Origin: Aliihoeflea sp. 40Bstr573
GTDB taxonomy: Bacteria > Pseudomonadota > Alphaproteobacteria > Rhizobiales > Rhizobiaceae
Length of the DNA: 64,000 bases
Direction of reading: 5' to 3'
NCBI RefSeq assembly: GCF_024105655.1
Contig: NZ_JAAAMH010000006.1
Location: forward strand, 124,001-188,000
The position numbers and the translations under genes are program-made. Shown piece by piece: positions 1 to 64,000 of the stretch; within the stretch, counting starts at the first letter, position 1; the number at the start of each line of letters is the position of its first letter. Under the pieces are notes generated by a model. That model was not told the origin of the DNA. It ran no database searches and saw nothing but the letters and a program-made list of their open reading frames with translations.

Positions 1-257
1 TGATCGCGCTTGCAGTGGCGAACCGCGGCTGGGTGCCGTTCTCGCTCGACCCGTTCAACGCCGACCATCCGGCGCTGACCTTCGAAGCGCCGCTCTTCGT
101 GCTTTTGTTCCTGACGCTGGTGGTGGGCATGTTCCTGGGGTCGATCGCGACCTGGCTGCGCCAGGCCCCCTATCGCAAGATGGCGCGCCAGCACCGCGCC
201 CAACAGCCCGAATCCACCGACGCCACCGGAAAGGTCGTGGCACGCCCGCGCGCCTGA
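1..257 (+). CDS. LapA/DUF1049 domain membrane protein (5' partial)
   Basis: This is the C-terminal part of a small inner-membrane protein; the reading frame is already open at the left edge, so the true start lies outside the window. The visible residues carry the pattern ANRGWVPFSLDPFN, then a hydrophobic segment (LFVLLFLTLVVGMFLGSIATWL) and a basic tail (RQAPYRKMARQHR). That order matches the LapA/DUF1049 family, which in rhizobia is a protein of about 110 residues with two membrane helices. A GTG codon at position 15 could be mistaken for a start, but the residues before it also fit the family. The exact role in alphaproteobacteria is not established; E. coli LapA acts in lipopolysaccharide assembly. 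Confidence 0.8.
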   Translation, partial: IALAVANRGWVPFSLDPFNADHPALTFEAPLFVLLFLTLVVGMFLGSIATWLRQAPYRKMARQHRAQQPESTDATGKVVARPRA

Positions 258-352
258 GCTGCGCTGATGTGCAGGCCTGAGCAGCCTGCAAATGGACGCT
301 TTCGCGCTTTCGCGCTTCCGCTGCTCAAGCGCCCAAGCCTGGGGCGCGCCGG

Positions 353-1057
353 TTACCCTGAGATTTCGTTGATCAGCGCGGTGAGGCCCGAAAGATCGGG
401 CATCTCGCGAAAGCGCGGATGGGCCTGCGGCTTGTCGGCGTGCTCGAAGCTCCAGGTCAGTTCGTGCGGGACGTAGACGCCCCAGCTTCCGGCGCCAAGA
501 GCTGGCAGCACGTCCGATTTCAGCGAACTGCCGATCATCATCGCGGCCGACGGATCGTGTCCGCCAGCGGAGAAGATGCGCGCATAGGTCGCCTCGCTCT
601 TGTCCGAGACGATCTCGACCGCGTCGAAATGCTCGCCCAGCCCGGAAGCGGCCAGTTTGCGCTCCTGGTCGAAAAGGTCGCCCTTGGTTATGAGAACGAG
701 GCGGTAGCGGCCGGCGAGCGCCTCCAGCGCTTCGGTGGCATGCGGCAACGTCTCGACCGGATGGCGCAGCATCTCACGCCCGGCTGCGAGGAGCTTCGCG
801 ATGGTCTGCGCGTCCACCTTGCCTTCGGTTACCTCGATCGCGGTCTCGATCATCGACAGGGTGAAGCCCTTGATGCCAAAGCCGTAATGCCCAAGATTGC
901 GCTTCTCGGCATCGAGCAGGCGCTGGGTCAGAACCTCCTTGTGCGCATGATCGGCGAGGAGTTCGACGAAATGCGCCTCGGTCATGCGGAAGAACTGCTC
1001 GTTCTGCCACAGCGTGTCGTCGGCGTCGAAGCCGATGGTGGTGAGTGCGCGTGTCAT
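353..1057 (-). CDS. HAD-superfamily hydrolase
   Basis: A 234-residue soluble HAD-superfamily phosphatase-type hydrolase. Motif I is FDADDTLW, with the nucleophile D11 and the acid/base D13. Motif II is the LVLITKG segment (Thr), and the acidic motif IV follows at MMIGSSLKSDVLPALGAG. The cap domain sits between motifs I and II, as in the YjjG/gph-like subgroup. The substrate cannot be told from the sequence; small phosphorylated metabolites or nucleotides are usual for the family. The gene is divergent from the methyltransferase gene that starts 30 bp away, so the two share a short promoter region. Confidence 0.85.
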   Translation of the reverse strand: MTRALTTIGFDADDTLWQNEQFFRMTEAHFVELLADHAHKEVLTQRLLDAEKRNLGHYGFGIKGFTLSMIETAIEVTEGKVDAQTIAKLLAAGREMLRHPVETLPHATEALEALAGRYRLVLITKGDLFDQERKLAASGLGEHFDAVEIVSDKSEATYARIFSAGGHDPSAAMMIGSSLKSDVLPALGAGSWGVYVPHELTWSFEHADKPQAHPRFREMPDLSGLTALINEISG

Positions 1058-1086
1058 CTGCCTTTCCTTGCGAATGCCGCGCCTCT

Positions 1087-2139
1087 ATGGCAGAAGCGCG
1101 GCCGTCTGTCCCGAACGAGATCAAGAGCTTGAAGTCCAAGGAGCGCAACAGGCGCCGCGACCGGCCCGACAAGTCCGACCGTGCGCCCCAGTTGGCGCCG
1201 GCCATCAAGGCCGTGCGCGACCTGACGCGCCGCAAGGGCGCACTGCCGGACGAGAAGCTGCCGCTCATCCTCGAAGTCGCGCCGAACAACGACTATGCGC
1301 TGATCGATTCCGGCGCCAGCCGCAAGCTCGAGCAATACGGTCCCTATCGCATCGTGCGGCCGGAGGGGCAGGCGATCTGGCAGCCAGCGCTCGGGGCCCG
1401 GGACTGGGAGAATGTCGACGCGATCTTCACCGGCGACACGGACGAGGAAGGCATGGGCCGCTGGCGCTTTCCAAAAAGCCCGCTCCGCGAGACCTGGCCG
1501 ATGAAGCACGACGGCATCGACTATCTCGGCCGCTTCACCTCGTTCCGCCATGTCGGTGTCTTTCCCGAGCAGGCCTCGCACTGGTCGCAGATGGAGGAAT
1601 GGATCAGAACGGCGAAGCGACCGGTGAAGGTGCTGAACCTTTTCGGTTATACCGGCGTCGCCTCGCTCGTCGCCGCGCGCGCCGGTGCCGAAGTCACCCA
1701 TGTCGACGCCTCGAAGAAGGCGATCGGCTGGGCGCGCGAGAATCAGGAGATGGCAGGGCTCGGCGACAAGCCGATCCGCTGGATCTGCGAGGACGCGATG
1801 AAGTTCGTCGAGCGCGAGGAACGCCGCGAGAGCCGCTACGACATCATCCTCTTCGACCCGCCCGCCTATGGGCGCGGACCGAAAGGCGAGGTCTGGCAAC
1901 TCTTCGACGACCTGCCGGCGATGGCCGACATCTGCCGCTCGATCCTGACCGACAGGCCGATCGGCGTGGTGCTGACGGCCTATTCGATCCGCTCGTCCTT
2001 CTTCGCGATCCATGCGCTGATGCGCGACATCTTCGCCGGCATGGGTGGACGGGTGGAATCGGGCGAACTCATCATCCGCGAGCAATCGGTCGGCCGGGCG
2101 CTCTCGACCTCGCTCTTTTCGCGATGGGTGTCGGCATGA
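1087..2139 (+). CDS. Class I SAM-dependent methyltransferase (RlmI-like rRNA methyltransferase family)
   Basis: About 350 residues. A basic N-terminus (KSKERNRRRDRPDKSDR) is followed by a beta-rich part and a Rossmann-type SAM-binding domain. Motif I reads VLNLFGYTGVASL, the acidic residue after strand 2 is in THVDASKKAI, and the catalytic motif IV reads ILFDPPAYGRG. This layout resembles the RlmI/RlmK group of 23S rRNA cytosine methyltransferases, but no PUA domain is obvious, so the target is uncertain. A GTG at 1045 extends the frame but would overlap the divergent HAD gene; the ATG at 1087 is preferred. The stop overlaps the next start as ATGA, which suggests translational coupling with the second RNA methyltransferase. 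Confidence 0.75.
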   Translation: MAEARPSVPNEIKSLKSKERNRRRDRPDKSDRAPQLAPAIKAVRDLTRRKGALPDEKLPLILEVAPNNDYALIDSGASRKLEQYGPYRIVRPEGQAIWQPALGARDWENVDAIFTGDTDEEGMGRWRFPKSPLRETWPMKHDGIDYLGRFTSFRHVGVFPEQASHWSQMEEWIRTAKRPVKVLNLFGYTGVASLVAARAGAEVTHVDASKKAIGWARENQEMAGLGDKPIRWICEDAMKFVEREERRESRYDIILFDPPAYGRGPKGEVWQLFDDLPAMADICRSILTDRPIGVVLTAYSIRSSFFAIHALMRDIFAGMGGRVESGELIIREQSVGRALSTSLFSRWVSA

Positions 2140-2987
2140 GCGAGACGAGGACGCCGCGCGTCGGCCAGGTGAAGGAAATCACCAGCCTCGCCAACCCGAT
2201 CGTCAAGGACATCAAGGCGCTGGCGCTGAAGAAATTCCGTGACGAGCAGCACGCCTTCATGGCCGAAGGGCTGAAGCTCGTCATCGACGCGCTCGAAGGG
2301 GGCTGGACGATCCGCACGCTGATCTATTCAAAGGCCGGGCGCGCAAACGCGTCGGTCGAGAAAATCGCCTCGCGCACGGTGGCGCTGGGCGGGCTCGTGC
2401 TCGAAGTCTCCGAAAAGGTTCTCGGCGCGATCACGAGGCGCGACAACCCGCAGATGGTGGTCGGCGTCTTCGAACAGAAGCTGGCGAAGCTGGCCGACAT
2501 CAGACTGGAAGCCGGCGACGTCTGGGTGGCGCTCGACAGGGTCCGCGATCCGGGCAATCTGGGAACAATCATTCGCACGGTCGACGCAGTGGGCGCCCGG
2601 GGCGTGATCCTCGTCGGCGAGACGACCGACCCATTCTCTCTGGAAACGGTACGGGCGACGATGGGCTCGGTCTTTTCCGTGCCGGTCGCGCGCGCGACGC
2701 CCGAGGCGTTCCTGGCCTGGAAGGCAAAGGCGGGAGCGATGCTCGTCGGCACGCATCTGAAAGGCTCGGTTGACTATCGCACGCCGAACTACAAGGGCCG
2801 CCCCCTGGTGATCCTGATGGGCAACGAGCAGCAGGGCCTGCCGGACGAACTGGCAAGGGCCTGCGACGAACTCGTGCGGATCCCGCAGGTCGGAAAGGCG
2901 GATTCGCTCAATCTTTCCGTCGCGACGGGCGTGATGCTTTACGAGGTGCGCCGCGCCGCACTCGACATCGGAGACAGACTGGCGTGA
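2136..2987 (+). CDS. TrmH/SpoU-family RNA 2'-O-methyltransferase
   Basis: A 283-residue SPOUT-class enzyme that should methylate ribose 2'-OH groups in rRNA or tRNA. The three SpoU motifs are present: [14 protein letters not shown] (motif 1), [15 protein letters not shown] (motif 2) and [15 protein letters not shown] (motif 3), which together form the trefoil-knot SAM site. The N-terminal 100 residues form the substrate-binding domain ([17 protein letters not shown]), typical of RlmB/TsnR-type proteins. An upstream ATG at 2124 is in frame, but the ATG at 2136 forms an ATGA overlap with the preceding stop. The exact RNA target is not deducible. lspA follows with a 4-bp overlap, so three genes are read as a unit. 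Confidence 0.88.
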
Positions 2988-3484
2988 GCGAGACACACCC
3001 CCGCAACTGGAAGGTTCTGGCCGCTTACGTGCTGGTGGTCGTCGCCGCGATCGGCCTCGACCAGTGGATCAAGTTCTGGGTCGAGACGCATATGGCGATG
3101 CATGTTCGCATCGACCTCTTTCCCACCTTCGCGCTCTACCGCACGCACAATACGGGCATCGCCTTTTCGATGTTGTCGGATTTCGGGTCCGTCGGCCTCG
3201 TATTCCTGACGGCGGCGGTCACGCTCTTCGTGCTCTATCTCGCTTCCAAGTCCGAGCCGCATCAACGCTGGGCGCGACTTGGCTTCGCCCTGATCATCGG
3301 CGGAGCGATCGGCAATCTGATCGACCGCGTCTGGCTGGGCTACGTCGTCGACTACTTCCTGTTCTATCTGCCCAACTGGTCGTTTGCCGTCTTCAACCTC
3401 GCCGACGCCTTCATCACGGTCGGCGCGATGCTCGTTATTCTCGAAGAGTTCATCGCATGGCGAAAGTCGCGCGCGCAAAGTTGA
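2984..3484 (+). CDS. lspA: Lipoprotein signal peptidase (signal peptidase II)
   Basis: A 166-residue inner-membrane aspartyl protease that cleaves signal peptides of diacylglyceryl-modified prolipoproteins. Four membrane helices can be seen (about residues 11-27, 67-87, 97-115 and 134-155). The family signatures are [11 protein letters not shown], then [16 protein letters not shown] with catalytic D123, and [14 protein letters not shown] with catalytic D141. The length is normal for LspA. The GTG start at 2984 overlaps the preceding stop as GTGA, which argues for co-translation with the SpoU methyltransferase gene. Confidence 0.97.
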
Positions 3485-3545
3485 CGCCTCATCCTGGACG
3501 CTCCAAATTCGCTGCAACTTAAAACAGCAACTTCAGGGAGCCTCG

Positions 3546-4535
3546 ATGTCGGACAGTTTCAGAGCCCTTCTCGTCTCGCGCGACGAGAATAAGGTGCAAT
3601 CGGTTGGCCTGGTCGACATGACCGAAGCCGACCTGATGGAAGGCGACGTGACGGTCGCTGTCGAGGCCACCACGGTCAACTACAAGGACGGGCTCGCGAT
3701 CACCGGCAAGGCGCCGGTCGTGCGCCGGTGGCCGCTGATCCCGGGCATCGACTTCGCCGGCACGGTGACGCAATCGAGCCACCCGGACTGGAAGGCCGGC
3801 GACAAGGTCGTCCTGAATGGCTGGGGCGTCGGCGAGACCCATCACGGCGCCTATGCGGGCCGCGCGCGCGTCAAGGGCGACTGGCTGGTGCGCCTGCCCG
3901 ACGGCATGAGCGCGAAGGATGCGATGGCGGTCGGCACGGCCGGCTACACGGCGATGCTGTGCGTCATGGCGCTGGAGCGGCACGGCATCGTGCCCGCGCG
4001 CGGGCCGGTCGTCGTGACTGGCGCTGCCGGCGGTGTCGGCTCGGTCGCCATCGCCATTCTCGCCAAGCTCGGCTATCGGGTGATCGCCTCCACGGGCCGC
4101 GTTTCGGAAACGGAATACCTGAAATCGCTCGGCGCGGCCGACATCATCGACCGCGAGGAACTGGCCCAGCCGGCCAAGGCGCTCGGCAAGGAGCGCTGGG
4201 CGGGCGGCATCGACGCGGTCGGCAGCCACACGCTGGCCAACGTCCTGTCGATGACGTCGTATGGCGGCGCGGTCGCCGCCTGCGGCCTCGCCGGGGGCAT
4301 GGACCTGGCGACGAGCGTCGCGCCCTTCATCTTGCGCGGTGTCTCTCTGCTTGGCATCGACTCGGTGATGGCGCCGCGCGAAATTCGCGAAGAAGCCTGG
4401 AAGCGCATCGGCTCCGATCTCGATACGGGCAAGCTCTCCTCCATCTCGACGACGATCGGATTCGACGGCATCGAACAGGCCGCGCGCGACATTGTCGAAG
4501 GCAAGATCAGGGGCCGCGTGGTCGTCGAAATGTAA
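3546..4535 (+). CDS. acuI: AcuI/YhdH-type NADPH-dependent acryloyl-CoA reductase
   Basis: A 329-residue medium-chain dehydrogenase/reductase without zinc. The N-terminal GroES-like domain contains VNYKDGLAITGK and PLIPGIDFAGTV, the hallmark of the YhdH/AcuI group. The NADPH site is VVTGAAGGVGSVAI, and the family segment LNGWGVGETHHGAYA is present. AcuI reduces acryloyl-CoA to propionyl-CoA, a detoxifying step in DMSP and 3-hydroxypropionate metabolism; the close homologue YhdH is often called quinone oxidoreductase, so the substrate here is probable rather than proven. The start was chosen at 3546 because AGGGAG lies 6-11 bases upstream. Earlier in-frame codons have no such site. Confidence 0.85.
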   Translation: MSDSFRALLVSRDENKVQSVGLVDMTEADLMEGDVTVAVEATTVNYKDGLAITGKAPVVRRWPLIPGIDFAGTVTQSSHPDWKAGDKVVLNGWGVGETHHGAYAGRARVKGDWLVRLPDGMSAKDAMAVGTAGYTAMLCVMALERHGIVPARGPVVVTGAAGGVGSVAIAILAKLGYRVIASTGRVSETEYLKSLGAADIIDREELAQPAKALGKERWAGGIDAVGSHTLANVLSMTSYGGAVAACGLAGGMDLATSVAPFILRGVSLLGIDSVMAPREIREEAWKRIGSDLDTGKLSSISTTIGFDGIEQAARDIVEGKIRGRVVVEM

Positions 4536-4550
4536 CGGTTTGAGGGGCTT

Positions 4551-4586
4551 TCGGCGCGATCGCTAAAATTATAACGATTGCGCCGA
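4551..4586. promoter_or_regulatory. Inverted repeat upstream of the hybrid kinase gene
   Basis: Two arms, TCGGCGCGATCG and CGATTGCGCCGA, pair over 12 bp with one G-T-type mismatch around an AT-rich 12-base centre. The repeat lies between the acuI stop and the kinase start, 34 bp before the latter. It lacks a T-run, so it could be an operator or a weak acuI terminator. Confidence 0.4.
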
Positions 4587-4620
4587 TCCTTCCCTAACGG
4601 GGCCGTGGCATGGTCTTGCC

Positions 4621-6855
4621 ATGAAGCCCGGCCTCCATATCCGCCCGCCTGACGAGGAGCCGAACGCCGCACCGCGCGCGCACGTCTCCCCGTTGCGCCG
4701 GCCGGTGGTTGCGCCGCCAATGGCGATGGACTTGCCGGAAGAGCCGGCGGCACGGCTCTATTCGGCCGGGCTGCCGGTCGCCGGCTTCCTGATGGCGATC
4801 GCGGTCGTCGCTTTCCTGACCGATGCCGCCTATGTCGTTTCCGTTCCGCTCGTTGCCGGCGCGCTGACGCTCGCCGGACTTTCGCTCTTCGTTCCGCAGC
4901 GCGGCCAGCGCGGTGCGGTGCGCGCGGTGCAACTGCGCCTGCCGACATGGAAGGCGCCGCCGCTCGATCCGTGGTCGACGCCGGACCTGATCGAGGCGCT
5001 TGGGCTTGCACGGATGACGCGGGACGGCGAAGGACGCATCCTCGTCGTCAGCGACGAGATGGCGAGAATGCTCGGCCAGACGCCAGACAGGCTGCGCGGC
5101 GCGACGCTGAAGGACTTCGGCATCGACCTGGCGACCGCGCCGGAGGCGGCCTTCGCCAAAAAGCCCGCGATCAGCGCGATCGATATCGCACTGCCCGGCC
5201 AGCCGACGGAGCGCTGGCTGTCCTGGCTCGAACTGTCGGAGCGGCGCGAGGACGGGACGGTGCGCCATCATGCGGTGGCGCGCGACATCACCGAGCGCAG
5301 GATGGCCGAAACCGCCCGCGAGGTCGCGCGCCGGCAGGCGGTGGAGGCGAGCCGGGCGAAATCGCGCTTCCTGGCGACGGTGAGCCATGAAATCCGAACG
5401 CCGATGAACGGCATCATGGGCATGGCGCAGCTTCTGGGCCAGACCGTGCTGACGCCGGAGCAATCGACCTATGTCGGTGCGATCTCGACGTCGTCGAGCG
5501 CGCTTCTGGCGCTGATCGAGGATCTGCTCGACTACTCCAAGATCGAGAGCGGCCGGCTCGAACTCGACCAGCGTGCGACGAACGTGCGTGAGTTGGGCGA
5601 GAATGTCGTCGAGCTTCTCGCGGCGCGGGCGCATGCCAAGGGCATCGGGCTTGGCCTTTATGTCGCAGCCGACGTGCCGGAGCGCGTCCTGCTGGACGGC
5701 GGAAAGCTGCGCCAGATCCTGCTGAACCTCGTCGGCAACGCGATCAAGTTCACCGATCGCGGCGGTGTGCTGGTCAAGGTGCTGCGCCGCCAGGTGGATG
5801 GCGCCCAAATGCTGCGCGTGAGCGTTCGCGACACCGGACCGGGTCTGGCGCCCGCCGATCTGGCGCGCATCTTCATGGAGTATGAGCAGGCGGGCTCCGA
5901 CGCGGCGCTGAGGCAGGCGGGCGCCGGCCTCGGCCTTGCGATCTCGCAGCGCATTGCCGAGGCGATGGGCGGCCGTCTGACGGCGGCGAGCAAGCCGGCG
6001 CGCGGCAGCATTTTCGCCGCTCAGATCCCCGTCGGCGTGTTGGAAGAGGCGATCACGGGCGCGCCGCTTGCCGGCAAACGGGTGCTGATCGTCTCGCGAA
6101 ACCGCATGGAGGCCGAGGCAATGGCGCTTTGCGTGCGCGACCATGGCGGCATGGCCGCAATCGCACGCACGGTGGAGGAGGCCGCAGGGATCGCCAAAGG
6201 CGGCGAGTTCACGCTTCTGGTGGTCGATGCTGCGCTCGAAAACGATGACGGGGCGCTGTTGCGGCGTCTGCGGCAGGTGTGCGGGCACGATGTGCCGGCC
6301 ATTACCTTCGTCGATCCGAAATCGCGCGGTCGCGTCGGACACTTCCGCGCGCACGGCTACTCCCACTTCCTGCCGCGGCCTTTGCGGCGCGACACGCTGC
6401 TGAAGGTCTTGCTCGAGCGGATCGAGGAATCCAAGCCGGCAAAGCGGTTGACGATGGCGCAGGCCCAGACGGCGCTCAACGTGCTCGTCGCCGAAGACAA
6501 CGAGATCAATGCGCTGCTCGCGCGATCTGCCCTCATGCGGGCCGGCCACCGGGTGGAGACGGTCGCCAACGGCCGGCTGGCGCTGGAAGCGGCGACCATG
6601 CGGCCGGGCCAGCGTTTCGACGTCATCCTGATGGACTTGCAGATGCCCGTCATGGACGGCATGGAAGCCATTGCCGCCATCCGTTCGCATGAGTCGCAGA
6701 ACGGGCTGCCGGGGGTTCCGATCCTGGTCCTGAGCGCCGACGACCGGGCAGAAAGCCGGCAAACGATACTTGCGCACGGAGCCTCGGGCTTCATTGCCAA
6801 GCCTGTCGATCCGGCGCGGCTGATCGCGGTTCTGGACGACGCGGCGTCGCGGTGA
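4621..6855 (+). CDS. Hybrid sensor histidine kinase with two receiver domains
   Basis: A 744-residue membrane-bound hybrid kinase. Two hydrophobic helices (about residues 48-67 and 71-90) precede a PAS-like domain (about 120-225). The dimerisation helix holds the phosphorylatable H256 in SHEIRTPMNGIMGM. The ATPase domain has its N box (NLVGNAIKF), DTGPGL and GAGLGLAIS. Residues of about 480-605 look like a receiver, but the acidic pair is replaced (VLIVSRN) and the conserved Lys is Arg (FLPRPL), so this is a pseudo-receiver. The C-terminal receiver is canonical, with AEDNE, D672 in MDLQMPVMDG and the Lys in IAKPV. No partner regulator is next to it. Its signal and output are unknown. olsB follows in the same direction after 89 bp. 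Confidence 0.88.
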   Translation: MKPGLHIRPPDEEPNAAPRAHVSPLRRPVVAPPMAMDLPEEPAARLYSAGLPVAGFLMAIAVVAFLTDAAYVVSVPLVAGALTLAGLSLFVPQRGQRGAVRAVQLRLPTWKAPPLDPWSTPDLIEALGLARMTRDGEGRILVVSDEMARMLGQTPDRLRGATLKDFGIDLATAPEAAFAKKPAISAIDIALPGQPTERWLSWLELSERREDGTVRHHAVARDITERRMAETAREVARRQAVEASRAKSRFLATVSHEIRTPMNGIMGMAQLLGQTVLTPEQSTYVGAISTSSSALLALIEDLLDYSKIESGRLELDQRATNVRELGENVVELLAARAHAKGIGLGLYVAADVPERVLLDGGKLRQILLNLVGNAIKFTDRGGVLVKVLRRQVDGAQMLRVSVRDTGPGLAPADLARIFMEYEQAGSDAALRQAGAGLGLAISQRIAEAMGGRLTAASKPARGSIFAAQIPVGVLEEAITGAPLAGKRVLIVSRNRMEAEAMALCVRDHGGMAAIARTVEEAAGIAKGGEFTLLVVDAALENDDGALLRRLRQVCGHDVPAITFVDPKSRGRVGHFRAHGYSHFLPRPLRRDTLLKVLLERIEESKPAKRLTMAQAQTALNVLVAEDNEINALLARSALMRAGHRVETVANGRLALEAATMRPGQRFDVILMDLQMPVMDGMEAIAAIRSHESQNGLPGVPILVLSADDRAESRQTILAHGASGFIAKPVDPARLIAVLDDAASR

Positions 6856-6944
6856 ACGCGCACTGGCGTGACTTTCGCGCCTGTCATGATAATGTTGCTC
6901 GAGGTGGCTATGGATCGCGCATCCGGTGATGTGGAGACTGGCCG

Positions 6945-7823
6945 ATGCACCCGAACCCTCTTCCGCGCGACGAGACGACCGGCCTTGTCATGACCGATGT
7001 ATCCCACCCGCCCATGCTGCAGACCGGCACCGACACGTGCCTTGGCCGCATCGGCGCGCTGGAGGTGCATCTGGCGACGAGCGCGTGCGAAGTGGAGGCC
7101 GCGCAAAGGCTGCGCTACAAGGTTTTCTATCAGGAGCGCGGCGCCGGCGCGCCGTGCGACCTCTCGCGCGATGCGGACCGTTTCGACGATATCTGCGATC
7201 ATCTCCTGGTGGTGGACACGTCGCTGGCCGTTCCCAATCGCGAGCGGATCGTCGGCACCTACCGGCTCCTGCCGCAGGAAAAGGCTGTTGCAACGGGCGG
7301 CTTCTATTCGAGCGCGGAGTTCGGCATCGACGCCCTGACGGCGCGCCACCCTGGCCTCAACCTCCTCGAACTCGGCCGCTCCTGTGTGCTGCCGGCCTAT
7401 CGCTCGCGGCGCACGGTCGAGCTGTTGTGGCAGGGCATCTGGGCCTACACGCGCCGCCACGGCATCGACGTGATGGCGGGCTGCGCTTCCTTCGAGGGAA
7501 CCGTGCCGGCGCGCCATGCCGAGGCGCTTTCCTTCCTGCACCACAATTGCCGCGCGAGCGGCGACTGGGCCGTGCGCGCGGTGGACGAGCGCTTCGCGTC
7601 GATGGACCTGATGCCGGTGGAGGGTATCCGCACGCGCGAGGCGCTGGCCGCCATGCCGCCGCTCATCAAGGGCTATCTGCGGCTCGGCGCGATGATCGGC
7701 GAAGGTTGCGTCATCGACCACGAATTCGGCACGACCGACGTGTTCGTCGTGCTGCCGGTGGCGAAGATTTCGGCCCGCTACATCAACTATTACGGCGCGG
7801 ATGCGCAAAGGTTTGCCGCCTGA
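6945..7823 (+). CDS. olsB: OlsB, L-ornithine N-alpha-acyltransferase
   Basis: A 292-residue GNAT-type acyltransferase. It transfers a 3-hydroxyacyl chain from acyl-ACP to the alpha-amino group of ornithine, giving lyso-ornithine lipid, the first step of phosphate-free ornithine lipid synthesis. Family features are AAQRLRYKVFYQERGA near residue 52, GTYRLLP, and LELGRSCVLPAYRSRRTVELLWQGI followed by GCASFEGT. The start at 6945 has GGAG about eight bases upstream; a second ATG at 6993 is possible. OlsA, the second acyltransferase of the pathway, is not the next gene as it often is in rhizobia. The next gene is convergent. Confidence 0.92.
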   Translation: MHPNPLPRDETTGLVMTDVSHPPMLQTGTDTCLGRIGALEVHLATSACEVEAAQRLRYKVFYQERGAGAPCDLSRDADRFDDICDHLLVVDTSLAVPNRERIVGTYRLLPQEKAVATGGFYSSAEFGIDALTARHPGLNLLELGRSCVLPAYRSRRTVELLWQGIWAYTRRHGIDVMAGCASFEGTVPARHAEALSFLHHNCRASGDWAVRAVDERFASMDLMPVEGIRTREALAAMPPLIKGYLRLGAMIGEGCVIDHEFGTTDVFVVLPVAKISARYINYYGADAQRFAA

Positions 7824-7895
7824 CACGGGCGTTTCGGCGATCGAGCGCCTGAAGCGTCTTGATCGCGATCTGCCCGGTGTCGAGCCGGTCTGCCC

Positions 7896-8978
7896 TTACT
7901 TCTTCTCCCAATCCGTGCCGATCGCTTCCTCGTCGCGCTCGCGGGCCTCTTCGACCACTTCGCGGGCTTCGGCGATGTCGTCCTGATCGGCCGACTGAGG
8001 CTCCGACTCCGACTTTTCCGTTCGGCAGAACAGCAGTTCGAAAAAGACGGGGAAATGGTCCGAGCCACAGGGCCTGAGCCGCTTCATTCGGATGAGCCGG
8101 AATTCCGGCGAGTGGAAAAGATGGTCGAGCGGCCAGCGCAGAAACGGGAAACGCGCGTCGAAAGTGGAGAAGATGCGCCGCCCGATACGCGGGTCGAGCA
8201 GGCCACTTATCTTGCGAAAGCGCTCGGTCGTCACTGACCAGGCGACGTCGTTCAGGTCGCCCGTGACCATGACCGGCAGTTTCTCATCCTTGACCTTGAG
8301 CGCGACCAGCGCCGTCTCGCCGTCGCGGCCTTCCGTGCCGCGATGAAGGACGGGCGGCTCGGGGTGGATGAAATAGGCGCGGAAGGCCTTGCCCTTCGGC
8401 GTGCGGATCGTGGCGATGACGGAGGGCACGCCTTCGGTCAGGAGCTCGTCGATCTCGAACGTCTCGAACGGGAAGCGCGAGGCGACGATCATGCCGTAGG
8501 AATTGTCGCGCGTCGCGTTGGCGACATGCTCGTAGCGGGCGAGAAGATCGGCCACGCCGTCGCGCCATTGGTCGTCGACCTCCATGAGGACGACGATGTC
8601 GGGATCGCATGCGGCGATCTCTTCGGCGAGTTCCCGATAGCGCGTGTTCGACATCTTGACGTTCGACGAGACGAGCCGAATGCGCTCGCCCTCCTCCCCG
8701 GGCTGTGCATCGGCCGTCTGCTTGCGCCAGACCGGAGTGAAGCGAAGGATATGGGGTGTCTGGATGGCGATGACGGCAGCAAGCGCCATCTGGACGACGC
8801 GCCAGCCGGTCTCCTCGCCGTCGAGGAAGACCGACGCGACGAGCAACGCTGCCGCGAGCGCCAGGAATTGCTGGCGCGGGAAGTCACCGACCCTGACGAT
8901 GCCGTGGGCGAAGGGAAGGAAGGGCAGGACGCTCGCCACGACGAGAAACGACGCCAGGGCGGCAAAGATCAGGAACAC
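7896..8978 (-). CDS. Membrane-anchored endonuclease/exonuclease/phosphatase family protein
   Basis: A 360-residue protein with three N-terminal membrane helices (about residues 3-25, 36-50 and 60-76) followed by an extracytoplasmic or cytoplasmic EEP domain. The metal and catalytic residues of this fold are visible: SSNVKMSN (Asn), LMEVDD (Glu), the His in FIHPEPP, TGDLND (Asp/Asn) and GSDHFPV (Asp/His) near the end. The C-terminal 45 residues are highly charged and probably disordered. Members of the EEP family hydrolyse DNA, inositol phosphates or phospholipids, and the substrate of this membrane-bound bacterial subgroup is not known. The gene is convergent with olsB and 72 bp downstream of the malic enzyme gene. 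Confidence 0.8.
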   Translation of the reverse strand: MFLIFAALASFLVVASVLPFLPFAHGIVRVGDFPRQQFLALAAALLVASVFLDGEETGWRVVQMALAAVIAIQTPHILRFTPVWRKQTADAQPGEEGERIRLVSSNVKMSNTRYRELAEEIAACDPDIVVLMEVDDQWRDGVADLLARYEHVANATRDNSYGMIVASRFPFETFEIDELLTEGVPSVIATIRTPKGKAFRAYFIHPEPPVLHRGTEGRDGETALVALKVKDEKLPVMVTGDLNDVAWSVTTERFRKISGLLDPRIGRRIFSTFDARFPFLRWPLDHLFHSPEFRLIRMKRLRPCGSDHFPVFFELLFCRTEKSESEPQSADQDDIAEAREVVEEARERDEEAIGTDWEKK

Positions 8979-9050
8979 GGCACGTCTCCGGAGCAGCGGC
9001 GGGAATGAGCAAAAGACAATGCATTCCCGCCTGCCATGTTCCCGCCTTGA

Positions 9051-11336
9051 TCAGCTACCTGCGCTGAAGGCGGCTATGGCCGCCATGTTGACGATGTCGG
9101 AATCCTTGGCGTTCAGCGAAACGATCTGGACTGGCTTGTTGAGGCCGACCAGCAACGGCCCGATGACGGTGCACCCGCCCAACTCCTGCAGCATCTTGGT
9201 TGAGATGGAGGCGGAGTGGAAGGCCGGCATGACGAGGACGTTTGCAGGTCCCGACAGGCGGCAGAACGGATACTGCGCCATGAGCTTTGGATTGAGCGCG
9301 ACGTCGGCCGCCATCTCGCCGTCATACTCGAAGTCGACGCGGCGTTTGTCGAGGATCTTGACCGCTTCCTGCACACGCTCCGAGCGCTCGCCAGGCGGGT
9401 GGCCGAAGGTGGAGTAGGCGAGCATGGCGACGCGCGGTTCGTACCCCATGCGCCGCGCGAAGCCCGCTGCTTCCTCGGCGATGTCCGCAAGCTCGACGGC
9501 GTTCGGCATGTCGTGAACGGCGGTGTCTGCGACGATGACCGTGCGGCCGCGGCAAAGCGCGATCGACGCGCCGATGACGCAGTGGCCGGGACGTGCCTCA
9601 ATTGTCTTGCGCACGTCGTCCAGCACGGTCGAATAGTTGCGCGTAACGCCCGTCACCATGCCGTCGGCATCGCCGAGCGCGACCATGGCGGCGGCGAAAT
9701 GGTTGCGGTCGTTGTTGATGAGGCGCTGCGCGTCGCGGAAGAGGTAACCCTTGCGCTGCAGGCGCTCGTAGAGATAGTCCGCATAGATGCCGTTGCGGCG
9801 CGACAAGCGCGCATTGATGATCTCGATGCCGGGGCGGTCGAGATCGACGCCGGAATTGCGGGCGTTCTCCTTGATGACGTCGTCGCGTCCCAGCAGGATC
9901 GCCGTGCCGAGCTTCTGGCTGGCGTAGGAGACGGCGGCGCGCATGACCTGTTCTTCCTCGCCCTCGGCGAAGACGATGCGCTTGGGCTGGCGGCGGACGC
10001 GGTCGTAGATGCGCTGCAGCGTTGAGGCGATCGGGTCACGCCGCGCCGAAAGTTCCTGCTGGTACTTCTCGAGGTCGAGGATCGGCTTGCGGGCGACGCC
10101 CGAATCCATCGCCGCGCGGGCGACGGCGAGCGGAATGGCCGAGATCAGGCGCGGGTCGAACGGCACCGGGATGATGTAGTTGGGGCCGAATTTCGGGCGC
10201 ATACCCTGATAGGCGGCTGCGACGTCGTCGGGAACGTCCTGCCGGGCGAGGTCGGCCAGCGCCTGCGCGGCCGCGACCTTCATGTCGTCATTGATCGTGG
10301 TTGCGCGCACGTCGAGGGCGCCTCGGAAGATGTAGGGGAAGCCGAGGACGTTGTTGACCTGGTTCGGATAGTCCGAGCGCCCGGTCGCCATGATGGCGTC
10401 GGTGCGGATTTCGGCGACCTCTTCGGGCGTGATCTCCGGGTCGGGATTGGCCATGGCGAAGATGATCGGGTTCTTCGCCATCGACTGGACCATGGCGGGC
10501 GTCAGCGCGCCCTTGGCCGACAGGCCGAAGAAGACGTCCGCGCCGTCCAGCGCGTCGGCGAGCGTGCGCGCCTTGGTCGGCACGGCATGCGCCGACTTCC
10601 ACTGGTTCATGCCTTCTTCGCGGCCCTGGTAGACGACGCCCTTGGTGTCGCACAAGATGACATTCTGCGGTGCGAAGCCGAGCGACTTGACGAGTTCGAT
10701 ACACGCGATGCCCGCCGCGCCCGCGCCGTTGCACACGAGCTTGGTGTTGGCCATGTCGCGCCCGGTCAGGTGCAGCGCGTTGATGAGGCCGGCGACCGCG
10801 ATGATGGCGGTGCCGTGCTGGTCGTCGTGAAAGACGGGGATATCCATCAATTCGCGCAGGCGCTGCTCGATGATGAAGCATTCCGGCGCCTTGATGTCTT
10901 CGAGATTGATTCCGCCGAAGGACGGGCCGAGGAGCTTGACGCAGTTGATGAAGGCGTCGGCGTCCTCGGTGTCGACCTCGAGGTCGATGGAATCGACATC
11001 GGCGAAGCGCTTGAACAGAACGGCCTTGCCTTCCATGACGGGCTTTGAGGCAAGCGCGCCCAGATTGCCCAGGCCGAGGATGGCGGTGCCGTTGGAGATC
11101 ACCGCGACCATGTTCCCGCGCGCCGTGTAGTCGAAGGCGCGGCTCGGGTCCTCGGCGATGGCCTTGACCGGAACGGCCACGCCCGGCGAGTACGCGAGAG
11201 ACAGGTCGCGCTGCGTCGCCATCGGCTTTGTGGGAGTTATCTCCAGCTTGCCGGGCCGGCCTTGCGCGTGGAAGTCGAGCGCCTCCTGCGGGCTGACGGA
11301 GGGCGTGGAGGGCTCGGATTTGTCACGTGGTGCCAT
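9051..11336 (-). CDS. maeB: NADP-dependent malic enzyme with phosphotransacetylase-like domain
   Basis: A 761-residue enzyme that oxidatively decarboxylates malate to pyruvate. The malic domain (about 20-160) includes [11 protein letters not shown] and [10 protein letters not shown]. The nucleotide-binding domain (about 165-400) has [11 protein letters not shown] and [10 protein letters not shown]. The C-terminal third (about 430-755) is a PTA-type domain ([23 protein letters not shown]) that in MaeB proteins senses acetyl-CoA and does not form acetyl phosphate. Domain order and length are normal for the family. The gene is divergent from mutS; the 135-bp gap contains both promoters. Confidence 0.95.
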
Positions 11337-11379
11337 GGGTTCTGCTGTCCTCCCGGCTCGGCATTGTTTTTGTGGAGTT

Positions 11380-11409
11380 TTGTCGAGCTCTCGCGAATAA
11401 GGCTACACT
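11380..11409 (+). promoter_or_regulatory. Candidate promoter of mutS
   Basis: A sigma-70-like pair, TTGTCG (11380-11385) and TACACT (11404-11409), with an 18-base spacer, lies in the maeB-mutS divergent region, 62 bp before the mutS ATG. This was judged by eye from the consensus only. Confidence 0.4.
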
Positions 11410-11471
11410 TCCGGTCTGTAAATCGCCAAGCAGGGAGGCCAAGTTTTTTGCAGCCACGATCCGGGGACGAC

Positions 11472-14231
11472 ATGAACCAGCATTTGGCCGGTCAGCAAGG
11501 CTTCGCCGGCGTCCCGATCCCGCAGGCCGGCGGTGGCACGCCGATGATCGAGCAGTTCATCGAGATCAAGGCGGCGAACCCGGACGCGCTCCTGTTTTAT
11601 CGGATGGGCGACTTCTACGAACTGTTTTTCCACGACGCGGAAGTGGCTGCGCGCGCGCTCGGCATCACGCTCACCAAGCGCGGCAAGCATCAGGGCGAGG
11701 ACATTCCAATGTGCGGCGTGCCGGTCCACGCCGCCGACGACTACCTGCAAAAGCTGATCGGGCAGGGCTACCGCGTTGCGGTGTGCGAGCAGGTCGAGGA
11801 TCCGGCCGAGGCGAAGAAGCGCGGTTCGAAATCGGTCGTGAAGCGCGACGTGGTGCGCCTCGTCACGCCGGGCACGATCACCGAGGAAAAGCTGCTTGCG
11901 CCGTCCGAAGCCAACTATCTGATGGCGCTGGGTCGCACGAAGGGCGACGCACGAGGCGGGGAGGGTGACGGCGCGGCAGGCAATGACGGCAATCTTGCCC
12001 TGGCCTGGATCGACATCTCGACCGGCGCCTTCCGTGTCTGCCGAACCAGTGCCGGACGGCTCCTGACAGATATCCTGCGCGTCGATCCGCGCGAGGTGAT
12101 CCTCGCGGACGCGGTGTTCCACGAGCCGGAATTGCGGTCGACATTCGACGTGATCGGACGGCTCGCCAATCCGCAGCCGGCGATCCTGTTCGATTCGTCC
12201 GCGGCGAGGGGCCGCATCGCGCGCTTCTATGACGTGGCGACGCCGGACAGTTTCGGCGAGTTTTCCCGCGCCGAGCTCTCGGCCATCGCCGGCTCCATCG
12301 CCTATGTGGAAAAGACGCAGGTTTCCGAACGCCCGCCGCTGGGCTTTCCAGAGCGCGAGGAGGAGGGGACGAGCCTCTTCATCGACGCGGCGACGCGGGC
12401 CAACCTGGAACTTCTGAAGACGCTGTCGGGCAGCCGCGAAGGCTCGCTCCTGAAGGCGATCGACCGCACGGTAACCGGCGGCGGCGCGCGGCTTCTGGCC
12501 GACCGGCTGATGTCGCCGCTGACCGATCCGGTCGCGATCAATGCGCGGCTCGACGGGATCTCCTTCCTGATCTCCGAACCGCGCCTGTGCGAAAGCCTGC
12601 GCGCCATCTTGAAGGGCGCGCCGGACATGCCGCGTGCGCTTTCACGTCTCGCGCTCAATCGCGGAGGGCCGCGCGACATGGGCGCGCTGCGCGCCGGGCT
12701 TGACGCCGCGCGGCAGGCCAGCGACCTGCTGCGCTCGGCCATGCTGCCAGCCGAACTGGTCGAGGCCTGCGAGGCGCTCTCGGCGCTGCCGACGGCACTG
12801 ACTTCGCATCTTGGCGCGGCTCTTTCGGACGAACTGCCGCTCTTGAAGCGGGACGGGGGCTTCGTCGCCAAGGGATATGACGGCGAGCTCGACCAGATGC
12901 GCGCGCTGCGCGACGACACGCGCCGCGTCATCGCCGGCATGGAGCGCGACCTTTGCGAGGAGACCGGCGTTCGGTCCCTCAAGATCCGGCACAACAACGT
13001 GCTCGGCTACTATATCGAGGTGACGGCGCAGAACAGCGGTGCGCTGACGGAGGGCGACGCGGCCAAGGCGCGCTTCATCCACCGCCAGACCATGGCGAAT
13101 GCGATGCGCTTCACGACGACCGAACTCGCGGAACTCGAAACAAAGATCGCGAACGCCGCCGACCGCGCGCTGCAGATCGAGTTCGGCGTCTTCGACAGAC
13201 TGCTCGCCGAGATCGTCGGCCATGCGGCCGCGCTGCGCAAGGGCGCGGCGGCGCTGGCGGCGATCGACGTCGCGACTTCGCTCGCGGTGCTGGCCGAGCA
13301 GGAGAACTACGCGCGCCCGCAGGTCGATGACGGCCTCGCCTTCGCGATCGAGGGCGGGCGGCATCCGGTCGTCGAGCAGGCGCTGCGCCGCCAGCTCGCC
13401 GATCCGTTCGTGGCGAACGACTGCGATCTTTCGCCTGCGGACGGCGACAAGCGCGGTGCGATCTGGCTCCTGACAGGCCCCAACATGGGCGGCAAGTCGA
13501 CTTTCCTGCGCCAGAATGCGCTGATTGCGATCCTCGCCCAGATGGGCTCCTTCGTGCCGGCGCGACAAGCCCATATCGGCGTCGTCGACCGGCTGTTCTC
13601 CCGCGTCGGCGCTTCCGACGATCTGGCGCGTGGGCGCTCGACCTTCATGGTCGAGATGGTCGAGACGGCGGCGATCCTCAACCAGGCTGGCGAGCGCGCG
13701 CTTGTCATCCTGGACGAGATCGGGCGCGGCACCTCGACCTTCGACGGCCTGTCGATCGCCTGGGCGGCGGTCGAGTATCTGCACGAGAAGAATGGCTGCC
13801 GTGCGATCTTCGCCACCCATTTTCACGAGATGACGGCGCTGTCGGAGAAGCTGGCGCGCCTCGCCAACGTCACCTTGAAAGTGAAGGAGTGGGAAGGCGA
13901 CGTCGTCTTCCTGCACGAGGTCGGCAAGGGCGCGGCCGATCGTTCCTATGGCGTGCAGGTGGCCAAGCTCGCTGGCCTGCCCGATTCGGTCGTGGCGCGC
14001 GCGCGTCAGGTGCTCGGACAGCTTGAAGAGGGCGAGACGAGCGGCAAGGCGGCCAAGCTCGTCGACGACTTGCCGCTCTTTTCCGTCGCGGCGCGGCGCG
14101 CCGAGCCGAAGCCGGCGGCCAGCGACGGGCTGGCCGAGGAACTTGCCGCGATTAGGCCCGACGACATGACACCGCGCGAGGCGCTGGAAGCGCTGTACCG
14201 GCTGAAGGAAAGAGCGTCGAAGCGGCGGTAG
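11472..14231 (+). CDS. mutS: DNA mismatch repair protein MutS
   Basis: A 919-residue mismatch-recognition ATPase. The N-terminal mismatch-binding domain starts [28 protein letters not shown], and the Phe-X-Glu mismatch wedge sits in DFYELF. The connector, core and clamp domains follow. The ABC-type ATPase has Walker [10 protein letters not shown], Walker [16 protein letters not shown] and the switch [11 protein letters not shown]. The start at 11472 was chosen for the GGGG-containing ribosome site just upstream; an in-frame ATG at residue 25 is the main alternative. glnD follows after 54 bp in the same direction, an arrangement I recall from other Hyphomicrobiales. Confidence 0.97.
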
Positions 14232-14285
14232 CGGGCTCGCTCGAAACGGGGTAGAAGTGCGGCCCAAAATGAACGAGCCTGCCCG

Positions 14286-17072
14286 ATGGCCAAGATTCCC
14301 CTGAGACTGGACGAGATCGTCGACGGCGCGAAACTGCGCCGGGACCTGTCCGAACTGACCGCGCCGCATGCCGGCGAGGGCGGGCGCGACGACGTGCGCA
14401 GGGGCGCGCTCCAGCTGCTCAAGAACCGCATGGCCGAAGGCCGTGCAAAGGCTGAGACGATGCTGATGGAGGACGGCGGCGGCACGGCCTGCGCCGAGCG
14501 TCTTTCGCATCTGATGGACGAAGTCATCCGCGCGCTCTACGAATTCGCGGTCGCCCATGTTCACCGGCCCAAGACCCCGGCCGAGCGCATGGCGGTGATC
14601 GCCGTCGGCGGCTATGGGCGCGGCACGCTGGCGCCGGGATCGGACATCGATCTTCTCTTCCTGCTGCCGGAAAAGCACACCGCCTGGGCCGAGAAGGTGG
14701 CCGAATACATTCTCTACATGCTGTGGGATCTGGGGCTTAAGGTCGGCCACGCAACGCGCAACAGCGACGAATGCATGCGCCTGTCGCGCACCGACGTGAC
14801 GATCCGGACCTCGATCCTCGAGGCGCGATTTGTGTGGGGCGACGAGGCGCTTTTCGACGGGCTGGTCGAGCGCTTCGACGAGGAAGTCGTCAAGGATACG
14901 GGCGCCGAATACGTGCAGGCAAAGCTCGCCGAGCGCGACCAGCGCCACGCAAAGGGTGGCGATACGCGCTATCTTGTCGAGCCCAACGTCAAGGAAGGCA
15001 AGGGCGGCTTGCGCGACCTGCACACGCTGTTCTGGATCGGCAAGTATTTCTACCGCGTCCCCACCGCAGAAGAACTGGTCGGCAAGGGCGTCTTTACCCG
15101 GCGCGAGTATCTCGAGTTCCGCAAGGCGGAAGATTTCCTGTGGGCGGTGCGCTGCCACATGCACTTCCTGACCGGGCGGGCCGAGGAACGGCTGCATTTC
15201 GACATCCAGCGCGAGATCGCCGAACGGCTCGGCTACACCAGCCATCCTGGCCTTTCGGCCGTCGAGCGCTTCATGAAGCACTATTTCCTGATGGCGAAGA
15301 CCGTGGGCGACCTGACGCGCATCTTCTGCGCAGCGCTGGAGGAAGAGCAGGCCAAGCACGTTCCTGGCTTCAACCGCATCTTCCTCAACTTCTCGCGCCG
15401 GCGGCGCAAGCTTGCCGGGACGAGCGATTTCGTCACCGACAATCACCGCATCAACGTCATCGATCAGGACGTCTTCAAGCGCGATCCGGTCAATCTGATA
15501 CGGATTTTCTGGTTGGGCGACCGGCACGGGCTCGAATATCACCCCGAAGCGTTGAAGCTCGTCACGCGCTCCTTGAAATTGATCGACCGGAACCTGCGCC
15601 GCGACGAGGAGGCGAACCGCCTCTTCATGGACATCCTGACCTCGAACCGCAATCCGGAGCTGAACCTGCGCCGGATGAACGAGGCAGGCGTCCTCGGCAA
15701 GCTCATCCCCGAATTCCGCAAGATCGTGGCGATGATGCAGTTCAACATGTACCACCACTACACGGTGGACGAGCATCTGATCCGCTGCATCGGCGTTCTG
15801 TCGGAAATCGAGTGCGGCGACGGGGCGGAAATCCATCCCCTATCGCACACGCTGATGCCGGAACTGAAGCGCCGGCGCAAAGTGCTCTATGCCGCGGTCC
15901 TGTTGCACGACATCGCCAAGGGGCGGCCGGAGGACCACTCGACGGCGGGCGCGCGCATCGCGCGTCGGCTCTGCCCGCATATGGGCTTCAACGCTGCCGA
16001 CACAGAGACCATAGCCTGGCTGGTCGAGAACCATCTCGTCATGTCGATGACGGCGCAGACGCGCGACCTGAACGACCGCAAGACGATCCAGGATTTCGGT
16101 GACGTGGTGCAGTCGGTCGAGCGGCTGAAGCTGCTGTTGATCCTGACCGTCTGCGACATCCGCGGCGTCGGGCCGGGTGTGTGGAACGGCTGGAAGGGCC
16201 AGCTCCTGCGCACGCTCTACTATGAGACCGAACTGCTCCTGACCGGCGGATTTTCGGAAGTATCGCGCGCAAAGCGGGCCGAGATCGCGCGTGGGCAACT
16301 GGCCGATGCTCTCACCGACTGGTCGCCGGAGGAAGGGCGCCGCTATGTCGCGCTCCACTACGACAACTATCTCCTGACCGTCGATCTGAAGGACCAGCTC
16401 CGCCACGCCGCCTTCCTGCGCGAGACCGACATTGCCGGGCGCAAGCTGGCGACGGCGGTGAAGACGCACGAGTTCGAGGCGGTGACGGAGATCACCATTC
16501 TGTCGCCCGACCATCCGCGCCTGCTTTCGGTGATCGCGGGCGCCTGCGCGGCGGCGGGGGCCAACATCGTCGATGCGCAGATATTCACGACGACCGACGG
16601 ACGCGCGCTCGATACCATCTTGATCTCACGCGAGTTCGACCGCGACGAGGACGAACTGCGCCGCGCACGACGTGTCGGCGCGCTGATCGAGGACGTGTTG
16701 TCGGGCAAGAGCTGGCTGCCGGAAATCATCGAGAAGCGCGCCAAGCCCAAGCGCGGGTCGAAGACCTTCCGGCTGGAGCCGCGCGCCGATGTGCGCAACA
16801 CGCTCTCCAACCGCTTTTCGGTCGTCGAGGTGAAGTGCCTCGACCGGCCGGGCCTTCTGTCGGAGATCACCGGTGCGATCTCGGACCTGTCCCTCGACAT
16901 CGCCTCGGCGCACATCACCACCTTTGGCGAGAAGGTGATCGACACTTTCTACGTCACCGACCTGACCGGCGCGAAGATCGAGAATCCGACACGGCTCGCC
17001 ACGATCCGCAAGCGGCTGATCCAGACGCTCGGCGGCGAGAAGGCCGAGAGCGCGAAGCAGGCGGCGGAATAG
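14286..17072 (+). CDS. glnD: Bifunctional PII uridylyltransferase/uridylyl-removing enzyme
   Basis: A 928-residue nitrogen sensor that uridylylates PII when glutamine is low and removes UMP when glutamine is high. The nucleotidyltransferase motif is [20 protein letters not shown] at about residue 105. The HD hydrolase domain (about 490-620) has [11 protein letters not shown] and [14 protein letters not shown]. Two ACT domains (about 735-810, [16 protein letters not shown], and about 845-920, [15 protein letters not shown]) form the glutamine sensor. Length and domain order are those of rhizobial GlnD. murJ starts 11 bp after its stop, so the two are probably co-transcribed. Confidence 0.97.
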
Positions 17073-17082
17073 TGAGAGCCGC

Positions 17083-18675
17083 ATGAGCCTGGTGCGCAAA
17101 TTCGCGACCGTCGCGTCCGGTACGATGGCGAGCCGGGTGCTCGGTTTCACGCGTGAGATGCTGATGGCGGCGGCGCTCGGCACCGGGCCGATCGCGGACG
17201 CCTTCTATGCAGCCTTCCAGTTCCCGAACACGTTCCGCCGGCTCTTCGCCGAAGGCGCGTTCAACGCCGCTTTCGTGCCGCTCTTTGCCAAGGAGATCGA
17301 GGCGAACGGGATGGACGGCGCGCGGCGCTTTGCCGAGGAGGTCTTCGGTGTCCTCTTTTCTGCGCTGATCGTGCTGACGATCCTGATGCAGCTTTCGATG
17401 CCGCTTCTGGTTTCGACGATCATCGCGCCGGGCTTCGCTGACGATCCGGAAAAGTTCGACCTGACGGTGAAGTTGGCCTGGGTCATGTTCCCCTACCTGA
17501 TGTGCATGTCGCTCGGCGCGATGATGGCGGGGATGCTGAATTCGCTGCGCCGCTATTTCGCTGCGGCAATCGCGCCGGTCTTTCTCAATATCATCCTGAT
17601 CGGTGTCCTCGCCTATGCGTGGTGGCAGGGGCATGACGGGCGCGAGGTTGGATACGGACTTGCCTGGGGCGTGCTTGCGTCGGGCCTCGTTCAGCTTGCC
17701 ATCGTCTGGGCGGCGGTGCGGTCGGCGGGCGTGCGGATCGGCTTCAAGCGGCCGCGCATGACGCCAAACGTCAAGCGCCTGCTTTGGCTCGCCTTCCCGG
17801 CCGCGATCACCGGCGGGATCACGCAGATCAACACGCTGGTCGGCACGGCGATCGCCTCGACGCAAGCCTCGGCCGTCGCCTCGCTCGCCATGGCGGACCG
17901 CGTCTATCAGTTGCCGCTGGGCGTCGTCGGCATCGCGGTCGCGATCGTGCTCCTGCCCGAACTCGCCCGCGCGCTGAAGGCAGGCAACGACCGAGAGGCG
18001 GCGAACCTGCAGAACCGGTCGGTCGAGTTCACATTGTTCCTGACGCTGCCGGCGGCGGTCGCGCTCTTCGTCATTGCCGAGCCGATCATCCGCGTCCTCT
18101 ACGAGCGCGGCCAGTTCGCCGAGATGAACGCGACGCCGGTGGTTGCCGCGATCCTGGCCATCTTCGGTCTCGGCCTGCCGGCCTATGTGCTGATCCAGGC
18201 ATTCCGGCCGGGCTTCTTTGCCCGCGAGGACACACGCACGCCGATGATCTTCGCCGCGATCTCGGTGGTGACCAACATCTCGCTGGCGCTTTATCTTCTG
18301 CCGCGCATGGGCGCGCCGGGGATCGCGGTCGCCTCCGCCGTGTCGGCCTGGATCAACGCGGCCCTGCTTTTCGGGACGCTCGTCAAGCGCGGCCATTGGG
18401 GCACCGACCGGACGCTGTTGAAGCGCCTGCCGCGTCTGGTGGTGGCGGCGTTTCTCATGGGCGTCGCGCTCTGGTTCGCCGCCGACTGGCTGGCACCCTG
18501 GCTGCAGCCCTCGTCTGCGCTTGCCGAACAGGTGCTGGCGCTGGTCGCCATGTGCGCCAGCGGCGCGGCGCTCTATTTCGCGCTTGCGTTTGCCACCGGC
18601 GGCGCCGACATCGCGACGGTGAAGCGTGCGGTGCGGCGCGGGCCGAAGACGCCCGACACCTTGAACCCGCAATGA
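17083..18675 (+). CDS. murJ: Lipid II flippase MurJ
   Basis: A 530-residue inner-membrane protein of the MviN/MurJ family, which moves lipid II across the membrane for peptidoglycan synthesis. About fourteen hydrophobic helices can be counted. The start of the family is clear in [20 protein letters not shown], and the charged cavity segment [18 protein letters not shown] follows. The length is normal. The gene lies 11 bp downstream of glnD and 67 bp upstream of trpS in the same direction. Confidence 0.95.
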
Positions 18676-18742
18676 GGCCGGGCTATCAGCGCGCCTGAGT
18701 TCTTTCCTGCCAGATCGGCCCTCCACCAGCCTTGGAAAATCC

Positions 18743-19810
18743 ATGACCGACTTCAAGCCTCTCGTCTTTTCCGGCGTCCAGCCGACCGGCAATCTCCACC
18801 TAGGCAACTATCTCGGCGCGCTGACGAAGTTCGTCGCGCTGCAGGAGAGCCATGACTGTATCTATTGCGTCGTCGACATGCACTCGATCACGGCGCAGCT
18901 CGTCCACGCCGACCTTGCCGAACAGACCCGCTCCATCACCGCCGCGTTCCTCGCCTCGGGCATCGATCCCAAGAAGCACATCGTCTTCAACCAGAGCCGG
19001 GTGATGCAGCATGCCGAGCTCGCCTGGGTGTTCAACTGTGTGGCGCGCATCGGCTGGATGAACCGGATGACGCAGTTCAAGGACAAGGCTGGCAAGGACC
19101 GCGAGAACGCCTCGCTGGGCCTCCTCGCCTATCCAAGCCTGATGGCGGCCGACATTCTCGTCTATCGCGCAACCCATGTGCCGGTCGGCGACGATCAGAA
19201 GCAGCATCTGGAACTGACGCGGGACATTGCCACCAAGTTCAACAACGATTTTTCCGCCCGGATTGCCGATCTGGGCGTCGGCATTCCGATGAAGATGGGC
19301 GACGAGACGGTCAACGGCTTTTTCCCGTTGACCGAGCCGCTGATCGAGGGGCCCGCGACGCGCGTCATGAGCCTGCGCGACGGCGCCAAGAAAATGTCGA
19401 AATCCGACCCCTCGGACCTCTCGCGCATCAACCTGACCGACGATGCCGATACGATCTCGAAGAAGATCCGCAAGGCCAAGACCGACCCGGACGCCTTGCC
19501 GGGCGAAGTGGAGGGGCTGAAAGGCAGGCCGGAAGCCGAGAACCTCGTCGGAATCTATGCGGCGCTCGCCGGCACGACGCGCGAGAAGGTCATCGCGGAT
19601 TTCGGCGGACAGCAATTCTCGGCCTTCAAGCCGGCCCTGGCCGATCTGGCCGTTGAAAAACTGGCGCCGATATCGGCCGAGATGCGCCGCATTTCGGACG
19701 ATCGCACCTATGTCGACGGCGTCCTGCGCGATGGCGGCGAACGGGCCGGCGCGCTCGCCGAGGCGACGATGAAGGATGTTCGCCGGATCATCGGTTTCCT
19801 GGCCGACTGA
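18743..19810 (+). CDS. trpS: Tryptophanyl-tRNA synthetase
   Basis: A 355-residue class I aminoacyl-tRNA synthetase charging tRNA-Trp. The HIGH-like signature is [14 protein letters not shown] at residues 13-26, and the KMSKS loop is present at about residue 217. [15 protein letters not shown] marks the tryptophan and ATP site. The length is normal for the bacterial enzyme. The family gene is essential and single-copy in most genomes. The 67-bp gap before it contains no obvious strong promoter, so it may be read through from murJ. Confidence 0.97.
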
Positions 19811-19821
19811 TCTGCTCGCTT

Positions 19822-19839
19822 GCCGGTTCCGCAACCGGC
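19822..19839 (+). terminator. Weak hairpin after trpS
   Basis: Seven-bp arms GCCGGTT and AACCGGC pair perfectly around a CCGC loop 12 bp after the trpS stop. There is no T-run, so it may slow or protect the transcript rather than end it. Confidence 0.3.
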
Positions 19840-19875
19840 TGGCAGATTGCGCGCGACTCACAATCGGGAGCCGAC

Positions 19876-20367
19876 ATGGTATCCAGACGCCTCAGCCGCG
19901 AAGCCGGCCACCGCCGCAAGTTCCTGGCGATCGTCGACGACACGCCCGAATGCGAGCGGGCGATCGCCTATGCCGCGCGGCGCGCGCAGACGACCGGTGG
20001 CGCGCTGCTTCTGCTCTTCGTCATCGAGCCGGGCGAAGTGCAGCACTGGCTCGGCGTCGAGCAGATCATGCGCGAGGAAGCGCAGGCGACCGCGAGCTCG
20101 GCCCTCGACACGCAGGCCAACAAGGTGCGCCACGAACTCGGGCTCGAGCCCGAACTCGTCATCCGCGAGGGCAAGGCCGCCGACGAAATCCACGCCTTGA
20201 TCGAGGAAGACCAGGATATCGCGATCCTCGTCCTGGCAGCTTCCAACGCGAAGGAGGGGCCGGGCCCGCTGGTCGCCTCGATCGCGGGCAAGGGCGCCGC
20301 CTTCCCGATCCCGGTTACGGTCGTTCCGAGCAGCCTGTCCGACGAAGACATCGAGGCCATCGCCTGA
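19876..20367 (+). CDS. Universal stress protein family
   Basis: A 163-residue single-domain UspA-type protein. The N-terminal strand KFLAIVDDTPECERAIAYAA with the conserved Asp is typical. In the ATP-binding subgroup the loop reads G-X2-G-X9-G-S; here the corresponding C-terminal segment is GPGPLVASIAGKGAAFPIPVTVVP, which is only partly conserved, so ATP binding is uncertain. A good ribosome site (GGGAG) precedes the ATG. Its role in stress physiology cannot be specified. Confidence 0.85.
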   Translation: MVSRRLSREAGHRRKFLAIVDDTPECERAIAYAARRAQTTGGALLLLFVIEPGEVQHWLGVEQIMREEAQATASSALDTQANKVRHELGLEPELVIREGKAADEIHALIEEDQDIAILVLAASNAKEGPGPLVASIAGKGAAFPIPVTVVPSSLSDEDIEAIA

Positions 20368-20515
20368 GGCAGGCCGGCATCGCGGGTGGAGCGGCCTCAA
20401 AACGCCGGCTTTCTGCGCTTCCGGTGCTCGCGCAGTTGATGTACGCTCCGCGCCGGTTCTCGAAGCGGGCGTTCTTGGCGCCTTCGAGGCCCGTTGGCTG
20501 CGCGCCTCTTGTGCC
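20368..20515. other. Non-coding stretch between the stress-protein gene and the Nfu promoter
   Basis: About 150 bp with no convincing gene. It holds GC-rich partial repeats, for example GCGCGCC-type and CTTCGAGG-type words, that could be the remains of an intergenic repeat. I see no ribosome site leading to a plausible short protein. Confidence 0.4.
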
Positions 20516-20544
20516 TTGCATTAGAGTGCGCAAGCCTCTATTTT
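20516..20544 (+). promoter_or_regulatory. Promoter of the Nfu-type gene
   Basis: TTGCAT (20516-20521) and TATTTT (20539-20544) are separated by exactly 17 bases. It is one of the best sigma-70-like pairs in the window. It stands 42 bp before the start of the NifU-domain gene and its -10 touches an Irr-type palindrome. Confidence 0.6.
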
Positions 20545-20559
20545 TAGAACAATTCCAAA
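20543..20559 (+). promoter_or_regulatory. Irr-type iron control element (ICE) at the Nfu-type gene
   Basis: TTTAGAACAATTCCAAA matches 13 of the 14 fixed positions of the rhizobial ICE palindrome TTTAGAA-N3-TTCTAAA. It overlaps the -10 hexamer and the expected transcription start, a position that suits a repressor. Irr represses iron-use genes when heme is scarce in Bradyrhizobium and Rhizobium; binding here is inferred. Confidence 0.6.
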
Positions 20560-20585
20560 TTCACGCCGAGCACGGAGACCCGGTC

Positions 20586-21161
20586 ATGTTCATCCAGACG
20601 GAAGCCACCCCCAATCCGGCGACCCTGAAATTCCTGCCGGGCAAGGTCGTGCTCGAAGAGGGTACCGCCGATTTCCGCGATGCGGCGAGCGCCGCCGAGG
20701 CCTCGCCGCTTGCCGGTCGGCTGTTCGACGTGCCGGGCGTCACCGGCATCTTCTTCGGCTATGACTTCATCACCGTCTCCAAGGACGGCGCGGACTGGCA
20801 GCATCTGAAGCCCGCCATCCTCGGGACGATCATGGAACACTTCATGTCCGGCCAGCCGGTCATGGCGACGGGATCGCAGGCCCGCGCCGATGAGGTGGCC
20901 GAGGGTGAGGAATTCTACGACGTGGCCGATGAAGAGATCGTAGGCACGATCAAGGAACTGCTCGACACCCGCGTGCGGCCGGCCGTCGCGCAAGATGGTG
21001 GCGACATCACCTTCCGCGGCTATGAGAACGGCACCGTATTTCTGCACATGAAGGGGGCCTGCGCAGGCTGCCCGTCCTCGACGGCCACCCTGAAGCACGG
21101 CATCCAGAATCTGCTGCGCCACTTCGTGCCGGAAGTGCAGCAGGTCGAACAGGTCACGTAA
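20586..21161 (+). CDS. NifU-domain Fe-S cluster carrier (NfuA/Nfu1 type)
   Basis: A 191-residue iron-sulfur carrier with the eukaryotic Nfu1-like layout. The N-terminal Nfu_N domain begins MFIQTEATPNPATLKFLPGK and covers about residues 1-88. The C-terminal NifU domain (about 115-182) holds the cluster-binding pair C159 and C162 in GACAGCPSS. It should deliver 4Fe-4S clusters to apoproteins. The start at 20586 fits the family N-terminus exactly. A strong promoter overlapped by an Irr-type box precedes it, which suggests that iron or heme status controls it. A strong terminator follows. Confidence 0.93.
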   Translation: MFIQTEATPNPATLKFLPGKVVLEEGTADFRDAASAAEASPLAGRLFDVPGVTGIFFGYDFITVSKDGADWQHLKPAILGTIMEHFMSGQPVMATGSQARADEVAEGEEFYDVADEEIVGTIKELLDTRVRPAVAQDGGDITFRGYENGTVFLHMKGACAGCPSSTATLKHGIQNLLRHFVPEVQQVEQVT

Positions 21162-21182
21162 AGCCAGTCCTGAACGGAAACG

Positions 21183-21214
21183 AAAAAAGCCGGGCTGCGA
21201 AGCCCGGCTTTTTT
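21183..21214. terminator. Strong bidirectional rho-independent terminator
   Basis: A perfect 14-bp hairpin: arms AAAAAAGCCGGGCT and AGCCCGGCTTTTTT around a GCGA tetraloop. It has a T-run on both strands and lies between the convergent Nfu-type gene and the L,D-transpeptidase gene, so it can end both transcripts. Confidence 0.92.
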
Positions 21215-21246
21215 GCTGGCGGTGTCCTGTTGCCTGGACGGTTCGC

Positions 21247-21867
21247 CTAAAGAACGATGACCTTGGCGCCGTTTTCGGCGCGGTCGTAGAGATCGATAAT
21301 GTCCTGGTTGATCAAGCGGATGCAGCCGGACGACATGGCTTGCCCGATCGATGCCCATTCGGGCGTGCCGTGCAGCCGGTAGCCGGTGTCGCCACCCGAA
21401 TTGAAGAGGTACAGCGCGCGCGCGCCCAGCGGATTGCCGAGGCCGCCGGGCTGCCCGCCGCGCCATTTGGCGAGTTCCGGCTGGCGCTTGATCATGGCGG
21501 CGGGCGGCGTCCAGGTCGGCCATTCGCGCTTCATCGCGATTCGCGCGGTGCCCTTCCACTCGAAGCCCTCGCGGCCGACGCCGATGCCGTAGCGCATTGC
21601 CTTGCCATCCTCGAGAACGAGGTGGAGATGCTTGGCGTTGGTGTCGACGATGATCGTGCCCGGCTTCTCGTCGGTCTGGTACTTGACGATCTGGCGCTGG
21701 TACTGCCGCGGCAGCTTCGACAGCGGCACGGCCGGAAGCTGGTAGCCGGCGTCGCGCACCGAAGCATAATTGTTGGCGAGGACGCGTCCGCCAAGATCGG
21801 TGGAGCAGCCGGCAAGGCCGAGGCTGGCGAGAATGGTCAGAGCGACAGCAAATTTCAGCGAGTTCAT
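21247..21867 (-). CDS. L,D-transpeptidase lipoprotein (ErfK/YbiS family)
   Basis: A 206-residue exported YkuD-domain enzyme that should make 3-3 peptidoglycan crosslinks or attach envelope proteins to peptidoglycan. The catalytic motif is HGTPEWASIGQAMSSGCIRL, with Cys as the nucleophile. The start at 21867 gives a clean lipoprotein signal: MNSLKFAVALTILASLGLAGC, with the lipobox LAGC. A GTG at 21912 would add 15 residues before the signal peptide and is less likely. The gene shares the bidirectional terminator with the Nfu-type gene and is divergent from mmcB. Confidence 0.9.
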   Translation of the reverse strand: MNSLKFAVALTILASLGLAGCSTDLGGRVLANNYASVRDAGYQLPAVPLSKLPRQYQRQIVKYQTDEKPGTIIVDTNAKHLHLVLEDGKAMRYGIGVGREGFEWKGTARIAMKREWPTWTPPAAMIKRQPELAKWRGGQPGGLGNPLGARALYLFNSGGDTGYRLHGTPEWASIGQAMSSGCIRLINQDIIDLYDRAENGAKVIVL

Positions 21868-22070
21868 CGATGTGCCGATCCCAAGGCCGCGGTTCGGCCC
21901 TTCTTCGGTCACGATTTATTCTTGGCGGACACGATCTGCCAAGATCAAAATGGTCCAACCTTCGGGCCCGATTGAATTGCCCTGCCGCTCTGCGGCAAAA
22001 GCGCAACAATCGAAGCCGCCTTGCCGGGGAAACTCTTTGCGAAACGGTCGAATCCTGCGAAAATCGACCC

Positions 22071-22574
22071 ATGCCAATCGTCTCGCCCGTTCCAATCAAC
22101 CCGCTTGCCGACGGTCGCCAGTCCGATCGGGCGCTGCTCGTGCGGCGCGGCGTCCAGCGCCTTTTTGCGCAGATGGGCGCAGCCGTCCTGCCCGAACTTT
22201 GCCTGCCGACGGGCCGACGGGCCGATCTCGTCGCGCTGACAGCGAAAGGCGAGATCTGGATCGTGGAGATCAAGACATCGGTCGAGGATTTCCGGGTGGA
22301 CCGCAAGTGGCCTGAATACCGACTGCATTCGGACCGCCTCTTCTTCGCGACGCATCCAGGCGTTCCCGCACAGATTTTCCCCGACGAGTGCGGCTTCATC
22401 CTGTCTGACGGCTATGGAGCCGAGATCATGCGCGAAGCGCCCCAGCATCGGCTGTCGGCGCCGCTGCGCAAATCGCTGACGCTGAGAATCGCCCGTGCGG
22501 CGGCCGCGCGGATCACGGCGGCGGAGATCGCCGGCGTGCCGGTGCCGCTGCTCGATCCGAAGGACGAGTGCTGA
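22071..22574 (+). CDS. mmcB: MmcB-family DNA repair protein
   Basis: A 167-residue protein of the MmcB family (PF06319), with a restriction-nuclease-like core. The segments PTGRRADLVALTAKGEIWIVEIKTSVEDFRVDRKWPEY contain the Asp and the Glu-X-Lys pair expected of a PD-(D/E)XK fold. In Caulobacter this gene is induced by DNA damage and helps survive mitomycin C. A start at 22071 gives the family N-terminus; the frame stays open upstream but without homology. No convincing LexA box was found in the 150 bp before it. It is convergent with actR, whose stop lies 2 bp away. Confidence 0.85.
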   Translation: MPIVSPVPINPLADGRQSDRALLVRRGVQRLFAQMGAAVLPELCLPTGRRADLVALTAKGEIWIVEIKTSVEDFRVDRKWPEYRLHSDRLFFATHPGVPAQIFPDECGFILSDGYGAEIMREAPQHRLSAPLRKSLTLRIARAAAARITAAEIAGVPVPLLDPKDEC

Positions 22575-22576
22575 GA

Positions 22577-23143
22577 TCAGCGCGGCGCGCGCTTGGCCAG
22601 GATGCGCTGCAGCGTGCGGCGGTGCATGTTGAGGCGGCGGGCGGTTTCTGAAACGTTGCGGTCGCACATCTCATAGACGCGCTGGATGTGTTCCCAGCGG
22701 ACGCGGTCGGCGGACATCGGATTTTCCGGCGGCGCGGCCTTCTCGCCCGTCTGCCGGGTGAGCGCGGCATAGACGTCGTCGGCGTCGGCGGGCTTCGAGA
22801 GATAGTCGACAGCGCCGAGCTTCACCGCATTGACCGCGGTGGCGATGTTGCCATAGCCGGTGAGGATGATGGTGCGGCAATCGTCGCGCCTGTCGCGGAT
22901 CGCCGAGACGACATCGAGCCCGTTGCCATCGCCAAGCCGCATGTCGACCACCGCATAGGCGGGCGGCGCGGCGCGGACCTTGGCAACCGCCTCTTCGACG
23001 CTTTCGGCCGTATCGACCGTGAAGCCGCGGGTTTCCATCGCGCGGGCCAGACGCGTCAGGAAGGGCTTGTCGTCGTCGACGAGGAGCAGAGTCGGGTCTG
23101 CACCCAGATCGTCATGGTCGATGGTGGCGTCGTCTTCGATCAT
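22577..23143 (-). CDS. actR: ActR/RegA-type redox response regulator
   Basis: A 188-residue regulator of the RegA/PrrA/ActR family, which controls respiration, carbon and nitrogen fixation and acid tolerance. The receiver has the acidic cluster DDD at residues 23-25, the phosphoacceptor D67 in VVDMRLGDGNGL, and the Lys in LSKPADA. A linker leads to a Fis-type helix-turn-helix with the almost invariant family tail ARRLNMHRRTLQRIL. It lies 26 bp downstream of its kinase gene actS. Confidence 0.95.
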   Translation of the reverse strand: MIEDDATIDHDDLGADPTLLLVDDDKPFLTRLARAMETRGFTVDTAESVEEAVAKVRAAPPAYAVVDMRLGDGNGLDVVSAIRDRRDDCRTIILTGYGNIATAVNAVKLGAVDYLSKPADADDVYAALTRQTGEKAAPPENPMSADRVRWEHIQRVYEMCDRNVSETARRLNMHRRTLQRILAKRAPR

Positions 23144-23169
23144 TTTTCCAATTGTCCCGTTGTCGGCGT

Positions 23170-24567
23170 CTATTTAGGCAGAAGTGCCGCCTTTTCCAAC
23201 GTTTCCGGCTCGTCAAACGCTGTTTTCGCCGCATTAGTGTCCAGGATCGCGCGCGGCCAGTTGACGCGGACGATCGCGCCTTGTCCGGGCGTCGCCGCAT
23301 TGCCGAAGCGCACGGTGCCCCCGGAGCGTTCGAGAAGTGTCTTGGCGATGAAAAGGCCAAGGCCCAGCCCGCCGCCGGCCGAAACCGCAGAGGAGCGTTT
23401 CGACATGTAGGGCTCGCCGATGCGGTCGAGCACTTCGACCGGGTAACCCTCTCCATCGTCGAGGATTTCGAGCCATACGTCGTGCATGTCCCAGCTCCAG
23501 GTGATCAAGACGGTTTCGCGGGCGAAGTCGACGGCGTTCTCGACGAGATTGCCAAGACCGTAGATGACGCCGGGATTGCGCCGGCCGATCGGCTCGGGAC
23601 CCTTGCAGTCCTGCGGTTTGAGCTGGATGGCGATGCCAAAATCGCGATGCGGCGCAATTACCTCCTCGATGAGCGAGGTGAAGGGCAGCCGGGCCATGTG
23701 CGCCTCGCCCTGCGAGGAAAGGCTGGTGAGCTGCTTGAGGATCGCGCGGCAGCGTTCGCTCTGCGAGCGCAGCAGCGTCACGTCCTCGCCGTAGCGCGGG
23801 TCGTCGCCGAGCGCGCGTTCCATCTCTTTCGAGACGAGTGCGATGGTGGCCAGTGGCGTGCCGAGTTCGTGTGCGGCGGCGGCGGCGAGACCGTCCAGCG
23901 CGGAAAGATGCTGCTCGCGCTGAAGCACAAGCTCGGTCGCGGCGAGCGCGGTAGCCAGAAGGCGCGCTTCCTCCGCCACGCGATAGGCATAGAAGGCGGT
24001 GAAGGCGAGGCAGGAGACGATCGCCATCCAGATGCCGGTCACATAGGTGATCGGCATGGTAAGCTCGGTGCCCGGAAACCAGGGCAGCGGGTGGTGGAAG
24101 AAGACGAGAGCCGTCGCCATGGCGATGACGAGGAGGCCCAGCATCGCCGTCCAGCGCAGCGGCAGCGAGGTCGCCGAGATGATAACCGGCGCGGTCATCA
24201 GAAGCGCGAAAGGGTTGGTCAGACCGCCGGTCATGTAGAGAAGCCCGCCAAGCTGCAGCGCATCGAAGGTGAGGATCGCCAGCGCGGCGAGCGGGGGCAG
24301 GCGGTGGGTGGCGGGATAGCGGAAGGCGAGCAGCAGGTTGAGCCAGGCCGAACAGCCGATCAGCGCGAAGCAGAGCGAGACCTGGACGGGGAATTGCAGC
24401 CAGAAGGCGACGACCAGAACGGCCGCGCTCTGGCCGACGACGGCGAGCCAGCGCAGCCTGATCAGCGTGTTGAGGCGGATGTGATGGAGGTGCCGGGGGT
24501 CCGGCGCGCGCAGTTCTTCGACCATTGGGGTGTTATGCGGCGCGGCGGCTTCGCCGCCAAGGGGCAT
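23170..24567 (-). CDS. actS: ActS/RegB-type redox sensor histidine kinase
   Basis: A 465-residue membrane kinase paired with ActR. Six membrane helices fill about residues 40-195. The quinone-sensing heptad GGLTNPF is present at 114-120. The phosphorylated H233 lies in AAAHELGTPLATI, and a cysteine follows exactly 40 residues later (C273, SERCRAIL), the spacing between H225 and redox-active C265 in Rhodobacter RegB. ATPase motifs include LVENAVDFA, DDGEGYP and GGGLGLGLFIAK. The start at 24567 avoids overlap with hrpB; ATG at 24525 also fits the family and neither has a clear ribosome site. Confidence 0.93.
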   Translation of the reverse strand: MPLGGEAAAPHNTPMVEELRAPDPRHLHHIRLNTLIRLRWLAVVGQSAAVLVVAFWLQFPVQVSLCFALIGCSAWLNLLLAFRYPATHRLPPLAALAILTFDALQLGGLLYMTGGLTNPFALLMTAPVIISATSLPLRWTAMLGLLVIAMATALVFFHHPLPWFPGTELTMPITYVTGIWMAIVSCLAFTAFYAYRVAEEARLLATALAATELVLQREQHLSALDGLAAAAAHELGTPLATIALVSKEMERALGDDPRYGEDVTLLRSQSERCRAILKQLTSLSSQGEAHMARLPFTSLIEEVIAPHRDFGIAIQLKPQDCKGPEPIGRRNPGVIYGLGNLVENAVDFARETVLITWSWDMHDVWLEILDDGEGYPVEVLDRIGEPYMSKRSSAVSAGGGLGLGLFIAKTLLERSGGTVRFGNAATPGQGAIVRVNWPRAILDTNAAKTAFDEPETLEKAALLPK

Positions 24568-24580
24568 AGTGACGCGAGGT

Positions 24581-27193
24581 CTACGTGCCGCGCGGTTTGG
24601 CGCGAGCGGTCGGCTTCGCTTCGAGCGGATTTGCCGGCCAGACATGCTTCGGATAGCGGCCGCGCATCTCGACGCGCACGTCGGCCCAGGAGCCGCGCCA
24701 GAAGCCGGGCAGGTCGCGGGTTGTCTGGATCGGCCGGTGCGCAGGAGACAAGAGTTCCAGCGTCATCGGCACTGTGCCGTTCGCGATGGACGGGTGGGCG
24801 TCGAGGCCGAAGAGTTCCTGAACGCGGATCGCCAGCACCGGCCAGTCGGCATCGTAGCGGATCGGCAGGCGGCTGCCGGACGGCGCGTCGTAGTGGGTGG
24901 GCGCGAGGGTTTCGAGCTTGCGATGAAGCTCGTAGGGAACGAGCGACATCAGTCCGTTGTGCAAGGCGGAGCCGGGAAGGCGCGCAAGGTTCGCTTCGCC
25001 GGTGAGGAAGGGCGCGAGCCAGTCGTCGAGGCGGGCGGCAAGCGCATCGTCGCTGACGTCCGGCCACGGATCGCCAAGGCCACGATGGAGCCAGCCGAGC
25101 CGCGCGCGCAGCGTCTCGCTCGACTTGTCCCAAGGCAGGATGGCGATGCCGTGCTGGCGGACCGCATCGAGAATAGCGCGGTCCGCCTCCGGCCCTTTCG
25201 GCGCGGGCAATTGGCGTTCCGCGAGGACGATGGCGCCCAGGCGCTCAACCTCGCGAACGCGAACCGAACCTTTGACTGCGTCGAACTGGGTCTCGCGGGT
25301 GGTTTCGATGCGGTCGGCGAGGGCTTCGCGGATGTCGTTTTCGCAGATCGCGACGGCCGAGGCGATGCGGGCGTTCTGGGCGCGGCCCTGGAGGTCTGCG
25401 ACGACGACGAAAGGCGCGGCTGCAAGAGAGTCAGCCGCGTCGATGGTGCCGCCGCGTCCGTTGGCGAGGACGAAGTGGCCGTGGGCTCCACGGGCTCTTG
25501 CGACGCGGTCGGGATAGGCGAGGAGAAGGGTGGCGCCGGGGGAGGTGGAAGGTTTCTCCGTTAGCCCCCCACCCCGCACCCCTCCCCATAAGGGGGAGGG
25601 AGACGTCGGCGTGGGTTCTTGATTGGACAGCATGGTGCCCGGCGTTGGGCTGGGCCCAGATGGCCCATTGTCGGGAGAGGCCGAAGCGCTCGTGTCCCCC
25701 TCCCCCTTGCGGGAAGGGGTGCGGGGTGGGGGTCTCGTCGAGGAAGACCCCAACCGTTTGGCGAGATCGCGCGCAGCGTCGGCACGCTGGCCTTTTTCGT
25801 GGGCAAAGCGGCGCAGGCGCGTGTCGAGGTCGACGCCGGTGCCGCCGAGGCCGCGCTCGGTCAGGAGGACGGCGAGGCGGGCGGCAAGGCGCGGGTCGGG
25901 GGCTTCGGCGACCATATGGGCGAGGCGCACCGGAAGTGCCAGCCGGCGCATGCGTTCGCCTGCATCGGTCAGCCTGCCCTGCGCATCGAGCGCGCCGAGA
26001 CTGTCGAGAAGGGCGCGTGCTTCGGCAAGGGCAGGCGTCGGCGGCGGGTCGAGGAAGGCGAGAGTTGCCGGGTCGGTCACGCCGAAGGCGGCGGCGTCAA
26101 GCAGGAGGCCGGAAAGATCGGCTTCGAGGATTTCCGGCGTGGAGAAGGCGCAGAGCGACGCGGTCTGCTCGGCACGCCAAAGGCGGATCGCGATGCCGGG
26201 CTCGGTGCGGCCGGCGCGGCCGGCGCGCTGGTCGGCCGAGGCGCGAGAGGCGCGCACGGTTTCAAGCCGCGTCAGCCCGGTGGCCGGTTCGAATTTCGGC
26301 ACGCGGGCAAGGCCGGAATCGATGACGATCCGGACGCCGTCGATGGTGATGGAGGTCTCGGCGATGGAGGTGGCGAGCACGATCTTGCGCCGCCCGGGCG
26401 CGGGCGGGCGGATCGCCTCGTCCTGCGCCTTGCCGACGAGGCCGCCAAAAAGCGGGATGATGTCGCAATCGGCCGCAATGCGGCCCTCCAGCCGCTCGCA
26501 GGTGCGTTCGATCTCGCGCTGGCCGGGGAGGAAGGCGAGGATGCTGCCGGTTTCATCCGCGAGCACCGAGCGGATCGCGTCTGCCATGGCGTCTTCGATC
26601 TTGACCGAGGAAGGCCGGTCGCGATGGCGGATCTCGACGGGAAAGCTGCGGCCTTCGCTGGTGATGACGGGCGCCTCGCCGAGGAGCGAGGCGACGCGCG
26701 CGCCGTCGATCGTGGCGGACATGACGAGGAGCTTGAGATCCGGGCGCAATGCGCCTGCGACGTCCAGTGCCAGGGCGAGCCCGAAATCGCCGTCGAGCGA
26801 GCGCTCGTGGAATTCGTCGAAGAGGATGGCCGAGATGCCCGCAAGCTCGGGGTCATCGAGAATCATGCGGGCAAGGATGCCCTCGGTAACGACGAGGACG
26901 CGCGTGTTCGGACCGGATTTCGAATCCATGCGCATCGCATAGCCCACCGTGCCGCCGACTTCTTCACCGAGGAGGCTCGCCATCCGGCGGGCGGCGGCGC
27001 GGGCGGCGAGGCGGCGTGGCTCCAGGAGGAGGATGCGCCCGCTGCCGGCAAGGCCCGATTGCAGAAGATGTAGCGGCACGAGCGTCGTCTTGCCCGCGCC
27101 GGGCGGCGCGACGAGCACGGCCTTGCCGGCGGTCGACAGCGCGGCGGACAATTCGTCCAGAACCTCGCTGACGGGCAGGTGGGGCAGGCTCAT
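24581..27193 (-). CDS. hrpB: ATP-dependent RNA helicase HrpB with an in-frame repeat insertion
   Basis: An 870-residue DExH helicase. Walker A is APPGAGKTTLVPL and the DExH box is FDEFHERSLDGDFGL; motif III SATI and motif VI DQRAGRAGR are also present. The HrpB-specific C-terminal domain includes ARVRAR-like and QLLSPAHRP-type segments (LELLSPAHRPIQTTRDL). Residues of about 487-544 do not belong to the family: they are low-complexity translation of two inverted copies of a palindromic repeat (25564-25734), inserted without breaking the frame. The start overlaps the ynjD-like stop as ATGA. Biological role is poorly known in bacteria outside enterics. Confidence 0.93.
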   Translation of the reverse strand: MSLPHLPVSEVLDELSAALSTAGKAVLVAPPGAGKTTLVPLHLLQSGLAGSGRILLLEPRRLAARAAARRMASLLGEEVGGTVGYAMRMDSKSGPNTRVLVVTEGILARMILDDPELAGISAILFDEFHERSLDGDFGLALALDVAGALRPDLKLLVMSATIDGARVASLLGEAPVITSEGRSFPVEIRHRDRPSSVKIEDAMADAIRSVLADETGSILAFLPGQREIERTCERLEGRIAADCDIIPLFGGLVGKAQDEAIRPPAPGRRKIVLATSIAETSITIDGVRIVIDSGLARVPKFEPATGLTRLETVRASRASADQRAGRAGRTEPGIAIRLWRAEQTASLCAFSTPEILEADLSGLLLDAAAFGVTDPATLAFLDPPPTPALAEARALLDSLGALDAQGRLTDAGERMRRLALPVRLAHMVAEAPDPRLAARLAVLLTERGLGGTGVDLDTRLRRFAHEKGQRADAARDLAKRLGSSSTRPPPRTPSRKGEGDTSASASPDNGPSGPSPTPGTMLSNQEPTPTSPSPLWGGVRGGGLTEKPSTSPGATLLLAYPDRVARARGAHGHFVLANGRGGTIDAADSLAAAPFVVVADLQGRAQNARIASAVAICENDIREALADRIETTRETQFDAVKGSVRVREVERLGAIVLAERQLPAPKGPEADRAILDAVRQHGIAILPWDKSSETLRARLGWLHRGLGDPWPDVSDDALAARLDDWLAPFLTGEANLARLPGSALHNGLMSLVPYELHRKLETLAPTHYDAPSGSRLPIRYDADWPVLAIRVQELFGLDAHPSIANGTVPMTLELLSPAHRPIQTTRDLPGFWRGSWADVRVEMRGRYPKHVWPANPLEAKPTARAKPRGT
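25564..25734. repeat. Inverted pair of REP-like palindromic elements inside hrpB
   Basis: The left copy (25564-25604) and the right copy (25694-25734), reverse-complemented, agree at 36 of 41 positions. Each has a core of the form CCCTCCCC-N4-GGGGGAGGG type, flanked by ACCCCGCACCCC. About 90 bp lie between them. Translation of such elements gives peptides like SPLWGGVRGGG, which I recall from many rhizobial annotations. It looks like an intergenic repeat element that landed in a coding region and stayed in frame. Confidence 0.8.
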
Positions 27194-27831
27194 GCTTCCT
27201 CACCGACGGTAACGACCTGGCCGCCCGCTGCGTTCGCGTCGGCCTCATCGTGGGTGACGAGGATGACCGGCAGCATCGCCGCGCGCGCCTTGGCGAAGAC
27301 GAGATCGCGGATCTGCGCGCGCAGGTCGGCGTCGAGTTTGGAGAAGGGCTCGTCGAGCAGCATCATGCGCGGCTCGGACACAAGGGTGCGGGCGAGCGCG
27401 ACGCGCGCCTTCTGTCCACCCGAAAGGGTCGCCGGATCGCGGTCGCCATAGCTGGCGAGGCCGACATCGGCGAGCGCCGCTTCGGCATGTTCGAGGCGCA
27501 CGGCGTGGCCCTTGATCCGTGCCGGCAAGGCGAAAGCGACGTTGCCGGCCACCGACATGTGCGGGAAGAGAAGCGGGTCCTGGAAGAGGAGGCCGGCGTG
27601 ACGGTCCTCGGCGGGGAGCTTTGTGAGCTCGACATCACCGGAGAAGACGCGACCGGAGGCGGCGAACTCGGGCGCGAGAAAGCCGCCGATATAGGCAAGC
27701 AGGGTTGATTTTCCGGAGCCGGAAGGACCCATGACGGTCAGCGTCTCGCCGGGTTCGACGCGCGCGGAGATCGCCAGCAGGGCACGCTGGCCGAGCGCGA
27801 TCGTAATAGCGTCGAGCATCAGCCTGTTCAT
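27190..27831 (-). CDS. ynjD: ABC transporter ATP-binding protein, YnjD type
   Basis: A 213-residue ATPase of an ABC importer. Walker A is GPSGSGKST, the signature is LSGGQKARVALAR, Walker B is MMLLDEPFSKLD, and the switch His is in VTHDEADA. Its short length fits YnjD and ThiQ. The gene order binding protein, double permease, short ATPase is that of E. coli ynjBCD, whose substrate is not firmly known. The start at 27831 leaves 10 bp after the permease stop. The stop overlaps the hrpB start by 4 bp. Confidence 0.87.
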   Translation of the reverse strand: MNRLMLDAITIALGQRALLAISARVEPGETLTVMGPSGSGKSTLLAYIGGFLAPEFAASGRVFSGDVELTKLPAEDRHAGLLFQDPLLFPHMSVAGNVAFALPARIKGHAVRLEHAEAALADVGLASYGDRDPATLSGGQKARVALARTLVSEPRMMLLDEPFSKLDADLRAQIRDLVFAKARAAMLPVILVTHDEADANAAGGQVVTVGEEA

Positions 27832-27841
27832 TTTGCGTCTC

Positions 27842-29575
27842 TCAGCTCTGCATGGCGCGGCGATGGCGAAATAGCAGGGCCGGCACGCAAATCGCAATGG
27901 CGAAGCCGATGGCGGGCAGGAGCATCTGCAGAAAAGCGTAGATGCCGATCGTGCGTCGCGCACCGCCCGAGGCGAGCGCGACGGCTTCGGTGGTGATGGT
28001 GGGCAGGCGCCCGGCGCCGATCAGGAGCGTCGGCAGGTATTGCCCCACCGACACGGCGAAGCCGACGGCGGCGGCGGTCAGGATCGGGCGCGCCAGCATC
28101 GGCAGGCGTATGGCGAGCAGCGTGCGCAGGCGACGCTTGCCGAGGCCTGCGGCGACCGCTTCGTAGCGCCGGTCGAAAGCGCGCCACGGATCGGAGAGCG
28201 ACAGGAAGACGTAAGGCAGGACGAAGATGAGATGCGCCAGCACCAGCGCCGAAAAGCTGGCGACGAAGCCGACCGACAAGAACAGGAATTGCAGCCCGAA
28301 CAGAAATGCGACCTGCGGGACGATCAGCGGCAAATAGATGAAAGCGAGAGCCTTGCGTCCGCCCGAGCGGCCGGTGTCCCCCTCACGCATGAGGCAGAGC
28401 AATGTGAGCAGGATGGCGATCAGGGTCGATAGCGCTGCGGCGGCAAGGGTGGTCGCCAGCGGCCCGGCGACGCGCGGCAGCGCCTCCATCCATGGCTTGA
28501 GCATGAAGGTCGAGGGCAGGGGCTGCGGAAATGGCCAAAGACCCGCGACGGACCAAAGGCCGAGCGCGACAAGGCCGGCCAGCACGATGCCGCCCGACAG
28601 CGTCATCAGGCCGAGCGCGGCGTGGCGAAGGCCGGCATCATGGCGCAGGCGCGTCCCGCGCGCTGCGAGAACTTCGCGCAGTCGGGCAAAAGCAATCTCG
28701 ATGACGATCCAGATGAGGAGTGCAGCCAGCACCACGGCCAGTTGCAACAGCGCACCGGCAGCGGCGACGAAGCGCATCGACAGGTCCGCATCGTTCATCC
28801 ACCCCACGAGCCGCACGGCGAGCGTCGCCGGCGTTCCGGGGCCAAGGATGATGGCGACATCGACGACAGAGGCGGCGAAGGCGATGACGGCGAACACCGC
28901 GAGCCGGATCTGCCGGTAGATCGCGGGCCAGGCGAGATAAAGAAAACCGGCGATGCGCCCGTAGCCGAGCGCGGCCGACAGCGCGCGCGTCTCTCTCAGC
29001 CGGACCTGCGGCAGGGCCGCGAGCGTTACCAGGAGAAGAAATGGCACTTCCTTGACGACGAGGCCGGCGATCAGGGCCAGTCCGGCCGGATCGTTGAGGA
29101 CGAGGAGGTCGGGCGGGCGCGTCCAGCCGGTGAGGCCGGGCGAGATGAGCCGTGCAAGAAGGCCGGAGGGCGCGATGAGGAAGGCGAAGCCAAAGGCGGC
29201 CGCCGCGTGGGGCACCGACAGGAGCGGCGAGATCATCGCCTGGACGCGGGCGAAAGAGCGCGTCCCGGCCCAGCCAGCGACGAAGACCATGACGATGAGA
29301 AGGGACAGGCCCGCCGAAACGAGACCCGTCGAAAGGCTGAGCGTTGCCGAGCGGGTGATGCCGGGTGCGGCGAAGAGGGCCGCAAAGGCATCAGTCGTCA
29401 GGCGCGCGCCACCCAGCGCCGGCAGATAGCCGAAGGCCGGCAAGAGGGTGCCTGCAAGGCCCGCGAGGATGGGCCCGGCGAGGATCGCGAGCGTGAGCGG
29501 GGGACCGAGCCGCGCGACGCGCGCGACGCCGTCCTGCGGCTGGATCAATTGGCGACGCCGTAGCGCCGGCGCCAT
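27842..29575 (-). CDS. ynjC: ABC transporter double permease, YnjC type
   Basis: A 577-residue inner-membrane protein with about twelve helices made of two fused BPD_transp_1 domains. The first has its EAA-like loop near SAALGYGRIAGFLYLAWP and the second near AAGLGKRRLRTLLAIRLP. The two-domain fusion and length match YnjC, and also the ferric/thiamine type permeases FbpB and ThiP. The start at 29575 overlaps the end of the binding-protein gene by 31 bp; a later start is possible but no clear ribosome site decides it. Confidence 0.85.
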   Translation of the reverse strand: MAPALRRRQLIQPQDGVARVARLGPPLTLAILAGPILAGLAGTLLPAFGYLPALGGARLTTDAFAALFAAPGITRSATLSLSTGLVSAGLSLLIVMVFVAGWAGTRSFARVQAMISPLLSVPHAAAAFGFAFLIAPSGLLARLISPGLTGWTRPPDLLVLNDPAGLALIAGLVVKEVPFLLLVTLAALPQVRLRETRALSAALGYGRIAGFLYLAWPAIYRQIRLAVFAVIAFAASVVDVAIILGPGTPATLAVRLVGWMNDADLSMRFVAAAGALLQLAVVLAALLIWIVIEIAFARLREVLAARGTRLRHDAGLRHAALGLMTLSGGIVLAGLVALGLWSVAGLWPFPQPLPSTFMLKPWMEALPRVAGPLATTLAAAALSTLIAILLTLLCLMREGDTGRSGGRKALAFIYLPLIVPQVAFLFGLQFLFLSVGFVASFSALVLAHLIFVLPYVFLSLSDPWRAFDRRYEAVAAGLGKRRLRTLLAIRLPMLARPILTAAAVGFAVSVGQYLPTLLIGAGRLPTITTEAVALASGGARRTIGIYAFLQMLLPAIGFAIAICVPALLFRHRRAMQS

Positions 29576-30768
29576 TCGTCCTCGAGCCGGTCCATCCAGC
29601 TTGGATGTGGCTCATCGATAGCCGGGCCAAGCTCGTCGGGCGACAGCGTCGCGATGCCGAGGTCGAGCGCTTCGAACCGTGCGCGGTCGGCGTCTTCAAG
29701 CTTGTCCATTGCCAGAACGGTCGGGTCGCCCCAGACCGCCGGGTCTTGTTTCCGGGCCTGGGCTTCCGGCGACAGCAGGAAATCGGCAGTGACGAGCGCT
29801 GCCTCCTTTGCCGACGAATTATACGGAATCGACACGAAATGCGTGTTCGCGAGCGTGCCGCCGGGGAAGGTGAACGACCGCACTGTGTCCGGCAGTTCGC
29901 CATTGGCAATGGCGGAAGACGCTTCCGCCGGATTGAACGCGAAGATGATGTCGACCTCATTGTCGGCCAGAAGCTGCTTCATGGCCGGGTAGTTTTGCGG
30001 ATAGGCGCGTCCTTGCCGCCACATCAGCGGATGAAGCTGGTCGAGATATTCGAACACCGGCGCCGTGACGGCATCGAAGCTGACTTCGTCGACCGGCTCC
30101 AGCAGGACGGACCGGTCTTCGACCTTTTCCGAAAGGACCTGCTTGATGAAGGAAGAGCCGATGAAATCTGGCGGTTGCGGATAGGAGAATCGGCCGGGGT
30201 TCTCGCGCGCCCATTCTAGAAGCTCGTCGGCGGACTGCGGCAAGGTATCGGAGGGTGTTTTGGCGGTATCGTGGAAGAAGACGAGTTTCGCCATGCCCCA
30301 AGGGCTTTCAAGCCCCTCAACCGGCACCGTGAAATCGGTTCGGATGGTGGACTGGTTCTCGAAATCCACGAAGCGCCAGTTGGGCAGATCTTCGGCCCAG
30401 CCCGGCGCGAACAGGAGCGACTGCTCCTTCATCGAGGCGAAATTCTCGCCATTGATCCAGATGAGATCGATCGTGCCGCCCTCGTCCCGCCCGGCGGCCT
30501 TTTCGGCGACAACCGTTGCGACGGCATTGGCGGTGTCGTCGAGCTTCACGTGGACGAGTTCGATGCCGTAGCGCTTTTCCAGTTCTCCGGCCGTCCACTC
30601 GATATAGGAATTGATGTTCGGCGATCCGCCCCAGGCGTTGAAGTAGACGGTCTGGCCGCGCGCAGCCTCGACCACTTCATCCCAATCGTCAAGGTTGGGT
30701 TCGGCACCTGCCGGCGCAACGACAACGACCGCGACCAAGGCCGCAGCAGCAAGAAGGCGATGGATCAC
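29545..30768 (-). CDS. ynjB: ABC transporter substrate-binding protein, YnjB type
   Basis: A 407-residue periplasmic binding protein. The signal peptide is MIHRLLAAAALVAVVVVAPAGA, probably cut before EPNLDDWDEVV. The mature part follows the family: QTVYFNAWGGSPNINSYIEW, later IDLIWINGENFASM and ESPWGMAKLVFFHDT. These place it with YnjB (COG4134) and not with ThiB or FbpA, whose patterns differ. Substrate unknown. It is the first gene of a minus-strand run that continues through the permease, ATPase, hrpB, actS and actR. Confidence 0.87.
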   Translation of the reverse strand: MIHRLLAAAALVAVVVVAPAGAEPNLDDWDEVVEAARGQTVYFNAWGGSPNINSYIEWTAGELEKRYGIELVHVKLDDTANAVATVVAEKAAGRDEGGTIDLIWINGENFASMKEQSLLFAPGWAEDLPNWRFVDFENQSTIRTDFTVPVEGLESPWGMAKLVFFHDTAKTPSDTLPQSADELLEWARENPGRFSYPQPPDFIGSSFIKQVLSEKVEDRSVLLEPVDEVSFDAVTAPVFEYLDQLHPLMWRQGRAYPQNYPAMKQLLADNEVDIIFAFNPAEASSAIANGELPDTVRSFTFPGGTLANTHFVSIPYNSSAKEAALVTADFLLSPEAQARKQDPAVWGDPTVLAMDKLEDADRARFEALDLGIATLSPDELGPAIDEPHPSWMDRLEDEWRRRYGVAN

Positions 30769-30883
30769 CGGGCACTCCCATCATCGGCCGGGTTGAGACG
30801 TTCCCGATTGAGCATGGGGCCGCGTCGCGCGTCAACGCACGAAGCCGGCGGGATTTCTCACCTTGGCGTGAGGCGGATGGGAG

Positions 30884-31012
30884 TCAGTTGTCTGGCTGGC
30901 GAGCCCACCAAACCGACCAGACGACGGCGGCCACGGCGGCGGCGAGGCCAAGCCACTGAAAGATGTTCAGGTTTGCAAGATAAGTTAAAGCGGCGTCGCA
31001 AAGGTCGATCAA
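30884..31012 (-). CDS. Small single-helix membrane protein (42 aa, TTG start)
   Basis: A short reading frame of 42 residues: polar N-terminus (LIDLCDAALTYLANLN), a membrane helix rich in Ala, Val and Trp (FQWLGLAAAVAAVVWSVWWA) and a short polar end (RQPDN). A GGCGGAG ribosome site lies eight bases before a TTG codon at 31012. The helix composition and site make it a credible small protein; no family is recognised. It lies between the bacterioferritin terminator and the YnjB-type operon, read in the same direction as both. Confidence 0.55.
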   Translation of the reverse strand: MIDLCDAALTYLANLNIFQWLGLAAAVAAVVWSVWWARQPDN

Positions 31013-31101
31013 TAAATATTCTCCGCCCGGATGGCGACGTGACTGTCTTAGGTGCCCGGGGGAGTTAGCCGATGGAGGCTAGGCGCTCTATAAACAATGA
31101 T

Positions 31102-31128
31102 AAAGGGCGGCCGCGAGGACCGCCCTTT
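31102..31128 (-). terminator. Terminator of the bacterioferritin operon
   Basis: Nine-bp arms AAAGGGCGG and CCGCCCTTT around a nine-base loop lie 20 bp beyond the bfr stop. The tract after the stem on the minus strand is only moderately T-rich. Confidence 0.7.
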
Positions 31129-31147
31129 GTACAGATTTGGTCGAGAA

Positions 31148-31633
31148 TTACTCGGCGTCGTTGGCCGGCTCGGCATTGAGCTGGCCGTACTTCTCGTCAC
31201 CGAGCTTTTCGAGCAGTTCGAGCTGTGTCTCGAGGAAGTCGATATGACCTTCCTCGTCGGCCAGCAGTTCCTCGAACAGCTTCATCGTCACGTAGTCGCC
31301 CATCTCTTGGCAGATCTCGCGCGACTTCTTATAGGAGGTGCGGGCATCGTATTCACCGGCAAGGTCAGCCTCGAGCACTTCCTTGACGTTTTGCCCGATG
31401 CGCAGGGCGCCGACCTTTTGCAAGTTCGGATGACCTTCGAGGAAGATGATACGCTCGATGATCCTGTCGGCGTGATGCATCTCCTCGATCGATTCGGCAC
31501 GCTCTTTCTTGGCGAGCTTGCCATATCCCCAATCATCCAAGAGCCGATAGTGCAGCCAGTACTGGTTTACCGCGCCGAGTTCCAGAAATAGGGCTTCGTT
31601 AAGCCGCTCGATGATCCTTGGTTCGCCCTTCAT
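31148..31633 (-). CDS. bfr: Bacterioferritin
   Basis: A 161-residue heme-containing iron-storage protein that assembles into 24-mers. All ferroxidase ligands are present: E18, E51, H54, E94, E127 and H130. The heme ligand M52 is in the motif IEEMHHAD. The C-terminus (about 155-161) is a short acidic tail. The gene overlaps the end of the bfd-like gene by 35 bp, so the two are translated from one message. An Irr-type box and a clear promoter lie before bfd. Confidence 0.97.
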
Positions 31634-31910
31634 GGCTCATGCTCCCGAATTGATCGCGCAGACTGCGCACGCGATCCAGATATGTAACGACCTCGTCGCC
31701 GCTGTCTACCGATCGCCGATGATATTCCTCGGTGACACGGATGATCGTCTCGACGACGTTCGGGAAGCAGCCGCAGCAGCGACCGCGCTGCTGGAGCGAA
31801 TGATAGACCTTGGCCGGCACGATGAGCTGCCACGGATCGGAATCCAGGAGCGAGACGATCGCCGCCTCGATTTCCTTGAGCGTGATGATGTTGCAGCTAC
31901 AGACAAGCAT
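31599..31910 (-). CDS. bfd: Bacterioferritin-associated ferredoxin-like protein
   Basis: A 103-residue BFD-type 2Fe-2S protein. The ligands are C4 and C6 (LVCSCN) and the C45/C48 pair (GRCCGC), the spacing of Bfd, which reduces bacterioferritin to release stored iron. The protein is longer than enteric Bfd (about 64 residues) by a charged C-terminal tail after residue 60. The start at 31910 puts the first cysteine at position 4, as in the family; upstream in-frame codons give no homology. The last 35 bases overlap the bfr start. Confidence 0.88.
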
Positions 31911-32056
31911 TGCGAGCGCGACCCTGACCATGACTGGCTCGTCCGGATCGGGTGAGGCATGACGGCCCGATGATTCTCCGGGACATCGCAGCGCTCCACC
32001 CGGGTTCAAGGCCCGGACTTCGCCTAGCGACCCCCTCGACCGGGGCCGCTTTCCCT

Positions 32057-32085
32057 TACAAAAGCATTCAGGAACTGCTTGTCAA
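32057..32085 (-). promoter_or_regulatory. Promoter of bfd-bfr
   Basis: On the minus strand a perfect -35 (TTGACA, 32080-32085) is followed after 17 bases by TTTGTA (32057-32062). The bfd start lies about 147 bp further on, leaving a long leader. Confidence 0.6.
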
Positions 32086-32109
32086 TCCAAACCTGACTGA
32101 ATTGATCAA

Positions 32110-32126
32110 GTTGGAATCGTTCTAAG
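32110..32126 (-). promoter_or_regulatory. Irr-type iron control element (ICE) upstream of bfd-bfr
   Basis: GTTGGAATCGTTCTAAG on the plus strand matches 11 of 14 fixed positions of TTTAGAA-N3-TTCTAAA. It lies about 25 bp upstream of the -35 hexamer and overlaps the stop codon of the small membrane protein. A TGA-N9-TCA word at 32094-32108 lies between them. Irr-linked control of bfr is known in rhizobia; binding here is inferred. Confidence 0.5.
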
Positions 32127-32292
32127 GACGCGTGTCGGTCTCGTCGCGGTACTGCTCGTGCGTGCCGCGGATTTGCTCCTCGCGCTCCCTGCGCGAAAGG
32201 CGTCGGCGCGTCAAGAGCGCATAGGCGATTGCCGCGGCCAGGACGATCGGGGCGAGGACGGTCGTGAAGGACCATTCGAAGGACTCAAACAT
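32122..32292 (-). CDS. Small membrane protein (56 aa)
   Basis: A 56-residue frame: MFESFEWSFTTVLAPIV, a membrane helix (about residues 10-28, TVLAPIVLAAAIAYALL), then a strongly charged tail (TRRRLSRREREEQI and TRP at the end). A textbook ribosome site, AAAGGAG, stands eight bases before the ATG. Positive residues right after the helix predict that the tail is cytoplasmic. No family is recognised. It lies just upstream of bfd-bfr, in the same direction. Confidence 0.7.
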   Translation of the reverse strand: MFESFEWSFTTVLAPIVLAAAIAYALLTRRRLSRREREEQIRGTHEQYRDETDTRP

Positions 32293-32351
32293 GGCTCGGC
32301 TCCTTTACGCAAGAAAACGCGAGTGAAGTGCTGCCTGTTCCAAGTCATGAA

Positions 32352-32378
32352 AAAGGCGGCCTCAAGGGAGCCGCCTTT
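32352..32378 (-). terminator. Rho-independent terminator of the sugar dehydrogenase gene
   Basis: Nine-bp arms AAAGGCGGC and GCCGCCTTT with a nine-base loop; on the minus strand the stem is followed by TTTTT. It lies 22 bp beyond the dehydrogenase stop. Confidence 0.85.
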
Positions 32379-32399
32379 CCAGTCTCATGCCTGAGGATG

Positions 32400-33653
32400 T
32401 CAGTTCGCCGCGCGGGCAATGCGCAGGATGGTCGACGCGCCAGTGTTGCGGTTCTCCGTCACCGCATAGACGGCGCCGTCGGGGCCGACGCGGACATCGC
32501 GGATGCGGGCTTCGAGCGGGATGCGCGCTTCGGTCGCAACCTGGTCGCCTTCCATTTCGAGGACGACGAGACCTTCGGTGACGAGACCGCCGATGAGGAT
32601 CGCGCCTTCCCATTCGGGGAATTCCTCGCCCTCGTAGACATCCATGCCCGAGGGGCCGATGACGGGGTCCCAATAGTAGACGGGCTGTTCCATGCCATCC
32701 ATCTGGGTGATGCCTTCGCCGACCGGCTGGCCGCTATATGCGACGCCGTAGGTGATGATCGGCCAGCCGTAATTGAGGCCGGCTTCCGGCATGTTCAGTT
32801 CGTCGCCGCCCTTCGGCCCGTGTTCGACCGTCCAAAGGCGTCCTTCGGCGTCGAGCGTGGCGGACTGGAGGTTGCGGTGCCCGTAGCTGTAGATTTCGGG
32901 CTGGGCGCCTTCTTCGTCGATGAAGGGATTGCCTTCGAAAGGCTCGCCGTCGAGCGTGACGCGGAAAATCTTGCCAAGCCCGCTTTCCAGCTCTTGTGCC
33001 TGATCGCGGATCGGCTCGTCGGAGCGCTCGCCGACGGTGATATAGAGCGCATTGTCCTCGCTGATTTCGAGGCGCGAGCCGAAATGCTTGTCGCCGTCAT
33101 AGCTTGGCATCTGCTGGAAAATGACCTCGACATCCTCGAGCGCGCCGCCGTTTTCCTCGTCGGTGACGAGCGTGGCGGAGGCGACGGACGTACCGTTGCC
33201 GTCTTCACGCGGTTCGGCGAAGGAGAAGAAGATGCGGTTGGATTCGTCAAAGTCAGGCGCGAGGATCACGTCGAGCAGGCCGCCCTGGCCGGCCGCAGCG
33301 ACTTCGGGCACGCCGGAGATTTCGGGCCCGACCTCGCCTTCCGGCGTTACGATGTGCAGCGCGCCTTCCTTGGCGGTGACGAGCATGCGCCCGTCCGGCA
33401 TGAATTCCATCGCCCAAAGGTGAGGCAGGTCCTCGGCGACAGTCTGGACATCGAGCTCGGGCATGTCAGCCGGCTGGTCGGCACGCGTCTGCTCGGGGAA
33501 GGCAGGTTCCTGATCCGGCGCATTTGGTGCGGCGGTTTCGACCGGGCCTGTTTCGGTGTTTGCATTGGTGGCATCTTGCGCAAGGGCGGGGCCGGTGATC
33601 AGGCCGACGGCCAGAACGGTCGAGGCAAGAAGGCGGGTCGTTAGGATGGACAT
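32400..33653 (-). CDS. PQQ-dependent sugar dehydrogenase family protein (YliI/GdhB type)
   Basis: A 417-residue exported beta-propeller of the glucose/sorbosone dehydrogenase family (PF07995). The signal peptide is MSILTTRLLASTVLAVGLITGPALA, cut before QDA. A proline- and acid-rich linker (about 27-65) precedes the propeller. Family segments include LWAMEFMPDGRMLVT, GQGGLLDVILAPDF, KHFGSRLEIS, IYSYGHRNLQSATLD, WTVEHGPKGGDELN and NYGWPIITYG. YliI oxidises aldose sugars with PQQ; no PQQ synthesis genes are in this window, so the holoenzyme is unproven. The start at 33653 has AAGGGAG upstream. It stands alone between a terminator and the siderophore operon. Confidence 0.88.
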   Translation of the reverse strand: MSILTTRLLASTVLAVGLITGPALAQDATNANTETGPVETAAPNAPDQEPAFPEQTRADQPADMPELDVQTVAEDLPHLWAMEFMPDGRMLVTAKEGALHIVTPEGEVGPEISGVPEVAAAGQGGLLDVILAPDFDESNRIFFSFAEPREDGNGTSVASATLVTDEENGGALEDVEVIFQQMPSYDGDKHFGSRLEISEDNALYITVGERSDEPIRDQAQELESGLGKIFRVTLDGEPFEGNPFIDEEGAQPEIYSYGHRNLQSATLDAEGRLWTVEHGPKGGDELNMPEAGLNYGWPIITYGVAYSGQPVGEGITQMDGMEQPVYYWDPVIGPSGMDVYEGEEFPEWEGAILIGGLVTEGLVVLEMEGDQVATEARIPLEARIRDVRVGPDGAVYAVTENRNTGASTILRIARAAN

Positions 33654-33757
33654 GAGCGTGCTCCCTTTGGTTTCATGGTTGCCACTCAACGAAGCGGAGC
33701 AGCGCATGTTGCCCCGCGCAGGATCACACTTGTTTTATTGCGGCGATTGCGCGCGGC

Positions 33758-35716
33758 TCAGCGGGGACGGCGGGCCAGAAGCAGAATGAAGTAGCTGCCG
33801 CCGATGATCGCAGCGATCGTGCCGGCGGGAAGCTGCGCCGGATAGAGCACCGAACGCCCGAGCCAGTCTGAAACGGTGAGAAGCGACATGCCGATCAGCG
33901 CGGCGGCAACCAGCTGGTGGCCCGCGCGGCGTGCGCCCAGAAGCGAGGCGAGATGCGGCGAGATCAGGCCGACGAAGGCGATCGGGCCCATGACGGAGGT
34001 GACCGCTGCCGTGACGGTGGCGGAAAAGACCAGCATGCCAAGCCGGGCGGCGGGGACGGACAGGCCGCGCGAGCCGGCGAGCGTGTCGCCGGCGATGATG
34101 AGTGTGAGCGGCCGGCGCGCAAGAAGGCCGAGCGCCAGGAATGCGGCGGCGCATATCGCGAGGAAGATCGCTTCGTCGGCCTGGACGCGGTAGGTCGAAC
34201 CGGACAGCCAGCCGACGATGGCGAAGGCCTCCTCGCCGCCGCGCGCGATGACGAACTGCACGATGGCGTCGAGAAGCGCGGCGAGCGAGATGCCGGCGAG
34301 CGCCATGATGCCCGGCGCATAGTCGGCGCGCCGGCCAAAGAGGATGAGCAGGCCGAGCACCGTGGCGCTGCCGAGGACGGCGACGCCGGTGCCGGCGTCG
34401 TGGATCGAACCGCCGGCAAGGATGGCGCTGGCGACCAGCGCGAGCGTGGCGCCGGAGGTCATGCCCATGATGTCGGGGCTGGCGAGAGGGTTGCGGATCA
34501 GCCGCTGAAGGACGACGCCCGCGATCGCCATGGCGACGCCGGCAGCCGCGGAGGCGGCGATGCGCGGCCAGCGCAGCGCGAAGACGAGTTCGCTCGGCCA
34601 TTCGACGCGCCAGCCTTCACCAGTGACGGCGACGGCGAAGGAGGCGGCGAGGATACCGGCCGTGACGAGCGCGAGGAGGCCGAGCGCGGGCACGGACATG
34701 CGATCGCGCCCCTTCGGCAGGAAGAAGCGCAAGTGATCGCGCGCCTTCATTTGCGAGGCGGCGAGCCAGACCAGCGCGGGCGCACCGACGAGCGCGGCGG
34801 TGGCACCGCTCGGGATCATGTCGGAGGTGAAGTTTGAACCGTAAAGCGCGACGGCGTCGGTGCCGACCATGAGGGCTGCGCCCAGCGCGATGCTGGTGAC
34901 GAGCCGGTCGAGCGTGGAGCGCGCCCCGGCCATCCGCGCGATGTTCGGCGCGATGAGCCCGATGAAGCCGATGACGCCTACGATGGCGACGACCGTTGCG
35001 GTCAGCCACAGCGCGACAAGCAGCGCCAGGGCGAGCACCTGCATAATCGGCACGCCCCTCGCTGACGCACCCTGCTCGCCGAGCCGCAGGAGAGTGAGCG
35101 GCCGCGCGAGGAGCAGCGCGAAAGGCAGGGCGAGGAGGAGGCGCGGCCACAGCCACGACACGCCCTGCCAGTCGATCTGCGTCAGGTCGCCCGCGCCCCA
35201 GACGAAGAGGTGGCGGACGTAGAACTCGTTCATGATGATGAGCACGACTGCCACGGCCGACAGCAGAAGGTTGAGCGCCATGCCAGCGAGCACGATCGGC
35301 AGCCCGCCGATGCCCTGCCGACCCGCGATGGCGAGCACGAGCAGCATGGTGGCCGATGCGCCGGCGAGCGCGAACCATTCGCCATAGGCGGCGGCGAGAC
35401 CTGGCAGGAAGACAGTCGCGGCATAGAGCCCGACGCGCGCGCCCGCCGAAACGCCGAGGGTCATGGGCGATGCGAGGCGGTTTTGCGTTGCCTCCTGCAT
35501 GATCGCGCCGGACAGACCGAGCGCGGCGCCGGCGAGAAGCGCCATGGCAAGACGCGGCAGCACCGAGTGGTAGAAGCGAACTTCCTCGAACAGGTCCGGC
35601 GCTACGCTCGTCGCCAGCACCCATTTCGTCGCCAGCGGCAGCGGGCTCGAGATGCCGAGATGAATGAGTGTGGCGGCGACAAGCGCGGCCAGGCAAAGGA
35701 CGATGCGCATCGTCAT
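33758..35716 (-). CDS. fhuB: Iron-siderophore ABC transporter permease, FhuB type
   Basis: A 652-residue inner-membrane protein made of two tandem FecCD domains (about 1-320 and 335-650), some eighteen to twenty helices, as in FhuB of E. coli. Repeats of the coupling motif are clear: LPRLAMALLAGAALGLSGAIMQ with NRLASPMTLGVSAGA in the first half, and WPRIAASAAAGVAMAIAGVVLQ with NPLASPDIMGMTSGA in the second. The start ATG at 35716 overlaps the binding-protein stop as ATGA. A longer frame upstream has no homology. It is the last gene of the uptake operon. Substrate is inferred to be a hydroxamate siderophore. Confidence 0.93.
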   Translation of the reverse strand: MTMRIVLCLAALVAATLIHLGISSPLPLATKWVLATSVAPDLFEEVRFYHSVLPRLAMALLAGAALGLSGAIMQEATQNRLASPMTLGVSAGARVGLYAATVFLPGLAAAYGEWFALAGASATMLLVLAIAGRQGIGGLPIVLAGMALNLLLSAVAVVLIIMNEFYVRHLFVWGAGDLTQIDWQGVSWLWPRLLLALPFALLLARPLTLLRLGEQGASARGVPIMQVLALALLVALWLTATVVAIVGVIGFIGLIAPNIARMAGARSTLDRLVTSIALGAALMVGTDAVALYGSNFTSDMIPSGATAALVGAPALVWLAASQMKARDHLRFFLPKGRDRMSVPALGLLALVTAGILAASFAVAVTGEGWRVEWPSELVFALRWPRIAASAAAGVAMAIAGVVLQRLIRNPLASPDIMGMTSGATLALVASAILAGGSIHDAGTGVAVLGSATVLGLLILFGRRADYAPGIMALAGISLAALLDAIVQFVIARGGEEAFAIVGWLSGSTYRVQADEAIFLAICAAAFLALGLLARRPLTLIIAGDTLAGSRGLSVPAARLGMLVFSATVTAAVTSVMGPIAFVGLISPHLASLLGARRAGHQLVAAALIGMSLLTVSDWLGRSVLYPAQLPAGTIAAIIGGSYFILLLARRPR

Positions 35717-36624
35717 GGGTCGATGGTCAAAAGCGCTTCGGTGAAGGCTTCGGCGAGATAGCCGACGGAGAATGCGCCTCCGAAGGTCCAGCTCGGCTTG
35801 ACGCGGGCGAAGCGGCCGGCCCGCACGAAGGGCATCGCCTTCCAGAGCGGCGAGGGGAAGAGCGCGTCCGCACCGGGGAAGGGCTCGATGTTGAGGATGA
35901 TGCCGTCTTCCACCGCGCCGAGCTGCTCGACGCGCTTTTGCACAAAGCCCCACGTCGTTGCAGGCTGCGGGAAGGCGGGCTCCAGCCCGAGCGCCAAGAG
36001 GGCGGCCTGCGACGTCGAATTGCCGCCATGGACCCTGACTCGCGCCTGGTCGAGCAGGCTGATCGCCGTGACCTTCGGCAGGTCGCCGCCAAAATGACGC
36101 TCGGCCTTTCCCCGAAGCTCGGCGAGATGCGCGTCGAGCCCGGCGAGGCGCTCGCGGGCAAGCTGCTCGCGGTCGAAGAGGCGGGCAAGTTCCAGATAGC
36201 TCGTGCGTGTGGCCTCGGCATTGTCGTGGTCGAGGCTGAACAGCTTGAAATGGACGACCGGCGCGATGCGCTCCAGCACGGGCGCCAGTTCGGCTTGATC
36301 GTCGGATATGACGATGAGGTCCGGCTTCAGTTCGGCGATGCGCTCGACATTCGGCTCGTTACGCTGGCCGACATTTTTCACGTCCGGCCCGAGAGAAGGC
36401 TGAACGACCCAGAGGCGGTAGCCTTCCGGGTCGGCGACGGCGAGGAGCGGAACGTCGAGCTCGACGAGCTGTTCGACGACTGCCCAGGACAGTGCGATCA
36501 CGCGCTGCGGAATCTCGTCGAATGTCTGGGTGCCCCGGCTGTCAGTGATCGTCGTCTGCCCAAGGGCGGGCGTTGCCATGGCAAGAAGGGCCGCGAGTAC
36601 GGCGCGGCGGGATATCGGATTCAT
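35713..36624 (-). CDS. fhuD: Iron-siderophore periplasmic binding protein, FhuD type
   Basis: A 303-residue class III binding protein. The N-terminus MNPISRRAVLAALLAMATPALG contains a twin Arg followed by a hydrophobic stretch, a likely Tat signal, as in E. coli FhuD; there is no lipobox Cys. The body has PQRVIALSWAVVEQLVELDVPLLAVAD and ERIAELKPDLIVISDD, typical of the FhuD/BtuF fold with its long backbone helix. The start at 36624 leaves one base after the ATPase stop; an earlier ATG at 36654 lies inside the ATPase gene. Confidence 0.9.
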   Translation of the reverse strand: MNPISRRAVLAALLAMATPALGQTTITDSRGTQTFDEIPQRVIALSWAVVEQLVELDVPLLAVADPEGYRLWVVQPSLGPDVKNVGQRNEPNVERIAELKPDLIVISDDQAELAPVLERIAPVVHFKLFSLDHDNAEATRTSYLELARLFDREQLARERLAGLDAHLAELRGKAERHFGGDLPKVTAISLLDQARVRVHGGNSTSQAALLALGLEPAFPQPATTWGFVQKRVEQLGAVEDGIILNIEPFPGADALFPSPLWKAMPFVRAGRFARVKPSWTFGGAFSVGYLAEAFTEALLTIDP

Positions 36625-36625
36625 C

Positions 36626-37390
36626 TCAGGCCACGATCGCGATCGGGTGGGCATCGTCGGGATGGGCGAGAAGCCGGATGTCGATGCCGTAGAGTTCGGT
36701 CAGGAGACGGCCCGACATGAGTTGGGCCGGCGTGCCGTCGAAGGCAATGCGGCCATCCTTGAGCGCGATGACGCGGTCGGAAAAGCGGGCAGCGAGGTTG
36801 ACGTCATGAAGGACGACGACAACGCCGCGGCCGGCGGAGCGGTTGAGCGCGCGCAGGAGCGACATGACGCTGTACTGGTGGACGAGATCGAGTGCCGAGG
36901 TCGGCTCGTCGAGAAGGAGGAGCGGCGATTGCTGCGCGATCAGCATTGCGATCCATGCCCGCTGGCGCTCGCCGCCGGACAGGTGATCGACCATGCGGGT
37001 GGCGAAGCCGGTGAGGTCGGTGGCGGCAAGCGCCTCCTCGACGGCCTGGCGGTCCTCGTCCTTCCAGATGCCCAGCGCTCCGCGCCAGGCATAGCGCCCG
37101 AGGCCGACGAGTTCGCGCACGTCAAGGCCGGGCACGTCGGCGAACTGCTGCGGCAGGAATGCGAGGCGGCGGGCGAGGTCGCGTTGCGAGAGGCCGTGAT
37201 CGCAGCCGTCGAGGAAAATGCGGCCGGTGGTGGGCGTCTGCTGACGCGCCATCAGGCTCATCAGCGTCGATTTGCCCGAACCGTTCTGGCCGATGATGGC
37301 GGTGAACGCGCTGCCGGAGATGGAAAGTTCGGGCACGGAGAGAACCGTGCGCGCGCCATGGCGCATCTCGATGTCGGTCAGGTCAAGCAT
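36626..37390 (-). CDS. fhuC: Iron-siderophore ABC transporter ATP-binding protein, FhuC type
   Basis: A 254-residue ATPase of the siderophore/heme/B12 ABC group. Walker A is GQNGSGKST, the Q-loop segment is FLPQQFADVPGLDVRELVGLGR, the signature LSGGERQRAWIAM, and Walker B LLLLDEPTSALD; the switch His is in VVLHDVNLAARFSD. It overlaps the end of the FhuF-like gene by 8 bp and is followed at once by the binding-protein gene. It powers the two-domain permease in this operon. Confidence 0.93.
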   Translation of the reverse strand: MLDLTDIEMRHGARTVLSVPELSISGSAFTAIIGQNGSGKSTLMSLMARQQTPTTGRIFLDGCDHGLSQRDLARRLAFLPQQFADVPGLDVRELVGLGRYAWRGALGIWKDEDRQAVEEALAATDLTGFATRMVDHLSGGERQRAWIAMLIAQQSPLLLLDEPTSALDLVHQYSVMSLLRALNRSAGRGVVVVLHDVNLAARFSDRVIALKDGRIAFDGTPAQLMSGRLLTELYGIDIRLLAHPDDAHPIAIVA

Positions 37391-38138
37391 GGGCGCTCCA
37401 ATAGGCCTGCATGCGCTCCATGCGGAGAGCGCGGGGCTGTTTCGGGCAGGATTGGCAAAGCGTGCCGGGCTCGCACAGATAGTGGAGGCAGCACTGCTTG
37501 CGGTCGAGGACGGGATGAAGCGCGCCGCTGGCAAGCCGCACGTCGGCAAGCGCGCTCATGCCGGAAAGACCCGCAGCCGCGAGCCAGCGATCCGCGTGGG
37601 CGCATACTTCGAGGTGGGGCTTGTGTGCGTGGATGTGAACGAGCGTTCCCAGGATGCGATCGGCCAAAAGCCGGTAGGCGATCTTCTCCTTGACCGGCGC
37701 GATGGCGCAAAGTTCGGCGAAGAGATGATCGGCGATCGCGCGGATGCGGGTCGCCGTCAGGTCGATCATGTCGGCAAGGTCGCCGCACAGGCTCTGGCCG
37801 GCCGGCAAGCGAAAGCCGTAGACGCCGCCATTGGCGACGCACTGGCCCATCCGGTCGACGGGCAGGGCAAGATTCTGGCCATGAACGGCCATGACGCCGG
37901 CCATGGCAGGTTGCCAGACCAGCATCGACCAGCTTCGGACCGCGTGATAGGCGCGGCCGGCGAGCGCGTAGGCGGACGCGATCTCGCCATGCAGGCGGGC
38001 AACGACGGCACGGTCGTCCTCGGCGCCGAGCCAGTCTGCAGGCGTAGCGGAGAACGCGGCGTCGATGCCCGGCAGGGCTGTCCGGACCGCGTCGACGAAC
38101 GCGGTCTCGGCTTGAGCCCTGTCGAGCGCGACGCCCAT
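37383..38138 (-). CDS. fhuF: FhuF-like siderophore-iron reductase
   Basis: A 251-residue cytoplasmic protein with the FhuF C-terminal cysteine pattern C-C-X10-C-X2-C: C216, C217, C228 and C231 in QCCLHYLCEPGTLCQSC. FhuF uses an unusual 2Fe-2S cluster to reduce ferric iron and free it from hydroxamate siderophores such as ferrioxamine. The N-terminal 200 residues are diverse, as in the family. The start at 38138 lies 8 bp after the receptor stop; frame upstream of it lies antisense-free inside the receptor gene and lacks homology. Confidence 0.87.
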   Translation of the reverse strand: MGVALDRAQAETAFVDAVRTALPGIDAAFSATPADWLGAEDDRAVVARLHGEIASAYALAGRAYHAVRSWSMLVWQPAMAGVMAVHGQNLALPVDRMGQCVANGGVYGFRLPAGQSLCGDLADMIDLTATRIRAIADHLFAELCAIAPVKEKIAYRLLADRILGTLVHIHAHKPHLEVCAHADRWLAAAGLSGMSALADVRLASGALHPVLDRKQCCLHYLCEPGTLCQSCPKQPRALRMERMQAYWSAHA

Positions 38139-38146
38139 GCCCGCCT

Positions 38147-40207
38147 CTAGAACTTCGAGGTGAGCTTGAGGGCGACGGTGCGCCGCTCGCCATAGAAGCA
38201 GTCGCCGCGCGCAAGGCAGGTTGTGATGTGCTTCTTGTCGAAGAGGTTGCGGGCGTTGAGTGTGACGTCCCAGTTCTCCGCCTCGAACCCGATCATGGCG
38301 TCGGCCAGCACATAGGACGGCGTCTTGATATTGTCGGCGCCGTCGAAGCTCGAACCGACATAGCGCACGCCGGCGCCGGCCTTGAAGCCTTCCCAGTCGC
38401 CGCCGGGGCGCCAGGTGCCCCACGCGCTCGCCAGATGGGTCGGCGTGCTGGCGAGGCGGAAGCCGGCCGACGTCTTCGTGTCGAGATAGGAATAGCCGGC
38501 GAGAAGCTCGAACTCCTCGTTGATCTTCGTCTGCGCTTCGAGCTCGAAGCCCTTGATCGTCACGTCGCCGAGCTGGGCCTGGAAGCCGGGATTGACCGGG
38601 TCGCCGACGAGGCGGCCGTTTTCCTCGATCTGGAACACGGATGCGGTGAAGATCGAAGCCGAACCGACCGGCTGATACTTGATGCCGGCCTCGATCTGGT
38701 CGCCGCGCCGGGGCCGGAACGGGTTGCCGGACGCGTCGGTTCCGACAGTCGGCAGGAAGGATTCAGCGTAGCTGACATAGGGCGAGATGCCATTGTCGAA
38801 GGCGTAGAGCAGACCGACATCCTTCGACAGGACATTGTCGGTGTTGCCGGCGCCGTTGCGCGCGATGTCGTAGCGCAAGCCGCCGGAGACGAACAGGCGA
38901 TCATAGCGGATCTGGTCGCTGAGATAGAAGCCGGTCTGGCGCGTGTTGGTGACGGAGCGTGGAGACAGCCCCGGCACGACCGGCAGATTTCCATAGACTG
39001 GCTCGTAGAGATCGATCGGGGAAGCGGCGCCGTAATAGCTGGAATTGCCGAGATTCACGTATTGCTGGTCGACGCCGAAGGCAATCTTGTGCTCCAGCGC
39101 GCCGGTAAACGTGTTGGCGTTGAAACGCACGTCGCCGGTGAAGGCCTCGACGTCGGCTTCCGAGACGTAGACGACACGGTTGATGGTGCGCCCGTCCGGA
39201 TTGATGGTCGGCGGGTAGGACGGGTACATCGTGTAATATTCGGCATTGCTGTCCGAATAGCGCGCGCGGGCGCTCATCGACCAGACCTCGTTGAAGCGGT
39301 GGTCGAAGATCGCGGTGACGGCTTTCTGTTCCGTGTCGTAGCGATCGAAGCCGGGTTCGGACAGGAACACGCTGTCGTCGATCTGACCGTTCGGGGCCGG
39401 GAAGATCGTGCCCTGCCAGGGCAGGAACTGCGTCGAGGTGCCGGATCCGTTGCGCTGCGCATTGAAGAGGACGGTCAGGGTGGTGTCCTCGCTCGGCGCC
39501 CATGTGAAGGACGGCGCGAAGAGGTAGGAGTTGTCGTCGACGAAGTCGACCTGCGTGTCGGAATCGCGGAAGGCGCCAACGAAGCGATAGAGGAACTCGC
39601 CATTGGCATCGAGCGCGCCGGTCATGTCCACGCCGATCTGCTTGCGGTTGTGCGTACCGTATTCGACGAAGGCCTCACGGCTCGCCTCGGCCTCGGGCAT
39701 CTTGCTCGTCAGGTTGACGATGCCACCGATGGAGCTCTGGCCGTACAGGGTGGAAGAGGGACCCTTGACGATGTCGACACGCTCCAGCGCGTAAGGATGC
39801 GGGCGCACATTGTTGTAGAAACCGAAAATCTCCTGCAGCCCGTCGCGGTACTGGACCGGCGATACACCGCGCACATAGGACCAGTCGCCGCGCGTGTCGT
39901 AGCCAAAGGTCGCGCCGAAGACGCCGGGCGTATACATCAACGCGTCCTGCACGGACTGCATGCCCTGGTCGGCGATGCGCTGTTCGGTGACGACGCTGAC
40001 CGAGCGCGGCGTCTCGATGATCGGCGTGCCCGTCTTCGTCGCCGAAGACGATTCCTGCGCGATCGTCTCACCCTTCGGACCGCCGGTTTCCTGTGTCTCG
40101 CCGCCCTCGACGACGAGCCTTTCGAGAACCGTCGAATCCTGCGCTTGCGCGCCCGACCCCAATACCAAAGCCGCCGCACCGGCAGCCGCCACCAAACGCA
40201 CCTTCAT
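38147..40207 (-). CDS. TonB-dependent siderophore receptor
   Basis: A 686-residue outer-membrane receptor. The signal peptide is MKVRLVAAAGAAALVLGSGAQA. The plug domain (about 55-165) includes TGTPIIETPRSVSVVTEQRI, DALMYTPGVFGATFGYDTRGD and ERVDIVKGPSSTLYGQSSIGG. The barrel ends with the C-terminal Phe expected for outer-membrane insertion (KLTSKF). A Cys pair near the end, TTCLARGDCFYGERRTV, is typical of FhuA/FoxA/FpvA-like receptors. The ATG at 40207 has GGGGGA upstream. It is the first gene of the five-gene uptake operon, preceded by an IRO-like palindrome. Ferrioxamine- or ferrichrome-type substrates are likely given FhuF, but not proven. Confidence 0.94.
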   Translation of the reverse strand: MKVRLVAAAGAAALVLGSGAQAQDSTVLERLVVEGGETQETGGPKGETIAQESSSATKTGTPIIETPRSVSVVTEQRIADQGMQSVQDALMYTPGVFGATFGYDTRGDWSYVRGVSPVQYRDGLQEIFGFYNNVRPHPYALERVDIVKGPSSTLYGQSSIGGIVNLTSKMPEAEASREAFVEYGTHNRKQIGVDMTGALDANGEFLYRFVGAFRDSDTQVDFVDDNSYLFAPSFTWAPSEDTTLTVLFNAQRNGSGTSTQFLPWQGTIFPAPNGQIDDSVFLSEPGFDRYDTEQKAVTAIFDHRFNEVWSMSARARYSDSNAEYYTMYPSYPPTINPDGRTINRVVYVSEADVEAFTGDVRFNANTFTGALEHKIAFGVDQQYVNLGNSSYYGAASPIDLYEPVYGNLPVVPGLSPRSVTNTRQTGFYLSDQIRYDRLFVSGGLRYDIARNGAGNTDNVLSKDVGLLYAFDNGISPYVSYAESFLPTVGTDASGNPFRPRRGDQIEAGIKYQPVGSASIFTASVFQIEENGRLVGDPVNPGFQAQLGDVTIKGFELEAQTKINEEFELLAGYSYLDTKTSAGFRLASTPTHLASAWGTWRPGGDWEGFKAGAGVRYVGSSFDGADNIKTPSYVLADAMIGFEAENWDVTLNARNLFDKKHITTCLARGDCFYGERRTVALKLTSKF

Positions 40208-40296
40208 TCCGTCCCCCGGAAAAAACACTTGAGCCAAAATTACGCCGCGTGCCTTGCCGGGTTGCTGGGTAGGACGATCTTCGTCCAGCTATTATT

Positions 40297-40315
40297 GTTG
40301 AGAGATGGTGTCAAC
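40297..40315 (-). promoter_or_regulatory. RirA-type iron-responsive operator (IRO) and -35 of the siderophore operon
   Basis: GTTGA-N9-TCAAC is a perfect 5-bp-arm dyad that contains the rhizobial IRO core TGA-N9-TCA. On the minus strand it includes a perfect -35 (TTGACA, 40309-40314), 90-107 bp before the receptor start. A repressor here would block RNA polymerase when iron is plentiful. RirA binding is inferred. Confidence 0.6.
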
Positions 40316-40375
40316 TTTCAATGCGGACGCGCGCGCCATGCCTTCGTCGGGCAGGTGATTCCTGTGACACGGACA

Positions 40376-42013
40376 TCACAGATCCGCCCAGGCGGAGCGA
40401 ACATCAGCGACCGCGCGCGTGATTGCGCCGCCTGCCGCGATGTCCGAAAGGAGGCCCTCGACCTTGGGCTGGATGAAGCCGTCGAGGTCATCCCAGTGCA
40501 GCGGACGGGCCGAATCCGGAACACCGCCCGCCGCCTTTCGCGCTGCCAGGTAAAGCGGCTGCGTGGCGTCGGAGAGGATCGCGCGCGCGTCGTAACTGTC
40601 GGCGACGAGCTTGGCGCGAAGCTCGACCGCCTGCACGCCGATCAGCAGCGCCACCGCCAGATAGTGCTCCAGGACATCGATGGTCTCGCGGGCGAGATTG
40701 GCGGAGTTCATCGCCTGGCTGTTGATGTTCTGGTTGAACTGCTCGGCATGGGTCGGGAAGCGGTCGACGATCGACTGGCCGTAAAAGCTCATCAGCGGCA
40801 TCATCGAATTGCCGCCGATCTGCAGCGATTTCAGCCCGACATTGATCCCGGCCTCCATGTTGCCGACGAGCGAGGGATTGAGGCCGTAAGAGAATTCGGG
40901 CGTCATCAGGAGCGCGATCTGCGCGTCGATATGCTTGGCGATGAGGCCCACATGGTAGCGCAGCGCGTCCATGGCGACGCCGGTATATTGCGCAAGGAAA
41001 TTGCCGGTGTGGAAGATCTCGCCGGTGTCCGGGTCGATCAGCGGGTTGTCGTTGGCGCAATTCGCCTCGGTCTCGATCTGGCGGGCGGCGATGGCGATGC
41101 CGTCGACGACAGGCCCCAGATATTGCGGCAGGCAGCGCAGCGAGTAGCGGTCCTGGATCAGCTTGCCCATGCGATGGCTGCGCCCGCCGGCCGCCTCCGA
41201 GCGGATGACCTCCGAACCGGCGACGAGGCGGCTCATTTGCTGCGCCACCCAGATCTGGCCGGGATGCGGCTTCATCGCGTGGACGAACGGATCGAAGCTC
41301 TGGTCGGTGGAAAGCATTGCCTGCGCGTAGAGCGCGTGGATGCCAAGCGCCAGCGAGGCGAGGTCGAGTGCGCGGGCCGTCGCATTGGCGGCAACGCCCG
41401 TGCATGCGCCGGTGCCGTTGTTGAGAGCCAGCCCCTCCTTGGGCTGGAGCGCGAGCGGCTGGAGGCCGAGGCGCGAAAGCGCCGCATGGGCGTCGAGCGT
41501 CTCGCCGTCGAGGTCGACAAGGAAGGCCGGATCGAGCCCGATCACTGCCCCGCCAATATAGGAAAGCGGCACGAGGTCGCCCGAGGCGCCGATGGACCCG
41601 CGCTGGTGGACATGCGGGTGCGCACCGGCGTTGAGGAAGGCGAGATAGCGATCGATGATCTCGCGGCGCACGCCCGATGCGCCCTTGACGAAGGAATTGG
41701 CGCGCAGCAGCATCGCCGCGCGCACGTCTGCGGCGGGAAGGCGTGGGCCGGTCGTGCTCTTGTGTTGCCACACCGCGATGCGCTGGACGTCGGCGAGAAG
41801 ATCCGGCCCGACATATTGGTCGGCCATTCCGCCGAAGAGTGTGGTCACGCCATAGATCTGCTCGCCGCGTTCGACGCCGCCGGCGATGATCTGGCGCGAC
41901 TTGTCGATGCGCGCGAGGATCGCGGGATCGTCGGTCAGCGCCACTTTCGCGCCCAGCGCGACCGCGCGGATGTTCGAAATGCTCAGATCCTGCCCGTTGA
42001 TGATGATGGTCAT
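40376..42013 (-). CDS. Aromatic amino acid lyase, HAL/PAL family
   Basis: A 545-residue MIO-dependent ammonia-lyase. The self-made MIO cofactor comes from A143-S144-G145 in GSIGASGDLVPLSYIGGA. Y54 in IYGVTTLFGG matches the catalytic Tyr of HAL. The substrate-selectivity pair, SH in histidine lyases and HL or FL in tyrosine or phenylalanine lyases, reads QH here (Q83-H84 in VWQHKSTTG), so the substrate is not safe to name; a histidine-like ring or a modified histidine is possible. The start at 42013 has AGGAGG about ten bases upstream. A Lrp-type regulator is divergent. No other hut gene is nearby. Confidence 0.88.
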   Translation of the reverse strand: MTIIINGQDLSISNIRAVALGAKVALTDDPAILARIDKSRQIIAGGVERGEQIYGVTTLFGGMADQYVGPDLLADVQRIAVWQHKSTTGPRLPAADVRAAMLLRANSFVKGASGVRREIIDRYLAFLNAGAHPHVHQRGSIGASGDLVPLSYIGGAVIGLDPAFLVDLDGETLDAHAALSRLGLQPLALQPKEGLALNNGTGACTGVAANATARALDLASLALGIHALYAQAMLSTDQSFDPFVHAMKPHPGQIWVAQQMSRLVAGSEVIRSEAAGGRSHRMGKLIQDRYSLRCLPQYLGPVVDGIAIAARQIETEANCANDNPLIDPDTGEIFHTGNFLAQYTGVAMDALRYHVGLIAKHIDAQIALLMTPEFSYGLNPSLVGNMEAGINVGLKSLQIGGNSMMPLMSFYGQSIVDRFPTHAEQFNQNINSQAMNSANLARETIDVLEHYLAVALLIGVQAVELRAKLVADSYDARAILSDATQPLYLAARKAAGGVPDSARPLHWDDLDGFIQPKVEGLLSDIAAGGAITRAVADVRSAWADL

Positions 42014-42135
42014 TGCCGACGCCTCCTGTTTGCAGCAGGATAGGACGCGCCGACGCACATTTTCTGTTTAGTTCGATCGACGAATGCAGGTTGTGGGTCA
42101 CGAACAGGCGAAGTTGCCCGGAAAATGCATATGAA

Positions 42136-42621
42136 ATGACCGAACTTTCGTTGACCGATCGCAGGATACTGGCCGAGTTGCAGCGCGACGGCAGCCTGTC
42201 CAACGTGGCGCTGGCCGAACGGATCGGCATGTCCCCCAGCCCCTGCCTGCGCCGGGTGAAGCAGCTGGAAGCGGACGGCCTGATCCGGCGCTACGTCGCG
42301 CTTCTCGACGAGCGCAAGCTGGGCGTCGGACTGACGGCCTATGTCGAGGTCAAGGTGCCGCAGGTGGCGGGCGAGGCCATCGTCGAGCGCTTCAAGGCAG
42401 CGGTGGCGCGCGAGCCGGCGATCACGGGCTGCTTCGTCATCGCCGGACAGTACGATTTCCTGCTGCGCATCGTCGCGCGCGATCTGGACGACTATTCGCA
42501 TCTGACGCAGACCGTACTCCTGCGCCTGCCCGGCGTTCAGGACACGCGGTCGAGCTTTGTGCTCGAAGCAGTCAAGGACACGACCGAGCTGCCGATCGGC
42601 GGGTTTGGCCGGCGAAGCTAG
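42136..42621 (+). CDS. Lrp/AsnC-family transcriptional regulator
   Basis: A 161-residue regulator. The AsnC-type helix-turn-helix spans about residues 6-60 (TDRRILAELQRDGSLSNVALAERIGMSPSPCLRRVKQLE), and the RAM ligand-sensing domain follows (about 68-150). Members bind amino acids and act as octamers or dimers. It diverges from the HAL/PAL-family lyase with a 122-bp gap, so it probably controls that gene in response to an amino acid. The ATG at 42136 gives the standard N-terminus. Confidence 0.9.
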   Translation: MTELSLTDRRILAELQRDGSLSNVALAERIGMSPSPCLRRVKQLEADGLIRRYVALLDERKLGVGLTAYVEVKVPQVAGEAIVERFKAAVAREPAITGCFVIAGQYDFLLRIVARDLDDYSHLTQTVLLRLPGVQDTRSSFVLEAVKDTTELPIGGFGRRS

Positions 42622-42698
42622 AGCGGCAGGTAGCACGGCGAATGCCAACCATGCCGCTTTAGCCTTTTCCCGGCGGCAACAAAGTGCTCCAGGCTTCG

Positions 42699-44411
42699 TC
42701 AGTAACGATCCGAGATCGCCACGCGCACCTCGATCATGGCCTGCCGCTTTTCCTCACGGATGACTTTCAGCGCGCGCTGAAGCGCGGCGGGCAGGTCCGA
42801 GCCGTGCTCGACGCGCTCGACATGGGCGCGGTTGGCGGCGGCGAGCATGGTGTAGTCGGGCGCAGGCTCCAGTGAGGTCAGCGGCATCCGGTTCGCCTTT
42901 GCGGCCGCGCCTTGCGGATAGGCGTTGACGACGGAGCGGCGCACCGCGTTCCACATGCCGTTGTTCTTGACGATGGTCAAAAGCGGCAGGTCGAGCGCTT
43001 CGGCGATCTGGTGGCAGGCAGTCGGGTTGGCGAACATGTAGGAACCATCGCCGACGCAGGCGACGACCAGCCGCTCGCGGTTCGCAAGCTGCGCGCCGAG
43101 CGCGGCGGGCAGCGCCCAGCCGAGGCCGCCCGAATGCGGATTGCAGAAGACCCGGTTGGGGCCCTTGGCGTCGATGGCTGCGGGCACGATGCCGAGCTCG
43201 GAAAAGATGACGCCATCGTCGCCGAGAATGTCGGAGACGCATTTCGACAGCCATTCCGCGCCCATCGGCGAAGCCTTTCCGGCCTCGATGGCATCCGCGA
43301 TGGCGCGGCGGCGATCCGAAGAGCGAGCGGCGATCGCGTCGCGGCGAGCACCGGTTTCAAGCTGCCGGCCGGCAAGGGCCGCATGCAAGGCCTCGATTCC
43401 GGCGGCAGGATCGGAGGTGATGGCCAGATCCGCCTGGTAACCACGGACCGGCATGCGTTCGAACTGCGGGTCGGCGCCCATCTGGACGATCTTCACGTTC
43501 GCATCGGGTCGGTGGACGGCCTCGATCCACGGCACCCCGCTATCGACGACGAGGACGAAATCCGCGCCCTCGAGCGCCGCCTTCGGGTCGTTGCCGAGGT
43601 ACATGGGGTCGGCGCTGGCCATGACATTGCGGATCGAGAACGGCTCGCACACGCCGACCGCGAAATCGGCGGCGAGGCGGGCAAGCGCGATGCCGACACG
43701 GCCTTGCGGATCGCCGCGCTGGCAAAGGACGACCGGATGCTTCGCCGCGGCGAGCCAGTCGGCGGCCTTTGCGATCGCTTCCGGATCGGGAAAGGCGCGG
43801 GTGGAAATGGCCTGCGCGGATGTCGCGCGGCCGACCGTTTCGGGAACGCGCTCGGTCAAGGGTTCGCGCGGCAGGCTGACATAGACCGGCCCCGAGGGTT
43901 CCGACCGCGCCAGCACCGCGGCGCGCTGGGCGAGAATTTCACCCTGTTCGGGATAGCGCATCTCGTAGTGAAACTTGACGGTGTCGGCGACGAGCGACGA
44001 CTGGTCGTACATCTCCTGGCCGTACTGGATCGGCGTCATGCGCGCGCCCTTTCGGCCGCGCTCGGTGATCGGCGTGCGGCCGGACATGACCATGACCGGG
44101 ATGTTGTCGCTCGCCGCGTTGATGACGCCCATGACGGAATTGGCAAGGCCGACATTGACGTGGACCATCGTCGCCTGCATCCGGCCGGTGACGAGATAGT
44201 AGCCATGCGCCATGCCGACGCTTGCGGTCTCGTGCGGCACCGTGACGGGGACTGGGACCGACTGGGGATCGAGCGTTGCGAACGCCTCGATGATGGGCGG
44301 AAAGTCGGTGCCGGCATTGGCGAACAGGTAGTCGATACCGCTCGCCTTCAGCCCAAGAAGCAGGCTTTCGGCTCCCGTTTTCGCCTCGACAGCGCGCTTC
44401 TGTCCATCCAT
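42699..44411 (-). CDS. Thiamine pyrophosphate-dependent enzyme (acetolactate synthase/benzoylformate decarboxylase-like)
   Basis: A 570-residue three-domain TPP enzyme. The N-terminal PYR domain (about 10-175) has YLFANAGTDFPPIIEAF and the catalytic Glu region VPHETASVGMAHGYYL. The middle domain is about 200-340. The C-terminal PP domain carries the TPP motif GDGSYMFANP...KNNGMW. It lacks the features of true anabolic acetolactate synthase and no small subunit is adjacent, so a 2-oxoacid decarboxylase or carboligase acting on an aromatic or branched oxoacid is more likely. The ATG at 44411 has AAAGGG eight bases upstream; a GTG at 44420 fits less well. It diverges from the TRAP operon. Confidence 0.85.
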   Translation of the reverse strand: MDGQKRAVEAKTGAESLLLGLKASGIDYLFANAGTDFPPIIEAFATLDPQSVPVPVTVPHETASVGMAHGYYLVTGRMQATMVHVNVGLANSVMGVINAASDNIPVMVMSGRTPITERGRKGARMTPIQYGQEMYDQSSLVADTVKFHYEMRYPEQGEILAQRAAVLARSEPSGPVYVSLPREPLTERVPETVGRATSAQAISTRAFPDPEAIAKAADWLAAAKHPVVLCQRGDPQGRVGIALARLAADFAVGVCEPFSIRNVMASADPMYLGNDPKAALEGADFVLVVDSGVPWIEAVHRPDANVKIVQMGADPQFERMPVRGYQADLAITSDPAAGIEALHAALAGRQLETGARRDAIAARSSDRRRAIADAIEAGKASPMGAEWLSKCVSDILGDDGVIFSELGIVPAAIDAKGPNRVFCNPHSGGLGWALPAALGAQLANRERLVVACVGDGSYMFANPTACHQIAEALDLPLLTIVKNNGMWNAVRRSVVNAYPQGAAAKANRMPLTSLEPAPDYTMLAAANRAHVERVEHGSDLPAALQRALKVIREEKRQAMIEVRVAISDRY

Positions 44412-44507
44412 CGTCTCCACCCTTTCATCTGCTGCAACTTGAAGGGCAACGACGAGCTCATGCTCCGTCGTTGCCGCACTCTGTCCTGCCCCACGGTAAA
44501 AATGGCC

Positions 44508-44537
44508 TTGTCATCCGCGCAAACGCAAGTGCATAAT
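44508..44537 (+). promoter_or_regulatory. Promoter of the TAXI-TRAP operon
   Basis: TTGTCA (44508-44513) and CATAAT (44532-44537) are 18 bases apart. The operator described next begins seven bases after the -10, over the expected transcription start. Confidence 0.6.
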
Positions 44538-44543
44538 CGCACA

Positions 44544-44564
44544 AAATCTCTCTTTATGGGATTT
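44544..44564. promoter_or_regulatory. Operator 1 of the proposed IclR regulon
   Basis: A 21-bp dyad of the form AAATCTC-N7-GGGATTT, part of a longer perfect 8-bp inverted repeat (ACAAAATC and GATTTTGT, 44541-44567). It agrees at 16 of 21 positions, with identical half-site spacing, with the palindrome before the amidohydrolase gene. Confidence 0.65.
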
Positions 44565-44565
44565 T

Positions 44566-44588
44566 GTATCGTCTCGAGGTGACGATAC
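44566..44588. promoter_or_regulatory. Second perfect inverted repeat before the TAXI gene
   Basis: Arms GTATCGTC and GACGATAC pair perfectly over 8 bp around seven bases, directly abutting operator 1 and ending 24 bp before the start codon. It could be a second operator or a leader hairpin. Confidence 0.55.
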
Positions 44589-44612
44589 GGAGGCACAAAC
44601 CGGAGGAAAACG

Positions 44613-45569
44613 ATGAAATTTGTTCTCGCCTCGGCCGTCATTGCGGCCGCTCTCGTCACTGGCGGCCAGGCTTCGGCGCAGGCCGTCGGCATCGCCACGT
44701 CGAACCCGGGCTCGATCTTTCATAATATCGGCACGGCGGTCGCCAACGCCGCCAACCAGGCCGGCATCAACGCGACGATCCAGCCCGCTACGAGCCCGAA
44801 CCAGTACATTCCCTTCGTCGCCTCGGGCGGTATCGAGTTCGGCGCCGCCAACCTTCAGGAAGTGAATTACGCCCTCGAGGGCAAGGAGTGGTTCGAAGGT
44901 TCGGTCAATTCCGACCTGCGCATCGTCGGCCACGTCATGCCTCTGGTCGAGGCGATCTTCGTGCGTGCCGACAGCGACATCCGCTCGATCGAGGATCTGC
45001 GCGGCCGGCCCATGGTGGACGGCTACACGGCCCAAAACACCATCCTGCCGCAGCTTGACGCGATGTATGCGACGGCGGGCATGACCCGCGCCGACATGCA
45101 GCCGGTCCAGGTGCCGAGCGTGGTCGGCGGGGCTGACGCCTTCATCGCCGGCGACGCTGTCGGCTTCATCTTCGCCCACGGCGCAGGCAAGGTGCGCGAG
45201 GCGGATGCGGCGGTCGGCGGGCTGCGCGCGCTGCCGATCGAGGAGACCGAGGAAAATCTCGCGACCATCCGCGAGCACTGGCCGGTGGGCTTCTTCGCCA
45301 CGATGGAGCCCGGCCCCAACGCGCCGGGCGTCGAAGAGACCGCGACCTTCTTCGCCTATCCGCAGGTGATCTTCACGCATGCCGGCGTCGATGAGGAGAC
45401 GGTCTATCAGATGACCAAGGCGATCTACGAGAGCAAGGAGCGTATGGCCCAGACCTTCCCGCCCTTCAACGCGTTCGATCCGGCCGAAATGGCGAGCGAC
45501 CCCGGCGTCTCCGAGTTCCATCCGGGTGCGATCCGCTTCTACAAGGAAGTCGGCATCTGGAAGGAATAG
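44613..45569 (+). CDS. TAXI-family TRAP transporter solute-binding protein
   Basis: A 318-residue periplasmic protein. The signal peptide is MKFVLASAVIAAALVTGGQASA. The TAXI pattern GIATSNPGSIFHNIGTAVANA follows at the mature N-terminus, then ATSPNQYIPFVASGGIEFGAAN. The family binds carboxylates such as glutamate, or unknown acids, and passes them to a sodium-driven membrane unit, encoded by the next gene. A strong GGAGG precedes the ATG. The substrate is inferred to be an organic, perhaps aromatic, acid from the catabolic genes in the same regulon. Confidence 0.93.
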   Translation: MKFVLASAVIAAALVTGGQASAQAVGIATSNPGSIFHNIGTAVANAANQAGINATIQPATSPNQYIPFVASGGIEFGAANLQEVNYALEGKEWFEGSVNSDLRIVGHVMPLVEAIFVRADSDIRSIEDLRGRPMVDGYTAQNTILPQLDAMYATAGMTRADMQPVQVPSVVGGADAFIAGDAVGFIFAHGAGKVREADAAVGGLRALPIEETEENLATIREHWPVGFFATMEPGPNAPGVEETATFFAYPQVIFTHAGVDEETVYQMTKAIYESKERMAQTFPPFNAFDPAEMASDPGVSEFHPGAIRFYKEVGIWKE

Positions 45570-45578
45570 CCTTCAACG

Positions 45579-45608
45579 GCCCGGGGCTGCGCGAGGCGGC
45601 GCCCGGGC
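45579..45608 (+). other. Intercistronic hairpin between TAXI binding protein and permease
   Basis: GCCCGGG and CCCGGGC arms, 7 bp, with a GC-rich loop, lie 10 bp after the binding-protein stop. Such hairpins commonly protect the message of the binding protein so that it is made in excess of the permease. Confidence 0.4.
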
Positions 45609-45664
45609 ATGAAGCCCTTGCCGTTGCGGCGCGACCGACCGATCCACCGACCAGAGTATGCGTG

Positions 45665-47605
45665 ATGAATTCTGCCAATGAGAGCCGTTCGCAGGGCGGT
45701 CTGCCCGAAGCAGTGTGGCGGCCGCTGAGCGGTCTCCTCGCCGTGTGTCTGACGGTGCTCGCGATTGCCTGGGCGCTCGCCCTGCCGCGCACGCTGGGCA
45801 TCGCTTTCTACCCGCAGCAGTTCATGAGCGCGATCCTCGCGCTGGCGCTGCCGATTGCATTCCTGATGCTGCCGGCGAGACGCGATGCCGAGCGAACGGT
45901 CGTGCCCTGGTATGATTGCATCGCGGCCGTGCTCTCCTTCGCAGCGCTCGCCTATGTCACCTGGAACTATTCGGCGATCGTCAACCTGATCTTCGCTGGC
46001 CCGCCGCAAGCCTATGTGCCGGGCGTCATCATCATCCTGCTTCTGCTCGAAGCCGTGCGCCGCGCCGCCGGCTGGGCGCTCGTCATCATCATCGCCGTCT
46101 TCCTGTTCTATGGGCTTTTCGGCGACCTCTTCCCCGGCCGCCTCGCGGGCCGTCCGCAGGACTGGGAACGGCTCGCGGGCTACATGGCTCTCGATTCGAA
46201 CGGCATTCTGGGCCTGCCGCTATCGATTGCGGCAACGGTGGTCGTCACCTTCATCCTGTTCGGCAATCTGCTCGCCGCCACCGGCGGCTCGAAATTCTTC
46301 ACCGACGCCGCACTTCTCGGCATGGGCCGCTTTCGCGGCGGATCGATGAAGATTGCCGTCGTCGCCTCAGCGCTTTTCGGCTCGATCTCGGGCTCGGCCG
46401 TCGCCAACGTGGTGGCCACCGGCATCGTCACCATTCCGATGATCAAGCGCGATGGCTATCCGGCACATAAGGCCGGCGCGATCGAGGCGGTCGCCTCCAC
46501 CGGCGGCCAGATGATGCCGCCCGTCATGGGCGCCGCTGCCTTTCTGATGGCCGAATTCCTGCAGATGTCCTATGCGCAGGTCGTCATCGCCGCGATCGTT
46601 CCTTCGCTGCTCTACTACGCCGCCCTGTTCATCCAGGCTGATCTCGACGCCGCCCGCCTCGGCATCTCCCGCGTGGACAAGTCCGAGATTCCAGAACGCA
46701 AGATCGTGCGCGGCGGCGGGCATTTCATTCTCGGCTTCGCCGTCCTGATCTATGGCTTGTTCGCACTGAACTGGCAGCCGGAACGCGCCGCGCTCGTCGC
46801 CTGCCTCGTGGTCATCGCGACCGCGCTCGCCTTTGGCTATCAGTCCAAGCGGCCGAGCCTGCGGCAATTGTGGGAAACGATCCCGCTGACGGGCAAGAAC
46901 GTGGTCGAGATCATCCTGATCTCGGCTGCGGCCGGCATCGTCATCGGCATTCTCAACGTCACCGGCCTGTCGTTCAACCTGACCTATGCGCTGGTGCAGC
47001 TCGGCGGCGGCAACAAGCTGGTGCTGCTCCTGCTTTCGGCGGTCATCTGCATCGTTCTCGGCATGGGTCTGCCGACACTGGGCGTCTACGTGCTGCTTGC
47101 CGCGCTCGTTGCGCCGGCACTGATCGAGGTCGGCATCAACCCGATTGCGGCGCATCTGTTCATCCTCTATCTCGGCATGATGTCGATGATCACCCCGCCG
47201 ATCGCCATCGCCGCCTTCGCCGCCGCCGGCATCGCCCGCGCGTCGGCGATGGCTACCGGTTTCGCGTCGATGAAGTTCGGCTGGGCCGCCTTCGTCATCC
47301 CGTTCCTGTTCGTCTATTCGCCGACGCTGATCATGGTCGGCGAGCCGGTCGACATCGCGGTCGCGATTGTTACCGCGACGCTCGGTGTTTGGCTGATATC
47401 GGCCGCGCTGGCTGGCTTCTTCATGACCAAACTGGCCCCCGTCATGCGGATTGCCTTCGCGATGTTCGGCCTTCTGGCGCTGATCCCGGCCGGGACTTTC
47501 GCGGGCGCCGAATATACCGACATCGTCGGTGTGATTGGCGGCGTCGTGCTGATGATCGCCGACTGGCGGCGTTCGCGCAGCCTCACCCCACAGGCGGTGT
47601 CTTGA
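45665..47605 (+). CDS. TRAP transporter permease with fused 4TM and 12TM domains
   Basis: A 646-residue inner-membrane protein with about sixteen or more helices. The DctQ-like small domain and the DctM-like large domain are fused, as usual for TAXI systems. The DctM signature segments are visible: TGGSKFFTDAALLGMGRFRGG, SALFGSISGSAVANVVATG, ASTGGQMMPPVMGAAAFLMAEF and GMGLPTLGVYVLLA. The ATG at 45665 is preferred over the preceding GTG. The stop overlaps the IclR start, so the regulator is translated from the same message. Confidence 0.93.
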   Translation: MNSANESRSQGGLPEAVWRPLSGLLAVCLTVLAIAWALALPRTLGIAFYPQQFMSAILALALPIAFLMLPARRDAERTVVPWYDCIAAVLSFAALAYVTWNYSAIVNLIFAGPPQAYVPGVIIILLLLEAVRRAAGWALVIIIAVFLFYGLFGDLFPGRLAGRPQDWERLAGYMALDSNGILGLPLSIAATVVVTFILFGNLLAATGGSKFFTDAALLGMGRFRGGSMKIAVVASALFGSISGSAVANVVATGIVTIPMIKRDGYPAHKAGAIEAVASTGGQMMPPVMGAAAFLMAEFLQMSYAQVVIAAIVPSLLYYAALFIQADLDAARLGISRVDKSEIPERKIVRGGGHFILGFAVLIYGLFALNWQPERAALVACLVVIATALAFGYQSKRPSLRQLWETIPLTGKNVVEIILISAAAGIVIGILNVTGLSFNLTYALVQLGGGNKLVLLLLSAVICIVLGMGLPTLGVYVLLAALVAPALIEVGINPIAAHLFILYLGMMSMITPPIAIAAFAAAGIARASAMATGFASMKFGWAAFVIPFLFVYSPTLIMVGEPVDIAVAIVTATLGVWLISAALAGFFMTKLAPVMRIAFAMFGLLALIPAGTFAGAEYTDIVGVIGGVVLMIADWRRSRSLTPQAVS

Positions 47606-48390
47606 CGAAACCGGCGGGCAACAGTCTGGAAAAGGTCCTCGCGGTCCTCGAAGTCTTCAGCGAGGACCGCCTGGAATGGACGCCCGAGGAACTGATGGAA
47701 GAACTGGGCTACAGCCGGCCCACCCTCTACCGATATCTCAAGACGCTGAAAGAGGCGGGGCTTCTCACCTCGATGCCGAACACCGGCTTCACGCTCGGCC
47801 CGAAAGTGGTCGAGATGGACTATCTGATGCGCAAATCCGACCGGCTGATCATCAACGGCACGGCGCATCTCAAGAATCTCACTTCGAAATACCGCTGCAC
47901 GGCGCTCCTGGTGCGCTGGTACGGCAACCGGCTGCTCTGCGTCGACTCCGACACCTCCACGAAGAACCCGCTCTCCTCCTATCCGCGCGGGCGACCGATG
48001 CCGCTGGGACGCGGCGCAATCGCGCGTTCGATCATGGCTTTCCTGCCGCGCAGGCATCTCGTGCCGCTGGTCGAGCGGACAATGGACGATCTGCGCGCTG
48101 TTGGCCTCGGCAACAGCGTCGAGGACGTGATGGAGCAGTTGAAGAAGGTCCGGAAGGCGGGCGTCAGTGTCGCTTACGGCGAGGTGACACCCGGCGTCGT
48201 CGGCATTGCCGCACCGGTCTTCGATGCGGGGCGCAGCCCTGTCGCGAGCATCTGCGTGACCATTGCCGGCAATCTCGTCGACGGCGCGGAGATCGAGCGC
48301 ATCGCGGCCGACGTCAAGGCGACAGCGCGGAACGTCTCGGAATCGCTGTTGCGCGGCCGGGCCGAGAACGACGAGAACAAATCTCATTGA
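47602..48390 (+). CDS. IclR-family transcriptional regulator
   Basis: A 262-residue regulator. The winged helix (about residues 5-60) reads SLEKVLAVLEVFSEDRLEWTPEELMEELGYSRPTLYRYLKTL, and the IclR effector domain follows (about 75-250) with GRGAIARSIMAFLP and VAYGEVTPGVVGIAAPVFD. The start is a TTG that overlaps the permease stop as TTGA; no in-frame ATG or GTG is near. Two near-identical palindromes, before the TRAP operon and right over its own stop codon before the amidohydrolase gene, are its probable sites. Effector unknown, perhaps the transported acid. Confidence 0.9.
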   Translation: MTKPAGNSLEKVLAVLEVFSEDRLEWTPEELMEELGYSRPTLYRYLKTLKEAGLLTSMPNTGFTLGPKVVEMDYLMRKSDRLIINGTAHLKNLTSKYRCTALLVRWYGNRLLCVDSDTSTKNPLSSYPRGRPMPLGRGAIARSIMAFLPRRHLVPLVERTMDDLRAVGLGNSVEDVMEQLKKVRKAGVSVAYGEVTPGVVGIAAPVFDAGRSPVASICVTIAGNLVDGAEIERIAADVKATARNVSESLLRGRAENDENKSH

Positions 48391-48399
48391 ATGAGATTT
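48379..48399. promoter_or_regulatory. Operator 2 of the proposed IclR regulon
   Basis: A perfect 21-bp palindrome: arms AAATCTCATT and AATGAGATTT around one central base. It overlaps the IclR stop codon and lies just upstream of a -35-like TTGACT (48404-48409), 59 bp before the amidohydrolase start. Confidence 0.75.
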
Positions 48400-48457
48400 C
48401 TTGTTGACTTGATGGGCGCCGCGAAGGCATCCTCCGGCCATTGCCGAGGGAGGTCCC

Positions 48458-49477
48458 ATGAAGAAGATCGATATTTTCAACCACATCTGGCCGAAACCGT
48501 TTTTCGATGCGCTGATCGCGCATATCGGCGAGATGACCGACATCACAATGCGCTCCGGCGCCGTGCCGATGATGACGGATCTCGACCGCCGCTTCGAAGT
48601 CATGGACAAGTTCGGCGAGGATTACCAGCAGGTGCTTTCGCTTGCCTCGCCGCCGTTGGAAAAGCTGGCCGGACCCGAAAAGGCGCTTGAACTGTCGAAG
48701 ATCGGCTCGGACTCCATGGCCGAACTGTGCCGGAAGTATCCCGAGCGCTTCCCTGCTTTCGTCGGCACCGCCCCGATGAACAATCCCGACGCGCTGGTCG
48801 AGGAATGCCGCCGCGCGGTCGAGGACCTGGGCGCGGCCGGCATGCAGATCTTCACCAACATCGCCGGAAACCCGGTCGATCTGCCGGAATACGAGCCGTT
48901 CTTCGAATATATGGCAAAGGCCGGCAAGCCGGTCTGGCTGCACCCGGCGCGCGGCGAGAATTTCGCCGACTACAAGAACGAAAGCCGGTCTGAATACGAG
49001 ATCTGGTGGACCTTCGGCTGGCCATACGAGACCTCGGCCGCGATGGCGCGCATGGTCTTCTCGCGGTTCTTCGACAAGTTCGAGGGACTGAAAGTCCTCA
49101 CCCACCATGCCGGCGGCATGATCCCCTTCTTCGAGGGCCGCGTCGGCCCCGGCTGGGACCAGATGGGCAAGCGCACGACGGACCGCGACCTGGCGGCCGT
49201 GCGCAAGGCGCTGAAGCGCCCGCATCTCGACTACTTCAAGGAGTTCTATGCCGATACGGCCTCGTTCGGTTCGGCCAAGGCGATCGAGCATGCGATCGAG
49301 TTCTTCGGCGAGGACCGGGTGATGTTCGCTTCCGACGCGCCCTTCGATCCCGAAGGCGGGCCAATGTACATTCGCGAGACGATCCGCATCCTCGAGGAAC
49401 TCGACATCTCCGACGAGCTGCGCGCCAAGCTCTTCGAGGGCAATGCGCGCAAGTTCCTGGGGCTCGGCGCGGCATGA
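48458..49477 (+). CDS. Amidohydrolase-family protein (ACMSD-like decarboxylase/hydrolase)
   Basis: A 339-residue TIM-barrel protein of the amidohydrolase_2 family, which holds ACMSD, gamma-resorcylate decarboxylase and related ring-acid enzymes. Metal or catalytic residues visible are H9, the His in VWLHPARGE, the His pair in LTHHAGGM and the Asp in MFASDAPFDPE. The first His of the usual HXH motif is replaced (DIFNHIWP), so metal binding may differ. I recall this variant as a regular subfamily, not a defect. It is followed by the aldehyde dehydrogenase with an ATGA overlap. Confidence 0.85.
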   Translation: MKKIDIFNHIWPKPFFDALIAHIGEMTDITMRSGAVPMMTDLDRRFEVMDKFGEDYQQVLSLASPPLEKLAGPEKALELSKIGSDSMAELCRKYPERFPAFVGTAPMNNPDALVEECRRAVEDLGAAGMQIFTNIAGNPVDLPEYEPFFEYMAKAGKPVWLHPARGENFADYKNESRSEYEIWWTFGWPYETSAAMARMVFSRFFDKFEGLKVLTHHAGGMIPFFEGRVGPGWDQMGKRTTDRDLAAVRKALKRPHLDYFKEFYADTASFGSAKAIEHAIEFFGEDRVMFASDAPFDPEGGPMYIRETIRILEELDISDELRAKLFEGNARKFLGLGAA

Positions 49478-50913
49478 CGACCGCACTCAACTATATCGGC
49501 GGCGAATGGGTGAAGGGCGCGGGCGCGCGCGACAGCCTGAACCCCGCCGACGGCAGCGTGCTCGGCACTTATGAGCCGGGCACCAGGGCCCTCGCCGACC
49601 AGGCCGCGGCGCTCGCCCGCGAAACCTTCGAAACGACCGGCTGGGCCTCGTCGCCGCGCTTGCGCGCGGCGGTGCTGTTCGAATTCGCCGACAGGCTGGA
49701 AGCGGCGAAGGAGGAAATCGCGGACCTTGTCGTTGCCGAGAACGGCAAGCTGAGGCGCGAGGCGCTCGGCGAGACGATGGGAGCGATTTCGGAGATCCGC
49801 TACTACGCGGGTCTCGCGCGCACCGTGCTCGGCCGCACGCTCGAGACGATGCCCGGCAATTTCTCGATGATGAATCGCGAGGCGGCAGGTGTCGCGGCGA
49901 TCATCGTGCCATGGAACGCGCCGGTGACGCTGCTTGCGCGCTCGCTGGCCCCGGCGCTCGCCGCCGGCTGCACGACCGTGATCAAGCCCGCGCCGCAGAC
50001 GCCGCTGATCCACGCGCGGATCATGCGCTGCCTTGCCGAATGCCCGTCGCTGCCGAAAGGCGTCGTCAATTCGGTCAACGAGCAGGGCTCTGAAGTCGGC
50101 GAGGCACTGGTGGCGTCGAGCGACATCGACGTCATCTCGTTCACCGGATCGAGCGCGACCGGCAAGCGCATCATGGCGGGCGCGGCTCCGACCTTGAAGC
50201 GCCTGTCGCTCGAACTCGGCGGCAAGGCGCCGGCAACCGTCTTCGCCGATGCTGATCTCGACCAGGCCGTGCGCGAACTGACCGGCGGCTCGCTGGTGAT
50301 GGCAGGGCAGATCTGCGTCGCAGCAGCGCGATTCCTGGTCGAGAAGTCCGTCGCGAAGGAGTTCACCGACCGGATCAAGGCGGCGTTCTCGGCAGTGAAG
50401 GTCGGGCCGGGCGGCGATGCCCAAAGCCAGATGGGCTCGCTCATCGACATCGGCAATCGCGACCGCGTCTCGCGGCTGATCGAACAGGCTGGCGACGAGG
50501 GCGAGTTGGTGCTGAAGGGTGGCGTTCCCGATGGGGCGTTGTCAAAGGGCGCCTTCCTGACCCCGACGCTCTTCACGATCGACGATGTCGCCTCGCCGCT
50601 GGTGCAAGAAGAACTCTTCGGCCCGATCGTCTCGATAGAGACCTTCGAGAGCGAGGCGGAAGCCGCCAGGAAGGCAAACGCGACGGAATATGGCCTTGCC
50701 GCCAGCGTCTTCACGCGTGACCTCAATCGGGCGATGCGCATGTCGCGCGCCGTTCGCGCCGGCACGGTCTGGCTCAACTGCCATGGGCGCCTTTTCGCCG
50801 AGGGCGAGACCGGCGGCTATCGCCAGTCGGGCCTCGGCCGGCTCCACGGCGTCGAGGGGCTGAACGATTTTCTCGAAACCAAGCATGTCTATCTCGAGGC
50901 CGGCGCGATCTGA
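49474..50913 (+). CDS. NAD(P)-dependent aldehyde dehydrogenase
   Basis: A 479-residue member of the ALDH superfamily. The oxyanion Asn lies in IVPWNAPVTLL, the NAD motif is FTGSSATGKRI, the general base Glu is in LELGGKAP, and the nucleophile Cys is in GQICVAAAR. EELFGPIVSI is the C-terminal signature. Many relatives oxidise aromatic or semialdehyde intermediates such as vanillin, salicylaldehyde or muconic semialdehydes. The start is fixed by the ATGA overlap with the preceding stop. It should oxidise the aldehyde made by a neighbouring enzyme, perhaps the TPP-dependent one. Confidence 0.93.
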   Translation: MTTALNYIGGEWVKGAGARDSLNPADGSVLGTYEPGTRALADQAAALARETFETTGWASSPRLRAAVLFEFADRLEAAKEEIADLVVAENGKLRREALGETMGAISEIRYYAGLARTVLGRTLETMPGNFSMMNREAAGVAAIIVPWNAPVTLLARSLAPALAAGCTTVIKPAPQTPLIHARIMRCLAECPSLPKGVVNSVNEQGSEVGEALVASSDIDVISFTGSSATGKRIMAGAAPTLKRLSLELGGKAPATVFADADLDQAVRELTGGSLVMAGQICVAAARFLVEKSVAKEFTDRIKAAFSAVKVGPGGDAQSQMGSLIDIGNRDRVSRLIEQAGDEGELVLKGGVPDGALSKGAFLTPTLFTIDDVASPLVQEELFGPIVSIETFESEAEAARKANATEYGLAASVFTRDLNRAMRMSRAVRAGTVWLNCHGRLFAEGETGGYRQSGLGRLHGVEGLNDFLETKHVYLEAGAI

Positions 50914-50931
50914 TCGCGCCGACCCGATGCA

Positions 50932-52530
50932 ATGAATGAACGGAAAATGATGACGGGCGAAATGGAACGGCAAGCGGATGTTGTGGTCGTCGGCGGCGGA
51001 CCAGTCGGTACGGGGCTGGCTATCGAGCTTGGCCAGCGCGGCATCCGGACGATCGTCGTCGAGCGCTATCCAACGCCGCAGCGCGTGCCGAAGGGCCAGA
51101 ACCTGACGCAGCGCACCATGGAGCATTTCCATTTCTGGGGCGCGGAAAAGGAGCTGCGCGCCGCGCGCACCGTGCCGAAAGAATACGGGATCGGCGGCCT
51201 CACCGCCTACGGCACGCTTCTCGGCGACTATCACTATGACTGGCTGCAGCGCGAGCTCGTGCGGCCCTACTACTTCACCGACAATGAGCGGCTGCCGCAA
51301 TATGCAACCGAGGACGTTCTGCGCGCGCGTGCGGCCGAGATCGACGCCGTCGAGACGCTCTACGGCTATTCCGGCGAGGCGATCGAGGAAGATGAGGGCG
51401 GGGTGACGGTGACAGCCGCGCCGCGTGATGGCGGAGCGCCGGTGAAGGTCCGCGCGCGCTATCTCGTCGGCTGCGACGGCAGCAAGTCTGCCGTGCGCGA
51501 CATGGCCGGCATCACGCAGACCCGTTCGGACCACGACAGGTTGATGGTGCTGCTCGTCTTCCGCTCGACGGGGCTCCACGAGCTCTTGAAGCGCTTTCCC
51601 GGCAAGTCGTTCTACAACGTTCTGCACCCGGATCTGAAAGGGTACTGGCAGTTTTTCGGCCGCGTCGATCTCGGCAATACCTGGTTTTTCCATGCGCCGG
51701 TGCCGGCCGACACGACCAAGGACAATTTCGACTTCACCGGCTATCTGCATCGCGCGGTGGGTGCGGCATTCGACGTCGAGTTCGAGCATATCGGCTTCTG
51801 GGACTTGCGCGTCGCGATTGCCGACAGCTACCGCACGGGCAATGTGTTCATTGCCGGAGACGCCGCGCACAGCCATCCGCCCTATGGCGGCTACGGCATC
51901 AATACCGGCTTCGAAGACGCGCGGAATCTCGGCTGGAAGATCGCTGCGACGCTGCAGGGCTGGGGCGGCGAGAACCTGCTCGACAGCTATGATGCCGAGC
52001 GCCGCCCGGTCTTCGCCTCGACGGCGAAGGATTTCATCGAAAAGGCGATCGAGAGCGACCGGGCCTTCCTCGAAACGCATGACCCCGATTGCGACCGCGC
52101 GGCCTTCGAGCGCGAATGGACGGCGCGGGGATCGGGCGCGCGCGACGAGGTCAACGCCTTCGAGCCGAACTATCGCGGTTCGCCGATTGTGACAGGCGCG
52201 GGCGGGCAGACCAACGCCATTGGCGGCCACACCTTCAAGGCGCGGCCCGGGCACCATCTGGCGCCGCGGAAAATGTCGAATGGCGAAAACGTCTATGACC
52301 GGCTGGGATCTGGCTTCACGCTTCTGGCACTCGGCGGTGAAGACGGTGTCGAGCGTTTCGAGGCCGCGGCGGACGAAGCGGGTATCCCGCTGACGATTGT
52401 CATGGACGATGCAGCGGGCGAGACGTCCGATTACGGAGCGCGATACGTGCTCGTGCGACCCGACCAGTTCGTCGCCTTTGCGGGCGATGCGCTTTCCCCG
52501 GACCTGCTCGTCCACGCTACGGGACGCTGA
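50932..52530 (+). CDS. FAD-dependent aromatic monooxygenase (PheA/TfdB family)
   Basis: A 532-residue flavoprotein hydroxylase. The FAD-binding GXGXXG reads VVVVGGGPVGTGLAIEL at about residue 17, the DG motif is LVGCDGSKSAVRDMAG, and the second FAD motif is GNVFIAGDAAHSHPP. The C-terminal thioredoxin-like domain is short (about 440-530). The family hydroxylates phenols, hydroxybenzoates and related rings with NAD(P)H and oxygen. Presence with a TRAP importer, amidohydrolase and ALDH supports breakdown of an aromatic acid. A strong hairpin terminator follows 22 bp after the stop. Confidence 0.9.
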   Translation: MNERKMMTGEMERQADVVVVGGGPVGTGLAIELGQRGIRTIVVERYPTPQRVPKGQNLTQRTMEHFHFWGAEKELRAARTVPKEYGIGGLTAYGTLLGDYHYDWLQRELVRPYYFTDNERLPQYATEDVLRARAAEIDAVETLYGYSGEAIEEDEGGVTVTAAPRDGGAPVKVRARYLVGCDGSKSAVRDMAGITQTRSDHDRLMVLLVFRSTGLHELLKRFPGKSFYNVLHPDLKGYWQFFGRVDLGNTWFFHAPVPADTTKDNFDFTGYLHRAVGAAFDVEFEHIGFWDLRVAIADSYRTGNVFIAGDAAHSHPPYGGYGINTGFEDARNLGWKIAATLQGWGGENLLDSYDAERRPVFASTAKDFIEKAIESDRAFLETHDPDCDRAAFEREWTARGSGARDEVNAFEPNYRGSPIVTGAGGQTNAIGGHTFKARPGHHLAPRKMSNGENVYDRLGSGFTLLALGGEDGVERFEAAADEAGIPLTIVMDDAAGETSDYGARYVLVRPDQFVAFAGDALSPDLLVHATGR

Positions 52531-52551
52531 TCAAGACTTCTGAAGAAAGAG

Positions 52552-52579
52552 GGGCGCGGAACCTTCCGGTTTCGCGCCC
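52552..52579. terminator. Terminator between monooxygenase and hydantoinase genes
   Basis: Twelve-bp arms GGGCGCGGAACC and GGTTTCGCGCCC (one G-T wobble) around a TTCC loop, followed by ATTTTC. It separates the convergent IclR-regulon transcript from the hydantoinase operon. Confidence 0.85.
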
Positions 52580-52601
52580 ATTTTCGTCATTGCAGGCCGT
52601 G

Positions 52602-54158
52602 TCAGGCGACCTTGCGCTTCTCGCTGAAGGCGATGTCTCCGACGACGCGCGCGCGCACACGGCGGGCGTCGCCCGGCAGATAGGCGATCGGAATGTCTTC
52701 GGTGTCGAGCGTGGTGATCGTGCCGGGCTGCGCACCGGCCTCGATCGCACGCTCGCGCGCCAGCTTCTCGGCCTCGGCAATGGCCGCATCGCGCGAGAGG
52801 CCGGAAAACACCTGATCCACTTCGCCGGAAACCTGCGCCATTGCCGCGCCGAGCGCGTTGGCGACGCCGGCATGCTCGACGCGCAGCACTTCGCGCACGC
52901 CGGCGAGCTTCTCGGGAATGAGGAAAGAGCCGCCGCCGACCGCGATGAGCTGAACGCCCTCGGCCGAGGTCTTCATGCGGTCGACGCTGTCCTCGACCAT
53001 CTTCTCGATGCGCTTCAGGAGGGTCGAGACGGTGGATGCATCGAGATGCTTCACGCGGTCGCGGTCGCCGATCTCGACAAGCCCGGCGGCCACGGCGACG
53101 TCCGTGGTCGTCAGCGTCGAGCCACCGAATACCAGCGCTTCGCTGGTGATTCGGTAGCCGACGCTGCGCGGTCCGATCGTGCCCCGATCGAGATCGATGA
53201 TGGTGCCGCCGCCAAGCGCCATCGGAAGAAGGTCCGGCATGCGGAAGAGGGTGCGCACGCCGCCCACTTCCACAACGTTGTTGGCTTCGCGCGGAAAACC
53301 GCCAACGAGGCAGCCGATGTCGCTGGTCGTGCCGCCGACGTCGACGACCATGGCTTCCTTGAGGCCGGTCAGGAATGCCGCGCCGCGCATCGAATTGGTC
53401 GGGCCGGAGGCGAAGCTGTAGACCGGGTTCGCGGCCGCGACTTCGGCCAGCACGACGGTGCCGTCGTTCTGCGTCAGGTAGAACGGGGCGTGGACGCCCG
53501 ATTCCTTCAGCGCCTGGCCGAAGGCGCCGACCGTGCGCTGGCCAAGCCCCTGAAGAGCGGCGTTGAGAAGCGTGACGTTCTCGCGTTCCAAAAGCCCGAT
53601 CCGGCCGAGCGTGTGCGACAGGGTAATGCGCGCATCGGGCATGACCTGGCGCACGATCTCGGCCGCCTCGACCTCGCATTCGGTGGTCAGCGGCGAGAAG
53701 AGCGCCGTGATGCCGACCGACTGGATGCCCGCGTCGCGGATCTTCATCGCCGCCTCGCGCACCGCATCGCGGTCGAGCGGGACGAGGGGGCGACCGTCAT
53801 ATTCGTGGCCGCCCTCGACCATGAAGCTCATCGGCTCGACGGATTCGCGCAGGTCGTCCGGCCAGTCCACCATCGGCGGCAGCGAGGCGCCGGCCGGCAT
53901 GGCGATGCGGATTGCGGCGACGCGCTCCAGCCGGGCGCGCTCGACGACTGCATTGGTGAAATGGGTCGTGCCGATCATCACCGCGTCCACCGGCGCAGCG
54001 TGGGCCGGCTGGCTCGCCGTGACGTGGCGGATCGCGTCGACCACGCCCTTCATCACGTCCGACGTGGTGGGGAACTTGATGGCGGAAAGAACGGTCTCGC
54101 CGTCGATGAGGACGGCGTCCGTGTTGGTGCCGCCGACGTCAATGCCGATACGCTTCAT
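52602..54158 (-). CDS. HyuA-type hydantoinase/oxoprolinase family protein
   Basis: A 518-residue protein of the hydantoinase/oxoprolinase A family with an actin-like ATP fold: phosphate-1 is GIDVGGTNTDAVLID and phosphate-2 is VVDVGGTTSDIG. Hydant_A_N (about 4-180) and Hydantoinase_A (about 195-480) domains are both present. Members use ATP to open hydantoin or 5-oxoproline rings. It is shorter than HyuA with its long C-terminal part, and no HyuB gene is present; this short form usually pairs with DUF917, as here. The start overlaps the DUF917 stop as ATGA. Confidence 0.88.
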   Translation of the reverse strand: MKRIGIDVGGTNTDAVLIDGETVLSAIKFPTTSDVMKGVVDAIRHVTASQPAHAAPVDAVMIGTTHFTNAVVERARLERVAAIRIAMPAGASLPPMVDWPDDLRESVEPMSFMVEGGHEYDGRPLVPLDRDAVREAAMKIRDAGIQSVGITALFSPLTTECEVEAAEIVRQVMPDARITLSHTLGRIGLLERENVTLLNAALQGLGQRTVGAFGQALKESGVHAPFYLTQNDGTVVLAEVAAANPVYSFASGPTNSMRGAAFLTGLKEAMVVDVGGTTSDIGCLVGGFPREANNVVEVGGVRTLFRMPDLLPMALGGGTIIDLDRGTIGPRSVGYRITSEALVFGGSTLTTTDVAVAAGLVEIGDRDRVKHLDASTVSTLLKRIEKMVEDSVDRMKTSAEGVQLIAVGGGSFLIPEKLAGVREVLRVEHAGVANALGAAMAQVSGEVDQVFSGLSRDAAIAEAEKLARERAIEAGAQPGTITTLDTEDIPIAYLPGDARRVRARVVGDIAFSEKRKVA

Positions 54159-55234
54159 GATGCAAATACCGATTTGAATTCGAGGTCGTAGCCGAAGGCA
54201 CGCGGGCCGACATGTTCGAGGCCCTTCGGCGTCTGCAGGACGGCTGGCGCGGGCAGGGCGACGGCGGTGACGCGCTGGCCGTAGCGCACCGTCTCCGTGC
54301 CGATCGCTTCGCCCGACACGGTGTCGAGAAGGCAGATCAGGTCGGGCGTCATGGCGATGGGCTGACCATCGCGGAAGGCGACGGCCCACTCGTTCTGGAA
54401 CGAGAGTTCGAAGCTCGCGCCACGATCGTTGTCGAGCCCCTCGATCTTCGCCGCGCCGCGCAGGAAACCGCCCGTCGTGGTTCGGTCGACGTCGGTGACC
54501 TTGCCCTTGAAGAGCTCGATGCCCCCTTCGTGCTCCAGCACGGCGGCGACGGGGTCGGCATGCCGCGCCCGTGCGTCGAGAACGGCGCGGCCGAGGCTGG
54601 TCGCCTTGGTGACGGTGTGGAGGACGCCCCAGTCCTTGACTTCCCGGCCGGTGCGCGGCGCCTTGCAGGTGGCAGACGTCGAGCCGACTTCGGTGCAGAC
54701 CTTGCGCGATATGCGCTCCATCCACTTCCAGCTCGCCGCCTTGGCGACGATCGTCTCGTTGTCTCGGCAATCGACCAGCGTCAGCGGATACATCTGAAGG
54801 TCGCCGATGGCGAACGACGTCATCTGCGCTTCCGGATAGGCGCGGCCCATGGCGTCGGCGTCGACGACCGGAATGTCGAGCATTGCGCCGGCGAGGAAGG
54901 GCGACAGCGCGTTGCCGCCGCCGATTTCCACGCTCATCACGGCGCGGAACGGCTTGCCGGTATATTCTTCCATCAGCTTCATGGCGCGGGCGAGATGGGC
55001 CGGATCGACCAAGCGTTCCTGGCCGACGAGCGGCGCGCCCATCTTGGAGACGACCGCGACCGCGTCGTTGTCGTCAAGCGCCAGCGGGTCGATCAGCCGG
55101 CACTTCCTGCCCTCGCGGTAAAGCTTCTTCAGGTTGAGCTGCGCCAGATAGGGGCTGCCGCCGCCGCCGGTTCCCAATATCCAGGCGCCCACGGCCAGCG
55201 GATCGATCTCGTCCGCCGCGAAGTCACGGATCAT
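54155..55234 (-). CDS. DUF917 (S-methyl-thiohydantoin desulfurase-like) protein
   Basis: A 359-residue protein of the DUF917 family (PF06032, now carried as S-Me-THD). The N-terminus AWILGTGGGGSPYLAQL has the Gly-rich loop of the family, then SVEIGGGNALSPFLAGA and VVDADAMGRAYPE. The related S-methyl-thiohydantoin desulfurase hydrolyses a sulfur-bearing hydantoin, so a ring-cleavage or desulfuration step on a hydantoin-like compound is likely here. It is the first gene of the operon with hyuA and diverges from the AroM-LuxR gene across 130 bp holding a 24-bp dyad. Confidence 0.85.
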   Translation of the reverse strand: MIRDFAADEIDPLAVGAWILGTGGGGSPYLAQLNLKKLYREGRKCRLIDPLALDDNDAVAVVSKMGAPLVGQERLVDPAHLARAMKLMEEYTGKPFRAVMSVEIGGGNALSPFLAGAMLDIPVVDADAMGRAYPEAQMTSFAIGDLQMYPLTLVDCRDNETIVAKAASWKWMERISRKVCTEVGSTSATCKAPRTGREVKDWGVLHTVTKATSLGRAVLDARARHADPVAAVLEHEGGIELFKGKVTDVDRTTTGGFLRGAAKIEGLDNDRGASFELSFQNEWAVAFRDGQPIAMTPDLICLLDTVSGEAIGTETVRYGQRVTAVALPAPAVLQTPKGLEHVGPRAFGYDLEFKSVFAS

Positions 55235-55284
55235 GTCTTGCCTCCAAATATTTGGCGAGAAGCTAGCTTCGAAAGCGGGCCGAC

Positions 55285-55308
55285 AATATAAGGAACTGCC
55301 CCTATATT
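55285..55308. promoter_or_regulatory. Shared operator A, DUF917/AroM-LuxR divergent promoter
   Basis: Outer arms AATATA and TATATT pair perfectly around a 12-base core; the inner 20 bases are TATAAGGAACTGCCCCTATA (55287-55306). Its reverse complement matches the site before the second AroM gene at 16 of 20 positions. It stands about midway between the two starts. Confidence 0.7.
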
Positions 55309-55364
55309 GCGCTTGCTCACGAATTGAGCAGCCCGCAGGCGGTGGACAAGGAGCAACACGTCAC

Positions 55365-56303
55365 GTGACCATGAAGGATATGAGCTCGGGAACGACGTCG
55401 CCAAGAAAGGTGATGTTCGTCAGCGTCGGGCAGACCCCGCGCGCCGACCTCATCGGGGAAATGCTGGCCAATCTCGACATGCCCATCGAGGCCATGGAAC
55501 TCGGCGCGCTCGACGGTCTGTCGCGGCACGAGATCGACGAATTGCGCGTTCGGCAGGGCGAGACGAGCATCGTGACGCGGCTGGCGGACAACAGCGAGAT
55601 CGTGGTCTCCAAGCCACGCATCGGAGAGCGCATGGCGCGGCTGGTTGCCGGCTTCAAGCCGAACGAGTTCGACCTTGTCGTGATCCTGTCGACCGGGCTC
55701 TTCCGCGATTTCGAAAGCACGTGCCCGACCGTCAATGCGCAGCGGGCACTGGAATCGGCCGTCATTTCCCTGGCCGCTCAGGGCTCATCGGTGGGGCTGA
55801 TCCAGCCGCTGGAACAGCAGATCGTAGAACTCGACATTCCCGCGCTTCAGCCCTACCGGATCACGGCCAGCCATGCGGTCGACGGTGACCGCGCGTCGCT
55901 GGCCCGCGCGCTCTTCGACCTTGCCGAATGCGAGATCATCGTCCTGAATTCGGTGAGCTTTTCGGAAGCCGACCGCGAGATGGCGGCGAAGGTGACCGGC
56001 AAGCCGGTGGTGTTGGCGCGGCGAATCATCTCGAGCGCGATCCGGCTTCTCCTCTACCGGCCACAGCCGATCAGCCTGCCGGGCATGTCCGGCGAGTTCG
56101 CCGAGCGCGTCAACCGGCTGACACCGCGCGAACGGCAGGTCATGTCGCTGGCTTCCGAAGGCCTGTCCAACAAGGCGATCGCCCGCCAGCTCGGCATCAG
56201 CCCGAAGACGGTCGAGATTCATAGGTCCCATGTCATGGCGAAGATGGAGGTGACGTCTTCCGCCGCCCTCATCCGCCTGGTCATTCAGGCTGGTCACCCC
56301 TGA
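55365..56303 (+). CDS. AroM-domain and LuxR helix-turn-helix fusion regulator
   Basis: A 312-residue fusion. Residues of about 14-232 are an AroM domain, starting KVMFVSVGQTPRADLIGEML. Residues of about 249-308 are a LuxR-type helix-turn-helix (RLTPRERQVMSLASEGLSNK, then IARQLGISPKTVEIHR). In the stand-alone AroM next door C104 and C191 lie in VVLLCTGT and VVMHCMGYT; the matching positions here are S109 (VVILSTGL) and S196 (IVLNSVSF). The domain therefore probably binds a ligand without catalysis. GTG at 55365 sits 11 bases after AAGGAG; ATG at 55371 is an alternative. It diverges from DUF917-hyuA. I know no described regulator with this layout. Confidence 0.85.
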   Translation: MTMKDMSSGTTSPRKVMFVSVGQTPRADLIGEMLANLDMPIEAMELGALDGLSRHEIDELRVRQGETSIVTRLADNSEIVVSKPRIGERMARLVAGFKPNEFDLVVILSTGLFRDFESTCPTVNAQRALESAVISLAAQGSSVGLIQPLEQQIVELDIPALQPYRITASHAVDGDRASLARALFDLAECEIIVLNSVSFSEADREMAAKVTGKPVVLARRIISSAIRLLLYRPQPISLPGMSGEFAERVNRLTPRERQVMSLASEGLSNKAIARQLGISPKTVEIHRSHVMAKMEVTSSAALIRLVIQAGHP

Positions 56304-56372
56304 TCGCTGCCGGGGAATCGGGCATGCCGATGCTTGCGAATGCGGCAGGCCGGACCGGTAATTTGCACTTCA

Positions 56373-56392
56373 GCTAGGGGGAGTTCCCTATA
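56373..56392. promoter_or_regulatory. Shared operator B, upstream of the AroM gene
   Basis: GCTAGGGGGAGTTCCCTATA contains the inverted repeat TAGGG-N6-CCCTA. It matches operator A (reverse complement) at 16 of 20 positions, including the core AGTTCC. It ends 60 bp before the AroM start. Confidence 0.7.
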
Positions 56393-56452
56393 GTCCGCGA
56401 GGCTTTTTGACGGCTAGGCTTCGGTATTAGATTGCCTGAGGAAAGAAGCTGC

Positions 56453-57130
56453 ATGTCGCGCATTTCACGTATCGCCTTCGTTACGATCGGCCAGACGCCG
56501 CGGTCCGACATCGTGCCGGAAATGATGGCCGAGATCGCGGCCGGCCTCGAGGTTCGCCCTTCCTATGAGGAGTTCGGCGTGCTCGACGGGCTTGAAGGCG
56601 CCGATCTCGACGCCTTTCGCGCCAGGGACGGCGAGCATTCCTTCGCGACGCGCCTCGCCTCGGGCGAGGAGATCGTCTCCTCGAAGGCGCGCACCGAAGA
56701 ACGGCTCAACGAATTGCTGGCCGAGATCGACGGCAAGGGCTTCGACATCGTCGTGCTGCTTTGCACCGGCACTCGCATCGATCCGCTCCAGAACACGCTG
56801 GTCGTCGAAGCGCAGCGCATCGTCGATTCGACGGTGGAGGCGCTGGCCGCTTCGTGCCGCAATCTCGGCGTCATCCTTCCGCTCGAGCGGCAGGTGGCCG
56901 AGTTCGGTCAGCGCCATGTCTTCGCCGGCAACCCGACTGTCGTGTCGGCCTCGCCCTATTCGGGCGCGGGCATGGCGGCTGGCGCAAAGGGCGTCGCGGC
57001 CTGCGATCTCGTGGTGATGCACTGCATGGGCTACACGGCCGCCATGCTCGACGAGATTCGCCAGGCGGTCGACGCGCCGGTGCTGCTGTCGCGCCGCGTC
57101 GTCGCGGGCGTCGTGCGCCAGATGATTTGA
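56453..57130 (+). CDS. AroM-family protein (Asp/Glu/hydantoin racemase-like)
   Basis: A 225-residue stand-alone AroM protein. It begins RIAFVTIGQTPRSDIVPEMM and shares the whole fold with the N-terminal domain of the LuxR fusion. Two cysteines sit where Asp/Glu and hydantoin racemases carry theirs: C104 in IVVLLCTGT and C191 in VVMHCMGYT, the second resembling the VLGCAG-type motif of HyuE. The family function is unknown; racemase-like chemistry on a hydantoin is a hypothesis. ATG at 56453 follows GAGGAAAG. It leads an operon with a dipeptide-type ABC importer, 38 bp before the binding-protein gene. Confidence 0.85.
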   Translation: MSRISRIAFVTIGQTPRSDIVPEMMAEIAAGLEVRPSYEEFGVLDGLEGADLDAFRARDGEHSFATRLASGEEIVSSKARTEERLNELLAEIDGKGFDIVVLLCTGTRIDPLQNTLVVEAQRIVDSTVEALAASCRNLGVILPLERQVAEFGQRHVFAGNPTVVSASPYSGAGMAAGAKGVAACDLVVMHCMGYTAAMLDEIRQAVDAPVLLSRRVVAGVVRQMI

Positions 57131-57168
57131 AACCGGATGATTTTCACTGTGACAAAGGGGAACTGTCG

Positions 57169-58758
57169 ATGATGAGGAAACTGGTTCTATCCGCGATGGC
57201 CGCGGCGCTGCTTGCCGGCAGCTTCATGGCTTCGCCCGCATCCGCCTTCGAACGGACCGAGGATGGCGAGATCATCGTCTTCGCCGGTCGGCAGGCGATC
57301 CCGGTGCTTGATCCGCACGTGCGCTACGACTGGTCGACGCGCATGGTGCAGCAGGCCGTCTACGACGCGCTGGTCAAGTATGAAGGCGATCCGGCTGAGA
57401 TCAAGCCGTGGATCGCCGAGAGCTGGGAGACCAGCGAGGACGGCAAGACCTGGACCTTCAAGCTGGTCGAGAACGCCAAGTTCCACAATGGCGACCCGGT
57501 CAATGCCGAGGCGGTGCGCTATTCCTTCGAGCGCGGCCTGAAGCTGAACAAGGGCGTTGCCTGGATGCTCAAGGACTTCCTGGCGCCCGAAGGCGTCTCG
57601 GTGGTCGACGACTACACGGTCAAGTTCGAGCTAAAGGCGCCTTACGCGCCGTTCCTGTCCTTCCTGCCCTGGTGGTTCATCGTCAACCCGGCCGAAGTTC
57701 AGGCCAATGAGGTCGATGGCGATTATGGCGAAGCCTGGCTGACCGAGAACGCCGCCGGTTCCGGTCCGTTCAAGCTGGGCCGCTGGGAGCCGAACGTGCT
57801 CTACGAGCTGCAGTCGGTCGCCGATTACTGGAAGGGCTGGCCGCAGGGCGAGAACCGTCCCGCCGGCGTGATCTACCGCATCATCCGCGAGCCTTCCGCA
57901 CAGCGCGCCTCGCTCCAGCGCGGCGAGGTCGACATCGTCGAGGGCCTGACCTCGGACGACTATGTGCAGATCGCCAACATGCCCGGGATCGAGATCCAGA
58001 ACCACAAGGGCATGACGACCTTCGGCATCAAGTTCAACACGCAGCAGGGTCCGACCGCCGACATCAACCTGCGCAAGGCGATCGCCCACGCGCTCGACTA
58101 CGATGCGCTGGTCCAGATCTACAACGGTGCCGCCTCGCTGCAGACGAGCCCGTTGCCGGACGGCATGCGCGGACACATCGACGTCGCCGACATTCCGCGC
58201 CAGGACCTGGAAAAGGCGAAGGAATATCTCGCCAAGTCAGAGCATCCCGAAGGCGGCATCACGCTGGAATATGTCCACGTCGCCGGCCTCGAGGAGGCGC
58301 GCCGCATCGGCCTGGTGCTGCTGGATAACCTCAAGGCGCTCAACATCAATGTCGAGATCAAGCCGGAGCAGTGGCCGAACATGGTCGCCAACGGCTCGCG
58401 GGTCGAAACCTCGCCGGCAATGACTTCGGTCTATGTCACGCCGATCTCGACGGACCCGGACGCCGTGGCCTATCAGTACCACAAGAACTCCTGGGGTCAG
58501 TATTACGCCATGGCGTTTTACGACAACCCGGAGGTCTCGAAGATGATCGACGAGGCCCGCGCCGCGACCGACTGGGACAAGCGTGCCGACCTCTACGCCA
58601 AGATCCAGACGCAGATCGTCGCCGACCAGCCGGAAGTCTTCGGCATGCTGCAGAACCGCCGCTGGGCGCACCGCGACTACCTGAAGGGCTTCCAGTTCAG
58701 CCCGGTCCGGTTCACCGGCGAGGTCGACCTCTACCCGCTCTGGGTCGAGGCCGAGTAA
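57169..58758 (+). CDS. Dipeptide/oligopeptide-type ABC substrate-binding protein
   Basis: A 529-residue SBP_bac_5 (DppA/OppA class) protein. The signal peptide is MMRKLVLSAMAAALLAGSFMASPASA. The family pattern is present: IPVLDPHVRYDWSTRMVQQAVYDALVKYEG, then PWIAESWETSEDGKTWTFKL. Such proteins bind peptides, nickel complexes, opines or other zwitterions. The ribosome site AAAGGGG precedes two adjacent ATG codons (57169 and 57172). Its place after AroM and the shared operator suggests that it brings in the compound handled by DUF917 and HyuA. Confidence 0.92.
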   Translation: MMRKLVLSAMAAALLAGSFMASPASAFERTEDGEIIVFAGRQAIPVLDPHVRYDWSTRMVQQAVYDALVKYEGDPAEIKPWIAESWETSEDGKTWTFKLVENAKFHNGDPVNAEAVRYSFERGLKLNKGVAWMLKDFLAPEGVSVVDDYTVKFELKAPYAPFLSFLPWWFIVNPAEVQANEVDGDYGEAWLTENAAGSGPFKLGRWEPNVLYELQSVADYWKGWPQGENRPAGVIYRIIREPSAQRASLQRGEVDIVEGLTSDDYVQIANMPGIEIQNHKGMTTFGIKFNTQQGPTADINLRKAIAHALDYDALVQIYNGAASLQTSPLPDGMRGHIDVADIPRQDLEKAKEYLAKSEHPEGGITLEYVHVAGLEEARRIGLVLLDNLKALNINVEIKPEQWPNMVANGSRVETSPAMTSVYVTPISTDPDAVAYQYHKNSWGQYYAMAFYDNPEVSKMIDEARAATDWDKRADLYAKIQTQIVADQPEVFGMLQNRRWAHRDYLKGFQFSPVRFTGEVDLYPLWVEAE

Positions 58759-58778
58759 GCCAGGCAGACAACAACGCA

Positions 58779-58804
58779 GCGGGAAGCGCCACGGCGCTTC
58801 CCGC
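58779..58804 (+). other. Intercistronic hairpin after the binding-protein gene
   Basis: A perfect 11-bp stem, arms GCGGGAAGCGC and GCGCTTCCCGC, with a CACG loop, 20 bp after the binding-protein stop. There is no T-run. It probably protects the 5' part of the message and lowers permease output. Confidence 0.7.
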
Positions 58805-58823
58805 ATCAGGGGACCAGGAGACG

Positions 58824-59831
58824 ATGCTGAGTTTCACATTGCGCAAGCTGGCGGCGCTGGTGGGGACCATGCTCGGCATCGCCGCGCTGACCTTCCTCAT
58901 CACCAATGTCGCGCCGGGCGACCCGGCAAGGCTCGTCGCCGGTCCCAACGCGACCGAGGATATGGTCGAAACCATTCGCGTCCAGAACGGCCTCGACAAG
59001 CCGGTGACCGAGCAGTTCGTCATATATATGAGCGACCTCGTGCGCGGCGATCTCGGCACCTCGATCGTGACGACGCGCCCCGTCCTTGACGAACTCCTGC
59101 GCTATGCGCCCGCCACGATCGAGCTGGTGCTGGTGGCGATGGCGCTCGGCATTCTCGTCGGCGTACCGATGGGCATGCTCTCGGCGGTCTACCGCAATAG
59201 CTGGTTCGACCACGCCACCCGCATCTTCTCGATTTCCGGCGTCGCGCTGCCGGCCTTCTGGTTCGGCATTCTGCTCCAGCTCCTGTTCGCGGTGCAGATG
59301 GGTTGGCTCCCGGTTTCCGGACGCCTGCCGCTCGTCGCGCTGCCGCCCGAGCCGATCACGCATCTGCTTCTGGTCGACAGTCTCCTGCGCGGACAGTTCG
59401 ATACGTTCTGGACCGCGTTGAAGCATATCATCCTGCCGGCGGTCGTACTCTCCTTCCCCTGCCTTGCTTCGATCCTGCGTGTGAACCGCGCCGAGATGAT
59501 CGAGGTGCTCTCGTCCGACCATGTCGTCGCTGCCCGCGCGCACGGCCTGTCCTCCCGACGCATCGTCGCGCTTTATGCGCTGAAGAACGCCATGCTGCCG
59601 ACGCTGGCCATGATCGGCCTACGCTTCGGCTGGATGCTGGGCTCGACCGTGCTGGTGGAGACCGTGTTCGACTGGCCCGGCATTGGGCTCTACGCCGTCT
59701 CGTCCGCGCTTGCCTCCGACTTCAAGCCCGTGATCGGCGTGACGCTCCTGATCGGCTTCTTCTTCATCGTCGCCAACACGATCGTCGACCTCGCCTATGC
59801 CTGGATCGACCCCCGACTGAGGAACGCGTGA
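58824..59831 (+). CDS. ABC transporter permease, DppB type
   Basis: A 335-residue inner-membrane permease with six helices. The N-terminus LSFTLRKLAALVGTMLGIAALTFLITNVAPGDPA is that of the DppB/OppB class. The coupling loop (EAA) is near DHVVAARAHGLSSRRIVALYALKNAMLP. GGAG precedes the ATG at 58824. The stop overlaps the next ATG by one base (TGATG). Confidence 0.93.
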   Translation: MLSFTLRKLAALVGTMLGIAALTFLITNVAPGDPARLVAGPNATEDMVETIRVQNGLDKPVTEQFVIYMSDLVRGDLGTSIVTTRPVLDELLRYAPATIELVLVAMALGILVGVPMGMLSAVYRNSWFDHATRIFSISGVALPAFWFGILLQLLFAVQMGWLPVSGRLPLVALPPEPITHLLLVDSLLRGQFDTFWTALKHIILPAVVLSFPCLASILRVNRAEMIEVLSSDHVVAARAHGLSSRRIVALYALKNAMLPTLAMIGLRFGWMLGSTVLVETVFDWPGIGLYAVSSALASDFKPVIGVTLLIGFFFIVANTIVDLAYAWIDPRLRNA

Positions 59832-60741
59832 TGACGACCAGCGACCTGACAACGCCCGTTCGCCTGACCTTTCGTGAGCGTCATGAAAGCCGCATCCGGC
59901 AGCTGCGGCTCTATGCCTACACCTTCGCGGCCAGCTTCTCCTCGATGCTGGGCCTCGTGCTCGTCATTCTGTTTCTGGCACTTGCAGCCTTCGGGCCTTG
60001 GCTGGCGCCGTATCCCGAACACACGACCGGCGCGTTCAATATGGCCGAGCGCCTGCAGCCGCCGAGCGCGGACCACTGGTTCGGCACCGACGAGATGGGG
60101 TCCGATATACTGTCGCGCGTCATCGTCGGTGCGCGCACGTCGCTTTGGATCGGCCTTTTGATCACCGGCATAGGCGCCGGCATCGGCATACCGCTCGGCA
60201 TTATCGCGGGCTATGCCGGCGGCTGGACGCGGGCGGCGATCATGCGCTTCACCGAACTGTTCCTCGCCGTGCCGGGGCTGGCGCTCGCCCTCGCCATCGT
60301 CGCGGCGCTCGGGCCGGGCATCACCAACTGCGTCATCGCGCTCGCCATCGTCTGGTGGCCAGGCTATGTGCGCCTCGTCGAAGCCAAGACGCTTTCCGTT
60401 AAGGAAGAGCTCTTCGTTGAATCCGCCCGCTCGCTCGGTGCGCGCACGCCATGGATCATGTGGCACCATATCCTGCCGAATTGCTGGTCCCCGATCATCG
60501 TCAAGATGAGCATGGACATGGGCATGGCGATCCTCGCCGCCGCCAGCCTCGGCTTCATCGGGCTCGGCGCGCGTCCGCCTGCGCCCGAATGGGGCGCGAT
60601 GATCTCGGTCGCGCGCAGCTACATGCCCGACTGGTGGTGGTATTCGTTCTTCCCCGGCGCCGCGATCTTCCTCACCGTGCTCGGCTTCAACCTTCTCGGC
60701 GACGGCCTGCGCGACATCCTCGATCCCCGGAGCCGTGAGCG

Positions 60742-60745
<4 letters not shown>
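59831..60745 (+). CDS. ABC transporter permease, DppC type
   Basis: A 304-residue inner-membrane permease. The N-terminal cytosolic segment (about 1-35) leads to helix 1, followed by the OppC signature PSADHWFGTDEMGSDILSRVIVGAR and the EAA loop ESARSLGARTPWIMWHHILPN. It pairs with the DppB-type subunit to form the channel. It overlaps the ATPase gene start by 4 bp (ATGA). Confidence 0.93.
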
Positions 60746-62388
<1,643 letters not shown>

Positions 62389-62391
62389 GGC

Positions 62392-63864
62392 CTATGCCGT
62401 AAGCTCCTTGCCGATGCGCACGATCTCGCCGACGACGAGGTTTAGATCGTTGTAGCGGGTGCGGTGGTTGCAGATCGCCGCGCGCAGGCTGTGATTGCCG
62501 CGCAGCGTCGTGTCGGTAAGAACGGCGATGCCGGATTCCTGGAGACGCAGCATGATCTCGGTGTTGAGCGCCTTCAGCGCCGGTTCGCCGAGCCCACCCG
62601 GATCGAAGCGGAAACAGACGATGTTGATGACCGTCGGCGCGGTGAGCGACAGCGTCGGCTCCGTCTCGACGAGGCGCGTCAGGTAATGCGCCATGTCGAT
62701 GTTCTGGTCGATCAGCCGGCCGAACTTGTCGACGCCATGCTCCTTCAGCGCCATCCAGACCTTCAGCGCGCGAAAGCCCCGGCTGGTCTGGAGACCGAGC
62801 TCGTAGAGCCATGCGCCCGAGGCGAGGCCGCGCTCGGACGTTGCGAGATATTCAGCAAACGTGCTGAAGGCGCCGCGATGCGCGGCGGCGTTGCGCACCA
62901 GGCAGCAGCCCACGTCGAACGGTGCATGGAGCCATTTGTGCGGGTCGAGCGCGAGCGAATCCGCGCGGGAAAGACCGTCGACGAGCTCGCGGTGGCCGGG
63001 CGCGATGGCGATGAGCGCGCCGATGCAGCCATCGACGTGGAACCACAGGGCTTCCTCGGCGGCCAGGTCGGCAAGCGCATTGAGATCGTCGATCGAACCC
63101 GTGTTGACCGAGCCGGCACTGGCGATGATGCAGGCAGGCCGGAAGCCCGCCGCGCGGTCCTCTGCGATCGCCTCTCGCAGGGCGGAAATGTCGATGCGCC
63201 AGCTCGCGTCGCTCGGAATGCGCCGCAGCGCGCGATTGCCAAGGCCGAGCGTTTCGACCGCCTTGCGGTGGCAGCTATGGAGCTGGTCGGAGCCGTAAAA
63301 GCGGAGCGGCCTTGGCACGGCGCCGATGCCCAGTTCGCGGATATCGATCCCGGCCTTGAGGTTGCGGGCGACCGTGAGGCCGATCAGGTTGGCAATCGAG
63401 CCGCCGCTGACGAGCGTGCCGCTCGCCGTATCGGGAAAGCCGACCATCTGCCGCAGCCAGTCGACGACTTGCTGGTCGACGAGGGCGGCGGCGTGCTTGC
63501 CGCCCCCGAGGTTGGAGGCCTGGACAGCGGCGATGAAATCCGCGAGCGCCCCGGTCATGTTGCCCGCACCCATGTACCAGGCCCAAAACCGCGGATGGCT
63601 GTTGCCCATCGGATAGGACATCACCGTTTCGCCCACGGTCTCGAGTACCTCACTCAGGGGCTGCGGCGCGCGCGGCGGCGGTCCGCTGAAGATTTCCGCC
63701 AATTCGCCTGGCAGGTCCCGCCAGGCCGGGCGCTCCCTAAGCGTCGCCATATGGGCGAACCCGTTGTCGACGATCTTGTGGGCGAGGGCGGCAAGCGCTC
63801 CCCAATCGGCTGGATCGAGCGTATCTTCCTGCGCCTGCGCAAGCATTTCGCGTCCCGCGTCCAT
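62392..63864 (-). CDS. PLP-dependent group II amino acid decarboxylase
   Basis: A 490-residue PLP decarboxylase of the aromatic/glutamate group. The cofactor lysine is K310 in LDPHKWLHAP; D278 in WFHVDGCIGA contacts the pyridine nitrogen and H196 in SDQLHSCHRK stacks on it. The start of the family, GNSHPRFWAWYMGAGN, is present. Substrates in the family include tyrosine, tryptophan, DOPA, glutamate, cysteine sulfinate and diaminobutyrate; no residue here decides among them. The gene follows a cysteine-synthase gene by 18 bp in the same direction. Confidence 0.9.
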   Translation of the reverse strand: MDAGREMLAQAQEDTLDPADWGALAALAHKIVDNGFAHMATLRERPAWRDLPGELAEIFSGPPPRAPQPLSEVLETVGETVMSYPMGNSHPRFWAWYMGAGNMTGALADFIAAVQASNLGGGKHAAALVDQQVVDWLRQMVGFPDTASGTLVSGGSIANLIGLTVARNLKAGIDIRELGIGAVPRPLRFYGSDQLHSCHRKAVETLGLGNRALRRIPSDASWRIDISALREAIAEDRAAGFRPACIIASAGSVNTGSIDDLNALADLAAEEALWFHVDGCIGALIAIAPGHRELVDGLSRADSLALDPHKWLHAPFDVGCCLVRNAAAHRGAFSTFAEYLATSERGLASGAWLYELGLQTSRGFRALKVWMALKEHGVDKFGRLIDQNIDMAHYLTRLVETEPTLSLTAPTVINIVCFRFDPGGLGEPALKALNTEIMLRLQESGIAVLTDTTLRGNHSLRAAICNHRTRYNDLNLVVGEIVRIGKELTA

Positions 63865-63882
63865 GGCCTGCCCCCGCTAAAC

Positions 63883-64000
63883 TCAGGCTGCGAACTGAAA
63901 GCCGGGGGTCGACAGGGAAAGCGCCCGTTCCTCGGCGTCCATGTCTTCCTCGATACCCTCGAACATCGGGGTCGACAGGTAGCGCTCGCCCGTGTCGGGC
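63883..64000 (-). CDS. Cysteine synthase-like PLP enzyme (3' end only)
   Basis: The right edge holds the last 38 codons of a minus-strand gene, ending in a TGA at 63883. The visible C-terminus reads PDTGERYLSTPMFEGI, then EEDMDAEERALSLSTPGFQF. The PDTGERYLST segment is the hallmark of O-acetylserine sulfhydrylase/cysteine synthase (CysK). The rest lies outside the window. The stop is 18 bp before the decarboxylase start, so the two are probably co-transcribed. Confidence 0.8.
   Translation of the reverse strand, partial: PDTGERYLSTPMFEGIEEDMDAEERALSLSTPGFQFAA

Follow-up and report, generated by a model that had tools for sequence, protein, structure and literature searches.

An AroM domain joined to a LuxR-type helix-turn-helix: a probable ligand-sensing activator of an uptake and ring-opening gene cluster

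LuxR-type class II activators usually bind near position -42, over the -35 region of the promoter, and enzymes of the racemase fold considered below use cysteine thiolates as an acid and base pair. The AroM family (PF07302) is described in the main text of PMC11055893 as uncharacterised and as enriched near cyclodipeptide oxidase genes together with DUF917 and hydantoin racemase genes. AroM is regarded there as a likely isomerase, AroM and DUF917 (S-Me-THD) proteins are both stated to lack experimental characterisation, and LuxR does not occur in that text. The first-pass annotation of the DNA studied here named no described regulator with an AroM-LuxR architecture, and none was found among the matches listed for the open-access literature.

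The window, a stretch of 64,000 nucleotides from Aliihoeflea sp. 40Bstr573, contains a gene of this architecture, followed by a stand-alone AroM gene. The features of the two genes are as follows.

55365..56303, plus strand: AroM-LuxR fusion gene, 312 aa, GTG start
55416..56045, plus strand: AroM (PF07302) domain of the fusion, residues 18-227, predicted racemase fold, serine at both cysteine positions
55689..55691, plus strand: Ser109 codon of the fusion, counterpart of AroM C104
55950..55952, plus strand: Ser196 codon of the fusion, counterpart of AroM C191
56115..56279, plus strand: LuxR/GerE helix-turn-helix (PF00196) of the fusion, residues 251-305
56453..57130, plus strand: stand-alone AroM, 225 aa, C104 and C191 present

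In Pfam, the AroM domain of the fusion scored 140.8 bits (PF07302 cut-off 23.8) and the GerE domain 77.9 bits (PF00196 cut-off 23.5). The borders first read from the letters were about 14-232 for AroM and 249-308 for the LuxR-type domain. Only AroM and helix-turn-helix families were matched; no autoinducer-binding domain was found at E up to 0.1 and no receiver family was found in Pfam. The response-regulator matches listed from NCBIfam lay within residues 213-310 and were far below their own cut-offs. The next gene had been read as a stand-alone AroM, and its product indeed matched AroM over the whole length (175.2 bits, same cut-off). The gap between the two genes is about 150 bp and holds a promoter-like element. 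These two genes gave the only PF07302 matches in the source genome.

The occurrence of the fusion was then surveyed. At E up to 0.001, 16 of the 297 genomes sampled from the family carried a PF07302 match, as did 15 of 385 at class level and 14 of 398 at phylum level. In a second class of the phylum (that of G967), one genome out of 369 had a match, to a stand-alone protein. Beyond these samples, 14 control genomes and plasmid records were covered. Around the sample matches, profiles of the two domains picked out 19 different fusions and 33 different stand-alone proteins with more than 100 bits, and the fusions came from ten family-sample genomes (the source genome included) and eight class-sample genomes. 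A scan of named genomes with the fusion AroM domain yielded 43 loci with relatives, in Rhizobiaceae (e.g., Neorhizobium), Microvirga, Methylobacterium, Martelella, Sulfitobacter, Ferrovibrio and others, which are Alphaproteobacteria or unplaced Pseudomonadota. The locus collections overlap; for example, the contigs of G007 and L103 are of equal length, as are those of L126 and L103. After the exclusion of L084 (unread bases) and L100 (broken frame), 41 named-genome fusions remained, whose frames measured 298-321 aa from the AroM start. The 29 of them that were aligned had helix-turn-helix columns in common, and GerE was above the cut-off in all nine fusions scanned and in all three further ones. 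Since the architecture recurs in other genomes, chance or an assembly artefact was rejected as its origin; the fusion is more than a chance joining because the genome holds only two PF07302 matches, the arrangement is found elsewhere, and the cysteines are lost throughout the fusions. In Mesorhizobium sediminum (L100), the fusion and ABC ATPase genes (8001-8677 and 13320-14932) each matched as two overlapping pieces and therefore look broken or affected by sequencing errors.

The two cysteine columns were compared in an alignment of 79 rows, some of them near-copies. Named genomes contributed 13 of their 41 fusions and 11 of their 43 stand-alone proteins; the other rows were all 19 fusions and 33 stand-alone proteins of the samples and three from plasmids. 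Only rows above 100 bits to our own AroM profile were counted, and the weak or partial AroM-like rows L012-L017, L026, L028, L042 and L049 were left out. The pairing of C104 and C191 with Ser109 and Ser196, noticed in the source genome, was the same in this alignment, and both cysteines were absent from all 34 fusions. By motif, the loss was also seen in 41 of 41 named-genome fusions. The fusions had Ser (26), Thr (5), Met (2) or Ala (1) in the first column and Ser (32) or Ala (2) in the second. Conservation in stand-alone AroM, on which the original reading depended, was complete for the second cysteine (45 of 45 rows) and partial for the first (38 of 45), the other seven rows, all of family code f199, having Ser. 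The G13, P16, R17, G42, D45, G106, G139 and V210 positions were kept in 34 of 34 fusions and T105, P143 and Q147 in 33. Relative to the 25 near stand-alone rows with CMGY or CMGF, E119 was kept in one fusion and was Asn or His in 33, while S167, P168 and Y169 were kept in 1, 4 and 1 of the 34, respectively. As judged from these residues, the fusions have retained the conserved core and lost the catalytic set, and their AroM domain is presumably without enzyme activity.

The cysteine pair is not a universal mark of stand-alone AroM, since C190 is the only cysteine in the AroM protein from E. coli strain 7/2. The first cysteine is absent from this protein (L127, 205-882) and from seven AroM proteins of one family code (L052-L055 and L057-L059), and the DNA of one of the seven f199-type rows was 72% identical to the E. 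coli gene. A search of E. coli genomes for AroM at high identity gave no match, and a looser one matched 5,375 of 5,426. The E. coli AroM, namesake of the family, may catalyze a one-cysteine reaction or none. In addition, a 653-aa frame (L042, 1483-3441, minus strand) had a partial AroM match at its C-terminus and matched no further Pfam family at E up to 1e-4.

A maximum-likelihood tree of the 79 AroM domains placed the 34 fusions on one side of a branch with support of 100/99 and a single state change, and this split was present in 100% of 200 bootstrap trees. The fusions grouped with 23 stand-alone proteins, among them one (L060) that comes from a different class. The long fusion rows L038 and L039 were flagged as joined, and several other long rows were flagged too, with the main split unaffected. 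In the source genome, the AroM domains of the fusion and the stand-alone protein were 34% identical, and this value together with the old split in the tree rules out a recent local duplication. The tree fits a single origin of the 34 fusions, and the clade and its cysteine loss would be explained by one duplication and fusion, with the cysteines lost before the known fusions split. The initial idea was that a duplicated enzyme-like domain lost its chemistry and became a sensor. The duplication, the cysteine loss and the DNA-binding domain were borne out, and the loss of activity and the sensing of a ligand are what we infer from them. One fusion on a long branch (L117, 8400-9284, in G268) has no S-Me-THD gene nearby, and its genome gave no PF06032 match.

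The predicted structures of the two proteins were examined as well. The model of the stand-alone AroM (mean pLDDT 91.8) matched the hydantoin racemase 2eq5 (Z 14.2, rmsd 3.3, 188 residues) and the allantoin racemase 5lfd (Z 13.2), and the model of the fusion (mean pLDDT 83.1) matched 5lfd (Z 13.3, rmsd 3.9, 191 residues), its C-terminus matching StyR, FixJ and NarL. In the fusion model, the stretch of lowest certainty (pLDDT below 50) covers residues 102-109, a few residues past the first former cysteine. The stand-alone AroM profile also matched 2eq5 by sequence (E 7.6e-4), and in this match each of the two AroM cysteines was aligned to a cysteine of the racemase. PF01177 scored 24.7 bits on the stand-alone AroM, below its cut-off of 31, and when the fusion domains were compared by sequence with solved structures, one match came up, at E 0.45. 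These models indicate that both AroM domains are likely to have the fold of hydantoin and allantoin racemases, the PLP-independent Asp/Glu/hydantoin type, and by homology with 2eq5 the two cysteines of AroM would lie in one pocket.

The genes on both sides of the fusion and AroM genes are as follows.

52602..54167, minus strand: HyuA-like hydantoinase/oxoprolinase, 521 aa, probable target gene
54155..55234, minus strand: S-Me-THD (DUF917) protein, 359 aa, probable target gene
57169..58758, plus strand: SBP_bac_5 substrate-binding protein of a dipeptide-type ABC transporter, probable target gene
58371..59831, plus strand: open frame with the first ABC permease (BPD_transp_1) in its 3' two thirds
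59303..60745, plus strand: open frame with the second ABC permease (OppC_N, BPD_transp_1) in its 3' part
60742..62388, plus strand: double ABC ATPase of the transporter

The S-Me-THD protein of the window scored 111.6 bits to the S-methyl thiohydantoin desulfurase model, below the cut-off of 450. Among the 43 named loci, an S-Me-THD gene lay divergent within less than 500 bp of the fusion in 42 (the exception, L101, begins at a contig end), HyuA was on the S-Me-THD side in 42, and the substrate-binding protein gene was present in 41. An AroM gene was found at most 700 bp from the fusion stop in 40 loci and at most 6 kb from it in 42. Of 13 further fusion loci, including two plasmids, 12 had S-Me-THD and HyuA close by, G268 being the one without. 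PF06032 was matched in 17 of 18 fusion genomes (again not in G268) versus 86 of 294 family-sample genomes. Inside the family sample, the proportion was 9 of 10 fusion genomes versus 77 of 284 (Fisher p 9e-5, with G268 taken as drawn into the sample and kinship not corrected). The near-constant partner of the fusion is the divergent S-Me-THD and HyuA pair, not AroM. The counts of synteny, like those of the boxes described below, are not independent, because the loci are related.

Several loci differ in detail. On the Ketogulonicigenium and Shinella plasmids, the fusion adjoins DUF917 and hydantoinase/oxoprolinase genes, and genes for M20-type hydrolases are close by. In the plasmid records, the fusions are annotated just as 'AroM family protein' or 'hypothetical protein', names that hide a regulatory role. 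G638 (L121) carries two fusions (5396-6298 and 12837-13724), one divergent to a stand-alone AroM and substrate-binding protein operon and the other divergent to S-Me-THD/HyuA. Tandem pairs of S-Me-THD genes stand beside the fusion in L119 (7702-9859) and L120 (8024-10173), and close pairs also occur elsewhere in the family sample. On the two sides of the cluster (48458-52530 and 62392-63864), the window has genes for amidohydrolase, aldehyde dehydrogenase, FAD monooxygenase and PLP decarboxylase, and such genes flank the cluster in L063 as well. The other named loci had only distant aldehyde dehydrogenase matches (35-37%; L078 and L104), so these flanking genes are probably outside the conserved system.

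To both sides of the fusion gene, partly palindromic 20-bp boxes resembling CTATAGGGnnnTGCCCCTAG were found, one in the divergent region and one between the fusion and AroM genes.

55260..55265, minus strand: -10-like TAGCTT of the S-Me-THD/HyuA promoter, 20 nt from box 1
55280..55308, plus strand: sigma-70-like match (CCGACA, 17, TATATT) of the fusion gene, overlapping box 1, from a consensus scan only
55286..55305, plus strand: box 1, ATATAAGGAACTGCCCCTAT, candidate operator in the divergent S-Me-THD/fusion promoter region
56374..56393, minus strand: box 2, CTATAGGGAACTCCCCCTAG (minus strand), candidate operator before the AroM/ABC-transporter operon
56415..56420, plus strand: -10-like TAGGCT of the AroM operon, 21 nt from box 2

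A box with at least 12 of the 17 fixed positions was present upstream of the fusion in 40 of the 43 loci (not in L101, L104 and L105) and after it in 37 (not in L098, L099, L101, L102, L104 and L105; for L098 and L099 the search covered 300 bp after the fusion). Block-shuffled regions reached at least 12 of 17 positions in 330 of 16,800 draws. At up to two mismatches, boxes 1 and 2 were the only matches in the window, where shuffles expect 0.01, and at up to one mismatch they were the only two places in the genome (4.2 Mb). At three mismatches, the genome had 7 matches, five more, versus 49 at up to three for a reversed control pattern. Since this control outnumbers the box, only the strict match is telling. 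By eye, the box was present at L113, L118 and L126 and absent in the stretch examined at the divergent fusion loci L114 and L119-L125, where the site must therefore differ or be absent.

The spacing of the boxes from promoter-like hexamers was also conserved. Towards S-Me-THD, a TAnnnT hexamer followed the box at a distance of 18-22 nt in 39 of 40 loci, all 39 with 20 or 21 nt. Towards AroM, the same was seen in 37 of 37 loci, 36 of these with 20 or 21 nt. By chance, with equal bases, about 8% per locus would be expected. If these hexamers are -10 elements, the box is centred near -42 of both target promoters. The consensus scan gave no sigma-70-like match at either of them. On the fusion's own side, no TAnnnT was found 18-22 nt from box 1 in any of the 40 loci, which is evidence against activation of the fusion's own gene from this box. 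On the fusion strand, the end of box 1 overlapped a -10-like TAnnnT in 24 of the 40 loci, and this overlap, together with the sigma-70-like match at 55280-55308, suggests that the fusion may repress itself.

Taken with the gene order, these features point to a one-component regulator, and we consider it likely that the fusion is a ligand-sensing activator of an uptake and ring-opening cluster, its sensor being a dead AroM domain of racemase fold. A small molecule imported by the dipeptide-type ABC transporter, or derived from the import, would occupy the old active-site cleft and shift the arrangement of the C-terminal helix-turn-helix of NarL/FixJ type. The fusion would then bind the two copies of the 20-bp box, centred near -42, and turn on the divergent S-Me-THD and HyuA pair as well as the downstream AroM and ABC transporter genes. 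In many relatives, the overlap of box 1 with a -10-like hexamer would in addition allow the regulator to repress its own gene. Going by the surrounding enzymes, our best guess for the ligand is a cyclic amide, hydantoin-like or diketopiperazine-like.

In the first-pass annotation, the fusion was instead thought to read the substrate or product of its paralogue. A regulator that reports on the stand-alone AroM, through a mixed dimer or by sensing only the substrate or product of AroM, would partly overlap with the proposed activator, and both the nearness of an AroM gene, at most 700 bp past the fusion in 40 of the 43 named loci, and the common predicted fold of the two domains are compatible with it, racemases with an AroM-like fold being often dimers. 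This idea did not hold up well across genomes, however. The fusion genomes G014, G464 and G561 (completeness 99, 100 and 100) have no second PF07302 match, which rules out a general dependence of the fusion on a stand-alone AroM, and G464 is also without a PF01177 match. Moreover, no AroM gene was present in the examined stretch of Sulfitobacter (L102) and Ketogulonicigenium (L113), and the Shinella plasmid (L114) has instead a gene of the aspartate/glutamate racemase family two genes downstream of the fusion. Since S-Me-THD/HyuA is the near-constant neighbour, the ligand is more likely a compound shared by the pathway, and a reader of AroM alone appears rather unlikely. Residual catalysis by the fusion, with Ser in the place of Cys, would make it bifunctional. 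Ser or Thr is indeed frequent at the first place (26 Ser and 5 Thr of 34) and Ser at the second (32 of 34), seven stand-alone rows have Ser at the first place, and E. coli AroM has a single cysteine. But neither cysteine is present in any of the 34 fusions, the first place is taken by Met in two of them and by Ala in one, the second by Ala in two, and little remains of the S-P-Y motif, which leaves this reading very improbable.

The boxes also admit of other uses. Catabolic clusters are often under repression, and the fusion could be a repressor released by its ligand, with the boxes as ordinary operators over the -35 region; a box at -42 is usable by a repressor, and the overlap of box 1 with the fusion-strand TAnnnT in 24 of 40 loci and with the sigma-70-like match fits self-repression. 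At both target promoters, however, the box stands about 20 nt before TAnnnT, on the place of the -35 element, and the consensus scan found no sigma-70-like match at either, so we regard repression of the targets as unlikely. The failure to find the box at some divergent fusion loci would fit boxes that belong to a different, unlinked regulator, the fusion acting elsewhere. This seems improbable given that, at up to one mismatch, the box occurs genome-wide only on either side of the fusion gene. Activation by the fusion from the two boxes remains our preferred reading.

The fusion and its candidate operators offer a direct route to the natural substrate, since the compound that switches the box-bearing promoters would be the inducer of the pathway. 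The clade would also be a clear example of a sensor made from an enzyme domain: its single origin is supported, the catalytic residues were apparently lost by the time of the common ancestor of the known fusions, and a regulon is predicted for it. A further thought, which we put forward as a doubtful possibility, is that these dead-racemase regulators read the handedness or ring form of a cyclic amide nutrient and switch on the enzymes of its uptake and opening. If true, the regulator would be a stereochemical sensor whose ancestor, an enzyme, inverted the very centre that the sensor now reads.

The fusion can be compared with several known systems. The predicted fold of both the fusion and the stand-alone AroM is like that of the hydantoin, allantoin and Asp/Glu racemases (PF01177; 2eq5, 5lfd), and the stand-alone AroM resembles 2eq5 in having both cysteines on those of 2eq5, whereas the fusions have Ser, Thr, Ala or Met at the places of the cysteine pair. 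The N-terminal domain of PrpR (2pju, part of a transcription regulator) appeared in the Foldseek results of both models as a lead only, the match being weak (E about 3e-3, TM-scores below 0.4). Like the AroM family as described in the main text of PMC11055893, the fusion has the AroM domain and neighbours of the DUF917 and dipeptide/oligopeptide ABC transporter types, but it differs in lacking both cysteines and in carrying a helix-turn-helix, and on its residues it would not be classed as an AroM enzyme. With the LuxR/NarL/FixJ regulators (PF00196) it shares the C-terminal GerE helix-turn-helix and the structural match to StyR, FixJ and NarL. The partly palindromic 20-bp box near -42 presumably resembles the known sites of such regulators. 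The quorum-sensing LuxR receptors, however, have an autoinducer-binding domain at the N-terminus and the NarL/FixJ response regulators a receiver, and where LuxR/NarL/FixJ regulators carry a receiver, autoinducer-binding or PAS domain, the fusion carries AroM.
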